A DNA stretch of 48,312 nucleotides from Nostoc sp. PA-18-2419 (GTDB taxonomy: Bacteria; Cyanobacteriota; Cyanobacteriia; Cyanobacteriales; Nostocaceae), in the NCBI RefSeq assembly GCF_005869855.1, contig NZ_SZNH01000004.1, positions 101,098 to 149,409 on the forward strand. The letters are read 5' to 3'. The notes beneath the pieces were generated by a model, which saw only the letters and a list, made by a program, of their open reading frames with translations, searched no databases and had not been told where the DNA came from. The translations under genes and the position numbers were made by a program. This document shows, piece by piece, positions 1 through 48,312 of this stretch. How positions within the stretch are numbered: position 1 is the stretch's first letter; the number at the start of each line of letters is the position of its first letter.

Positions 1-3000
1 GAATTTGCTAGTAAGGTAGCAACTTATTCGCCTTTGGCATTTAAGCAAATTAACTTTTATGGACAGCCAGATGCAGCTGGAACTTATGGAAGATTTATTA
101 AAGGTAGTCCCCAGTTAGAATTTAATAACATCTTAGTAGCAGATTCCGCAAAAGAAAATATTAGCATTAATCCAGCACCAAAAGCTATTGCCAGAATTCT
201 GCAAGTAAACGATGAAGATAGAATTATCGGTATCAATCCTTATGCATTAGAACCAGCTAAGACTTATATAATTACTATTAATGGAAATCTGAAAGATAAA
301 TTTGGACAGACTTTAGGTAAACCTGTCACAATCAAATACGAGACTGGAGATGTAGCTGGAGATATTTGGATACCATCTGATTTAAATATTTTCCCCACAG
401 GTAAAGACTTACAGTTAAATATTAGTACGGTAAATCTGCCAGAATCGAAATATAAAGCAGCTTATCAAGTAGTTAAACCGACAGATTTAGTTTATTTTAA
501 TTATAGTAATGATTTCTTACCAAAACCTGCTGAGTGGCAAAGTTTCAAAGTATCGTCTAAAAAAAATCAATTAGTTGACGCTGCTGTTCCTTTGCGAGAA
601 AAAATAAATGCTGCTACAGGAATGTTAGCTTATGGAGTGCAAGCCCGCACGAATAAATATCAGGACAATGGTAAGGAATTGTGGCGGGAACCCACAACCT
701 ATGGCATGGTTGAATTGACAAATTTGGGCGTATTTACTCAGTGGTTTCCAGAATCAGGCTTAATTCGTGTCAATCATCTTACTGATGGTTCGCCAGTAAA
801 AGCAGCTGCTATTGAAATTTATCAATCAAAATTACAAGCAAAATCGCGTCCCGAACCTGTACCTTGTGCAATTGGAAAAACTGATGAAAATGGTACTTTT
901 AGAGTTAATCGCGAACAATTGCAGCGATGTAATTCTGAAAATCAAAGTTCTGTCAAATCACCACAAGTATTAGTAATTGCCCATGAAAATCAAGATTGGG
1001 CATTTGTGAGAACCGAAGAATATAGCGGCGTTTATGGCTATGGTATTGATGCGGGTTGGCAAGATAACAAACCAGAATCACGCGGGGTAATTTTCTCTGA
1101 TAGACAGTTATATCAACCAGGCGAAAAAGCTTGGTTGACTGGTTTTGCCGATTATTTACAAAATGGTGCAATTCAGCAAGATAAAAATACGGTTTACCAG
1201 TTAACTCTTCTTAACCCTGATGGACAAAAGACTAACTTAGGAACGCAAACTACAAATGACTTTGGTACGTTTTCTCTAGAATTGCCCATCCCAAAAACTC
1301 AACGTTTAGGCTATTATACAATCCAGGCGAAAGGGAATAATGGACAAGAGATTTCGGGAGAATTTCGCGTAGCTGAGTTTAAGCCACCCAATTTTAAAGT
1401 AGAACTCAATTTAGATAAAGAATTCGCTTTGATTGATGAGAAAGTTGATATTAAAGCTAGCAGCAATTATTTATTTGGCGCACCCGTAGAAGGTGGAGAA
1501 GCAAAATACTTTATCACTCGCCAACAAGCTAATTTTATTCCCAAAGGTTGGAACGAATTTACTTTTGGTAAGCAATGGTTTTGGCCAGAAGAATCTCCCA
1601 CTGTATCTAGTGATGTGTTGCAAACTAATGCCCAACTAGATGCCGATGGTAAAAGTAGTCAAACGGTAACTGTGGCGAAGGATTTACCATACCCTATGAC
1701 TTATCAGGTAGATGTACAAGTTGCAGATGTTTCTAATTTATCTGTCGCCAATTCTCAAACTTTCACAGCTTTACCAAGTAATCGCCTGATAGGCTTAAAA
1801 AGTAATTTTATTGCTGATGCTGGGAAACCTTTCCCCATTGAAGCGATTGTTACTGACCCTACAGGAAAACCGATAACAGGTCAACGGGTGAGGGTAGAAT
1901 TACAACAGATTAAATACAGCAGCGTCACCCAATTAGTTGAAGGTAGCCAGACGCCAAAAAATCAAGTTGAATATAAAACAGTCCAACAAGCAGAAATTAC
2001 ATCTGCGAGTAATCCGCAGTCGATAAATTTAACACCTCCTGAATCTGGTTCATACCGAATTAGAACTAATTTTAGTGATGAAAAAAGCGAATTCAGCGCC
2101 ACAGATTTACAAATTTGGGCAACTGGAGAAAATCCAGTATTTTGGGGTTCGAGAGAAAAAGATGTTTTAGAAGTTAAGCTAGATAAAAAAGAGTTTAAAC
2201 CTGGTGAAACTGCTACTGCTTTAATTCAATCTCCCTATCCAGATGCAGAATTATACTTTGCTGTCATCAAAGACAAACCTATTTATCAGCAAATTACTAA
2301 AGTTCAGGGAAGCGCACCACAAATTCAATTCCAAGTGACGCCAGAAATGCTGCCAAATGCAGCCATCGAAGCTGTATTAGTCAGGCAAGGTAAACCGATT
2401 AACCAAGTGGAAGCAGGAAGTTTAGATAATTTGGTGAAAATTGGTTTTACGCCTTTTAAAGTTAACTTAGAAGATAAGTATTTAAAACTACAAGTTAAGC
2501 CATTACAAGCATCATTAGAACCTGGTGCCCAGGAAACAGTACAACTAGAATTAAAGGACAATCAAGGAAATCCCGCCCAAGGACAGTTTACAGTCATGGT
2601 GGTGAATGAAGCGGTGTTACAACTTTCTGGTTATCGTCCGCCGAATTTGGTAGATACAGTTTATGCAGAACAACTGATTTCTACCCGTTTTAGCGATAAT
2701 CGACCAGATGTCATTTTACAACCACAAGATGTAGCGAAACCCAAAGGTTGGGGTTATGGGGGTGGTTTCTCAACTGGTGCAGCAAATACTCGCACTCGCA
2801 CGGATTTTCAAGCGTTAGCTTACTACAACGGTTCTGTCCTTACCGATGCTAATGGTAATGCACAGATAACCTTTAAATTACCGGATGACTTAACTACATG
2901 GCGGGTGATGGCTGTCGCTACTGATGGAAATCTGCGTTTTGCTAATGGTGATGCGACCTTTATCAGCACCAAACCACTACTAACTAATGCTATTTTGCCA

Positions 3001-4917
3001 CAGTTTGCCCGTCCAGGCGATCGCATTCTCGCTGGCTTATCCGTCACCAACAACACTGGGAACACAGGAAATCTCTCAATTAATGGCGAACTTGGCGGTA
3101 CGGTTAAATTTGCTGACAAAAACCCTACGACTGCTGCTTTACAAACCAAAGCTGAATCTGCAACTCACGCTTATCGCTTCCCAATGGTGGCGGATAGCGT
3201 CGGAATGGGGAAAGTTCGCTTTACCACTCAACTAAATAATACAGCTGCAGATGCTTTTGAAGTACCTTTGGAAATTAAGCCAATTGAAATTACCGAACAA
3301 GTTGTAGAAACTGGTGTAACTGTAAAACAAATAAAAATTCCCTTGAATGTTGATAAAAATACCTTTCCTGACGCAGGAGGTTTAGATATTCAATTGGCGA
3401 GTACTTTGATTTCTGATATTAAAGCACCAGCAAAGCAGGTTTTAGAAGATAATGATTTACCTTTTGCAGAACCCGCAGCGAGTCAGTTAATAATTGCTGC
3501 CAACCTGCCAACTATTGCTCAAAAATACGGTCAAACATTTGCAGATTTTAATCCCAGTCAACAAGCAAATCAAGCAATTGAACAATTACAAAAACTGCAA
3601 ATTGCCGATGGTGGTTTCGCTGCTTTTCCAGGACAAGAAAAATCTGATCCTTGGGTTTCTGCATATACGGCTGAATCTCTGGTGAAAGCAAATCAGACAT
3701 TCTCGAATTTAGTTAATTCTGGAATGTTGTCTCGCCTCAAAACTTATTTGCAAAAAGTTTTAGCCAACCCTGGAGAATACGATTTTTGCAAACAGCAACT
3801 ATGTAAAAGACAACTGCAATTGAATGCTTTAATTGCTATAGCAGAATTAGGTGAAAAACGCAATACTTTCCTGGGAGATATTTACGAACAGCGCAATAAT
3901 TTTGATTTAGTCACTCAAATTAAACTAGCGCGGTATTTATCTCAATTTCCAGAATGGCAAGACGAATCTCAGCAACTAGTAAACAAGCTGCAACAGAATA
4001 TCTATGAAACTGGTCGCACAGCAGTTGTCAGTTTACCATCTAGTTGGGGATGGATGAGTTCATCTACCGCGACACAGGCGGAAGCTTTACGATTATTTAT
4101 TGCCAAACAAAGCAAACCCGAAGTAATAGATAAGTTATTCCAAAGTCTTTTGGCACTGCGGCGGGATGGGACATGGCAAACTAACTATAATAATGCCCAA
4201 GCATTAACAGCTTTAGTAGAATATAGCCAACTGCAACCCATACCACCTAATTTTGTTGCCACAGTCCAATTAGCTGGAAAAAAGTTAGGAGAAAATCGCT
4301 TTGAAGGTTACAAAAATCCTAGCTTACAGCTCAATGTACCGATGAATCAATTACCTCGTGGTCGTCACGATTTAACACTACAAAAATCAGGTAATGGCAA
4401 TTTACACTATTTGGTTGCTTATAATTATCGCTTGCAAGGAAATCAACCAGGTAGGTTTAATGGATTACGCATAACACGAGAAATTAGTCAAGTAAATGAA
4501 GAGAAAGTTTTACAAAAAACAGGGCTTTATGCTTTGGATAAACCCTTGACTTTAGCCCCTGGACAAGTATTTGATATTGGTTTAGAAATCATCGCCGATC
4601 GCCCCGTAGATCATATAGTAATTAAAGACCCGTTACCAGCAGGTTTTGAAGCCGTGGATGCGAGTTTTCAAACTACCACGGCTGCATTACAAGCAAAAGC
4701 CGATAGCTGGGAAGTTGGGTTTAGAAATATTTATCGCGATCGCATTATCGCCTACGCCGACCACTTGGAACCAGGAGTTTACAGCCTGCATTATTTAGTC
4801 CGTTCTGTGACACCTGGGACATATTCTTGGCCTGGTGCCCAAGTTCATCTGCAATATGCACCAGAAGAATTTGGACGTACAGCTGAGTCCACATTAATAT
4901 TAGAGGAAAATAAGTAA
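1..4917 (+). CDS. Alpha-2-macroglobulin family protein, 5' end cut by window
   Basis: The frame is open from base 1, so the true start lies upstream and the TTG at 34 is only the first start-like codon. At least 1,638 codons remain. Bacterial alpha-2-macroglobulins are large periplasmic or outer-membrane-anchored proteins thought to trap proteases entering the envelope. The repeated MG-type beta domains fill the first half, and the A2M core (TWRVMAVATDG then the KPLLTNAILPQFARPGD stretch) lies near residue 965 counted from base 1. An alpha-toroid-like segment with GGFAAFPG follows, then a C-terminal receptor-like domain. The family thioester motif (CxEQ) should sit near 3454-3490, but the sequence there reads LPFAEPAASQL, with no Cys or Gln-Glu pair, so it resembles the thioester-less subclass (E. 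coli YfaS type). No pbpC partner is visible, since upstream DNA is missing. Confidence 0.9.
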   Translation, partial: EFASKVATYSPLAFKQINFYGQPDAAGTYGRFIKGSPQLEFNNILVADSAKENISINPAPKAIARILQVNDEDRIIGINPYALEPAKTYIITINGNLKDKFGQTLGKPVTIKYETGDVAGDIWIPSDLNIFPTGKDLQLNISTVNLPESKYKAAYQVVKPTDLVYFNYSNDFLPKPAEWQSFKVSSKKNQLVDAAVPLREKINAATGMLAYGVQARTNKYQDNGKELWREPTTYGMVELTNLGVFTQWFPESGLIRVNHLTDGSPVKAAAIEIYQSKLQAKSRPEPVPCAIGKTDENGTFRVNREQLQRCNSENQSSVKSPQVLVIAHENQDWAFVRTEEYSGVYGYGIDAGWQDNKPESRGVIFSDRQLYQPGEKAWLTGFADYLQNGAIQQDKNTVYQLTLLNPDGQKTNLGTQTTNDFGTFSLELPIPKTQRLGYYTIQAKGNNGQEISGEFRVAEFKPPNFKVELNLDKEFALIDEKVDIKASSNYLFGAPVEGGEAKYFITRQQANFIPKGWNEFTFGKQWFWPEESPTVSSDVLQTNAQLDADGKSSQTVTVAKDLPYPMTYQVDVQVADVSNLSVANSQTFTALPSNRLIGLKSNFIADAGKPFPIEAIVTDPTGKPITGQRVRVELQQIKYSSVTQLVEGSQTPKNQVEYKTVQQAEITSASNPQSINLTPPESGSYRIRTNFSDEKSEFSATDLQIWATGENPVFWGSREKDVLEVKLDKKEFKPGETATALIQSPYPDAELYFAVIKDKPIYQQITKVQGSAPQIQFQVTPEMLPNAAIEAVLVRQGKPINQVEAGSLDNLVKIGFTPFKVNLEDKYLKLQVKPLQASLEPGAQETVQLELKDNQGNPAQGQFTVMVVNEAVLQLSGYRPPNLVDTVYAEQLISTRFSDNRPDVILQPQDVAKPKGWGYGGGFSTGAANTRTRTDFQALAYYNGSVLTDANGNAQITFKLPDDLTTWRVMAVATDGNLRFANGDATFISTKPLLTNAILPQFARPGDRILAGLSVTNNTGNTGNLSINGELGGTVKFADKNPTTAALQTKAESATHAYRFPMVADSVGMGKVRFTTQLNNTAADAFEVPLEIKPIEITEQVVETGVTVKQIKIPLNVDKNTFPDAGGLDIQLASTLISDIKAPAKQVLEDNDLPFAEPAASQLIIAANLPTIAQKYGQTFADFNPSQQANQAIEQLQKLQIADGGFAAFPGQEKSDPWVSAYTAESLVKANQTFSNLVNSGMLSRLKTYLQKVLANPGEYDFCKQQLCKRQLQLNALIAIAELGEKRNTFLGDIYEQRNNFDLVTQIKLARYLSQFPEWQDESQQLVNKLQQNIYETGRTAVVSLPSSWGWMSSSTATQAEALRLFIAKQSKPEVIDKLFQSLLALRRDGTWQTNYNNAQALTALVEYSQLQPIPPNFVATVQLAGKKLGENRFEGYKNPSLQLNVPMNQLPRGRHDLTLQKSGNGNLHYLVAYNYRLQGNQPGRFNGLRITREISQVNEEKVLQKTGLYALDKPLTLAPGQVFDIGLEIIADRPVDHIVIKDPLPAGFEAVDASFQTTTAALQAKADSWEVGFRNIYRDRIIAYADHLEPGVYSLHYLVRSVTPGTYSWPGAQVHLQYAPEEFGRTAESTLILEENK

Positions 4918-4980
4918 TAATTGTTGCGATCGCACCACCTTCTATGCAATCGAGTACAATCAAACTAATCACAATAAGAT

Positions 4981-5484
4981 TTGACTCTCATTAGCTTGAA
5001 TAAGCCCCAAGAGTTAGTATTAACTAAATTAGGAGAAGGATTACCCGTTATAACTTCATCTTTTGGAGCAGCTTTAGCAGAAGCTTGTGCGGTGTGTTTG
5101 CAGGAACAAGGTCATTTACAGGGTGTAGAACTCACAGTTAATGGGGACTTTAATACCATCTTCAGCCTATATTGGCAACCTGTTACACAGCAAATGCTTC
5201 GCTGCTGGAATGATAAAGAGTTCACCACAGAACAAGCAGCCTATGGTATTGCCTTTATGCTTGTCAGACAATTAACTGAGCTGACAGTGATTGAGCGATC
5301 GCGTAAAGGTACAGGATTTGACTACTGGTTAGGTAGCGAAGATATAGCAGGTGAACTTCTATTTCAAAATAAAGTACGGTTAGAAGTTTCGGGAATACGT
5401 AAAGCAGATGATAGGAGAGTTAGAGCCAGAGTCAAACAAAAAATTGACCAAACTAATCCTTCAGATGGCACATTTCCTGCCTAG
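4981..5484 (+). CDS. Conserved cyanobacterial hypothetical protein, probably truncated by a nonsense codon
   Basis: A 167-residue soluble protein of unknown function, starting at TTG 4981; no good Shine-Dalgarno was found and no earlier start is convincing. It stops at TAG 5482-5484 after the residues SDGTFPA. The same frame then continues without interruption for 16 sense codons (IIAVEFSKPLSFIVEK) to a TGA at 5533-5535. That TGA overlaps the ATG of the next gene as ATGA. This is what an ancestral operon overlap looks like, so the TAG is best read as a mutated Tyr codon that removes the last 17 residues. From memory, homologues end in a similar VVEFSKPLS segment, but this needs an alignment. 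It forms a pair with the next small gene. Confidence 0.7.
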   Translation: MTLISLNKPQELVLTKLGEGLPVITSSFGAALAEACAVCLQEQGHLQGVELTVNGDFNTIFSLYWQPVTQQMLRCWNDKEFTTEQAAYGIAFMLVRQLTELTVIERSRKGTGFDYWLGSEDIAGELLFQNKVRLEVSGIRKADDRRVRARVKQKIDQTNPSDGTFPA

Positions 5485-5531
5485 ATTATTGCTGTTGAAT
5501 TCAGCAAACCCTTATCTTTTATTGTAGAAAA

Positions 5532-5795
5532 ATGAGTCAGATTCAAGAGTTGCATAAACAAGCGATGGATTTGGCCGAAGCAGCTTTCACTGTTAAACTC
5601 AGAGGTAACCTAGAGCAAGCCAATCAGCTATCTCAACAAGCCTTTGAGAAAGAATCTCAAGCAGCTGGACTGATTGCTAATCAACTTGATGCCGAACCGA
5701 CTCGTTCAGTTTTACATCGCAGTGCTGCAACTCTGGCAATTGACTGTGGGGAAATAGTAATTTTTGTAACTAAATGTTTTCAGGAGAATTATTAA
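5532..5795 (+). pseudogene. Small TPR-like protein, 3' end replaced
   Basis: The first 74 residues or so form two amphipathic helices (LHKQAMDLAEAAF, LEQANQLSQQAFEKE) and a conserved-looking segment, EPTRSVLHRSAATLAIDCGE. After about base 5753 the frame becomes IVIFVTKCFQENY and stops. From memory of this cyanobacterial family, the helix after DCGE normally continues (roughly FREAEKLI...) for another 25-30 residues. The 3' end overlaps by 26 bp the end of the convergent NACHT gene, so the lost segment was probably replaced when that gene arrived. The ATG overlaps the ancestral stop of the preceding gene (ATGA, 5532-5535). Function unknown. It could still be expressed as a shortened protein. 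Confidence 0.6.
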
Positions 5796-8340
5796 ATTTT
5801 TTCAATACTTCCAACGCTTCTTCGGCAGCTTGAAGCACATTAAAATCATTATGTTTATTTTCCACGACTGCCGATAGTCTACTCAATATTTCCTCAACGT
5901 CCTTGTCTAACTTGCCTAACTTGCCTAACTTGCCCAATGCTTCTGCGGTAGCTTGACGCACATTAGCATCATCATTTTTTTCTTCTAAGCATGACAATAG
6001 CCCATCAAATAGTCCGTCAAAGACTTTACCAAACTTGCCCAACGCTTCTGCGGCAGCTTGGCGCACATTAAAATCGTAGTCTTTATCTTGCAGACATAAC
6101 AATAGCTCCTTAAGTACTTGGTTAGAGACATCACCTAAGTTCACCAACGCCTTTAGTGCATTTTCATGCAAAGAAGCAGACTCATCTTTATCTTTCAGAA
6201 TTGTTAATAGCTCATCAACTAAATTCACAGAGGGACTGGGTAAGTTGTTGCATAACTTGCCTAATGCCACTAGGATATTACTACGTACATTAAGTTCGTC
6301 ATCTTTTAAGCGTAGCAATAGCTTATCAAGTACTTCCGTCGAGGTATTGCCTAAGTTGCCCAATGCTCTTGCAGCATCGCCACGCACAGTAATATCATCA
6401 ATTTCGAGGGCCATAAGGAGACCATCAAGGGCGTATTGGTCTGTTGCTGCCATCTTCTGTAATTGTTTAACAGCTCTGAGCTTATCTTTTAACTTTAGAG
6501 CTTTAAGCTGCTTAATCAGGTAACTAATATTTTGCTTCAGTTTTTGTTGTTTTTCTGCTTCTAAATTTATTCCTACAAGTTTGCCTAAATCCTCTGCCAC
6601 AAAATCTGGTATCTTTACCGCCACGCTTTTGGTAAGAGAGCATTCTCTGAGTGCTAGTAAAAAACCTTTAATTTCTTGCTGTGATTTATTTCTAGCTTCT
6701 GTCAAAAAATCACGCCATAATTGTTCCTTGTCGCTGTAATGCTTTATCAGGTATAGCCCAGCCAGATACTCAGCCAATGGATCTAGGGTAAAACGGATTT
6801 GCTCGTTACTGTATCCAATTGATTTAATGAGATGGAGAGTATTTTCAAAATAAACAAGGCACGCTCTTGCATTATTAAGGGAATCTTCTGTATTATCTTT
6901 CTTCAACTCTGTAAGAACAGAAGTCTTGTCTACAGGTTGTGCATTATAATGTTTTTCCAGACATTTCCACGCAATCAGTTTGGCATCCTCTTTGACAGTA
7001 GGATATTGATTCCTAGTTCTTATTTCACCCAGGCGATTAAGCTTCTCCAGATGGTCAATTATTAAGTCAGGAATGTTGTCAAGAGAGCGATTTTCACCTA
7101 GAAGATTTCTTTCTTTAATATTAATCATTCGCTCTGCATATAGTTTAGCCAGAAATACTATAATTTCTTGATCGCCCAATAATTTTGCAAGTTGGTTGCA
7201 TTCTTCCAGAAACTCTGTCTGTTCGTTCTCAAAAAGATGCCATTTTTGACGCTGTTTTAAGTACTGTTCGGTAAAATTGACCAACTTAACAGCACCAAAA
7301 GGCATAGTTTTTATCTTGAGGTCAATTCCTTGAAATGTTTCATCATTGCGTGAAGTAACAACTAAAGCATTAACGGCAAACTCTATGAGTTCAGGATTAA
7401 TCCGATCACGGGTTTCTCGACTCATTTCAGAGAAATGATCCACAATCAAGAAAATGCGGCGCTGTCGCAGGAGTTGTTCTACTAGCAATTCATCAACAAT
7501 CTTTTGTTCGCTGTCGCTTATCTCCTGGATTTTTCCAACAATTTCTTCCATCAGAGGCTTTATACCTTCTCCTGATTGTGATCTCAGTTCTTGTTCAATT
7601 AGAATTGGTAACATCAAGTGTTCAGTCAGTCTTTTATCTTTGTCTTCCATCATTGCCCATTTAGCAATCTGACAGGCAATCGTTGTTTTTCCCGTACCTC
7701 CCTCTCCCCAAATTAACAGTCGTACTCGCTTTTCTTGGGCAAAGGTTTCTCTCAAGGTTTCTGCTGTTAGTTCGTCTATTGGGTTATCATTTAATAGCAC
7801 TGAGAGAGAAACATAATCCTTGCGTTCATCAACAGTTTCATACGCCTGGAATTTATGATCGAATTTATCAATGTATTTTTTAACCCAAGCATCCAGTACT
7901 TTGGGACGGTACTTGAGCCAAATCACAAAACCAAGTGGGACTTTACACTCTTTTCCCAATAGTCTTTCTGGAATCGTGAATTCAGCAGGTAGCCATAGCA
8001 GTAACAGGGGGAAAAACTGAAGAACTCCCAAATACAAAATTACTACAACCCCAAGTGCAGCAGCTTTTACAGTCCAAGGTAGATCCTGCTTTTTTTCTTC
8101 ATCCGATTTTTCCCCTTCTTGTTGTTTTTTCTCTGGAGGTTGTGAATTTGTCTTTTTTACCTCACCAGATTTACTCGGTTGGGGTGTAGACTGCGCTGGT
8201 GTTTGAGCGTACAGCAGCCTATTATCTTGCTCAATATTTGCTTGCGCCCAATTATGACTTGTCAACAACAGGGGAAATGCAACTCCTAAAAGAGAAACTT
8301 TCAGCAATCCTAAAAAAGGCAGTCTTGCGTGCTTATCCAT
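5770..8340 (-). CDS. Membrane-anchored NACHT-HEAT STAND NTPase
   Basis: A signal-transduction ATPase of the STAND class. I start it at ATG 8340 rather than the TTG at 8358, because ATG gives a clean signal-like N-terminus (MDKHARLPFLGLLKVSLLG, hydrophobic core, then an AQA site). Next come a Pro/Lys/Glu-rich linker (about 45-88), a transmembrane helix (about 92-118), and the NACHT domain. The P-loop GEGGTGKTT is near residues 212-220 and the Walker B IFLIVDHF near 296-303. The C-terminal 220 residues are HEAT-like helical repeats (AALGxLG, VRQAAAEALGKFGK). The topology predicts a cytoplasmic ATPase anchored by one or two membrane segments. STAND proteins serve in signalling, cell death and phage defence; its specific role is unknown. 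It runs convergently into a damaged gene pair, suggesting acquisition by transfer. Confidence 0.85.
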   Translation of the reverse strand: MDKHARLPFLGLLKVSLLGVAFPLLLTSHNWAQANIEQDNRLLYAQTPAQSTPQPSKSGEVKKTNSQPPEKKQQEGEKSDEEKKQDLPWTVKAAALGVVVILYLGVLQFFPLLLLWLPAEFTIPERLLGKECKVPLGFVIWLKYRPKVLDAWVKKYIDKFDHKFQAYETVDERKDYVSLSVLLNDNPIDELTAETLRETFAQEKRVRLLIWGEGGTGKTTIACQIAKWAMMEDKDKRLTEHLMLPILIEQELRSQSGEGIKPLMEEIVGKIQEISDSEQKIVDELLVEQLLRQRRIFLIVDHFSEMSRETRDRINPELIEFAVNALVVTSRNDETFQGIDLKIKTMPFGAVKLVNFTEQYLKQRQKWHLFENEQTEFLEECNQLAKLLGDQEIIVFLAKLYAERMINIKERNLLGENRSLDNIPDLIIDHLEKLNRLGEIRTRNQYPTVKEDAKLIAWKCLEKHYNAQPVDKTSVLTELKKDNTEDSLNNARACLVYFENTLHLIKSIGYSNEQIRFTLDPLAEYLAGLYLIKHYSDKEQLWRDFLTEARNKSQQEIKGFLLALRECSLTKSVAVKIPDFVAEDLGKLVGINLEAEKQQKLKQNISYLIKQLKALKLKDKLRAVKQLQKMAATDQYALDGLLMALEIDDITVRGDAARALGNLGNTSTEVLDKLLLRLKDDELNVRSNILVALGKLCNNLPSPSVNLVDELLTILKDKDESASLHENALKALVNLGDVSNQVLKELLLCLQDKDYDFNVRQAAAEALGKFGKVFDGLFDGLLSCLEEKNDDANVRQATAEALGKLGKLGKLDKDVEEILSRLSAVVENKHNDFNVLQAAEEALEVLKKFNNSPENI

Positions 8341-8485
8341 AAATTCAACTGGGCGCAAGGGGAATATTACTGAGATTTTATGCTACTTTTCAGGTTTTGC
8401 CTAGATAAACTAGCACAGACGCGCTCAAGGCTTGTCGTTAAATATCTCGTTTTAACAGCTATAAAGAAACTACAAAAGCATTCAC

Positions 8486-8740
8486 TTAATTTCAGACTTT
8501 ACAACTACCCATTGCGTCACACCTGCCATTCCTCGCCAGCCCAAAAATTTACCAATAGGTTCCGCCCCCTGGATGGCAATACGAATCAAATCACCACCAA
8601 CTCATTCGTGCCATTGAAATAAAGTTTGTTCGCCCTCTACCGTCACTACATTTGCCACCAAACGTCCACCCGCTCGCAGTGCTTCCCAGCAAACATCAAA
8701 AAGTCCCGTTGCTGTCACCCCACGACCAATAAAAACAGTA
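8486..8740 (-). pseudogene. cobL: cobL 3' fragment (precorrin-6Y methyltransferase remnant)
   Basis: Read on the minus strand, this stretch matches the 3' end of the intact cobL at 30895-32109 (its bases about 31858-32109) almost base for base, covering roughly residues 322 to the C-terminus. Shared strings include GGGAAGCACTGCG and AACTTTATTTCAATGGCACG. An in-frame TGA at 8604-8602 replaces the Arg codon after CACGAA, so it cannot encode the full segment. Nothing of the upstream two thirds of the gene is present here; a separate middle piece lies at 32871-33000 on the other strand. This debris explains the lack of a real gene between the NACHT gene and the ABC binding protein. Confidence 0.85.
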
Positions 8741-8747
8741 AGTAGAC

Positions 8748-8840
8748 ATCCGGATTTCATATGATTGGAGTGAAGCCGCTAAATTTGTTGTAGAAATCGA
8801 TTCTTTACTAAGTGGAAAAGCTAGTGTCAGTAAGACATAA
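8748..8840 (+). pseudogene. Short gene 3' remnant, unidentified
   Basis: About 30 codons of plausible protein-like sequence (DWSEAAKFVVEIDSLLSGK) end at TAA 8838-8840, with no start or upstream domain. The 5' edge abuts the cobL fragment and a TAGACATCCGG string (8743-8753) that matches a terminal repeat of the MITE-like element at 29934. I do not recognise the parent family. It may simply be fortuitous coding-like DNA. Confidence 0.35.
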
Positions 8841-8849
8841 ATATGTCAA

Positions 8850-10163
8850 TTACCCTTTGACTTTTAGTAGTAGTCTAGTCTCATTGGCGGCTGATTGCAT
8901 TGCACTTTCAGGAGTCATGCGATTTGTGAGTGCAGCACTCAGATAACGTTGTAAAATATCAGATGCTTGAGCATATTGGGCAATGGACGGACGTAAAATG
9001 CTTTTATCAGCTATGTTGAGTATTTGAGGATAATGAGGATATTTGCTAACAACTTGTGGGTCTGTAAACAGCGAACGTTGGCTTGGTACAAAACCCGATT
9101 TAAAAATAAATTTGCGCTGTGTTTCTTCACTGGTAATGAATTGAATTGCTTTCCAAGCTTCTTGAGGATGTTTTGAAGATTTGCTAATTCCTAAACCAAA
9201 ACCACCTAAACATCCTCCTGGACTATTACCAGGAGTAGCAACCATTGGTTTCATAGCTATTTTATCTTTTACAGGGGAATCATCAGCATTAGCTAAAGGC
9301 CAAACATAAGGCCAACTGCGTAAAAATGCTGCTTGACCACTTTGAAATATGCGTCTTGTATCTTCTTCAATATATGTTGTGACTCCAGGCGGAGAAATTC
9401 CTTGTTCAATAGTATCTTTGAGAAAAGCGATCGCTTTTAATGTCTCAGGTCTATCTAACCCGACTTCTAAATTATTAGGATTCATCCAAAATCCACCGAA
9501 ACCTTGCAAGACTTCCAAAAACATGGCAACTAGTCCTTCAGACTGGCGACCTTGCCAAAGGTAACCCCACTTAACTTTTCTTTGCTCTTGTAATGACTGA
9601 GAAATTCTCAATAAATCTGCGAATGTTTCTGGTGGTTGAAAACCTGCTTGTTCGAGCAAGTCTTTACGGTAGTAGAGAACTCCAGCAGTAGCATACATGG
9701 GAATTCTGTAGAGTTTACCTTCGTAACGCCCGGCTTCTATATGTGCGGGAAAAAATTTTGCTAACTCTTCTTTTGGTAAGCGATCGCTCAAATCTAACAA
9801 CCAGTCAGCAGCAGCAAATTTAGGCGTCCAAATGACATCCATCAATACCATGTCATAGGGAGAATCTCCTAAGATATATGCTGAAGTCAGCAGGTCTTCC
9901 TGTAAATTTGATGTACTCGGCCCTTCAATAATATTGATATGAATGCCCGGATTTTTTGCTTCAAAATCTTTGATAATGCTTTGCTTCCAAAGTTCGCCAT
10001 CACTAGCATTCATCATCAGATTCAAGACTACTAGTTCCTCTGATATGGCTGGCGGGGTGGAAAGCAAAAAGATACCCAATACAACAGCAAAAAATATTCC
10101 TACACGCCATTTGAGTTGTTGGAAGATTTTATGCTGTTGTTTTGTTTGTTTGATGTGAGACAT
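8850..10163 (-). CDS. Sugar-type ABC transporter substrate-binding protein
   Basis: A family 1 extracellular solute-binding protein (UgpB/MalE-like), 437 residues from ATG 10163; a TTG nine bases upstream is less likely. The N-terminus is a long basic stretch followed by a hydrophobic core (VGIFFAVVLGIFLLS) and an AIS-EE junction, consistent with export or an uncleaved anchor. Family hallmarks include DFEAKNPGIHI, YDMVLMDVIWTP, GKLYRIPMYATAGVLYYRKDLL and the C-terminal EAWKAIQFITSEETQRKF block. It would deliver a carbohydrate or glycoside to a MalF/MalG-type permease. No permease or ATPase adjoins it here; a co-family permease lies at 33279-34187 on the opposite strand. The methyltransferase at 10226 lies 62 bp upstream on the same strand and may be co-transcribed. 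Confidence 0.88.
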   Translation of the reverse strand: MSHIKQTKQQHKIFQQLKWRVGIFFAVVLGIFLLSTPPAISEELVVLNLMMNASDGELWKQSIIKDFEAKNPGIHINIIEGPSTSNLQEDLLTSAYILGDSPYDMVLMDVIWTPKFAAADWLLDLSDRLPKEELAKFFPAHIEAGRYEGKLYRIPMYATAGVLYYRKDLLEQAGFQPPETFADLLRISQSLQEQRKVKWGYLWQGRQSEGLVAMFLEVLQGFGGFWMNPNNLEVGLDRPETLKAIAFLKDTIEQGISPPGVTTYIEEDTRRIFQSGQAAFLRSWPYVWPLANADDSPVKDKIAMKPMVATPGNSPGGCLGGFGLGISKSSKHPQEAWKAIQFITSEETQRKFIFKSGFVPSQRSLFTDPQVVSKYPHYPQILNIADKSILRPSIAQYAQASDILQRYLSAALTNRMTPESAMQSAANETRLLLKVKG

Positions 10164-10225
10164 TTTTAGCAAAACATCTTTGTTATCAAATTTGTGCTTC
10201 TGGATTCTTGATTCTTAAATTATAG

Positions 10226-11101
10226 CTACTCCCAGTAACCCCAAAAATCTTGATGTGTGACGTTACAACTAAGTTGGTTTTGAGCAATCATCTGTTGTTT
10301 TTTTTGTAACCAGGTGTTTAGCTCATGCTGTAAAGTTGCTTCTTCAAGAATTTCTGGAATTGATTCTTCCATAAACTTTAACATGAACTGAAGAAACACA
10401 GGATCGCTGCTACTAATTTCCCAGGGACTTTCTCCTTGTATGACCTTCATATCGATACGTTTCATTACCTCTCCGATAGAGTCACCACAGTCAGGCCCCA
10501 TTCCCCTGCCGAAGTCTTGAGGGCGCTGCATATGCTGATTGTAGTATTCTACAAAGGAAGAATCACCCTCGCTTTGAGGAATAAAATTTGTACTAGTATA
10601 GTTAACAGTAGCTAGAAGGGGTAATTGATACTTTTTTAAACATTCTAGTAGTGTTTGAAACTGCTTTTCGCTAAATAAATCGAACACTGCATTAGCCACA
10701 GCTAAGTCAAAAGTCTTTAAGTCTATGAGATTCTCCAGATCCAAAATAGAGCCGACAATTCTGTGAATAGTAATTTTACGGACTTCATTTTTTATGACTA
10801 ATATTGAGTCTTGCAATTGTGAATCATATCCATTTTCCTGTGCCCAGACGATTAGCCTATCAAAGCCAATTTCCAAATGTTCTTGATTTTGTTCAACTAA
10901 AAACCACTCCTGATCCTGAAAAATTTTACTCAAGTAATAGCGACAGTTAGCACCCGTACCAGCTCCCAAATCAACGATTTTAACGCTTTTGTGCTTTTTC
11001 AGGTATTGTTGGCAGCTTGCTTCCACAGTTGAGTTACGCCCCTTGGCATCATAAGGGATACGCAATTCTAGCCATTCGGCAAATTTCTGGTTTTTATTCA
11101 T
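10226..11101 (-). CDS. Class I SAM-dependent methyltransferase
   Basis: A 291-residue soluble enzyme. The Rossmann motif I, VDLGAGTGAN, is at residues 43-52; the acidic residue ending beta-2 is in WFLVEQN; motif IV-like FDLAVANAVFDLFS follows around residue 130. It probably transfers a methyl group to a small molecule: no tRNA, rRNA or DNA methylase motif (such as NPPY) was seen. The gene is the last of a minus-strand series with an FkbM methyltransferase, a glycosyltransferase and pterin/flavin-type enzymes, but 314 bp and a repeat hairpin separate it from the FkbM gene. Membership of the same pathway is therefore inferred. Substrate unknown. Confidence 0.8.
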   Translation of the reverse strand: MNKNQKFAEWLELRIPYDAKGRNSTVEASCQQYLKKHKSVKIVDLGAGTGANCRYYLSKIFQDQEWFLVEQNQEHLEIGFDRLIVWAQENGYDSQLQDSILVIKNEVRKITIHRIVGSILDLENLIDLKTFDLAVANAVFDLFSEKQFQTLLECLKKYQLPLLATVNYTSTNFIPQSEGDSSFVEYYNQHMQRPQDFGRGMGPDCGDSIGEVMKRIDMKVIQGESPWEISSSDPVFLQFMLKFMEESIPEILEEATLQHELNTWLQKKQQMIAQNQLSCNVTHQDFWGYWE

Positions 11102-11415
11102 TGGACTTCTTGCAAAGAAAAGAGAAAATTTCTACAAAAGTAGATTTAATACTTGCTGAATTTTGGCAACCATTAATTTACTGAAATAGAACTTACGTAA
11201 AAATTGCCGAAAACCTTAATTTATCGAACCGTCAAGACACCCTCCGGGTGTCTACGCCGGAAGCCGACGCTCAAACTTTTCGCAGCGTAACTCTGCGCTT
11301 GACTCTGCGCCCCTCTGCGTTTAAAAACATTATTTTTGTACCTCACTTAACTCCAATCGCTATAATTTATTTTTTAGAAGTCATTAACACTCTTCAGGGT
11401 AAAGTAACGGCTAGT
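11102..11415. repeat. Intergenic DNA with a Nostoc-type repeat hairpin
   Basis: No gene is supported in this gap. It holds a perfect 8-bp stem with a 3-base loop, AGACACCC-tcc-GGGTGTCT (11235-11253), followed by GC-rich repeat-like DNA (CGCCGGAAGCCGACGCTC, CTCTGCGCC runs) to about 11320, typical of dispersed repeats in Nostoc intergenic regions. The hairpin lies downstream of the FkbM gene on the minus strand and could also act as a terminator, although no T-run follows on that strand. Confidence 0.55.
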
Positions 11416-12186
11416 TTACACTGTATCGAGACTAAGCAGACAACGTGCATATACATCACCAGAGTTTGCATCAACAGGCAAACTTTTAAGTTGAGCGACC
11501 ATTTCCTGAGAATTAAGCCAGTTAGCTGATTGCAATTGATACGATTCACCAAATTTTGCGGGTTTCCAGTTGAATTCATAAGGCCCCAAAGAATTCAATT
11601 GTTCAATGCAAGCTAGAGCAATGTTTATTGCACTCGGAGTGTATTCAAACGAAAGGGCACGAATAGGTTGCGACAAGCCACGCAGAACTTCTAGTTCGTG
11701 ACCCTCAACATCAATCTTGCAGAAAGCGGGCTTACCATATTGAGCGATGAGGCTATCAATAGTTGTTACCGAAACAGACACGGTTGTATCCCAGCGCACA
11801 TGAGCAAAAGAATCAACCTGTTGTACAGCTTCCATCCAATCACGGGAGAGGGTGGTTACAGTTGGGGTACGTTGGCTCACCAATAAGTCTTGCGTCCCAG
11901 GAACTAAGCCAACAGCTTGTTCAATAAGGGTTATCCGGGGATTATTGCTGTACCAGCGTTTCAACAGTTGCATACACTGAGGTTGAGGCTCGATGCCAAT
12001 AACATGGGCATCAAGGCGAGACAAGGCAAGAAGATGATTGCCAACATGGGAACCAATGTCAAAACAAAGGTCGCCTGGTTGGACAAACAGTGAATAAAAG
12101 CCGGATAACTGACGGATGCGAAAGGGAATACCGTAGTACATTATTAATGAGCGAAGAATCCCCACCTGCTGCGATAAAGATGACAT
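11416..12186 (-). CDS. FkbM family methyltransferase
   Basis: A 256-residue FkbM-type SAM-dependent methyltransferase, a family that usually O-methylates sugars or polyketide-like small molecules. Motif I is FDIGSHVGN (residues 42-50), followed by VIGIEPQP and the diagnostic IDVEGHE (158-164). The ATG at 12186 has an AGGA Shine-Dalgarno about ten bases upstream on the minus strand. It lies 63 bp downstream of the GT4 gene in the same orientation, so a glycosylated product that is then methylated is the natural reading of the pair. The acceptor is unknown. Confidence 0.85.
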   Translation of the reverse strand: MSSLSQQVGILRSLIMYYGIPFRIRQLSGFYSLFVQPGDLCFDIGSHVGNHLLALSRLDAHVIGIEPQPQCMQLLKRWYSNNPRITLIEQAVGLVPGTQDLLVSQRTPTVTTLSRDWMEAVQQVDSFAHVRWDTTVSVSVTTIDSLIAQYGKPAFCKIDVEGHELEVLRGLSQPIRALSFEYTPSAINIALACIEQLNSLGPYEFNWKPAKFGESYQLQSANWLNSQEMVAQLKSLPVDANSGDVYARCLLSLDTV

Positions 12187-12249
12187 ATTAATTTTTTCCT
12201 GCTGATGATTCAGTAGTTCTAGCGATTGAAGAAATATTAAGATTACTAA

Positions 12250-13296
12250 CTAGTATGTAAATACTTGTAAAAAATCTCGATAACTTTGCTCCCAAGTATT
12301 AAAGGATAGATTCGCAGTGCGATTCAAAGCTTCTTTGCCTAACTGATTAAGTTGATTACGATCTGTAAGCAATTTTTTGAGTGCCATGAAAAATTGTTCG
12401 TGCTTGCCTAACTCAATCAGTATCCCATTGACTCCATCCTCAATCCAGTCTGCAATTGCCCCAGTTGCATAAGCTAATACTGGTAGCCCGTTAGCAACTG
12501 CTTCTGCAGTGGACATAGAATAACTTTCATAGGTAGATGCGGAGATATAAAGGTCAGATTGAGACAACAACTCCAACATAGTCTTCTGAGGAACACGGCC
12601 ATGAACAATGACGGCATCTTGCAGTCCCGCACGCTTGATTAAGGCGAGAGTTTTATCTTTGTAAGCTTCTTCTTCGCAATCACCAATCAAATGGAGCCTA
12701 AAATTCTTTGTTTCCATCTGGGCTAACATTTCTACTAATTCAAGTTGCCCTTTGCGTCGATAGAAAGTTCCGATGCTAATGAGAGTTATCTGCTCTTGCG
12801 ATCGCTGTTTGAGATTAGGCAGGTAAAGCGCCTGATCGATACCTGGTGATGCTACCACGATTTTGTCTGTTTCGATCCCACCACTTAAGATATAATTGCG
12901 CAATTGGAAACTAGGAACGATAATACCCTTCATCGCTTTTAACCATCGCGCTTCATCACTCCAGAGAGCTTTCTTTTCCTGAGTCGAGTAGTAGGTATTC
13001 AATGACTCAAGATGGTGGAGCATCAAGTAAGTTCGTTGAGCATAGGGAAGAAATTCATTCAAGGAATCATTGAACTCGGAAATTGTCAAGTAGAGTGCAT
13101 CAATCACAAGGATGCAATCAGAAGGTAAAGCACTCAATTGTTCAAGCAGCCCAGAAACAGATCCATCTAAGGGATAATATAAATTCTCTCCTTTACCTTC
13201 CTGCTCTAAGCGCTTGACAATTTCTACATTGTAGAGTGAACCTCCTGAGGTGAAACTTAGTTTCGGCTGAATAAAATAGATCGTATTTGAGTTCAT
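12250..13296 (-). CDS. Family 4 glycosyltransferase
   Basis: A 348-residue GT-B fold enzyme. The N-terminal acceptor domain begins IYFIQPKLSFTSGGS, and the C-terminal nucleotide-sugar domain carries ISIGTFYRRKGQLELV, LHLIGDCEEE, VIVHGRV and the ESYSMSTAEA retaining-GT4 motif (E-x7-E, near residues 255-263). It has no signal peptide and is probably cytosolic. The start ATG overlaps the stop of the PTPS-like gene by four bases (ATGA, 13293-13296), which indicates translational coupling and so a shared pathway. Donor and acceptor cannot be read from sequence. Pteridine glycosyltransferases are known in cyanobacteria, so a pterin- or flavin-like acceptor is an attractive inference only. Confidence 0.85.
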   Translation of the reverse strand: MNSNTIYFIQPKLSFTSGGSLYNVEIVKRLEQEGKGENLYYPLDGSVSGLLEQLSALPSDCILVIDALYLTISEFNDSLNEFLPYAQRTYLMLHHLESLNTYYSTQEKKALWSDEARWLKAMKGIIVPSFQLRNYILSGGIETDKIVVASPGIDQALYLPNLKQRSQEQITLISIGTFYRRKGQLELVEMLAQMETKNFRLHLIGDCEEEAYKDKTLALIKRAGLQDAVIVHGRVPQKTMLELLSQSDLYISASTYESYSMSTAEAVANGLPVLAYATGAIADWIEDGVNGILIELGKHEQFFMALKKLLTDRNQLNQLGKEALNRTANLSFNTWEQSYRDFLQVFTY

Positions 13297-13670
13297 ACCT
13301 CTGCTTCATAGCTTCCCCAAGCGATATGGCTTTCCTCCAGGGTGATTTTCAGAGAGCCTTTGAAAAAGGAACTTACGTGTTTGCTAATTTGCTGGTGGAT
13401 ATAATAACCTATGTATTCTGTGGTTGTATTTATCCCCTGAAATTGTTCGAGAGTATCTAGATTTTGGTAATTTATAGGTTCTAGAACTTCTTTGAGAATT
13501 GCGATCGCCTGACCGATATCAATCACTAAGCCATCTTTATCCAATGATGGTACTTTAAATTCAGCTGTGATTATAAAGGTTGCTCCGTGCAGCTTTTGAG
13601 CGGGGCCAAAAATTTCCCCTTGGAAGCTATGGGCAATCATGATGTGGTCTTTTACTGCAACAGAAAACAT
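13293..13670 (-). CDS. PTPS/QueD-fold protein with degenerate active site
   Basis: A 125-residue member of the 6-pyruvoyl-tetrahydropterin synthase / 6-carboxytetrahydropterin synthase superfamily by its overall pattern: HSF near the N-terminus (His14), LHGATF (His28), GLVIDIGQAIAILKEVLEPI, and a C-terminal LEESHIAWGSYE that keeps the pterin-anchoring Glu. The canonical CxxLHGH is changed. The Cys four residues before His28 is Ala24, the second zinc His is Ala30, and the LDHxxLN catalytic His region reads INYQNLD. Ordinary PTPS or QueD chemistry therefore looks impossible. It may bind a pterin, catalyse something else, or be structural. It is five bases downstream of the dehydrogenase and overlaps the GT4 gene by ATGA. 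Confidence 0.8.
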   Translation of the reverse strand: MFSVAVKDHIMIAHSFQGEIFGPAQKLHGATFIITAEFKVPSLDKDGLVIDIGQAIAILKEVLEPINYQNLDTLEQFQGINTTTEYIGYYIHQQISKHVSSFFKGSLKITLEESHIAWGSYEAEV

Positions 13671-13675
13671 GATTT

Positions 13676-14656
13676 TTAATACTCAACTAACGGCGAAACT
13701 GGCTGTACTTGACGCTGATATAACAGTGACATAAATTCGGGCAAGTCTTTAAAAGCAATCACAGGCTCTAGGAGAATATCTACAGCCGCATCTCCAAGCA
13801 ATTGCAAAACCCGTTCTTTGCGCTGACGATAGTCAATTAAGTTTCGCATGGGTTTGGCGATCGCCGAAACTTGAGAAGCGATAATTTGTTTGCGCTGATA
13901 ATGAAACGAACCACCCAATTGCAAGGAAACTGATTGCGTTCCGTACCAACTCAGTTCGATACAGCGACCTTCAAAAGTCAGGGCATCAATCGCACTTTGA
14001 AGTCCACAAGCAGAAGCGCTGGTATGAAAGACGATATTGTAATTGTCTTCTTTGAAGTCGGTTGCTAAGCGAGAATTTTGCAGCCAAGGTAGTTGTTCTA
14101 GGTATTGAATTCGCTGCTTATCCTGTTCTAAAAAGTCTGCCCCAATACCATACTCTTTACTGAGAACAAAGCTAATCAGAATACCAACAATACCTCCACC
14201 AACAATTAAGATCCGAGCGTCCTGACTAACTTCGGCATCCCAAACTGCATTCAGGGCTGTTTCTGTGTTGGGAATTAAAGTTGCCCGTTTACTAGGTAAC
14301 CAATCTGGCAATTCTAATGCATCAGAACTCTCCACCACGACTCTCGATTGATGGGGATGCATAACGAAAAATCGTTTACCCTGATTGGAGGCTTCATCAG
14401 CTTGACCGACAAGACTGTAGCCGTACTTTAAAGGTAAGGCAAAACTGCCTTCCATATACCAACAGCGCATTGTTTCCCAACACTCTTCGGGGACTTTTGC
14501 TAGACCTACCAGGCGTTCTGTCCCCGGACTAATGCCACTGTAGAGAGTTTCCAAAAACAGAGGCTCTTTAGGCAACGCCGTGACTGAAGTTTCTCTAATT
14601 TCACCAACGCTTGGAGAGACTAGCCAGTAAGCATAAGCTTGAGAATTTGTAGACAT
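13676..14656 (-). CDS. Medium-chain dehydrogenase/reductase (zinc-site-less type)
   Basis: A 326-residue MDR superfamily oxidoreductase. The N-terminal GroES-like half has YSGISPGTE (residues 39-47), where zinc alcohol dehydrogenases have a catalytic Cys (GxCGTD). The cofactor half has ILIVGGGIVGILI (about 149-161). The SGIS(A/P)GTE variant is known in the BchC-like subgroup of MDR enzymes. No structural zinc Cys cluster is visible. It lies five bases upstream of the PTPS-like gene and 27 bases downstream of the GTP cyclohydrolase fusion, all co-directional, so it probably reduces or oxidises an intermediate of that pathway. Specific substrate unknown. Confidence 0.8.
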   Translation of the reverse strand: MSTNSQAYAYWLVSPSVGEIRETSVTALPKEPLFLETLYSGISPGTERLVGLAKVPEECWETMRCWYMEGSFALPLKYGYSLVGQADEASNQGKRFFVMHPHQSRVVVESSDALELPDWLPSKRATLIPNTETALNAVWDAEVSQDARILIVGGGIVGILISFVLSKEYGIGADFLEQDKQRIQYLEQLPWLQNSRLATDFKEDNYNIVFHTSASACGLQSAIDALTFEGRCIELSWYGTQSVSLQLGGSFHYQRKQIIASQVSAIAKPMRNLIDYRQRKERVLQLLGDAAVDILLEPVIAFKDLPEFMSLLYQRQVQPVSPLVEY

Positions 14657-14683
14657 CTTTAACCAGCAGCCTTAACGAGCAAA

Positions 14684-16414
14684 TTAAATGCGTGACTCCT
14701 TATCTAGAAGTAATTCCACTAGAATTTCTCCATCGAGATCGAAGTGTTTCATTTGAAAGCGCAGTCCTTGGTCGATGGAGTCTATAACTGGAAGGGTGAA
14801 ACTCGACCGTCCCGAACCCAAAATCAAAGGAGAAAAATGGAGATGCAGTAACTCTATGCAATCAGCTTGCAAGAAATAGGAAACGGTTTGTCCTCCACCT
14901 TCCAAAAAAATACTAGAAATGCCATTTTCGTATAAAGCGTTTAAAATCTCCGAAGGTTCTAAAACTGTATTTTTCTGAGAACCTGTTTTAGGAGAAATCG
15001 GAATCTCCAAAATTTTGTCTTTTACTGCTTGTGGTACGACTCGATGCTGCTTTCCTTGAGGATATAACACAATAACTTTTTCGTGGACTGCCATCATCTG
15101 CAAATCATCCAGCTTCAAATCGCTTTCTCCTTCAATAATCACAGGAGTTGGATGCTTGCCAGCTACTAAACGAACCGTTAGTTTAGGATTGTCGAGTGTT
15201 GCTGTGAGTGCGCCTACCATAACGGCATCATGAAGGGCACGCAGACGATGAGCATGTTTCAAGTTAGCTTCATTGCTCAGCCATTGAGAGTTGCCATTGA
15301 TTGCTGCAATTCTGCCGTCTAGAGATTGTGCTAGGTGAGCCATCAGAAATGGACGCTTTTCTAGATAAGCTGCTCGTTGAGCAATTAAGAGCCTGACATA
15401 TAGAGAAAAAGTTTGCCATCCATTGCTGTGCCACATTCCTTTAAAACATTGGTCATCTTGCACAAAATTGGTCTTCAAAGGCGAGCCGCTTTTGAATACA
15501 ATGGCAGATTCTACTCGAGAAAATAGTTGATTGGCAAAATTTAAGTTTTCACAAAAATCATTTGTCAAATCGATGATAATCAAGAAATCACTTTCCGGAA
15601 TTTGCGGTATCTTTTCGGCAGAAAGTTTTTGGAAACTCCACGGACTTTGAGCATTCCCAAAAAAAGCCCAATACTCATTCTTTTGGGGAGCTTCATTTTT
15701 CATTGTCTGTTTGCATTCCAGCAATGCCGACCAGATATCATCTAAATGATCGTCAATTTTAAAGGCATTTCTGGCTATAGATTGGCGATTTTTGAATTCC
15801 AGAAGATGCCCCAGCTTCTTGGTTTTAGTTGTCAAATAATTAAAATTGTAGTCATTGGGTTCAATGGCTAAAGGAATTCGTTCGACTACTTCAATCCCAT
15901 AGTTTTGCAAACGAGCAATTTTGCGAGGATTATTAGTAATTAAGCGAATTTCCTTCAACCCTAAATCCTTGAGGATTTGCGCCGCCATACTGTAGTCTCG
16001 GAGGTCAGCAGAAAATCCCAGACGTTCATTTGCTTCTACTGTATCTAGTCCCAAATCTTGCAAAGAATAGGCTCTCACCTTATTCAACAAACCAATGCCT
16101 CTTCCCTCTTGTGGCAAATAAATTATCACTCCTTGACCTGCGGTTTCAATCATCCTCAGTGCCGTTTGCAACTGGCCTCCACAATCACAACGTAGAGAAC
16201 CTAAAGCATCGCCGGTTAAGCATTCGGAGTGTATTCTTACCATTACCGGGTTATCGAAGTTTTCTACTTCTCCCTTAATGATGGCGATATTCTCTGAATC
16301 GTCCAGAGCATTACGATAGCCATATATTTTAAATGTACCGAACTCACTAGGTAACTTGGCGATCGCTACAGTTTCGGTAAAAGCCATTTCAGTAATCGGT
16401 CTTTGCTTGCTCAT
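14684..16414 (-). CDS. GTP cyclohydrolase II - RibD-type reductase fusion
   Basis: A 576-residue bifunctional protein. Residues about 20-210 are a complete GTP cyclohydrolase II (RibA): zinc Cys65, Cys76 and Cys78 in [19 protein letters not shown], the [17 protein letters not shown] loop, and [11 protein letters not shown]. Residues about 355-572 are the RibD C-terminal reductase ([45 protein letters not shown]). The middle 140 residues match nothing I recognise. The DHBP synthase (RibB) and the RibD deaminase domain are absent. GTP cyclohydrolase II yields the 2,5-diamino-6-ribosylamino-pyrimidinone phosphate, which fungal and archaeal reductases reduce before deamination. The fusion could thus make the ribityl compound directly. 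It heads a minus-strand gene series (MDR, PTPS-like, GT4, FkbM), which argues for special metabolism rather than house-keeping riboflavin synthesis. Confidence 0.88.
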
Positions 16415-17407
16415 AAGTTTATGACAATCTTCTCAATCTTTTCTTACTTTCAAGTAGACGTTAAACGTTCTCAAGATTTAAATCTTAACTCTAAATTTCA
16501 ACCAAATTGACTCGCTCATTACCAAGCAGATCGCAAAGGAGCGATGAGTATTTAAGTATATTATAAAAACGGATTATTATTAAACATAAATTAATTTAGC
16601 TTGAAATTTTAAAACAGTTTTCAGCTTAAATTCTTGAATAAATTTATTACTTTGATTTATTTTTATAAGAATGTAGAACATTTATATTGAGTATTTTCCT
16701 GATTGACAAAATATGTTCTCTAGAATATTTTACAGATAGTCTTTGACACTTACCAAACTAAGCTGCCAATTTTAAATCTCCTCACAGCTTACGTAGTCAG
16801 TGTCAATAAAAAATGTCTCAAAACCCCTGATGATTGTTTTGGGTGTGGCAAAAAACAGGCAAACAACATCTGTACTTAGTCAAATTATCATGAAACAGCT
16901 ACAAATGAAATCTTTAAAGATTAAGAAATGTATAGTTACTTAATGCAAATTTATCCGAACTAAGTCAAAACTTACGGACAGGGAAGGAAAAATCAAACCA
17001 CACAGAAGCCAGAAGACGCCCAATAATAAGAGTTTCAGACAGTTATATGCCTAAATTCTATAAGCAAGTCGGTGTGGAAAAACAAAACTATATAAAAATA
17101 AATAAATATGTATAATGCATCTATCAAAATAACAAACAACATATATGAGGTCTGTTTTCAGAGGATTTCTGACTCATAAGTCAGATACAATTCTTTTAAA
17201 TTTGAGAACTGGGGAAAACAAAGTACAACTAAGAGGACATAGTATTTTTTCAAAAATACCTCAAAAATGAACTACATATATCATTACTCAAAAGTTAAAG
17301 TCATAAATCATTTGTCAATAAGTAATAATGCTTAAATATTGATATTCTCTTGTATCTTTTGTCTTTTTACTTTTGCCTTCTTGTAATATTGTGTTTGTAA
17401 ATAGCTT
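16415..17407. other. AT-rich 1-kb intergenic region, no gene
   Basis: No convincing coding sequence on either strand. It must carry the promoter of the minus-strand fusion gene (start 16414) and the 3' end of the ureG transcript. A nested inverted repeat lies at 16743-16806 and a perfect 7-bp hairpin (TCTGACT-cata-AGTCAGA) at 17168-17185. No FMN riboswitch consensus was found upstream of the GTP cyclohydrolase fusion. The rest is featureless A/T-rich DNA to my reading. Confidence 0.5.
16743..16806. promoter_or_regulatory. Nested two-part inverted repeat
   Basis: An outer 8-bp perfect arm (TTGACACT 16743-16750 with AGTGTCAA 16799-16806) encloses an inner 7-bp perfect arm (TAAGCTG 16759-16765 with CAGCTTA 16785-16791). 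The two are separated by an asymmetric 8/7-base internal loop, and the apical loop is 19 bases. This could fold as a stem-internal loop-stem RNA in either direction. It sits about 330 bp upstream of the GTP cyclohydrolase fusion. Whether it is an RNA, an operator or chance is not settled. Confidence 0.4.
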
Positions 17408-18010
17408 CTAACAGATATTCGTGCAGACAAAGTTAATTACATCTATAAGCCCTGACTGAGTTTTCAAATTAGTAAAAATAAAAGGTTTATCGCCGCGCAT
17501 TTTTTTAGCATCTCGTTCCATAACAGTTAAATCGGCGCCGACATAAGGTGCAAGGTCGATTTTATTAATCACCAACAAATCAGATTTAGTAATACCAGGG
17601 CCACCCTTGCGAGGAATTTTATCACCAGCTGCAACATCGATGACATAAATCGTCAAATCTACCAATTCTGGACTAAAGGTAGCAGCCAAATTATCACCGC
17701 CACTTTCCAAAAATACTAAATCCAAATCCGTAAAACGTTCTTCTAACTGTTCAATTGCTGCTAAATTCATCGAAGCATCTTCGCGGATAGCAGTATGAGG
17801 ACAGCCGCCAGTCTCTACACCCAAAATGCGATCGCTTGCTAAGGCTTGAGAACGCACTAAAAATTGAGCATCTTCTTGAGTATAAATATCATTCGTCACC
17901 ACCGCCAGCTGATACTGCTGGCGCAATTTCTTGCACAAAGCATCCACTAAAGCCGTCTTCCCCGAACCCACGGGCCCAGCAACACCTACTCTAAATGCGT
18001 TGTTTGTCAT
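17408..18010 (-). CDS. ureG: Urease accessory GTPase UreG
   Basis: A 200-residue SIMIBI-class GTPase that, with UreD/UreF and the nickel donor UreE, loads Ni into urease in the cytosol. The P-loop [13 protein letters not shown] is at residues 9-21. [17 protein letters not shown] carries the Ni-binding CPH motif; [13 protein letters not shown] and the guanine-specificity NKIDLAP follow. Length is normal for the family. The ATG at 18010 lies inside the last copy of a heptamer tandem repeat (ATGACAA x3 on the minus strand), and only this copy is in frame. The gene is 198 bp downstream of ureF, a gap filled with low-complexity DNA, unlike the tight ureE-ureF junction. The ureABC and ureD genes are not in the window. 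Confidence 0.97.
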
Positions 18011-18024
18011 TTGTCATTTGTCAT
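18004..18024. repeat. STRR heptamer tandem repeat over the ureG start
   Basis: Three perfect head-to-tail copies of TTGTCAT (plus strand), i.e. ATGACAA on the coding strand of ureG. Short tandemly repeated repetitive sequences of this heptamer type are a known trait of heterocystous cyanobacteria. The copies place three ATGs, each 7 bases apart and so in three frames, at the ureG initiation site. Confidence 0.85.
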
Positions 18025-18044
18025 TTGTTGTTGGTTATTAGGCA

Positions 18045-18205
18045 AACAGGGAGTGTGGGAGGATGGGGAACAAATGCAGGTGTGGGAGGAAAAGGAGGAT
18101 GGAGAAGAAATCTTGCCCCCTTCTCTCCCCACATTCCCCCATCCCCTCTCTCGATACTCTCCCATTCCCCCTCTCTCCCCACACTTCCTCATCTCTCCAT
18201 CTCCC
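18045..18205. repeat. Purine/pyrimidine-skewed low-complexity spacer
   Basis: Between ureF and ureG the plus strand switches from a G-rich half (GTGTGGGAGGATGGGG, 18050s, and GGAGGAAAAGGAGGATGG, 18080s) to a C-rich half (repeated CTCTCCCCAC / CCCCCTCTC) up to 18205. The two halves can pair imperfectly into a long hairpin. Overlapping open frames across it are low-complexity artefacts. Such spacers are common in Nostoc intergenic DNA. Confidence 0.6.
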
Positions 18206-18208
18206 CAT

Positions 18209-18901
18209 TTAACTCCTAAACAACCTTGTATACTGCGTTTGATGCTGCATACTTGCTAGGGATAAACCCCAACTCCAACAGCCGAGTTGTTCATCTTCTA
18301 ACGTGAGAATTTCCAATGCTGTAGTACTGATTAATAATTGCAAATCAAGTAATAACTGCTGTCCTGCTGTTTGTCCCAAGGGGATAAGTTTGATGCCAGC
18401 TGTAATTAAATTACTTGCCCAACTGTGCAAATATGCTAATAATCCGGCTTTGATATTAATTTGCCAATGAGCAAGGGCGATGCCAAAAGCGATCGCATAA
18501 TTGCAAGGATTACCTACAGCCTTGGTTATAGGTTCAATTTGCGGTTCTAGTTTACCAAGTAATTGGATGAGCGATCGCCCCATTTGCCAACTAGAGGCGC
18601 GTAATTCTTCTGTTTCTCTAGCAGCAGATAACCAGAGATTCCAGGAGCATAAAGACTCGACATCACCGATTTTTGCAGATTTATCAGCCCGTACCATTAC
18701 CGCCGCCTCTAGCCGAATTGCTCCGTAAATTAATTGTGCTTCTAACCAATGCTTGAGAGCTACTTGGTTGGCGATCGTACCATTTTCCACTAATGTTTCC
18801 AAGCCTTCAGAATAACTATATGCTCCCACAGGCAAAGCAGGGCTAGCAAGCTGTAAAATATGCAAAAAATGGCTATCAGTGAGCGTGATGGTGTTGTCCA
18901 T
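18209..18901 (-). CDS. ureF: Urease accessory protein UreF
   Basis: A 230-residue all-alpha protein that acts with UreG and UreD in nickel insertion into urease. Typical UreF sequence is visible: [21 protein letters not shown]-type N-terminus (here [19 protein letters not shown], residues about 15-33), [17 protein letters not shown], and the C-terminal [21 protein letters not shown]. The start at ATG 18901 overlaps the end of ureE by 26 bp, indicating a tight operon ureE-ureF-(spacer)-ureG. No odd residues were seen. Confidence 0.96.
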
Positions 18902-19322
18902 AAGCTCCCAATTCTGGCTGAAACGGTAAAATTTCTTCTTTAACTTCTAATCCCAATTGTTCCAACATCGAGCGTAGAACCGAATCTGAAGACAAGCGTA
19001 AATAACTTGGGGTAATTTCTACAGGTACATGGCGATTTCCCAAATGATATGCTGCTCTGAGTAATAAAAGTGGTGTTTCGGCAAAGGCAGTCATCACTAG
19101 TTCTGGTTTAGCAGTAATTCTAATTAAACTGTTATGGGTTTCTTCTTGGAGAATATCGCCATCGTGTAAAACAGTTCCTCTAGGTAAATGCAAAAATACA
19201 ACTTTTCCCTCTTCGGTTTCAAAGCGATGACGACTGCGGGTACGTTCTTCTGCTGTTAGCGCCAGAGTTAAGCTGACTGCTGTATCGTAATTGGGTGGTT
19301 TGAGTTGGGTAAATGTCAGCAT
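18876..19322 (-). CDS. ureE: Urease accessory protein / nickel chaperone UreE
   Basis: A 148-residue nickel metallochaperone, start chosen at ATG 19322 instead of the adjacent TTG 19325. The N-terminal domain carries [18 protein letters not shown] and [16 protein letters not shown]. The C-terminal metal-binding domain has [17 protein letters not shown] with the Ni-coordinating His. A short His tail (GQHHHAH) ends the protein, much shorter than the poly-His tail of Klebsiella UreE. It leads the minus-strand ureEFG group, with a 26-bp overlap into ureF. Confidence 0.95.
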
Positions 19323-19528
19323 CAAAGTTTCGCCCGATCTAAAACCATCGACTCATGAAATGAGAAAAAACACAAGGGCACAGGGGACTGGGGAAGATGA
19401 GGAAAATAATACTATTCCTAAAAATCTTTACAAGACATAAATCTAAGGTAGGGGTGTACATCTGTACGCCCATACATATCTATCTATATGAGCTATTTTG
19501 TGAAATAGTATCAAGTAGATTTAGAACT

Positions 19529-19612
19529 TGAAATATTAACCTCAAAGATTCGTTCACCCAGTTCAAATACTCGTTAATCTAGTTCAAAGGTGGATTCATC
19601 CACTTCAAATAC
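19529..19612. repeat. 21-bp period tandem repeat
   Basis: Four degenerate 21-bp units beginning at 19529, 19550, 19571 and 19592, each with a TCAAA core (for example TCGTTAATCTAGTTCAAAGG). The 13-mer ATACTCGTTAATC at 19567-19579 also occurs, inverted, in the 42-bp repeat array at 40408, so the two arrays belong to one family. The period of 21 is three heptads. The array lies in the ureE / phosphatase gap; no gene is supported in 19323-19768. Confidence 0.7.
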
Positions 19613-19672
19613 TCAAAATCCTTCTCATCTCCTTCCTTTTAATTAAACAGATTAGAGTAATATAGCAACGGT

Positions 19673-19697
19673 GGTATTATTGCATCAAAATGATACC
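19673..19697. promoter_or_regulatory. Operator-like inverted repeat upstream of the phosphatase gene
   Basis: GGTATTATT and AATGATACC form a 9-bp inverted repeat (one mismatch) around a 7-base spacer, 72 bp upstream of the ATG at 19769. The size fits a dimeric repressor site. It does not match an NtcA box or a Fur consensus that I can recognise. The regulator is unknown. Confidence 0.4.
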
Positions 19698-19768
19698 GTA
19701 ATTTTGTCTGCATTTAAAATCCTATTACCCTGCTAATAGAAGATTATTTCTCAAAGGAGTTTGCTGCA

Positions 19769-20638
19769 ATGTCCACAACACCGACTACTCGATTAATTTT
19801 AGAGACTTTACTTCCCCATCTGAAAGTAGCAGCAGCCTATGCCCGTTTTCTGCAACCAAAGATTGCTGCACTTCCGGCTAAAGAACAAGGAAAAAACTTT
19901 TTTGCGGCTGCACTTACTGATGCAGATGTGGCGATTCAAAATATGGTAGAAGTAGTACTGCTGGGTAGTTTTCCAGAGATTCGCTTTTTTGGTGAAGAGT
20001 ATGAAAGTTCTCGAAACACTAAGTATTTTCGTGCTACTGAACTTGGTTTGCAAGGTGATTATTTAGTTACACTCGACCCAATTGATGGCACAAAGTTTTA
20101 CATGGATGGGCACTCTAATTACCAAATTATTCTTAGTATTCTAAATGCAGATGATTTTGAGGCAGTAGTGGCAATTTCTCCTGGTGAAAATGTTTATTTT
20201 TATGCTTTTCGAGGTGAAGGTACTTTTAAAGGAACCCTACAAATGAATTTAGAAGCCTGCACTTTGTTGCAGATTACATCACCCAAACCTGCTATCTTAT
20301 TGGGATGGGGAATGAATGCGATCGCACCTCTACTAAAAGATAATTATCAAGTAATCGATATTGCCACTGATTATTCTAGTGAGATTCAAATTCCTAATCT
20401 CAATGGTATTCTTAGTGGTGATTTGAGTGGAGCAGTAATCAGAGCAGGCAAATTTATTGATGGTGCTGCACTGGCTTTTTTGGCAAAAGAAGCTGGCTAT
20501 CTTGTCACTACTCTAGACGGTTCGACTTTACCGCCACTCTATACTTGTAAAAACTATAGCCTGCCAGGATTAATCGTAGCTGCGTCAAAATCCGTTCATC
20601 AAGATTTGCTGTCAGCGACGCAAAGCTTACTTGTTTGA
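19769..20638 (+). CDS. Inositol monophosphatase family protein
   Basis: A 289-residue Mg-dependent phosphatase of the IMPase/CysQ/FBPase fold. The metal ligands are visible: GEE (75-77), DPIDGT (103-108), and a later Asp in FIDGAALAFLAKEAG. A strong Shine-Dalgarno, AAAGGAG, ends nine bases before ATG 19769, so the start is secure. The gene stands alone between ureE (divergent) and the convergent sensor kinase. IMPase relatives hydrolyse inositol phosphates, PAP or histidinol phosphate; the sequence between motifs (VTLDPIDGTKFYMDGHSNYQ) does not decide among them. Cytosolic. Confidence 0.88.
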   Translation: MSTTPTTRLILETLLPHLKVAAAYARFLQPKIAALPAKEQGKNFFAAALTDADVAIQNMVEVVLLGSFPEIRFFGEEYESSRNTKYFRATELGLQGDYLVTLDPIDGTKFYMDGHSNYQIILSILNADDFEAVVAISPGENVYFYAFRGEGTFKGTLQMNLEACTLLQITSPKPAILLGWGMNAIAPLLKDNYQVIDIATDYSSEIQIPNLNGILSGDLSGAVIRAGKFIDGAALAFLAKEAGYLVTTLDGSTLPPLYTCKNYSLPGLIVAASKSVHQDLLSATQSLLV

Positions 20639-20726
20639 AGGCGTATCCGATCACCTTTGATGGAGAAAAACTGAAAAATAAAAATTAAAAATTAATATTC
20701 AATCTACTTGCTTTAGCTTTGATTCT

Positions 20727-23700
20727 TCAGTCAACTGGCTCATTCTTCGTGGTGGAAACTGTCTGCTCATATTTGGCTACCACCTGTTGTGAAAGGATGA
20801 TGTCTGCCCAATATTCTAGGGTGCTTGCCAATTTTTCTTTCAACACTGGTTTACTTAGATAATCGTCCATTCCGGCTTTGAGACACTTTTGTTTGTCTTC
20901 TTTCATCGCATTAGCTGTCATTGCGATTACCACAGGTCGACGATGACTGGCAAAAGCACTTTCTTGCCAATGATGAATTTCTTTTGTAGTTTCTAAACCA
21001 TCCAGAATTGGCATGTGGCAATCCATTAAAATTAAATCATAAGGAATTTTTTCTAATAGCTGTAAAACTTCCTTACCATTGGCAACGACATCAGCTTTAT
21101 ACCCTAAAGTTTCGAGTTGTTTTAGGGTTACTTTCTGATTTACCAAATTATCTTCGGCTAGCAAAATTTTCAACTTAGATTGATTAGAGGAGTTAGGAGC
21201 TAACGACTGAAAATTAAATGAAGTGGGAATACTTGAATTTCTACTTTGCAGTTCAAGAGTCGATTGTTCTAATTGAGGGGTAATTTCTAAAATATTGAGC
21301 ATCAGATCCAGAAGTCGAGATGCTTTAACGGGTTTGACTAAATAAGCAGTAAATCCGATTTTGAGAGCTTCCTGTACTTGATTTCGTTGATTAGTTGACG
21401 CGAGGATAATTAAAGGTATCTCAGCAAATGCAGAATTAGCTTTAATTTGTTCTCCTAGTTTGATGCCATCTGTTTCGGGCATTAGCATATCAATTAAGGC
21501 AACATCATAGGGATTTTTTTGCTCATAAGCTTTCTTGATTGCTCTGAGTGCAGCAGCAGCACTGTTAACTCGATCTACTTGCATTCCCCAAGCGGTAGCT
21601 TGATGGTGGATCGTTTTGCAACTGGTAGAGTTGTCATCTACTACTAAGGCGCGGCGATTGATCAAAAGTGGGCGTTCGCCTGACTTGAAAACAGGCTCCA
21701 CTTGCTTGGCGAAAGGTACTTCAAACCAAAATTTAGATCCTCTGTCGATTTGACTTTCCACTCCAATTACTCCTCCCATCAAAGTCACTAGTTGTTTACA
21801 AATGGCTAATCCCAAGCCTGTACCACCATACTTGCGAGTGGTAGAAGCATCGACTTGGGTAAATGGCATAAAGAGTCTAAGTTGGTCTTCAGGACTAATA
21901 CCAAGACCTGTGTCTGTAATCGCAAAGTAAACGCTGACTGTAGTCGAGGAAAGGGAACGTAATTGTGCTTCCACTACTACTTCGCCAGCACTAGTAAACT
22001 TGATAGCGTTACTAATCAGGTTCATGAGAATTTGCCGCAGTCTACCAGCATCTCCTTGGAGGTGAATGGGGAGATTACGCTCAATCAGGGCAGCTATTTC
22101 TAATCCCTTATTATGGGCTGAGGGAGCCAATAATTCCAAGACTTCTTCAACACAGGTAGATAAGTTAAAATCTAAAGTTTCTAGAGCCATCTCTCCAGCC
22201 TCCAGCTTGGAGAGATCCAAAATTTCGTTGATTAAAGTCAATAAAGCTTCTCCACTAATGCGAATTGTTTCAATAAAATCTCGTTGTTCTGGGTCTAAGG
22301 GAGTATCTAAGGCTAAATTAGTCATTCCTAATACGGCATTCATCGGAGTACGAATTTCATGACTCATATTCGCTAAAAAGGCACTTTTGGTCTGAGAAGC
22401 TAATTCAGCTTGGTAACGAGCAATTTCAAGTTCTTGTCGTTGACGAGTTTCTGCTGCTAATAGTTGGGCTTGGGTTAAGGCAATACCGACTTGGTCGGCT
22501 ATTTCCCGCAAAAGATGAGTTTCAAAGCTAGACCATTGGTGGGAATGGTCACACTGATGGACTATGAGCAAACCGCGAAGTTCTTCTTTGACCAGAATTG
22601 GCACAACTAAATTGACTTTCACCCCAAACTGTTGCATTAATTGCAGCTGACTTTGTTGGACTTCCAGTAAATCCAAATTAGCCAATCCCATAATTCGTCC
22701 TTGACGGTACTGCTGTAGATAGTATTGTTGTAGGTATTCGGCTTGAAAGTAGGGGGTAATGATGTTTTGCTCCTTAATTGCTGGTAAGCCAGAAACTACT
22801 GCTTCAATAACAGTGGTTGTAGACTCATCTGGTAACAGCTGATAGATTAATACTCGGTCAGTTTGGAGAATTTTTTGCACCTCCTTGACAGTGATTTCCA
22901 GAATTTCTTCAATTTGCAAAGACTGGCGAATTTTCAAGGTGATTTCCGTAAAAAGTTGCGATCGCAAGTTTTGGCGTTGTAATTCCTCTTCAGCCTGTTT
23001 ACGTTGGATAAATTGCCCGACTTGTTCGCCAATAAAATTCATCGTTTTTGCCAATTCTGCGTCAGGTTGTTGGATTTGACGATTAAAGCAGGTAATGACG
23101 CCAAGGATATTGTTACCAGTGCGGAGAGGAAAACCGAAAGCTGCATGTAGTCCTACTTGAGGGGCGATTTTCAAGCTCGGGAAATTCAAATCTTTTACGA
23201 TATCAGCAATCCAGACAGGTTCAGAACTAGCCCAAACACGGCCAGGTAGTCCAATTCCTAAAGCAAAAGTCGTTTGCCGCTTCAATGCTGCAAACTCTTG
23301 CACTTCAAGGGATGCTTTGTGCCAGATATCGAAAAAACGTAGCACATTTGCTTCCCGGTCTACCATCCAAATTTCGCCCAAATCCCATGCCAAACTTTCA
23401 CAGATTCCTTGGACAATTTGAGGCATCGCTTCCTTGATTGTGGTGGAATCTGCTAAAACGCGGGTTGCAGCGTATTGGGCAGTCAGATGTCGTTCAGCTC
23501 GTTTGCGCTCAGTGATATCAATACCTGTGCTAACAATGTACTCTACTGAACCGTCATAGTCTTTTAAGATGGTATTCGACCAGGCAATTAGTCGCCGACT
23601 ACCATCCTTGATTACCCAATAGTTTTCGTATTCATAGAAGCTCTTACCAGCTCGCAATTGCTCAAAAACTGCTTTGACTGACTCTACCTCTTCAGGAAGT

Positions 23701-25052
23701 AACAACAAATTCCAGAAATACCTACCTCTTACCTCGTCGAAGGAGTAACCTGTTGTTTGCTCACAAGCTTGATTAAAACGAACGATTTGCCCTTGGGAGT
23801 TAGTAACTAGTACTAAGGCGCTGGCTGTATCCAGGATTGTTGAAATAAAGTTGCGTTCTTGGTTTAAAGTTTCTTCTGTTCTTTTGCGCTCACCAACCTC
23901 ATGATAAATTGAGTAGTAGATTACACCAAGAATTAGAAAACTTAGAAAAATGGCGATCGCAATTGTCACAGTTGTTTTTTGCGTCCAAGCTTTTGTTTGT
24001 TGTAATAGTTGCTGATGCCGCTCTGTTTCCTGATTCTCTATCTCATTGCTCACCTTGCGGATATCATTCATCAGATTTTGACTATCATTTGTCGCTAGTA
24101 CCTGTGAGGTCGCCTTTAATCCCTTGTTTTGGCGCAAGTCGATAGTCTGTTTTAGTTGAGTGAACTTAGCCGAAATCAGAACTTCAAGCGTTGCGAGCTG
24201 TTTTTGTTGGTTTGATTGACCTGCGGCTAAATTCTTCAGTGTTATAATTTCTCGCTGGACATTATTAAGTGCTACTTGATACGCTTTTAAATAAATTTCT
24301 TTTCCAGTGAGGATATAACCACGTTGGACACTTTCGGCATCCTTTGTCTGTGACAGTAGTTTTTCTAAACTGTTAATTTTTTTATTAATGTTTTTTATTA
24401 TACTTTGATTATTACTAGATACTCTTGTATTTTGATAAGAAACTGCGCCAATCACAACTAAAAGTATCGATGCCAAGCCAAAACCTGCCACAATTTTTTT
24501 GAAAAATTCCTGGCGTAGTTTTTTTGATTGTTTGCTTTTATTAGTCACAAGCACTAAACTTGCTAAATTGCGATGCAATTCTAGTTGCTTGATAACTTGA
24601 CAGGCCAAAGTTCGTAATGCTTCTATCTGATCTGAAGTCAGCGTTCGTGGTACATAGTCAATTACGCAAAGTGTTCCCAGTGGATATCCCTCAGCATTAA
24701 TTAGAGGGACACCAGTATAAAACCGGATTTTTGGGTCAGAAGTCACCAGTGGATTTGTGGCAAACCGTTCGTCCTTTGTAGTATCAGGCACAATAAGAAC
24801 ATCAGGTTGTAGAATAGCATGGGCACAGAACGCCTGGTCTCGGTGTGTTTCTGGGACATCCAAACCAACTTTTGACTTAAACCACTGGCGATTTGTATCA
24901 ACTAAGCTAATTAAAGCAATAGGAGTTTGGCAAATATACGAGGCTAAACGAGTGAGGTCGTCAAAGGCGGCTTCAGGTAGTGTATCGAGGATTTTATACT
25001 CCAAAAGCGTTTCGATTCTCTGTGCTTCGTTATCAGGTAATGGTGCTTTCAT
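20727..25052 (-). CDS. Hybrid sensor histidine kinase (GAF-CHASE3-PAS-GAF-GAF-HK-REC-REC)
   Basis: A 1,441-residue two-component hybrid kinase. Domain order by eye: N-terminal GAF (about 20-160), transmembrane helix (about 187-206), periplasmic CHASE3-like helical region, second transmembrane helix (about 361-381), PAS (about 400-525, [20 protein letters not shown]), two GAF domains (about 540-690 and 710-860), HisKA with the phospho-acceptor in [10 protein letters not shown] (His near 900), HATPase ([13 protein letters not shown]), and two receiver domains with Asp in [12 protein letters not shown] (near 1189) and [12 protein letters not shown] (near 1341). No HPt domain follows. The GAF domains lack an obvious bilin-binding Cys-His motif, so light sensing is not supported. 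No adjacent response regulator is present, so the ligand and output are unknown. Confidence 0.93.
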
Positions 25053-25243
25053 CCTTAAGCCTTATTTACACGGGACTGGGTATTAGGGACTGGGAACTGG
25101 GGAATAGGAAATAAATATTTAGGAATACTTTCTCAGTACCCAATACCCAATTCATCAACAAACTACTTTAATTAATGACAATAGTTGAGTTAAAAGCGTT
25201 AGCGTAATTTCACTGAGTTCAACCTTAGTCAGAAATTGGTCAA

Positions 25244-25567
25244 ATGATTAAGTCGTTATTGTATTTTTTGTGGGCTGGTTTATTTGAAATCACGGGTGGT
25301 TACTTGGTCTGGTTATGGTTGCGTGAAGCTAAGCCGTTCTGGTGGGGAATATTGGGTGGAATTGCTTTAGCTATCTATGGGGTTATTGCAACTCTTCAAC
25401 CAGCAAATTTTGGCAGAGTGTATGCGGCTTATGGCGGTATTTTTATTGCAATGGCAATGCTTTGGGGTTGGAAGGTTGACGGTGTAATCCCAGACCGCTA
25501 CGACCTAATTGGAGCTGGTTTAGCTTTGATAAGTGTATTAATTATCATGTTTGCACCCAGAGCTTAA
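25244..25567 (+). CDS. YnfA/UPF0060 family small membrane protein
   Basis: A 107-residue protein with four predicted membrane helices, a good match to the UPF0060 (YnfA) family: FEITGGYLVWLWLREAK, YGVIATLQPANFGRVYAAYGGIFIAMAMLWGW and DRYDLIGA are hallmark segments. The family has SMR-like topology and has been proposed to export toxic cations, but the function in cyanobacteria is not established. The ATG at 25244 has no clear Shine-Dalgarno. It is a stand-alone gene, 191 bp from the divergent sensor kinase. Confidence 0.92.
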   Translation: MIKSLLYFLWAGLFEITGGYLVWLWLREAKPFWWGILGGIALAIYGVIATLQPANFGRVYAAYGGIFIAMAMLWGWKVDGVIPDRYDLIGAGLALISVLIIMFAPRA

Positions 25568-26061
25568 GTAAGATTACTAAATTATTGCTGACACGATAGG
25601 ACAAGGGGAAGAGGGATTAACCCCTTATCCCCTTGTGCTGCTAGATGACCAAGCCCCAAAGGGGCGGGTGTAAGGTGTAGGGGGAAGAGGACTCTAGCCC
25701 CAAATAAAAAGGATACAAGCCCCTTGTTTCAAGAATAGAAAAAGAAAAAAATGTATTTTGAGACATGTAGTGCGTAGAAATATGACGTCCTTGTTTGAAA
25801 CCCCTACTTTCAAGTATGGGGTTCCCTACACCCTACCCCCTACACCCTTTCATCGATAAACTTTATGATGATTGATTTTCAAAATATGATAACAGCAGAC
25901 AAAATTCCCAAGTTTTCTTAGCAACTACGGACTGACATGTAACTATACGGTTTACAAATTCTTGAAATACTGATTAAACTCTCATAAACTCAAATAGATA
26001 ATTATACTTTTGTTAACATTTCAAAAAAAAGAAAGTAGAGTAGCTTTGAAGACAAAATAGA
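25568..26061. repeat. Intergenic repeat-rich region upstream of amt
   Basis: No gene is supported. A C/G-rich inverted repeat pairs GGTGTAGGGGG (25674-25684) with CCCCCTACACC (25836-25846), 150 bp apart. CCCTACACCCTACC-type tandem strings surround the right arm. CCCCTACTT and AAGTATGGGG (25801-25821) form a small hairpin with a bulge. These resemble dispersed Nostoc repeats. The A/T-rich part from 25860 to 26061 holds the distal amt promoter region. Confidence 0.5.
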
Positions 26062-26075
26062 GTATCAAACAGTAC
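26062..26075 (+). promoter_or_regulatory. NtcA-binding box upstream of amt
   Basis: A perfect GTA-N8-TAC palindrome (GTATCAAACAGTAC). NtcA activates nitrogen-assimilation genes, including amt genes, from boxes centred near -41. That would put the transcript start close to 26110 and supports the downstream GTG (26128) as amt start. The -10 element is weak: TACAAA at 26094-26099 is the nearest candidate. Confidence 0.75.
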
Positions 26076-26127
26076 TGAAATATATTAAAGTAATACAAAT
26101 TTGTTGGTGCTTAGGAACAAAAAACAA

Positions 26128-27543
26128 GTGTTAAAGAAAGTTGTCATGATTGGGGCTATCACCCTACTAATTTTGGGAGGGCCGCTGATGGGCAATGCTT
26201 TTGCCCAAACACCAGCTGCCGCTCCCCCTGCTGCTGATACTGGAGACACAGCATTCATGCTGATTTCGGCAGCACTCGTGCTGTTAATGACACCAGGGTT
26301 AGCATTCTTCTATGGTGGATTCGTACGATCGCGCAATATCCTAAATACATTGATGATGAGCTTTGTATTAATGGCGATCGTGGGAGTTACCTGGGTTCTC
26401 TGGGGTTATAGTCTTGCATTTGCCCCAGGTTTGCCTTTTATCGGTGGATTGCAGTGGTTTGGGTTGAATGGTGTCGGGCTAGAGACAACCGATTATCTCA
26501 AAGGGTCAAACCCAGCGGAAGTTGTTTCTTATGCAACGACGATTCCCCACCAAGCATACATGATTTACCAAGCCATGTTTGCCATTATCACCCCAGCCTT
26601 AATTTCTGGAGCGATCGTTGAGCGGGTAAGTTTCCGCGCCTATTCGCTGTTTGTACTGCTGTGGTCAACCTTTGTTTACGCTCCTCTAGCCCACATGGTA
26701 TGGGCGAAAGGTGGATTTTTAGGTTTGGCTGGTGGTTTGGGTGCCCTCGACTTTGCAGGCGGTACCGTAGTTCACATTAGTTCTGGTGTTTCTGCTTTAG
26801 TAGCAGCACTCGTCCTTAAGCCTCGGAAAACCCATCCCGATCGCCTGAGTCCGCCCCATAACGTTCCTTTCATTTTACTGGGTGCTGGCTTGCTGTGGTT
26901 TGGCTGGTTCGGCTTCAACGCTGGCAGTGCCCTATCCGTTGCTAGTGGAACTTCTGGTAACTTGTCAACAAATGTAGCAACAACAGCCTTTGTCGCCACT
27001 AATACAGCAACGGCAGGGGCAGCTTTAATGTGGCTAATTTTGGAAACAGTTTTACGCGGTAAACCAACTGCTGTGGGAGCAGCTACAGGAGCCGTTGCTG
27101 GTTTGGTGGGTGTAACTCCAGCCGCCGGATTTGTCACCCCGTTATCAGCGCTTTTAATTGGTTTCATCACCGCCTTTGTCTGCTTCTATGCAATTAGTTT
27201 CAAGCACAAGCTGCTCATTGACGATGCCTTAGATACATATCCGGTGCATGGCGTTGGTGGAACTGTGGGGGCGATTTTAACAGCAATATTTGCCACCACC
27301 CAAGTCAACTCAGGAGGGAAAGACGGAGTGCTACGTGGTAATTTTGGGGAATTAGGAGTTCAACTAGTAGCAATTATCGTTGCCTATGTAATAGCAGCTG
27401 TTGGTACCTGGATTATTCTCAAAATTATTGATGCTACAGTCGGACTGCGAGTCAACGAGCAACAAGAATTACAAGGTTTGGATATCAACGAACACGGCGA
27501 AGAAGGTTATAATTCTGAGTTTGGCGATCGCCCGATTCAGTAA
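26128..27543 (+). CDS. amt: Ammonium transporter (Amt/AmtB family)
   Basis: An ammonium/ammonia channel protein of the inner membrane with an N-terminal signal sequence (LLILGGPLMGNAFAQ) and about 11 membrane helices. The family core is intact: LVLLMTPGLAFFYGGFVRSRN, the twin pore His residues in GGTVVHISSGVSALVAA and TYPVHGVGGTVGAI, and GAGLLWFGWFGFNAGSA with the Phe gate region upstream. The start is set at GTG 26128, preceded by AGGA (26113-26116) and downstream of the NtcA-predicted transcript start. The TTG at 26101 is less likely. A C-terminal cytosolic tail (VNEQQELQGLDINEHGEEGY) is the usual GlnK/PII contact region. No glnK is adjacent. Confidence 0.96.
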   Translation: MLKKVVMIGAITLLILGGPLMGNAFAQTPAAAPPAADTGDTAFMLISAALVLLMTPGLAFFYGGFVRSRNILNTLMMSFVLMAIVGVTWVLWGYSLAFAPGLPFIGGLQWFGLNGVGLETTDYLKGSNPAEVVSYATTIPHQAYMIYQAMFAIITPALISGAIVERVSFRAYSLFVLLWSTFVYAPLAHMVWAKGGFLGLAGGLGALDFAGGTVVHISSGVSALVAALVLKPRKTHPDRLSPPHNVPFILLGAGLLWFGWFGFNAGSALSVASGTSGNLSTNVATTAFVATNTATAGAALMWLILETVLRGKPTAVGAATGAVAGLVGVTPAAGFVTPLSALLIGFITAFVCFYAISFKHKLLIDDALDTYPVHGVGGTVGAILTAIFATTQVNSGGKDGVLRGNFGELGVQLVAIIVAYVIAAVGTWIILKIIDATVGLRVNEQQELQGLDINEHGEEGYNSEFGDRPIQ

Positions 27544-27601
27544 TGAGTCTTGAGTTAGAAGCCTCGCCAAAGACGTTTGGGTTAGCTGCGGTTAGGAGTA
27601 G

Positions 27602-27621
27602 AGACGCGATTAATCGCGTCT
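27602..27621. terminator. 20-bp perfect palindrome downstream of amt
   Basis: AGACGCGATTAATCGCGTCT, 58 bp after the amt stop, a possible hairpin terminator. It has only a short T-run after it. The same core (GATTAATC between GACG/CGTC arms) recurs at 45500-45527 near chlI, so it is a dispersed repeat as well. Confidence 0.55.
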
Positions 27622-27744
27622 TTCCAAGAGTTAGAATTTAATCCCCTCTACTTTCCTGCTCCCCATTCCCTATTTTCATTGAGTGTCGTTTTTGAATGCT
27701 AGCGTTAAAATCTGATTCAAAATAATTGGTAAATTTCGCTAGTC

Positions 27745-28614
27745 GTGTCTACTTCTTTTAAAACCTTTCCTATCTGGGCATTTATCTCGCTGTTAACCAA
27801 CGGCGTACTATTGTTGGCGGTCATTCTGCTAATTTGGCAACAGCAGAGATTGACCGCTTTTTTTGGGGGGGTTATAACATCCCCACAGCAAATCAACCTC
27901 AACAACTCGCGTCCAGCTGTTACACCTGATTTAGGTCGGCGTCACCAACTAACTTACCAACAGTGGGTAGACATTCTTAAACAAGAGGCAAAGGTAGCCG
28001 CAGATCACCGTCCTTTGCACTTAACTATACTGGCCGGAGATTCTCTAAGTTTGTGGTTTCCGACTGAGTTATTACCTGAAGGGAAAAATTGGCTCAATCA
28101 AGGAATTTCTGGCGAAACCACCAAGGGACTTTTGAAAAGATTGAATATATTTGAGCGCACCCAGCCGGAGGTGATTTTTGTGATGATTGGGATTAATGAC
28201 CTCATTCGCGGGACAAGCGACAAGGTTATTTTAAATAATTATCAGGAAATTATCAGTTACCTGCAAAAGACACATCCCACCGCCGAAATAGTTGTCCAAT
28301 CAATTTTGCCGCATAGTGCCCAGGAAATAACTTGGCAAGGACGAGATAAACTTCTGGGCATTAGTAATAATCGTATCCACCGATTGAATCAGCAACTACA
28401 AACCATATCTGCTAAAAAAGGTGTGAAATTTCTCGATTTATATCCCTTGTTTACCAATACCCAAGGTAATCTCCGCCAGGAATTTACTACCGATGGCTTA
28501 CACTTAAATCGTGAAGGCTATATAGTTTGGCGTTCGGCATTGCAGATTTATAGCGATATGGAATTAAAACCCCAACATCAACGTGCTTCCGGCAGCGAAA
28601 AACACAAGAAGTAA
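27745..28614 (+). CDS. SGNH/GDSL-type hydrolase, membrane-anchored
   Basis: A 289-residue protein from GTG 27745. One N-terminal membrane helix (about residues 9-28, IWAFISLLTNGVLLLAVILL) anchors it, with the catalytic domain presumably outside the cytoplasmic membrane. SGNH blocks are present: block I LAGDSLS (Ser nucleophile), block II NQGISGETT (Gly), block III MIGINDL (Asn), and block V DGLHLN (Asp and His). These enzymes are esterases or lipases, or act on acetylated glycans. The substrate is unknown. It lies 200 bp after amt with a palindrome between them, so it is probably a separate unit. Confidence 0.88.
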   Translation: MSTSFKTFPIWAFISLLTNGVLLLAVILLIWQQQRLTAFFGGVITSPQQINLNNSRPAVTPDLGRRHQLTYQQWVDILKQEAKVAADHRPLHLTILAGDSLSLWFPTELLPEGKNWLNQGISGETTKGLLKRLNIFERTQPEVIFVMIGINDLIRGTSDKVILNNYQEIISYLQKTHPTAEIVVQSILPHSAQEITWQGRDKLLGISNNRIHRLNQQLQTISAKKGVKFLDLYPLFTNTQGNLRQEFTTDGLHLNREGYIVWRSALQIYSDMELKPQHQRASGSEKHKK

Positions 28615-28692
28615 TATGTTTGAATAGAAGTCTGTATAAATCGCGTCTTGGCGCGAGAGAATAAAAAATAGTGGTTTAAGTAAACAAATCTA

Positions 28693-29901
28693 ATGGATAC
28701 AAAAGCTTTTAAGCGTACGCTCCAACATTCCCAAAATTACAATCGCAAGGGGTTTGGTCATCAAGCAGAAGTTACCACCCGGTTGCAGTCTGAGTATCAA
28801 AGTAACTTGATTCAGGAAATTCGCGATCGCAATTACACTCTGCAACGGGGTGATGTCACCATCCGACTAGCGCAAGCCTTTGGCTTTTGTTGGGGTGTAG
28901 AACGTGCTGTAGCTATGGCTTATGAAACCCGTCAACACTTCCCCACAGAAAGCATCTGGATTACTAACGAGATTATTCACAACCCTTCTGTGAATCAGCG
29001 GATGCAGGAGATGCAGGTAAAATTTATCCCGGTGGAAGCAAATCAAAAAGACTTTTCTGTTGTTGATATTGGTGATGTCGTCATATTACCTGCTTTTGGG
29101 GCTAGCGTTCAAGAAATGCAGATACTTCATGAGAAAGGCTGCAAAATTGTTGATACAACTTGCCCTTGGGTATCTAAAGTTTGGAATACAGTAGAAAAGC
29201 ACAAAAAAGTTGATTATACTTCAATTATTCACGGTAAATATAAACACGAAGAAACAGTTGCAACGAGTTCCTTTGCTGGCAAGTATTTAATTATCTTGAA
29301 TTTATCACAAGCAGAATATGTTGCTAATTATATTATTAATGGTGGAAACCGTGAAGAATTTTTGGAAAAATTTGCCAAAGCTTGTTCGCCAGGATTTGAC
29401 CCCGATCGCGATTTAGAAAAAGTTGGTATTGCTAATCAAACTACCATGCTTAAAGGTGAAACCGAACAAATTGGCAAGCTTTTCGAGCGTACGATGTTGC
29501 AGAAGTACGGCCCTACCGAATTAACTCAGCATTTCCAAAGCTTCAACACCATTTGTGACGCCACCCAAGAACGGCAAGATGCAATGTTGGAGTTAGTGGA
29601 AGATAATTTAGATTTAATAGTGGTGATTGGCGGTTTTAATTCTTCAAACACTACTCAATTGCAACAAATTGCTATTGAGAGGGGAATTCCTTCTTATCAC
29701 ATTGATAGTGTTCAACGCTTAAAATCAGCAATTTCTATTGAACATCGGTTATTAAATGGACAATTAACCATTACAGAAAACTGGTTACCAGAGGGAGAAA
29801 TTGTTGTGGGAATTACTTCTGGTGCTTCCACGCCAGATAAGGTAGTAGAAGATGTGATTGAAAAGATTTTTGCTTTGAAAGCAACAGTAACGCTAGTGTA
29901 A
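28693..29901 (+). CDS. ispH: 4-hydroxy-3-methylbut-2-enyl diphosphate reductase
   Basis: A 402-residue IspH (LytB), the last enzyme of the MEP isoprenoid pathway, converting HMBPP to IPP and DMAPP. The three [4Fe-4S] Cys are in [24 protein letters not shown] and [12 protein letters not shown]. The length, with an N-terminal extension (about 60 residues) and the DFNxxF-like insertions, is the cyanobacterial/plant form, which takes electrons from ferredoxin. The ATG at 28693 gives the expected start. A T-run hairpin terminator follows at 29980. No linked MEP gene is present. Confidence 0.97.
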
Positions 29902-29933
29902 ACATAGTTAAACATCAAAGGTTCAACCAATAA

Positions 29934-30026
29934 TTAGACATCCGGTGAAATTAATTCTGCATTACCCGAAATCGTTACCAGACGTAGCAGTTCTACGTCT
30001 CTATATTTTTTTCACCAGATGTCTAA
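29934..30026. mobile_element. MITE-like element, TA-flanked terminal inverted repeats
   Basis: The left end (29934-29950, TTAGACATCCGGTGAAA) and right end (30010-30026, complement TTAGACATCTGGTGAAA) match at 16 of 17 positions. The element is 93 bp and carries no gene. If the ends proper are GACATC...GATGTC, TA flanks each side, as for IS630/Tc1-type MITEs. The last is inferred. It encloses the ispH terminator hairpin, which this element may have supplied. Confidence 0.6.
29980..30012 (+). terminator. Rho-independent terminator of ispH
   Basis: A perfect 8-bp stem AGACGTAG / CTACGTCT with a 5-base loop (29980-30000), followed by seven T at 30006-30012, 79 bp after the ispH stop. It lies inside the MITE-like element. 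Confidence 0.75.
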
Positions 30027-30071
30027 TACTTTTTAAACATCCTCTTAGTAATTCGCCAACTCAAAAATAAA

Positions 30072-30339
30072 TCATCTCTGAGATATCGCTGGTCGTAAGT
30101 TGTAACTCCCAGATTTTCCTGTTTTAAAAGTATTAGCCAATAAATAATAGACGCCATCTTTTGGTAAAGTGACAGTCAATCGAGCATTAAAATCCTTTGG
30201 GTAAATGTCGTCGTTTTCTGCCACTAATCGTTCTTTAGTGGGAAGCAGCAAATATAATCAGCCAGTAGTATTGCAACAGTTTTAGAACTATCTTCGACAA
30301 CGTAAGCATTAGTTAAAACTAGACCATCTGCACTGACCT
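30072..30339 (-). pseudogene. Decayed HtrA-like protease / PPC-domain gene
   Basis: On the minus strand two pieces are legible. The upstream piece reads ADGLVLTNAYVVEDSSKTV, matching the HtrA/trypsin-like motif around the catalytic His (ADGxxLTNAHVV), but the His is Tyr. It ends at an in-frame TAG. The downstream piece, in another frame, reads KDFNARLTVTLPKDGVYYLL, then SGSYNLRP, like a bacterial pre-peptidase C-terminal (PPC) domain, and stops at TGA 30074. The rest of a protease is missing, so this is a remnant. The family assignments rest on short motifs. Confidence 0.6.
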
Positions 30340-30366
30340 AAAAATAATCTCGAGCAGAGATGCAGC

Positions 30367-30406
30367 GGAAAGTCTGAGCGGAGGTTTCCTCCGCTCAGAA
30401 CTTTCC
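30367..30406. repeat. Long near-perfect hairpin
   Basis: The left arm GGAAAGTCTGAGCGGAGG (30367-30384) pairs with 30388-30406 around a 3-base loop, with one bulged base. The arms are of the AGCGGAGG-ttt-CCTCCGCT type that recurs in Nostoc intergenic DNA. It separates two gene remnants. Confidence 0.6.
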
Positions 30407-30471
30407 AAGACAAAGGCGCACAGAGGAGGAATGGAGTTTAGTAATTGTTATAAGGTTGGTGGAGTTTAAAT

Positions 30472-30773
30472 GCTAATCATCGGACTTATGTGGTTAGGAA
30501 AGCGGATGCACAAATTTTTGAGTTGCTCAAGGCTGGGGAATATTGTAAAAATCGAATCCCTATCACTACATTGCTTGGTCATAAAGGTTTAGGAACTAGT
30601 CTCAGTTTTATTCCTGATGGAAAATTATTGCCTCTGCTAGTCAGGATGATAAAATAATTTGATGGAGTTTGCAATTAGATAATTTACTGACGCGAGGATG
30701 TCAATGGCTCCAAGATTATTTTCTCACTCATCCGGAAGCTGGTAATAGCTTGCCTGCATGGAGCAAAAATTAA
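30472..30773 (+). pseudogene. Decayed AAA-WD40 STAND protein, core deleted
   Basis: The 5' part reads HRTYVVRKADAQIFELLKAG, then EYC, which resembles the start of AAA_35-like ATPase domains in cyanobacterial WD40 proteins (YVxRxADxxLYEALKAGEFC). After about 12 codons the sequence jumps to ITTLLGHKGLGTSLSFIPDG, a WD40 blade, then frameshifts by one base. It finishes LDNLLTRGCQWLQDYFLTHP, a common C-terminus of these proteins, after an in-frame TGA. The P-loop region and all but the last blade are gone. The read is a STAND/WD40 gene collapsed by an internal deletion. Motif recognition is from family knowledge, not a search. Confidence 0.6.
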
Positions 30774-30894
30774 AATATCAAAATATTTTACCAAATTTTA
30801 AATTATAAAAAAGTCTGCTCCCTTAGTATCTCCTAGATAAACCCCTAAATTTAGTTGTAGAACAAATCAAAAATGGCATTAGTTATGAATTAGC

Positions 30895-32109
30895 ATGACA
30901 GAGAAATGGCTTTCTATCGTCGGTATTGGGGAAGATGGGTTACAAGGGTTAAGCCCGATCGCTCTTTGTTTAGTCGCTCAAGCTAAAGTAATTGTAGGAG
31001 GCGATCGCCATTTAGCAATGCTGCCTTTAGATGACCAACGCGAGAAATTAGTCTGGACATCTCCAATTGGCACTTCTGTAGAGCAAATCATCAAGCGTCG
31101 CGGTGAGTCAATTTGCGTACTTGCAAGCGGCGATCCTATGTGTTACGGCATTGGTGTCACCTTAGGGCGGCGAATTCCGACTTCCGAAATAACGATTATT
31201 CCCGCACCTTCAGCCTTCAGCCTCGCCTGTGCCAGGGTGGGATGGTCTTTAACTGAGGTGGAAACCTTGAGTTTGAATGGTCGTCCATCCTCCCTGCTGC
31301 AATCTTACATTTATCCGGGAGCTAAGCTGTTAATTTTAAGCGAAGGAAAGGACACACCTGCCATTGTTAGCGAAATTTTGACAAATCGCGGCTATGGTAA
31401 GAGCAAAATCACCGTCTTGGAGCGTATGGGCGGCATTCATGAAAGAATTATCAAAGGTACGGCTGTATCTTGGAGTGAAACTGAAGTTGCAGCTTTGAAT
31501 GCGATCGCAGTTGATTGTATTGCCGATGCTGGGGTTATCACTTTACCAAGATTACCAGGATTAGCAGATAACGCCTACCATCACGATGGACAGTTAACCA
31601 AGCGTGAAGTTAGGGCAATTACCTTAGCAGCTTTGGCACCGACACCGGGAGAATTATTATGGGATGTGGGCGCGGGTTGCGGTTCAATTTCTATCGAATG
31701 GATGCGAACTCATCCTCGATGCCGGGCGGTGGCGATCGAGCAAAATTCCTCTAGACTACTATATATTGCTGATAATGCCGCTACTCTTGGTACTCCAAAT
31801 CTGCAAATTATTGCAGGTAAAGCGCCCGATGCCTTAAAAGACTTGCCGACACCAGATGCAATTTTTATTGGTGGCGGGGTAACAGCAACCGGACTTTTTG
31901 ATGCTTGCTGGGAAGCACTGCGGCCGGGGGGACGTTTGGTGGCAAATGTGGTGACGGTAGAAGGCGAGCAAACTTTATTTCAATGGCACGAACGAGTCGG
32001 TGGCGATTTCACTCGTATTGCCATTCAGCGAGCGGAACCTATTGGTAAATTTTTGGGCTGGCGAGGAATGGCACCTGTGACGCAATGGATAGGTGTAAAG
32101 TCTAATTAA
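30895..32109 (+). CDS. cobL: Precorrin-6Y C5,15-methyltransferase (CbiE-CbiT fusion)
   Basis: A 404-residue bifunctional cobalamin enzyme that methylates C5 and C15 and decarboxylates the C12 acetate. The CbiE half (about 1-205) has WLSIVGIGEDGLQGLS, LASGDPMCYGIG and SAFSLACARVGWS, the tetrapyrrole methylase signature. The CbiT half (about 215-404) has the Rossmann motif WDVGAGCGSISIEW and IFIGGGVTATGLF. The start ATG 30895 is well placed. infC follows 94 bp downstream. Two broken pieces of a second copy exist in the window (8486-8740 minus, 32871-33000 plus). No other cob gene is present here. Confidence 0.95.
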   Translation: MTEKWLSIVGIGEDGLQGLSPIALCLVAQAKVIVGGDRHLAMLPLDDQREKLVWTSPIGTSVEQIIKRRGESICVLASGDPMCYGIGVTLGRRIPTSEITIIPAPSAFSLACARVGWSLTEVETLSLNGRPSSLLQSYIYPGAKLLILSEGKDTPAIVSEILTNRGYGKSKITVLERMGGIHERIIKGTAVSWSETEVAALNAIAVDCIADAGVITLPRLPGLADNAYHHDGQLTKREVRAITLAALAPTPGELLWDVGAGCGSISIEWMRTHPRCRAVAIEQNSSRLLYIADNAATLGTPNLQIIAGKAPDALKDLPTPDAIFIGGGVTATGLFDACWEALRPGGRLVANVVTVEGEQTLFQWHERVGGDFTRIAIQRAEPIGKFLGWRGMAPVTQWIGVKSN

Positions 32110-32263
32110 GATTAATGATACAAAAGTGCATGGGGCATTTTGGAAAGTGTAAATGCAGTCATGTCAAAGGTTTGGAATAGATTGTGATGTCTTCACTTGA
32201 AGCTTGTGTTACAATTTAATTGCTTGTAAAGCAAAAATATTGAACAATAGAGAGAAAAACGTT

Positions 32264-32752
32264 ATCGCAATCCAAAAGCAACAAATTAACTCCCAAATCA
32301 AGTCCCCTCAAGTGTTCCTAATCGACCATGAGAATAACAATCGTGGTCTGACCGACACACGTGAGGCTCTACAGCTAGCGCAGAGCGTAGAACTCGACTT
32401 AGTTGTAGTCTCCGAAGGCAAAGAAGCTCCAGTAGCGAAGATCCTCAACTATGGCAAGTTTCAGTATCAAAAGAAAAAGCGTCAGACGCAGAGTGCTAGA
32501 CCAACGGTAAAAGAAGTTCGGTTACGTCCCAACGTGGGAGTGGCTGATTACAATTTACGCATTGAGCAAGCAGTTGGTTGGTTGAGTAAAGGCGATTCAG
32601 TGAAGTTTGTTATTCGTTTGCGAGGTCGCGAAAATCAATATCGCGAACAAGCTGGAGAAATGCTAGAGCGGATTGTAAATGCTCTGAGTGAAGTAGGTAA
32701 AGTCCACACTCTTGATAAACGCTCATTGGTTGCTCAACTAGTTCCAGCCTAA
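32264..32752 (+). CDS. infC: Translation initiation factor IF-3 (short form)
   Basis: A protein of about 160 residues with both IF-3 domains: the N-domain INSQIKSPQVFLIDHENNN...REALQLAQ and VAKILNYGKFQYQKKKRQ at the linker, and the C-domain VKEVRLRPNVGVADYNLRIEQA and SVKFVIRLRGRE. IF-3 binds the 30S subunit and controls start-codon selection. No ATG or GTG start is available; the open frame reaches TTG at 32204 or 32240, both lacking a Shine-Dalgarno. I prefer ATC at 32264 (VI-AIQKQQ), nine bases after AGAGAGA, because IF-3 genes often use rare start codons for autoregulation. Cyanobacteria may carry a second, longer IF-3; this one lacks the usual PVIEKK opening. Confidence 0.85.
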   Translation: MAIQKQQINSQIKSPQVFLIDHENNNRGLTDTREALQLAQSVELDLVVVSEGKEAPVAKILNYGKFQYQKKKRQTQSARPTVKEVRLRPNVGVADYNLRIEQAVGWLSKGDSVKFVIRLRGRENQYREQAGEMLERIVNALSEVGKVHTLDKRSLVAQLVPA

Positions 32753-32870
32753 ATTAATTTTTCAAAGATATCTTAAATTCTGTGGTGCGCTTTGGCTTTC
32801 GGCTTGAGCGCACCACAGCTTTTTGGGCAGAAGTGATGCTTTATGAGATTCCCGTCGCTCAAAGGGTAAG

Positions 32871-33000
32871 ATTCATCAAACAATTGTGGAAGGTATCGCT
32901 GTATCTTGGGGTAAAACTGAAGTTGCAATGTTGAATGCGATCGCAGTTGATTGTATTGCCGATGCTGAGGTTATCTCTTTACCAAGATTAGCAGGATTGC
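32871..33000 (+). pseudogene. cobL: cobL middle fragment
   Basis: About 43 codons in an intact frame match residues about 182-224 of the CobL at 30895, at high nucleotide identity: the 32-base block around GAATGCGATCGCAGTTGATT is unchanged. Substitutions are mostly silent or mild (IHQTIVEGIAVSWGKTEV versus IHERIIKGTAVSWSETEV). It ends abruptly at 33000, just after LPRLAGL. It covers a region that does not overlap the fragment at 8486-8740, so both could come from one duplicate. Confidence 0.85.
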
Positions 33001-33090
33001 CATTTCGGTTTTGATGTAGCCCAATCTGGCGATCTCTTTGTCATACCGTTTCTTATGACTGGCATTATGTTAAGTCGTCTAGCTGTCTAA
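33001..33090 (+). pseudogene. Unidentified C-terminal gene remnant
   Basis: Thirty codons with protein-like composition (HFGFDVAQSGDLFVIPFLMT, then GIMLSRLAV) end at TAA 33088-33090. There is no start and no upstream part. The segment looks like the end of a membrane protein, but I cannot name the family. It directly follows the cobL fragment, so a junction lies at about 33000. Confidence 0.4.
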
Positions 33091-33278
33091 AGATTTACTT
33101 TATAAATGGTCTTTTAACTAACATGAGGAAAACTGAGTCAAGTGTTCGCAAAGCGTCTCGTAGAGAAGTAATCGTAAATATTTTATCTTACGTTTTTCAA
33201 TATTGACCTACTACCATCAAACTTAATTTGAAGATGTACTATGAATAAAGTGCAAGGTGAATAATCGCTTACTAATAA

Positions 33279-34187
33279 ATGATGATAAATCTAGAAAAGA
33301 TTAGAAATCGAGAACAACAAACAGCATGGATTTTCTTACTACCTGCATTATTATTGTTGTTACTCGTCTTTGGCTACCCAATAGCTCGTGCTTTTTGGTT
33401 AAGTTTCTTTACTGAAAATTTAGGAACAAAACTATTCCCTATCTTTTCTGGTTTTAATAACTACATACGCATGGCAGGAGATGGTCGTTTTTGGCAGAGT
33501 TTTGGAACGACAATACTATTCACCATCTCAACAGTATTTCTTGAGTTATTACTCGGATTAGCTATTGCTTTGGTATTGAATAAGCAGTTTTTTGGCAGAG
33601 ATGTAGTGCGTACTATTGCAATTTTACCTTGGGCATTGCCTACTGCCCTTATCGGTCTTGCTTGGGCTTGGATTTTTAACGATCAGTTTGGAGTTGTCAA
33701 TGATATTCTGCTACAGCTAGGCTTGATTAAAGCTGGAATTAACTGGTTAGGAGATCCTCTACTAGCGATGATAGCCATAATTGTTGCAGATGTATGGAAA
33801 ACAACTCCATTTATTAGTGTCTTACTATTAGCTGGTTTACAATCCATTTCTCCCGATTTATATGAAGCTCATATGATTGATGGTGCTACACCTTGGCAAA
33901 GTTTCTACAAAGTTACTTTACCTTTGCTAATGCCACAAATTCTGATCGCTGTATTATTTAGATTTGCTCAGGCTTTTGGAATTTTTGATTTGATTGCTGT
34001 GATGACCGGGGGTGGGCCTGGTGGTGCAACAGAGGTAGTAGCATTGTATATTTATTCTACTATTATGCGCTATTTAGACATTGGGTATGGGGCAACTTTA
34101 GTTATTTGTACTTTTATGTTACTAGTTGTGACGGTTGCTATTGTTAGTTTTTTGCTTCAAAAGTTTCAAATTAATACCTTTGAATAA
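33279..34187 (+). CDS. Sugar ABC transporter permease (MalF/UgpA type)
   Basis: A 302-residue inner-membrane permease with six hydrophobic segments. The N-terminus reads RNREQQTAWIFLLPALLLLL, typical of the MalF/UgpA class. The EAA loop, EAHMIDGATPWQSFYKVTLP (about residues 201-220), contacts the ATPase. AVMTGGGPGGATEVVALYIYS is another family hallmark. Two ATGs (33279 and 33282) are possible. No second permease, binding protein or ATPase is adjacent: the porin gene follows convergently. A family 1 binding protein lies at 8850-10163. Cyanobacterial glycoside transporters often have scattered subunits, so separation alone is not abnormal. Confidence 0.92.
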   Translation: MMINLEKIRNREQQTAWIFLLPALLLLLLVFGYPIARAFWLSFFTENLGTKLFPIFSGFNNYIRMAGDGRFWQSFGTTILFTISTVFLELLLGLAIALVLNKQFFGRDVVRTIAILPWALPTALIGLAWAWIFNDQFGVVNDILLQLGLIKAGINWLGDPLLAMIAIIVADVWKTTPFISVLLLAGLQSISPDLYEAHMIDGATPWQSFYKVTLPLLMPQILIAVLFRFAQAFGIFDLIAVMTGGGPGGATEVVALYIYSTIMRYLDIGYGATLVICTFMLLVVTVAIVSFLLQKFQINTFE

Positions 34188-34394
34188 CTGCAAACTTAAC
34201 CGTTAAAAATCTTTCAATTATCAAATTTATTTAATAATCAATCATCAAATTTGGCGTTGCTGAATCACTAAATTAAATTCAAAAATCAACTCTTCTCAAC
34301 TCTTACTCTCTGGGACTTAGCGGCTGAAGCGTGACACTAATTCATATTGCTACTCAGCAATGCCTAAAATTTTAACTAAAAATTATATATTTTG

Positions 34395-34423
34395 AGTCAC
34401 CAAAGTTAAGAGCTTCGGTGACT
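34395..34423. terminator. Bidirectional hairpin between permease and porin genes
   Basis: AGTCACC (34395-34401) pairs with GGTGACT (34417-34423), extended inside by AAG/CTT. It lies between two convergent genes, 208 bp after the permease stop and 22 bp after the porin stop on the minus strand. T-rich DNA lies on the left, which suits the minus-strand porin transcript best. Confidence 0.6.
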
Positions 34424-34444
34424 GGGCACTGTTTAAGTTAACCT

Positions 34445-36223
34445 TTAAAACGTGAAAGTTGTTCTTAAAGTACCGATAAAGGCATCATCGTTAGCGCTAT
34501 TTTGACCAGGAGAGGTCAACCAAATTACGCCAGGGGTGATTGAGATATTATCTGAGACGCGATATTTATAGAAGCCTTCAAAGTGATAAGGCAAATCGTT
34601 ACCAACAAAGCCTGGCCGATTACGGGAATAAGGTTCTACACCAGCAAAAATACCCAGTACGTTACCTTTTTTACCGAAGTCAGGTAAAGCTACTCCAGCA
34701 CCGTAACTCCAAGCTTCATAATCATCACCTGCACCGAAGCCTGTAACATCATGATAAGAAATGAAGCCACTAATTGACAATTTATCACTAGGTCTGAAAG
34801 CTGCTTCTACACCGTAAGAATTACTGGAAGATCCGTTTAGGGCAGTTAGGGTGTTAGCTTGAGCCGTACCTACATAGCGGTTAGCGCTACCCAAACCAGC
34901 ACCTAGATCGAATAAATTACCGCCTCCAGCACCATGATACCCGTGAACGTAAGTAGCAGCGATCGCTAAGCTATCGCCAATACTAAAGTTCAACTGTCCT
35001 AAAGCAGCATAGTTACCCTCGAACAAACCTAGATTTGGCCCGGGATTATTAGCATTTGACGCCAAGTAGCCTACAGTGAGCGAACTTGGTTTCAAAATGC
35101 TACCACCCTTACCAAAGGGTAAAGTCACTGCTGCGCCGGCACCACCACCAATGCGATAGATGGGACTTTCAGAAGCAAAGGAAGATAAGGCTCCATTACC
35201 ACCATCATAGTCCTCAAAGTAAGGGTTATTAGTGGCAACATAATCGCTATGAATACCTCCGTTAGCCGCAAAGTAAACTTGGGCTGGGCCTATGGGTACG
35301 TAATACGCTAGCCAGTCTATAGCCACACTGTTGTTACCACCGCTGCCGATTTGAAAAGTTTGTACGCCTTCGGCAGTATCGATGGGCAAACCAGCATCAT
35401 CCACTTGTGTAAAGGGTATTACATTCCCGGCTGCAAGACGCGTGTGCAGGACATCTTTACCCGTGAAGCTGGTTTGCAAGTCTAAACGTACCCTATCTTG
35501 GAAGACAGTATTGTTAGCATTGCCAGTGTTACTGCCAAATATATCAGTAACCGCAAAAATAGCTTCACCCACCAATTTTGTGGTAGTGGAAAACTGATTT
35601 GCTTCTAATTCACTAGTACGTGCTTCTAAAGCATCTACTCGACCACGCAGAGTTGCCAACTCAGCTGAAAATTCTTCTTGCAAACGTTGGAGGGTTGCCA
35701 AATCCTGTTTTGTCACCAAGTCAGCGGTTGCTGTGGCAATCAGTTCATTAACCCGATCTAAACAAGCGTTTAAACCTGCGGCAAACTCATAACGAGTCAT
35801 TGCTCGGTTACCCCGGTAAGTACCATTAGGGTATCCTGCTATACAACCGTAGCGTTCAACCAGTGATTGCAAAGCTTGGAATGCCCAGTCAGTTGGCTGT
35901 ACGTCAGAAAACTGAGAAACTGATGTGACTTGAGACTGGGAATTTTGGTTCTTGCCTTCGTTGCTGTAGCGGTTAACTTGTTCTAAGACTTTATTATCAT
36001 CAATTTTTGCTTGGGCAACCAAAAATCGATCACTAGTTGGTTGCTCTGTTTTCAGCAATAGTGAAGCGCCAATAGCTTTTGGTACTTCTGTCTGAACAGC
36101 TTTTGCTTTTGCATCTTTAGAAGAGCTTACTACTTCAGTTGCGATCGCCCTAGCGGAAACTAACACCGTCACTCCCAAAACTACTGGACTTAGTACCAGA
36201 GTTTTCCACAATAAATGAGACAT
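34445..36223 (-). CDS. SLH-domain OprB-type porin
   Basis: A cyanobacterial outer-membrane porin, 592 residues from ATG 36223. That start has an AGGA Shine-Dalgarno 11 bases upstream and a signal peptide (MSHLLWKTLVLSPVVLGVTV, ending ...SARAIA). Upstream in-frame codons lack this. The order is signal peptide, one SLH domain (about 95-160: QFSDVQPTDWAFQALQSLVE, RYGCIAGYPNGTYRGNRAMT) that binds peptidoglycan-linked polysaccharide, a coiled coil (LATLQRLQEEFSAELATLRG), and a C-terminal beta-barrel ending in a Phe (LRTTFTF), as outer-membrane proteins do. Such porins admit sugars, inorganic ions or iron; the substrate is undetermined. Convergent with a sugar ABC permease, a functional link being only suggestive. 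Confidence 0.93.
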   Translation of the reverse strand: MSHLLWKTLVLSPVVLGVTVLVSARAIATEVVSSSKDAKAKAVQTEVPKAIGASLLLKTEQPTSDRFLVAQAKIDDNKVLEQVNRYSNEGKNQNSQSQVTSVSQFSDVQPTDWAFQALQSLVERYGCIAGYPNGTYRGNRAMTRYEFAAGLNACLDRVNELIATATADLVTKQDLATLQRLQEEFSAELATLRGRVDALEARTSELEANQFSTTTKLVGEAIFAVTDIFGSNTGNANNTVFQDRVRLDLQTSFTGKDVLHTRLAAGNVIPFTQVDDAGLPIDTAEGVQTFQIGSGGNNSVAIDWLAYYVPIGPAQVYFAANGGIHSDYVATNNPYFEDYDGGNGALSSFASESPIYRIGGGAGAAVTLPFGKGGSILKPSSLTVGYLASNANNPGPNLGLFEGNYAALGQLNFSIGDSLAIAATYVHGYHGAGGGNLFDLGAGLGSANRYVGTAQANTLTALNGSSSNSYGVEAAFRPSDKLSISGFISYHDVTGFGAGDDYEAWSYGAGVALPDFGKKGNVLGIFAGVEPYSRNRPGFVGNDLPYHFEGFYKYRVSDNISITPGVIWLTSPGQNSANDDAFIGTLRTTFTF

Positions 36224-36588
36224 TTTTTTATTTTCCTTTCCCAAAAAAGACCTAAAATCAGTAGGTTCAAGAAAAAGAGAATAAGCAATTATTCTACTTG
36301 TGGAAAATCTTATCAGATTGGAGTCAACTAAAGCTATATCTATGAGACTTTTTAAGAATGAAGAATCGTAAAGTTTGCCCAAAAATGGCTTGTTTGATAA
36401 ATCAAGCGTTGTCAGAATTTAGCACCCAGGAGTCAGGAGTCAGAATATAGGATGATTAGTTTGTTGATTTCTCATCATGTTATCATGAATTCTGACGCCA
36501 AGGAGCAAAGCGTCTCCAGCTTTGCTGTTGAGTTGTAAAAAAGTCTTTGTTTTAGTATTTCGCTAGATTTATAGATTAAACAATTCTA
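36224..36588. other. Intergenic region upstream of the porin gene
   Basis: Nothing gene-like beyond the porin leader. It should carry the porin promoter on the minus strand. AGGAGTCAGGAGTCAG (near 36429) is a short direct repeat. No recognised regulator box was seen. Confidence 0.4.
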
Positions 36589-36966
36589 TCAAGATTTGTA
36601 GTCATAGCAATTAAACGCTTCTTTGGTTAGAGCAATAGAAGGATGTACTGCACACTTGAGTTGAGAATTGTTATTAAAAAAATGACACTTCTTACAGCGA
36701 TGCTGCTGTACAGGTTTGATGCTTACTATTTCGTCTTTATCTTCTATTGTATTTTGTGAGGGATTTTCTATTGGTTTGCAGAAATATGAAACAAGATAAA
36801 CGACGATTACCCAAGTAATCATGAAGCAAACGTGAGCTAAAAACACTGCTACAAAGTAAATATCTCCGTGCCTTGCTTTGGTGTGATTATATGTTGTTTC
36901 AATCGGTTTAACTTCAATCAAGGTAGACTGATAAAAACTATTTTGGTGGAATAAATTTTGAATCAT
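36589..36966 (-). CDS. Small membrane protein with C-terminal Cys cluster
   Basis: A 125-residue protein from ATG 36966. One strongly hydrophobic helix (about residues 38-63, YFVAVFLAHVCFMITWVIVV) is followed by a cytosolic or lumenal tail with CKKCHFFNNNSQLKCAVHPS and a final FNCYDY. The C-x2-C...C...C arrangement with CAVHP resembles a small cyanobacterial family of Cys motifs (CxxCxFF...CAVHP...C) that could bind zinc or an iron-sulphur centre. Function unknown. It lies between kdpC and the porin, on the same strand as both, with more than 300 bp on each side, so it is probably its own unit. Confidence 0.65.
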   Translation of the reverse strand: MIQNLFHQNSFYQSTLIEVKPIETTYNHTKARHGDIYFVAVFLAHVCFMITWVIVVYLVSYFCKPIENPSQNTIEDKDEIVSIKPVQQHRCKKCHFFNNNSQLKCAVHPSIALTKEAFNCYDYKS

Positions 36967-37295
36967 CTGAATTGAAAGATTGCTTGTTTGTTAAGCTGGC
37001 AATAAGCAATTGTTGAGTCAATACTAAATAAGATTTTTGAGAGTGATTTTGAGAGCAAAAATTATCACCTGATGAATTGCAATCACTAATATGTAATTTT
37101 CGCTAAAACTAATAGATGAGCCGTTGCTGAAATAACTTTTTTTCTCTCAGAATTAGCAAAAAAACACATTTAGTTAGGAACTGAATTTGAGTTAATTAAA
37201 GTTTAACTAGTATCAAGAAAAGTGACCCCTATTTATCGATAAATTGGGATTATAAGGCTTGAATAAATAGCTTTTCTTAGCCAATTTACATATTT
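36967..37295. terminator. Intergenic region after kdpC with hairpin
   Basis: No gene. The palindrome ATTTATCGATAAAT (37231-37244), flanked by CCC and GGG with one T:T mismatch (37227-37248), is 48 bp beyond the kdpC stop and is followed on the minus strand by a T-rich stretch, so it is a likely terminator. kdpD, which often follows kdpC in Anabaena, is absent here. Confidence 0.55.
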
Positions 37296-37934
37296 CTATC
37301 CCTTGATTTTATCCAAAGCTAAATTTAACTTCAATACATTAACTCCAGGCTCACCAAAGATGCCGAGAAAGCGACCATCGGTATTTTGAGCAATTAAAGT
37401 TTCTAGTTGGTTAGGTTGAACTCCCCGTGCTTTGGCTACTCGTGCAATTTGGGCTTTGGCGGCTTCGGGGGTGATGTGGGGGTCGAGGCTGGAACCAGAG
37501 GTGTAGACTAAATCAGCAGTCGGCTGCACACCTGCTGTTTTCAGACGATTCAAGTCACCCTCTACTTTTTTGCTCGGGTCTGGGTCATCTTTTCCTTTGA
37601 TGCGTTCTAGTAATGCGGGATTACTGGGAGCTAAGTTACTAGCACCGGAAACTCCGGTTAGCAAAACTCCTGCATCGTCCTTTTTGGGGTCGGCGGTGCT
37701 GTAACTAGTGGTGCTGGGACGGCTGTTAAAATAGCGATCGCTACTAAAAGGTTGACCAATCAACGCAGAACCGACAACTTGACCTGTGCTATTTCTCAGT
37801 AGACTACCATTAGCTTGAAAAGGAAATACAATCTGTCCAATGGCAACCATCAAAAAAGGATAAATAATCGCTCCTATTACCCAGAGTATCAAGGTTGAAC
37901 GAATAGCTCTGCTGGCTTCGCGTGCAAAACTCAT
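37296..37934 (-). CDS. kdpC: Potassium-transporting ATPase KdpC subunit
   Basis: A 212-residue KdpC from ATG 37934. A longer open frame reaches 38135, but its first 67 residues are another frame of kdpG. The N-terminal membrane helix (RSTLILWVIGAIIYPFLMVAIGQIVFPF) is followed by an extracytoplasmic domain with the family motif GSALIGQPFSSDRYFNSRPS and LVYTSGSSLDPHITPEAAKAQ, and NTDGRFLGIFGEPGVNVLKLN. KdpC stabilises the KdpA-KdpB complex. The start overlaps the kdpG stop by one base (TAATG). Confidence 0.95.
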   Translation of the reverse strand: MSFAREASRAIRSTLILWVIGAIIYPFLMVAIGQIVFPFQANGSLLRNSTGQVVGSALIGQPFSSDRYFNSRPSTTSYSTADPKKDDAGVLLTGVSGASNLAPSNPALLERIKGKDDPDPSKKVEGDLNRLKTAGVQPTADLVYTSGSSLDPHITPEAAKAQIARVAKARGVQPNQLETLIAQNTDGRFLGIFGEPGVNVLKLNLALDKIKG

Positions 37935-38203
37935 TAGAATTTCTCCGGTACAAACATCACAAAAAATAAATAAATAGAAAGTCCAACTGTCACCAGTCCT
38001 AACAGTCCCACTCCCCAAGCTTGACTGCGGGTGAGTTGTTCGCTTGTGGCAGCATAAACTACAGGTGCAACCACTAAGTTGAAGCACATCGCTAAAAACA
38101 AATACAGTGGCAGTTTTTGTTTTCGCCATTGACACCAGATTTCAGTTATTGCTTCTGATATTTGGGATACAGAGATAGTGCGTTGTAGATGAAAGAATTT
38201 CAT
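37934..38203 (-). CDS. kdpG: KdpG/KdpF-like small membrane subunit
   Basis: An 89-residue protein encoded between kdpB (7 bp away) and kdpC (1-bp overlap). Two membrane helices are visible: LPLYLFLAMCFNLVVAPVVYA (about 31-51) and WGVGLLGLVTVGLSIYLFFV (about 63-83). The C-terminal helix ending YLFFVMFVPEKF resembles KdpF (YLVYALINAEAF in E. coli), so it looks like KdpF fused behind a cyanobacterial domain. A gene called kdpG at this position was described in Anabaena L-31; the gene name rests on position, and the KdpF resemblance is by eye. It probably stabilises the Kdp complex. Confidence 0.75.
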   Translation of the reverse strand: MKFFHLQRTISVSQISEAITEIWCQWRKQKLPLYLFLAMCFNLVVAPVVYAATSEQLTRSQAWGVGLLGLVTVGLSIYLFFVMFVPEKF

Positions 38204-38210
38204 AAATAAA

Positions 38211-40352
38211 TTAAGACAAGGGCAAAATTATATCTATCAGTTTGATGGCAATGAAAGGAGCAATAATACCACCAACGCCATAAATGAAGATGTTACGGCG
38301 TAGCAATTGATCTGCCGAAAGAGGCAAAAATTTTACTCCTTTAAGTGCTAAAGGAATTAGCGCCGGAATAATCAAGGCGTTGTAAATTAGCGCCGAGACG
38401 ATCGCAGATTGAGCGCTCTTGAGTCCCATAATATTAAGTGCGCCGATTCCAGCCGCAGCAAAGATAGTCGGAATAATCGCAAAATATTTGGCGATATCGT
38501 TGGCAATGGAGAATGTTGTCAATGCTCCACGAGTAATCAGCAGTTGTTTACCAATAGTTACTAAATCAATCAACTTGGTGGGATCAGAATCTAAGTCCAC
38601 CATGTTAGCAGCTTCTTTAGCAGCTTGTGTCCCAGAGTTCATCGCCAAACCTACGTTTGCTTGAGCCAAAGCAGGTGCATCGTTAGTGCCATCCCCAGTC
38701 ATTGCCACCAGCTTACCTTGGGATTGTTCGGAGCGAATCACTTCAATTTTGTCTTCTGGAGTTGCTTCGGCAATGAAATCATCAACTCCAGCTTCCTCAG
38801 CAATCACCGAAGCTGTAATCCGATTATCGCCTGTGAGCATGACCGTGCGAACACCCATCCGGCGGAGTTGGTCAAACCGTTCTCGCAAACCCGGTTTAAC
38901 AATATCTTTGAGGTAAATCACACCATAAATTTTGTCATCCTGGCAAACAGCTAAGGGTGTACCCCCTAACCGGGAAACTCGCTCATTAGCTGCATCTATA
39001 TCATCGGGAATGTAACCACCACGAGAACGAACAAATCCCTTAATGGCATCTACCGCACCCTTGCGAACTTGTTTGCCATCGGGTAGATTTGTGCCACTCA
39101 TGCGGGTTTTCGCAGAAAATTCCACACCTTCGGCTTTATCAAGATTAAAAACTACCGCAGCCTGGGATGTTTCTGCTAATGCCACAATTGACTTGCCTTC
39201 TGGGGTATCGTCAAATAAGCTAGCAGCTAAGGAAACTCGCGCCACATCTGCTACTGAATGATTATCCAGGGGAATAAACTCATCAGCCATCCGATTACCC
39301 AAAGTGATTGTCCCTGTCTTATCTAACACCAAAGTGTTGATATCGCCACAAGCTTCCACTGCTCGACCAGAGGTCGCAATGACGTTAAATTGAGCAACCC
39401 TGTCCATCCCAGCAATACCGATCGCACTGAGCAAACCACCAATAGTCGTGGGAATCAAAGCTACCAGTAATGAAATTAAAATCGCCACGCTAGCACCCGC
39501 ACGCAAACTATTTCCCGCCTCAGCCCCAAATACACTGCTGATAAAATTGGCGATATAGCTGACAAATGGCGGCATCGTCGCCACTACAATTAAGAACACC
39601 TGTGTCAGCACTGCTAACAATACTGTCAAGGCAATCTCATTGGGAGTTTTGCTGCGTTCTGCTCCTTCCACCAGTGAGATCATGCGGTCGATAAAACCTT
39701 GACCAGGATCGGCAGTAATCTTAATCGTCAACTCATCGGAAAGTAGACGTGTACCTCCTGTCACCGAACTAGCTATATCTGTACCTGGTTGCTTCAATAC
39801 AGGCGCAGATTCCCCGGTAATTGCAGACTCATCTACCGAGCCAACACCTTTAATGACTTCGCCATCGGCGGGAATCAAATTATTAGCAATTACCTTTACC
39901 AAATCCCCGCGCCGTAGTTCGGTAGAATTGACTTTTTCAATCGAACCATCAGGGAGAATTTTATTAGCGATCGTATCTGATCGCGTCGTTCTCAGTGAAT
40001 CAGCTTGAGCTTTGCCGCGTCCTTCAGCCACAGCTTCCGCAAAGTTAGCAAAAACGAGTGTGAAAAACAGAATAAAGGTAATCAACCCATTTAACAAGCG
40101 TTGTTGGTTGACATTTGCCTGAATTGTACCAAACAAATTTGGGTTAAGGGTAACAAGGAAAGTAACAATTGTTCCCACCCAAACAACAAACATAACAGGG
40201 TTTTTCACAGTAACTCGCGGGTCGAGCTTAACAAATGACTCACGAATTGCCCTTTGGTAAATTCCCTGCATATCTGCTTTGGGAGTATGCTTACGCGAGT
40301 CACGAGTTCCCGATGGCACGCGGCGCGAATGAGAATTAGTATTATTTGGCAT
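38211..40352 (-). CDS. kdpB: Potassium-transporting ATPase ATP-binding subunit KdpB
   Basis: A 713-residue P-type ATPase energising K+ uptake through KdpA. The phosphorylation site DKTGTIT has Asp near 344; the TGES actuator motif lies at 179-182; the [23 protein letters not shown] hinge motifs are intact. The transmembrane Asp/Lys KdpB-specific charges sit in the late helices. The N-terminal 30 residues ([20 protein letters not shown]) are an extension relative to E. coli KdpB. Order kdpA-kdpB-kdpG-kdpC, all minus strand; 351 bp with the tandem array separate it from kdpA. Confidence 0.97.
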
Positions 40353-40407
40353 AAATTAAATTTGAAGAATAGGCAATGCGGCATTGGGCATAAGTCTTTG
40401 AGGTAGG

Positions 40408-40647
40408 TTAATGGAGTTCTGAAGTGGATTAATGAATATCAAAGACTCATTAATGGAGTTCCGATGTGGATTAACGAGTATCAAAGACTCATTAATGGAG
40501 TTCTGAGGTGGATTAACGAGTATCAAAGACTCATTAATGGAGTTCCGAGGTGGATTAACGAGTATCAAAGACTCATTAATGGAGTTCTGAGGTAGATTAA
40601 CGAGTATCAAAGACTCATTAATGGAGTTCTGAGGTGGATTAACGAGT
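40408..40647. repeat. 42-bp tandem repeat array between kdpA and kdpB
   Basis: Nearly six head-to-tail 42-bp copies start at 40408, 40450, 40492, 40534, 40576 and 40618 (last partial). Each contains GAGTTCTGAGGTGGATTAAC and GAGTATCAAAGACTCATTAA, with few substitutions. The unit divides into two related 21-bp halves beginning TTAA(C/T)G, and 42 is six heptads. Because 42 is a multiple of 3, an 84-codon frame (14-residue repeat NSINESLILVNPPQ) stays open on the minus strand, probably by chance. The array separates kdpA from kdpB in an otherwise tight operon. A related array is at 19529. Confidence 0.9.
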
Positions 40648-40703
40648 TTCTATAATTTTTTTGCTCTCCATCTCCATCTCCCCACCTCCCCACCTCCCGA
40701 CTC

Positions 40704-42449
40704 CTACCCAATACCTTTGCTAATAAAAAAGGCTTCACCAATGGGACCTAATGCTAATACTGGGAAGAATGTAAGTGCGCCTAGAATTAAAATCACACCT
40801 GCGGTAACGCCTGTAAATAGTCCGGTATCAGTTCGCAATGTCCCAGTGGTGTAAGGAACAGCTTGTTTGCGAGACATGCTATCTGCTAAGAACAGTAAAC
40901 CTAGCACAGGAATATAGCGTCCTGCCAATAAACTAAAGCAGGTACTCAAGTTCCACCACAGTGCAGTTGCAGTGGTTTTTGTGCCTGTAGCGATAGCTAA
41001 CGGCGAAGGTTGGGAATCGCCTAAGCCTTCAAACCCAGAACCATTGTTAGCAGCAGCAGAGGCGTATTCGTAGATAACTTGAGCAAAGCCGTGGAAACCA
41101 GGATTGCTAATTCCTGATAGTTGGTCGGGAAATGCTAAGGCGATACCTGCGGGAATCATGATAGCAATGGGGTGAACTAGCAAAATCAGGAAACTAGCCA
41201 GCACAACTTCCCGCTTCTCAATTTTGCGTCCGAGAAATTCTGGCGTGCGTCCCACCATTAATCCTGTAGCGAACACAGCCAGAATCAAGTAAGCAAACAG
41301 GTAAGCGGTTCCTGTACCCTGTCCACCCCAGATAATTTGCAAAAACATGTTGGAAAGAGTAATAAAACCGCCGTTGGGCATGAAGGAATCGTGTAAACTG
41401 TTGACTGCGCCGCACATTGTACCGGTTGTACTGACCGCAAATAGCACAGATTGTGCCCAACCAAACCGGACTTCTTTACCCTCTAAATTCGGCTGCTGAC
41501 TTCCCAGCAGAGTATTCACAGCCGGATTACCGTTGTATTCGCCAATGGCTGTAATGACAATAAATGCTACATAAAGCACGCCCACCATGCCATAAACTAA
41601 CCAAGCTTGCTTGGTGTTATTAGCAAACAAGCCATAGGTATAAATTAAGGAAGTGGGAATCGAAAGCATGGCGACAATTTGAATTAAATTAGAAAATCCG
41701 TTGGGATTTTCAAAGGGGTGTGCTGAGTTGATGGCGAAAAAGCCGCCACCGTTCTCCCCTAATTGTTTGATAATTTCAAAATGGGCAACGGGGCCGCGGG
41801 CGATCGCCTGACTAATATTAGGATTTTCCAAAGTGGGAAACACTGCTACACCCGCCAGCGTTTCTGGTACACCAATTGCCATCAAAACAATCCCACCTAC
41901 AATACAAATAGGCAACAAAATTCGCGTAATTGAGCGAATTAAGTCTACATAAAAGTTGCCCAACGGTCTACCAGTTAATCCTCGAATAAAAGCAATTCCT
42001 ACAGCCAAGCCAGTTGCCGCTGAGGTGAACATATGATAACCAAGCCCCCACATTTGGCTGGCGTAACTCATGTACGTTTCACCAGAATAATGCTGCTGGT
42101 TGGTGTTAGTAATAAAGGAAATAGTAGTATGTAATACTGTATCCCAAGTTGGGGCATTTATCTTGGTTGGGTTTAATGGTAACCATCCTTGATTCATAAT
42201 AATCAAGAAAATCAGCAACCCCATTGCTACATTGCTATACAAGATTGCCCGCCCATACTGCCAACCCGTCATATTTTCTTTGTTTTTAATGCCAACCAGA
42301 GAATAAAGCACTCGCTCAACCGGATTTAAAATTGGGTCAATAAAAGTGCTTTTATCTAGGTATACATTCGCCATGTAGTGTCCAAAAAATGGAGTAATTG
42401 CTACTACAATTACTAGCGTTAATATAATTTGAATCCATCCTTCTAACAT
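40704..42449 (-). CDS. kdpA: Potassium-transporting ATPase subunit KdpA
   Basis: A 581-residue multi-spanning K+ channel-like subunit, the first gene of the operon. Selectivity-filter-like repeats are visible: [52 protein letters not shown] and the [14 protein letters not shown] stretch, the four P-loop regions characteristic of KdpA. Length and N-terminus ([17 protein letters not shown]) are normal. Two inverted repeats lie 42-196 bp upstream and could control expression. kdpD/kdpE are not adjacent. Confidence 0.97.
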
Positions 42450-42490
42450 TGGATTATTCCAACTACGACATTGATTATGTTGAGATGACT

Positions 42491-42525
42491 ATTCGATATT
42501 TTTCGGCAAAACAAAAATATCGAAT
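42491..42525. promoter_or_regulatory. Perfect 13-bp inverted repeat in the kdpA leader
   Basis: ATTCGATATTTTT (42491-42503) pairs with AAAAATATCGAAT (42513-42525) around a 9-base loop, 42 bp upstream of the kdpA ATG. Read on the minus strand it lies in the probable 5' leader, so it may be an RNA hairpin affecting kdpA translation or a protein operator. No c-di-AMP (ydaO) riboswitch core was recognised. Confidence 0.65.
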
Positions 42526-42580
42526 AATTAGTTACTGGTTTATGAATATGTACTTTTAAAGTCAATCATGAGGCTTTTTT

Positions 42581-42645
42581 TTATGGAAAACAAGGTATAA
42601 ATTAATATTTAAACTTCAATATATGAGTGATATAGTTTTCCATAA
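42581..42645. promoter_or_regulatory. 11-bp inverted repeat, 43 bp apart, upstream of kdpA
   Basis: TTATGGAAAAC (42581-42591) and GTTTTCCATAA (42635-42645) are exact inverse copies bracketing very A/T-rich DNA, 132-196 bp upstream of kdpA. Paired operator half-sites or a tiny MITE are both possible. Confidence 0.4.
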
Positions 42646-42721
42646 ATATAAATTCGTAGAGTATTTATTTTGATATATACATGCAAATATATATGACTCA
42701 TATTTTATTTTTGAAATACAC

Positions 42722-42923
42722 GTAGGGTGCGTTACGCCAAAGGTTAAGGGACTGACAAAAAAAAATATCCCAAATTTTATTGTGGGATGGGTGTTCTCAC
42801 CCGTTCTATATTCAGGGCGGGCTTTCCTGCCCACCCCACAAGAGGGATAATTTATTCTCTGGAAATCCCTAACGCACCAGTTAACGATTTAGGTGCGTTA
42901 AGCTACGCCATAACACACCCTAC
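42722..42923. repeat. Dispersed Nostoc-type element with imperfect terminal repeats
   Basis: GTAGGGTGCGTTACGCC (42722-42738) and the complement of GCCATAACACACCCTAC (42907-42923) match at 14 of 17 positions, about 200 bp apart. Internal hairpins lie at 42789-42802 (GGGTG-ttct-CACCC) and around 42815-42835 (GGGCGGG/CCTGCCC). The GTAGGGTG(T/C)GTTA core is a familiar intergenic string in Nostoc. No transposase is present. The 42450-43034 gap has no supported gene. Confidence 0.5.
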
Positions 42924-43034
42924 AGATTTAGAAGCCTGGTTTAGTGCATTAGAATACACAAGGAGCATCATCAAGACTCTACAAAGACTTACTGCAACTT
43001 TTCCTTAGCAGCTATACTCCCCACTCATCTCACT

Positions 43035-43595
43035 TCAAATTCCTGTCCTCTGGTTAACAAGTCTGCGATTAGGTAGTGAGAGCATAATCATCCAAATACC
43101 CGTCAACAAAAAATCAATTCCTGCGAATACTCCCAGCACCCAAGCTGCGCTAAAAGGCCATTCACCCAAAATCAAAATCCCCAGAATAATAGCCATCATG
43201 CCACTAAACAGTGTCCAACCCCAGTTTAGCTCTCGACGGATTTGGAATGCTGTAATCACCTCAAATACACCCTCAATTAAGAAGAGAATTCCCAAGGCTA
43301 GAGTAAGGGAGAGTGCAGCACCAAAGATGTTGCTAATTAATACAATTGCAGCAAGGAAGTATAAAATACCTATCAGCAACTTTGGCCAAAAACCTCGTTT
43401 TCGTCGTGATTGAAATGCGTCAACAGTTCGGATGATACTAGCAATCAATAAAATCCAGGATAGTAAAATTGTAATAGCAATAGTCGCAACCAATGGTTCT
43501 GCGATCGCTCCAATACCCAAGACAACCATAAAAATGCCTAAACCCATCGACCATCCGGATCCTCGTCTCGTCTGATTAATATTTTCAGTATTCAT
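43035..43595 (-). CDS. HdeD family membrane protein (DUF308)
   Basis: A 186-residue protein with six membrane helices arranged as two related three-helix halves, the pattern of HdeD/DUF308 proteins: WSMGLGIFMVVLGIGAI, FWPKLLIGILYFLAAIVL, LALGILFLIEGVFEVITAFQ, LFSGMMAIILGILILGEWPF and GIDFLLTGIWMIML. E. coli HdeD is linked to acid resistance at high cell density; the cyanobacterial function is unknown. The ATG at 43595 has an AGGAAA Shine-Dalgarno seven bases upstream. Single gene. Confidence 0.9.
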   Translation of the reverse strand: MNTENINQTRRGSGWSMGLGIFMVVLGIGAIAEPLVATIAITILLSWILLIASIIRTVDAFQSRRKRGFWPKLLIGILYFLAAIVLISNIFGAALSLTLALGILFLIEGVFEVITAFQIRRELNWGWTLFSGMMAIILGILILGEWPFSAAWVLGVFAGIDFLLTGIWMIMLSLPNRRLVNQRTGI

Positions 43596-43978
43596 AAAAG
43601 TTTCCTAATTGCGTTAATTTTGATTTATATTCAGAAGCTTTGAATTTTATAATTTTCTTTAAGTATCAAAAATGAACATTACTTTAGATAAGCAAAAAGT
43701 GTACATTACCTAAAGTTTTGACTTCCTCATTCTCTAGGAATAATGCCAATCTTATATTTAATCTCTATTATTCTTTCCCTAGAGTGATGAAAGAAAGCTT
43801 AACTATATTTGATGTGAAGTATTGCTGGTTGCAATAAATCAGTAGTAAAACACTGCGTGCTCAATTAGTTATACTTTATATCTCAACAATACTGAAGAAG
43901 CTTAACATTTGCTATTGCAACATCTACAAGATTATTGCAGTTCATCGTCATAATTTTTCTCGTTTATGAAAATCCCGG
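43596..43978. other. Divergent intergenic region, HdeD-like and RlaP-like genes
   Basis: No gene. TTCTTTC (43771-43777) and GAAAGAA (43789-43795) form a 7-bp inverted repeat. The region holds the promoters of two divergent genes; no recognised regulator box was seen. Confidence 0.4.
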
Positions 43979-44010
43979 TTGAAGCGGACATAATTTAACT
44001 TATAAGTTAA
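43979..44010 (+). promoter_or_regulatory. Promoter with a 16-bp palindrome over the -10 box
   Basis: TTGAAG (43979-43984), 16 bases, then TATAAG (44001-44006) make a sigma-70-like promoter. The -10 lies inside the perfect palindrome TTAACTTATAAGTTAA (43995-44010), so a dimeric repressor could block it. The predicted transcript start near 44013 excludes the ATG at 44012 and favours ATG 44036. Confidence 0.5.
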
Positions 44011-44035
44011 GATGGTATATTTTAATTTAGGTGAT

Positions 44036-45124
44036 ATGAAAAGAATAGAAGTTGAACAAAGAACTATTTTGATTGGTTTGGCAGGTAGTCACGGCTATGG
44101 TTTAAATCGTCCAAATTCAGACTTTGATTATCGAGGAGTATTTATTGCACCCAAAAGGTACTATTTAGGATTTGATCGCGTAGAACAAAAAGATACTGGT
44201 TGGGATGAACCAGGAATATTTCAATTTCTAGATAATAACAAAGACACAGTTATATATGAATTAAAAAAAATTCTCCAATTATTATCGGGAGCCAACCCCA
44301 ATGTTTTAGAATTACTGTGGTTAAATAACTATCCTTTTCTCACTCCAGTAGGACAGCATTTAATTAATCATAAACAGTTATTTTTGAGCAAAAAGGTAAA
44401 GCATACTTACACTGGTTATGCCTTTGCTCAAATCAAAAAAATGGAAACTCATCGCAAGTGGTTATTAAAACCACCGCAAAAAAAACCAATTCCATCTGAC
44501 TTTGGTATAGAAGACGAAGCAGCGCTAAGCAAAGAGGAACTAAATGCTTTTTTGGAATATCTTTATAACTTAATCAGAGGTCGGATTGAGTTTTTGGAAG
44601 AAGCTGAGCAATTATACAAATTGCTGACAGCAGATATTGATTTTAAAGGAGTATTAAAACAATATACTTTACCCGATAATACTTTAGAATATACCCAAAA
44701 GTTAACTAATAGCCGTAAAGATTTTATCCGCCTGCTTCAGAAAAGTCAAAGTTATCAAACAGCTTTTAGAGAATGGAAGGCTTACTTATCTTGGCAGGAA
44801 AATAGAAATCCGGTTAGAGCAGAAATGGAAATCAAGTCTGGTTTTGATCTCAAACACGGAATGCACTGTATTAGATTGTTACGCAGTGGACTAGAAATAT
44901 TGCGTCAAGGTGAAGTGATTGTAGATAGGAGAATAGCTGGTGATGCTGATGATTTAAAAGCTATCCTCAAGGGTGAATATTCTTATGAGCAGGTGATGAA
45001 AATGGCAGAAGACTTAGTTGCTGAAATGGAAATTGTCTACGAACAATCTGCCTTACCTCATAAACCTGATTTAGAGCAAATTAATGAATTATGTATGGAA
45101 TTAGTGGAAATGCAAAATTGGTAA
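44036..45124 (+). CDS. RlaP-type nucleotidyltransferase (COG3541-like)
   Basis: A 362-residue minimal-nucleotidyltransferase protein. The pol-beta motif GSHGYGLNRPNSDFDYRG carries the GS and the D-x-D pair (about residues 17-34), followed by WDEPGIFQFLDNNKDTVIYE, ANPNVLELLWL and a C-terminal helical part with FDLKHGMHCIRLLRSG. This fits the RlaP (RNA repair pathway DNA polymerase beta) family, sometimes found next to RNA ligases; no ligase is adjacent. Start set at ATG 44036 (AGGTG upstream, 2 bases from it) because ATG 44012 abuts a palindrome and the predicted transcript start. If 44012 is used the protein has 370 residues. Substrate unknown. Confidence 0.85.
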   Translation: MKRIEVEQRTILIGLAGSHGYGLNRPNSDFDYRGVFIAPKRYYLGFDRVEQKDTGWDEPGIFQFLDNNKDTVIYELKKILQLLSGANPNVLELLWLNNYPFLTPVGQHLINHKQLFLSKKVKHTYTGYAFAQIKKMETHRKWLLKPPQKKPIPSDFGIEDEAALSKEELNAFLEYLYNLIRGRIEFLEEAEQLYKLLTADIDFKGVLKQYTLPDNTLEYTQKLTNSRKDFIRLLQKSQSYQTAFREWKAYLSWQENRNPVRAEMEIKSGFDLKHGMHCIRLLRSGLEILRQGEVIVDRRIAGDADDLKAILKGEYSYEQVMKMAEDLVAEMEIVYEQSALPHKPDLEQINELCMELVEMQNW

Positions 45125-45129
45125 GTCAG

Positions 45130-45171
45130 TCATTTGTCATTTGTAAAGGACAAAGGACAACTGACAAATGA
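45130..45171. terminator. Hairpin between convergent genes
   Basis: TCATTTGTCATTTGT (45130-45144) pairs with ACAACTGACAAATGA (45157-45171), 14 of 15 positions, with a 12-base loop. It starts six bases after the RlaP stop and ends four bases before the convergent gene's stop, so it can terminate both. The arms are STRR heptamers (TTGTCAT). Confidence 0.7.
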
Positions 45172-45175
45172 TTAA

Positions 45176-45472
45176 TTAAAGAGTATAAATTAAGTCAGCA
45201 AAGCCATAAAGGCTAATAATGAGCAATAGTAATGCTGTGACTTGAGTAATTCGTGTCTGCGGTGAGGGAGCGATCGCCTCTCGCACTAAGATCGAAATAG
45301 ATGCCCCAACTACTAAGCTCAAACCTAAAATTAAATATGGTCTGTCGGGTAAAATACTTGCTATCCCTAGCATGGCGATGGCTAAAAACAGCATCAATAA
45401 TTCTACAAACCGGGGCGGGTTGTATTGGGTAGATAAAATAAAGCTATTGAACCAAAAATACCAAAATCTCAT
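45176..45472 (-). CDS. Small multi-pass membrane protein, unknown function
   Basis: A 98-residue protein with three hydrophobic segments (LMLFLAIAMLGIASILP, PYLILGLSLVVGASISILV and VTALLLLIISLYGFADLIY). The N-terminus (MRFWYFWFNSFILSTQYNPP) is aromatic-rich, and a PSPQTRITQ loop separates helices 2 and 3. No enzyme or transporter motif is visible. It follows chlI on the minus strand by about 100 bp with a palindrome between them, and faces the RlaP gene convergently. The start at 45472 has no strong Shine-Dalgarno. Confidence 0.6.
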   Translation of the reverse strand: MRFWYFWFNSFILSTQYNPPRFVELLMLFLAIAMLGIASILPDRPYLILGLSLVVGASISILVREAIAPSPQTRITQVTALLLLIISLYGFADLIYTL

Positions 45473-45499
45473 AGTTCAGTATTCAGTGCTATATGCTGA

Positions 45500-45527
45500 G
45501 TAGAGACGTGATTAATCGCGTCTCTAC
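45500..45527. terminator. 28-bp near-perfect palindrome after chlI
   Basis: Arms centred on GATTAATC run from GTAGAGACG to CGTCTCTAC with a single T/G mismatch position, 46 bp beyond the chlI stop on the minus strand. The core matches the palindrome after amt at 27602. Probably a dispersed repeat serving as a terminator hairpin. Confidence 0.6.
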
Positions 45528-45573
45528 AAGAGTTAGGAGTAAAGAGTTATAAGAATTCTCCCTCATCTTCCTC

Positions 45574-46698
45574 CTAACTTCTAACTCCTAACTTCTGACC
45601 GGTACCATTTTTTTGTGCAGTCTCATCTTCTGGAAGTTCGACGCCAAAGACGCGGCTAAAAGCTTTGGCGACTTTGTAGCCAGAATCAATCGATTCTAAC
45701 GGGTCTTTCCGGAGTCTGTGACGCAAACACAGCGTAATCACGCGGCGGATATCATCAACTGTAACTTCAGTGCGTCCTTCAAATGCCGTTAAGGCTTTGG
45801 CAGCGCGGTTACTTACAATGTCACCCCGTAAACCATCTACATCGAGTTCCGAGCAGACCTCAGAAATTTTTACCCGCAAATCGTACTCAATTTTTACTTC
45901 TGGTAATAACTGCTGGGCATTGACAATTTGCTGTTGTAGTGATTCTTGCTGAGGTTTGTGGTTTTCCAGAAATATCGGCGGATTTTGGTCAAATTCCGAG
46001 CGTTGTTCTACGATTTGGACTCGTAAGGCTGGTTGTTTGACTGTATGAATTTCTGCGTGCATCCCAAAGCGATCGAGTAATTGGGGGCGAAGTTCGCCTT
46101 CTTCAGGGTTTCCAGAACCAACAAGCACAAAACGTGCTGGGTGACGAATTGAAATGCCTTCCCGTTCTACAGTGTTCCAACCACTGGCCGCGGAATCAAG
46201 TAGCACGTCTACAAGGTGGTCATCTAGTAAGTTGACTTCATCCACATAAAGAATGCCTCGGTTAGCCTTTGCCAGTAATCCTGGTTCAAAAGCTTTGACA
46301 CCCTCAGATAAAGCTTTTTCAATGTCGATTGTGCCGCAAACCCGGTCTTCTGTAGCTCCCAACGGCAGGTCTACCATTTGGACTTTTTTGTGAGTTACAG
46401 GAATTTCTGCCCCTTGTTCTAACAATTGGCGGACTTCATCGCTCATCAAGTCGGGGTCGATAGGATCGCTACTAAACGGGTCATTAGCAACCACGGAGAT
46501 TTCTGGCAGCAGATCCGCCAGCGCCCGGATAGTTGTGGATTTACCGGTACCGCGATCGCCCATGATCATTACACCACCAATTTTGGGGTCAATCACGTTC
46601 AACAGCAGCGCCAGTTTCATTTCTTCCTGGCCGACAATTGCCGTAAAAGGAAATACCACACGACGCGCACTTGCCGTAGATTGAGCAGTTGGACTCAC
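45574..46698 (-). CDS. chlI: Magnesium chelatase ATPase subunit I
   Basis: A 374-residue AAA+ subunit that, with ChlD and ChlH, inserts Mg2+ into protoporphyrin IX for chlorophyll synthesis. Walker [10 protein letters not shown], Walker [13 protein letters not shown], the sensor-1 Asn in [13 protein letters not shown] and the [15 protein letters not shown]-terminal helical region are all present. Start set at GTG 46698 ([18 protein letters not shown]), which matches the usual cyanobacterial N-terminus and has AGG(T) upstream; the TTG at 46713 is five codons earlier. The gene is single; chlD and chlH are absent from the window. Confidence 0.97.
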
Positions 46699-46747
46699 TA
46701 AATTACCTAACAATATTTTTCTGATTACAGTTCTTTATTGTGACACA

Positions 46748-46811
46748 GCTGGGGACTGGGGAATAGGGACTGGGGAATAGGGACTAAATTCTACCCAATC
46801 CCCAGTCCCCA
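46748..46811. repeat. GGGACTGGGGAATA repeat with inverted partner
   Basis: Two tandem GGGACTGGGGAATA copies (from about 46752) and an inverted CCAATCCCCAGTCCCC (46796-46811) between chlI and the GHL10 gene. A related GGGACTGGG / TACCCAATACCCA pair lies at 25071-25151 upstream of the YnfA gene. Common Nostoc filler; no function assigned. Confidence 0.6.
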
Positions 46812-46939
46812 GGCACTAATAACTACTCACTGCGTCAATTCTCTTAATTTCCCTAAGTTTGATTTAGTTTTTCTGGTGCAAAAGTTCCATCTACAGCGAA
46901 CGAACAACTACCAATTCATCAATTTTGTAGTAAGTATAA

Positions 46940-48250
46940 ATGCTTGTACACTATATGACTAGTAGATTGAATCACAAAAGCAAGCAATGGCGTGTGTGGG
47001 TAGCTAATGCATCATTCAGACCTATGAAATCAACTTTTTTTGTTCAAAACTGGCGACGAAAACTAATAAAATATCTTTTTCCACTCCTGATTTTAATATC
47101 ATTTATTACAGTATTGTTGGTAGACAGCTTCACCCCTGCGTTCACCGAAGGTGGGCGCTTCAGCGCCATCGCGCAGCTACCGCGTCAGGAAATTCGCGGG
47201 GTTTGGATGACAAACAATGATTTTGACACCCTGAAGAATCGTGACAAAGTGCAAGAGGCGATGAATCAGCTGCGGCGGCTGAACTTCAACACAATTTATC
47301 CTGTAGTTTGGAATTCTGGTTATGTGATGTATCCTAGTGCCACAGCACAACGTGCAGGCATTCAACCTTTTGTCTTGCGAGGTTCAGATGGACATGATAT
47401 TCTTGCTGACCTGATTAACCAAGCTCATCACAAGGGACTCTTAGCAATTCCTTGGTTTGAATTTGGATTTATGGCTCCCCCAACCTCGGAACTAGCGCTT
47501 AATTATCCAGATTGGTTTACACAAAAGCGTGATGGTAGCCAAACTTCCATCAGTGCGGCTGGTGAGGTGATGTGGCTTAATCCCTTCTATCCACAAGTGC
47601 AACAGTTCATCACCAACCTCGTGCTAGAAGTTGTCACTCAGTATGATGCCGATGGCATTCAGTTTGACGATCACATGAGTTTGCCCCGCGAATTTGGCTA
47701 CGATCGCTATACAACTGCCTTGTATACTCAAGAAACCAACAACAATCCGCCGGCTAATGCTGAAGATCCGGAATGGGTAAAGTGGCGGGCAGATAAAATT
47801 ACCGCGTTCATGGTACAACTTAACCAAGCGGTGAAGCAGAGAAAACCCCAGGCGATTTTCTCCGTTGCTCCTAATTACTATGACTTTGCTTACAAATTTC
47901 ACCTCCAAGACTGGCTTAGTTGGATACGGCAAAATATTGTAGACGAGTTAATTGTGCAAATATATCGTCCAAATCTGCAAAGTTTTATCGCAAATATTTC
48001 CCGCCCAGAAATTCAAGAATCCCAACAAACCATTCCCACTGGAGTTGGGATTATGACAGGGTTACGCAATAACCCAGTTCCCATACAACAAATTAGGTCT
48101 CAAGTGCGCGCTGCCCAAGAACGGGGTCTAGGTGTAATCTTCTTTTATTATGAAAGTCTTTGGAACTATGCACCTGAACCTTTAAACGAACGCCAAGCAG
48201 CATTTGAAAATTTTTTTCCATCTCCCGCACTCCGCGCCAGAGTTGAATAA
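46940..48250 (+). CDS. Family 10-like glycosyl hydrolase (GHL10/DUF187), secreted or membrane-anchored
   Basis: A 436-residue protein with a basic N-terminus, one hydrophobic helix (about residues 43-62, IKYLFPLLILISFITVLLV) and then a TIM-barrel domain. GHL10 signatures are EIRGVWMTNNDFDTL, LNFNTIYPVVWNSGYVMYPS, IPWFEFGFM, DGIQFDDHMSLP (the acidic residues expected to be catalytic or structural) and the IVQIYRPN block. The helix implies export or a membrane anchor, with action on cell-envelope glycan or polysaccharide, which is inferred. ATG 46940 is used; ATG 46955 and ATG 47024 are alternatives. Alone after divergent chlI. Confidence 0.87.
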   Translation: MLVHYMTSRLNHKSKQWRVWVANASFRPMKSTFFVQNWRRKLIKYLFPLLILISFITVLLVDSFTPAFTEGGRFSAIAQLPRQEIRGVWMTNNDFDTLKNRDKVQEAMNQLRRLNFNTIYPVVWNSGYVMYPSATAQRAGIQPFVLRGSDGHDILADLINQAHHKGLLAIPWFEFGFMAPPTSELALNYPDWFTQKRDGSQTSISAAGEVMWLNPFYPQVQQFITNLVLEVVTQYDADGIQFDDHMSLPREFGYDRYTTALYTQETNNNPPANAEDPEWVKWRADKITAFMVQLNQAVKQRKPQAIFSVAPNYYDFAYKFHLQDWLSWIRQNIVDELIVQIYRPNLQSFIANISRPEIQESQQTIPTGVGIMTGLRNNPVPIQQIRSQVRAAQERGLGVIFFYYESLWNYAPEPLNERQAAFENFFPSPALRARVE

Positions 48251-48312
48251 TTTTTTTACTGAGGTTTAGCACATCTGATTAATATTAGGTTGGAAATAAT
48301 AACTGTAGGTGA
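48251..48312. other. Right edge, no feature
   Basis: 62 bp after the last stop with no supported gene or signal. Confidence 0.3.

What the first reader, a model, noticed from the sequence alone, without database searches (positions are those of the whole stretch)
10226..16414. Candidate GTP-derived small-molecule pathway: GCHII-reductase, MDR, PTPS-like, GT4, FkbM and MTase
Five co-directional genes (four with 4- to 27-bp junctions or ATGA overlap) encode a GTP cyclohydrolase II-reductase, a zinc-less dehydrogenase, a PTPS-fold protein, a GT4 glycosyltransferase and an FkbM methyltransferase; a second methyltransferase follows. The chemistry reads as GTP opened to a diamino-pyrimidinone, reduced to a ribityl derivative, oxidised or reduced, then glycosylated and methylated. 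I do not recall a described pathway of this composition in cyanobacteria. Ordinary riboflavin synthesis needs a deaminase and RibB, which are missing. This is the strongest candidate for an undescribed system here.
Basis: inference. Interest (0 to 1): 0.78.

Follow-up and report, generated by a model that had tools for sequence, protein, structure and literature searches.

The report
Widespread uncharacterised GTP-to-pterin-like gene cluster
Six neighbouring genes in a Nostoc-type cyanobacterium look like the local form of an uncharacterised pathway, shared by many unrelated bacteria and salt-loving archaea, that opens GTP and builds a sugar-decorated, pterin-like small molecule; its product is still unknown.

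Summary
The window encodes a GTP cyclohydrolase II–RibD_C fusion, a dehydrogenase (MDR), a PTPS-fold protein, a GT4, an FkbM and a class I methyltransferase. The PTPS-fold protein has the FGPAQ signature of 'PTPS-IV'; its only PDB match is SCO6650 (3d7j). GT4, methyltransferase, RibA and RibD_C recur; 28 control stretches lack the set. GT4–GCHII fusions occur in planctomycetes, and some haloarchaea use GCH III instead of GCHII. No RibD deaminase motif was seen, so the 2-amino group is probably kept and riboflavin is unlikely. FkbM is optional; the 'second' methyltransferase is core. Best reading: GTP to a diaminopyrimidine, on to a glycosylated, methylated pteridine-like product. Against a simple scheme: 9 of 11 clusters whose GCHII lost the catalytic Tyr (with creatininase) have no RibD_C nearby. 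In print: the PTPS-IV name and its PF00925/PF01872 neighbourhood, miscalled FolE2, plus an unpublished F420 claim that fits poorly here. I found no described product or pathway.

The parts
14684..16414 (-). GTP cyclohydrolase II (residues 17-181) fused to a RibD_C pyrimidine reductase (355-561); no deaminase domain; catalytic Tyr kept (Y116; alignment to the E. coli enzyme)
13676..14656 (-). MDR-superfamily dehydrogenase, polyol/alcohol-dehydrogenase fold, no conserved Cys that could form the usual zinc site
13293..13670 (-). PTPS-IV (FGPAQ) T-fold protein; catalytic Cys, one zinc His and catalytic His replaced; pterin-anchoring Glu kept
   Evidence: signature from PMC5445326
12250..13296 (-). 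GT4 glycosyltransferase; fused to GCHII in two planctomycete clusters
11416..12186 (-). FkbM-family methyltransferase; optional tailoring gene, absent from the G167 cassette, same subfamily in 15 of 89 cluster loci (window counted)
10226..11101 (-). class I SAM methyltransferase, core member of the cassette

Best explanation
The cassette is a biosynthetic pathway from GTP to a glycosylated, methylated pteridine-like (2-amino-4-oxo) small molecule. Shown by sequence: GCHII with catalytic Tyr and zinc Cys motif, RibD_C reductase domain without deaminase, a dehydrogenase of polyol/alcohol-dehydrogenase fold, a T-fold protein that lost the PTPS catalytic residues but keeps the pterin-anchoring Glu, a GT4 and a methyltransferase, conserved as a unit. 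Inferred: GCHII makes 2,5-diamino-6-ribosylamino-4(3H)-pyrimidinone 5'-phosphate; RibD_C reduces it to the ribityl form; the MDR oxidises a chain hydroxyl (C2' most likely) to a ketone; the 5-amino group closes on it, held by PTPS-IV, to give a dihydropterin phosphate (reduction plus oxidation being the net Amadori step of GCH I); after loss of phosphate GT4 adds a sugar and the methyltransferase(s) a methyl. In other taxa a CDP-alcohol phosphotransferase or an MdoH-like enzyme, with a flippase-like protein, suggests a membrane or exported product.
For: Conserved unit: of 80 non-seed cluster loci, mdr 74, gt4 69, mt 59, ribD_C 47, ribA 42 at 60 bits; in 28 control stretches mdr, ptps, gt4 and mt 0, ribD and ribA once each, at the genome's own riboflavin loci included on purpose. 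Nine phyla, plus haloarchaea. Fusions: GT4+GCHII (L036), GT4+GCHII+HAD phosphatase (L035), GCHII+RibD_C (window). First-step enzyme replaced by GCH IIa/III next to the MDR in 4 of 6 haloarchaeal loci viewed (HMM-tested in one). No RibD deaminase motif (a regular expression, one positive control) in 52 RibD_C hits or any ORF of the 89 loci. PTPS-IV, 52 proteins aligned: Cys to Ala 51, zinc His to Ala 51, Glu113 and Glu85 52. MDR model best matches alcohol/polyol dehydrogenases.
Against: No metabolite, no assay. RibD_C is absent from 9 of 11 loci with non-Tyr GCHII, and I saw none annotated in the haloarchaeal loci, so reduction then re-oxidation is not shown to be universal; an unlinked reductase is neither shown nor excluded. 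The MDR lacks the usual zinc ligands, so oxidation of a secondary alcohol is not certain. 12 of 50 full-length loci have neither GCHII nor RibD_C within 10 kb; some Streptomyces carry PTPS-IV alone. No CDP-alcohol, flippase-like or MdoH-like match was found in the window stretch 1001-30000.
Confidence: 0.55

Rival explanations
1. The product stays monocyclic: GCHII and RibD_C make a diamino-ribitylamino-pyrimidinone, PTPS-IV only binds or dephosphorylates it, and GT4, MDR and methyltransferases decorate the polyol chain.
For: PTPS-IV has lost the zinc site and catalytic residues, so it need not do pterin chemistry; a polyol-type dehydrogenase fold fits the ribityl chain.
Against: Two Glu residues of the pterin pocket are invariant in the 52 proteins aligned (their role is established knowledge, not tested here); 5,6-diaminopyrimidines with a side-chain ketone close readily (recalled chemistry).
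Confidence: 0.2
2. The variant without RibD_C shows the real logic: a formamidopyrimidine made by GCH III or a Tyr-less GCHII is deformylated and rearranges directly, and RibD_C in the other branch serves a different redox state of the same product.
For: A creatininase-family gene of 285 bits or more to the seeds lies in 11 of 11 loci with non-Tyr GCHII (one of them, L027, is itself the seed) against 0 of 35 with Tyr; RibD_C in 2 of 11 against 33 of 35. A creatininase-family formamidase acting on this intermediate is shown in Sinorhizobium (PMC9478397, abstract and passages).
Against: The 11 non-Tyr enzymes form one clade, so this is one event, not 11; six Tyr loci carry more distant creatininases; none of three scanned reaches the ArfB cut-off. 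The genomes without RibD_C in the cluster hold other RibD_C proteins of 66-105 bits, the range (86-114) in which the reductases beside RibA in Micromonosporaceae clusters score with the same alignment, so a reductase in trans is possible.
Confidence: 0.1
3. The genes supply precursors for flavin or F420 (the 2016 review says that PTPS-IV serves F420, citing unpublished work).
For: GCHII and RibD_C are riboflavin enzymes; statement in PMC5041015 (section read).
Against: No deaminase motif; own genome has no CofD hit; of 31 of the 80 genomes that I searched, 10 have CofD over the cut-off and 21 do not; a second GCHII and a RibD lie elsewhere in the own genome.
Confidence: 0.05
4. A queuosine, folate or biopterin operon with a misread PTPS.
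For: Deposited annotation calls most of the viewed relatives 6-carboxytetrahydropterin synthase.
Against: Signature residues of PTPS-I, II and III are absent; the QueD model scores 34.2 against a cut-off of 89.25.
Confidence: 0.03
5. Chance adjacency of unrelated genes.
For: FkbM is an insertion relative to G167.
Against: Recurrence across phyla and the control; gene fusions.
Confidence: 0.01

Closest known systems
PTPS-IV subfamily of COG0720 and its neighbourhood (AGeNNT paper PMC5445326; COG0720 review PMC5041015)
   Same: FGPAQ signature; PF00925 and PF01872 neighbours
   Different: The sections I read give no pathway; the first calls PF00925 GCH I/FolE2 although Pfam names it GTP cyclohydrolase II, the second assigns F420; they name no MDR, GT4, methyltransferase, archaeal GCH III or fusions
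SCO6650 of Streptomyces coelicolor (PDB 3d7j)
   Same: Only PDB match of the window PTPS at E 0.001 (2e-35), same FGPAQ motif and HGA in the printed alignment
   Different: Deposited as uncharacterised; that it lacks zinc and PTPS activity but keeps a pterin site is recalled from its structure paper, which was not held
Riboflavin pathway (RibA, RibD)
   Same: Ring-opening enzyme and pyrimidine reductase domain
   Different: No deaminase; no RibB, lumazine or riboflavin synthase among the six proteins; dehydrogenase, GT4 and methyltransferase instead
Archaeal ArfA/ArfB and bacterial BrbF formamidase route
   Same: GCH III and creatininase-family proteins appear in some clusters and would give the same diaminopyrimidinone
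   Different: There they feed riboflavin; three cluster creatininases scanned fall below the ArfB model cut-off
Toxoflavin pathway (recalled)
   Same: GCHII, RibD-type enzyme and methyltransferase leading to a non-flavin product
   Different: RibD deaminase kept there; no PTPS, MDR or GT4 (recalled, not tested)
Cyanobacterial pterin glycosides made from GCH I and PTPS-II (recalled; papers seen only in a search listing)
   Same: Glycosylated pterin as end product would look alike
   Different: Different first enzyme, no RibD_C; other PTPS subfamily

Membership tests
PTPS-IV (COG0720) | FGPAQ signature | tested here: met
   F21-Q25 in the window; A24 in 51 of 52, Q25 in 50 of 52 aligned proteins
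PTPS-IV (COG0720) | neighbourhood with PF00925 and PF01872 | tested here: met
   (window); 33 of 89 loci, window counted, have Tyr-GCHII plus RibD_C
PTPS-I/II/III (QueD, BH4, folate enzymes) | catalytic Cys or Glu motif with HGH zinc site and catalytic His | tested here: not met
   window has Ala24, HGA and Tyr68 at these positions
Riboflavin pathway | diaminohydroxyphosphoribosylaminopyrimidine deaminase | tested here: not met
   no Pfam deaminase domain in the window fusion; no motif in 52 RibD_C hits nor in any ORF of the 89 loci, one positive control
Riboflavin pathway | DHBP synthase, lumazine synthase, riboflavin synthase | tested here: not met
   no such domain in the six window proteins; elsewhere a weak DHBP remnant in L053 ribA; not scanned for in the other loci
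GTP cyclohydrolase II | TIGR00505 cut-off, zinc Cys triad, catalytic Tyr | tested here: met
   267.1 bits over 205.85; Cys motif and Tyr116
F420 biosynthesis | CofD in the genome | tested here: not met
   own genome 0 matches; 10 of 31 cluster genomes searched are over the cut-off
BchC (TIGR01202) | equivalog cut-off | tested here: not met
   41 bits against 291.25
Zinc-dependent MDR polyol dehydrogenases | fold | tested here: met
Zinc-dependent MDR polyol dehydrogenases | catalytic zinc ligands (Cys/His/Glu or Cys) | tested here: not met
   no invariant Cys; the commonest Cys columns are 27 of 41 (residue 321) and 24 of 41 (residue 98), neither Cys in the window protein; geometry not examined
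ArfB/BrbF FAPy formamidases (other clusters) | NF033501 cut-off | tested here: not met
   20.4-37 bits against 180 for three cluster creatininases
Toxoflavin-type azapteridine pathway | full toxA-E set | not tested
   named from memory only

The most novel reading that the evidence does not exclude
A pterin pathway that does not use GTP cyclohydrolase I, spread over at least nine bacterial phyla and haloarchaea: GCHII (or GCH III, or a Tyr-less GCHII with a creatininase-type deformylase) opens GTP, a reduction and an oxidation or a direct rearrangement replace the GCH I Amadori step, the zinc-less T-fold PTPS-IV closes or shapes the second ring, and GT4, methyltransferase and, in many taxa, CDP-alcohol phosphotransferase plus a flippase-like protein make a glycosylated, possibly membrane-bound pterin.
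Probability: 0.3. Interest if true: 0.88.

Novelty: new variant of a known kind. Interest (0 to 1): 0.7.

Why it matters
PTPS-IV genes are numerous (561 sequences in PMC5445326; 584 matching stretches here) and go under labels such as '6-carboxytetrahydropterin synthase' and 'RibD family protein'. If the cluster makes a pterin without GCH I, it would be an additional enzymatic entry into pteridines, would give a function to a PTPS-fold group whose structure has been deposited (SCO6650, 3d7j), and would point to a conserved, possibly membrane-associated redox or light-absorbing metabolite. The five-gene cyanobacterial cassette is compact and easy to test in E. coli.

Tried and rejected
Riboflavin supply: rejected for lack of deaminase and because the genome has its own genes. 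F420: rejected as a general role. Queuosine/folate/BH4: rejected by residues. An independent-origins argument from the Tyr/creatininase link was dropped after the tree put all 11 non-Tyr enzymes in one clade; the row 'ownRibBA' in that tree was a wrongly cut frame and is ignored. L072, whose alignment did not cover the site sensibly, was dropped from the 47 rows before the 46-row count. On re-checking, my first reading (that the RibD_C-less genomes hold no cluster-type reductase) did not stand: Micromonosporaceae-type cluster reductases score 86-114 bits with the same alignment, like the 66-105 bits found there; rival 2 was lowered from 0.12 to 0.10 for this reason. An empty-site test around the cassette was given up because the flanking solute-binding gene is a second, 65%-identical copy with no clear orthologous flank. 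A search for further recurrent cluster genes gave only groups of 2-3 loci, and mostly shadow ORFs. No PTPS-IV match in 50,697 phage records. Paper searches for the gene set found no description; Phillips 2012, the SCO6650 structure paper and the S. coelicolor GCHII paper are not held and are recalled only. No structure named BchC is among the 50 rows, which says nothing either way.
Full report
What is there. The six genes of the finding are real and co-directional. The first is a fusion of a complete GTP cyclohydrolase II (TIGR00505 267.1 bits, cut-off 205.85) with a RibD_C reductase domain. The GCHII domain aligns to E. coli RibA over its length, with zinc cysteines and catalytic Tyr kept. 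Among the ORFs of the 89 loci compared, the linker between the two domains has relatives only in the cyanobacterial copies. No deaminase domain is present. The genome (7.6 Mb) has another GCHII gene and a RibD with the deaminase motif elsewhere, so the cassette is probably not needed for riboflavin.

It is a unit. In another genome of the same genus (G167, locus L116) ribA-RibD_C, MDR, PTPS, GT4 and methyltransferase stand in one tight run, the GT4 and methyltransferase overlapping by 4 bp; outside this run the 19-kb stretch shows no DNA match to window 4001-22000. FkbM is missing there, so FkbM looks like an addition in the window lineage and its close relative Nostoc sp. S4 (L033). Members of the same FkbM subfamily (38-44% identity in the ten non-Nostoc rows shown) recur in clusters elsewhere (15 of 89 loci counting the window and L033). 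All genes show purifying selection (dN/dS 0.09-0.31). In cyanobacteria the cassette is rare: PTPS-IV in 2 of 386 sampled genomes, the MDR clearly in 2 of 244 (eleven further weak hits at E 1e-4 to 1e-3 were not counted). The MDR tree puts the cyanobacterial copies as one tight clade beside Planctomycetota (support 100/99), with a warning about long branches; gain by transfer is likely but not proven.

It is widespread. tblastn of the MDR and the PTPS against 72,556 plasmid records hit 28 and 20 records. Of 13 annotated neighbourhoods viewed eleven repeat most of the set; Natrarchaeobaculum (L157) shows only GCH IIa and MDR, and in Streptomyces anthocyanicus (L113) PTPS-IV stands alone. The best 80 loci were kept: Pseudomonadota 39, Actinomycetota 27, Bacteroidota 4, Planctomycetota 3, Cyanobacteriota 2, Acidobacteriota 2, Spirochaetota, Gemmatimonadota and Myxococcota one each. 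The 80 are those most like the window, so the sample is not even, and several are cut by contig ends. In the 80, at 60 bits or more to seed proteins: MDR 74, GT4 69, methyltransferase 59, RibD_C 47, RibA 42, CDP-alcohol phosphotransferase 36, LPG-synthase-TM 28, sulfatase-like 20, creatininase 18, MdoH-like 17, FkbM 12, cytochrome b561 7. In 28 control stretches of 20 kb from the window genome (12) and from 16 cluster-bearing genomes there were none of these, except RibD and RibA once each at the genome's own riboflavin loci, which I had included on purpose. In 12 of 50 full-length loci neither GCHII nor RibD_C lies within 10 kb (L072, with a doubtful RibA hit, counted among the 12). CDP-alcohol phosphotransferase and MdoH-like genes tend to exclude each other (2 with both, 32 and 12 with one, 17 with neither, of 63 loci), and the former goes with the flippase-like protein.

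A second form of the first step. At the site of the catalytic Tyr, 35 of 46 cluster GCHIIs (window counted, L072 dropped) have Tyr and 11 have Met, His or Cys. All 11 are actinobacterial, and all 11 loci hold a creatininase-family gene of 285-416 bits to the seeds (529 in L027, which is itself a seed), against 0 of 35 with Tyr. Six Tyr loci have more distant creatininases of 79-102 bits, and the seeds were Streptomyces and Haloarcula, which favours actinobacterial relatives. I recall, without having been able to read it, that a Tyr-to-Met GCHII of S. coelicolor stops at the formamidopyrimidine; a creatininase-family formamidase acting on exactly that compound is shown for Sinorhizobium (PMC9478397, abstract and passages). 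The 11 enzymes are one clade, so this is one evolutionary event. Against a uniform pathway: these loci mostly lack RibD_C (2 of 11 have it, against 33 of 35 with Tyr). In the eight such genomes that I searched (the ninth locus, L027, is a plasmid record) the best RibD_C proteins reach 66-105 bits. Proteobacterial cluster reductases score above 230 with the same alignment, but those beside RibA in Micromonosporaceae score only 86-114, so this neither shows nor excludes a reductase encoded elsewhere. Either such a reductase serves, or this branch needs no reduction.

Mechanism. I commit to a GTP-derived, glycosylated and methylated pteridine-like product. The most economical route in the window form is ring opening, reduction of C1' to the ribityl chain, oxidation of C2' by the MDR, and closure with the 5-amino group to a dihydropterin, which equals the Amadori step of GCH I. 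Ring closure, the position oxidised, the sugar and the methyl site are inference. The lipid-type genes of other taxa suggest export or membrane attachment; none was found in window 1001-30000.

What is known. The group is 'PTPS-IV' in the AGeNNT paper (PMC5445326, passages and section 19 read): 561 sequences, signature FGPAQ, neighbours PF00925 and PF01872, with PF00925 called GCH I/FolE2, which does not fit Pfam's own name for it. A review (PMC5041015, passages and section 7 read) says that PTPS-IV serves F420, citing unpublished work; the window genome has no CofD match and 10 of the 31 cluster genomes that I searched (of 80) have it over the cut-off. A 2026 review of pterin signalling, seen only in the passages found, starts pterin synthesis from GCH I (PMC13259868). 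Ten searches found no described pathway; preprints and most subscription papers are not in that library.

Verdict. Not an artefact and not ordinary: a conserved, uncharacterised cluster built from known enzyme families. Product unknown; interest 0.7.

Noticed in passing
L034 (uncultured Scytonema) 6042-7332: The GT4 gene of this copy matches the window only in scattered pieces, most of them some kb beyond the PTPS gene; it looks interrupted or rearranged, while ribA-RibD_C, MDR and PTPS read through.
   Followed up: no
L113 10001-10426; also L056, L057, L067, L080: Some Streptomyces carry PTPS-IV without MDR, GT4 or RibA in the stretch held (in L113 beside a sigma factor and a MEKHLA-domain protein), which suggests a second, detached use of this fold.
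   Followed up: no
L061, L068, L071, L097, L100, L104: Proteobacterial and acidobacterial clusters with a normal Tyr GCHII carry a more distant creatininase-family gene, whose role is unexplained.
   Followed up: partly
L028, L156, L159 upstream of GTP cyclohydrolase IIa: Haloarcula clusters have a Gfo/Idh/MocA oxidoreductase and a CDP-alcohol phosphotransferase just before GCH IIa; the oxidoreductase could stand in for the missing RibD_C.
   Followed up: no
window 8850-10172: The sugar-binding-type ABC solute-binding gene beside the cassette is a second copy in the genome (65% identical to one on another contig), so the flank itself is accessory.
   Followed up: partly
window 17408-19325: Urease accessory-like genes (UreG/UreF/UreE by reading of the translations, not scanned) lie upstream of the cassette, and a large HEAT-repeat/NTPase-like gene at 5770-8358 lies beyond the solute-binding gene.
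   Followed up: no
genome G000 contig C21 19862-21049: Three PTPS domains are fused in one 429-aa open frame; domains 2 and 3 keep the Cys and HGH residues, domain 1 does not.
   Followed up: no
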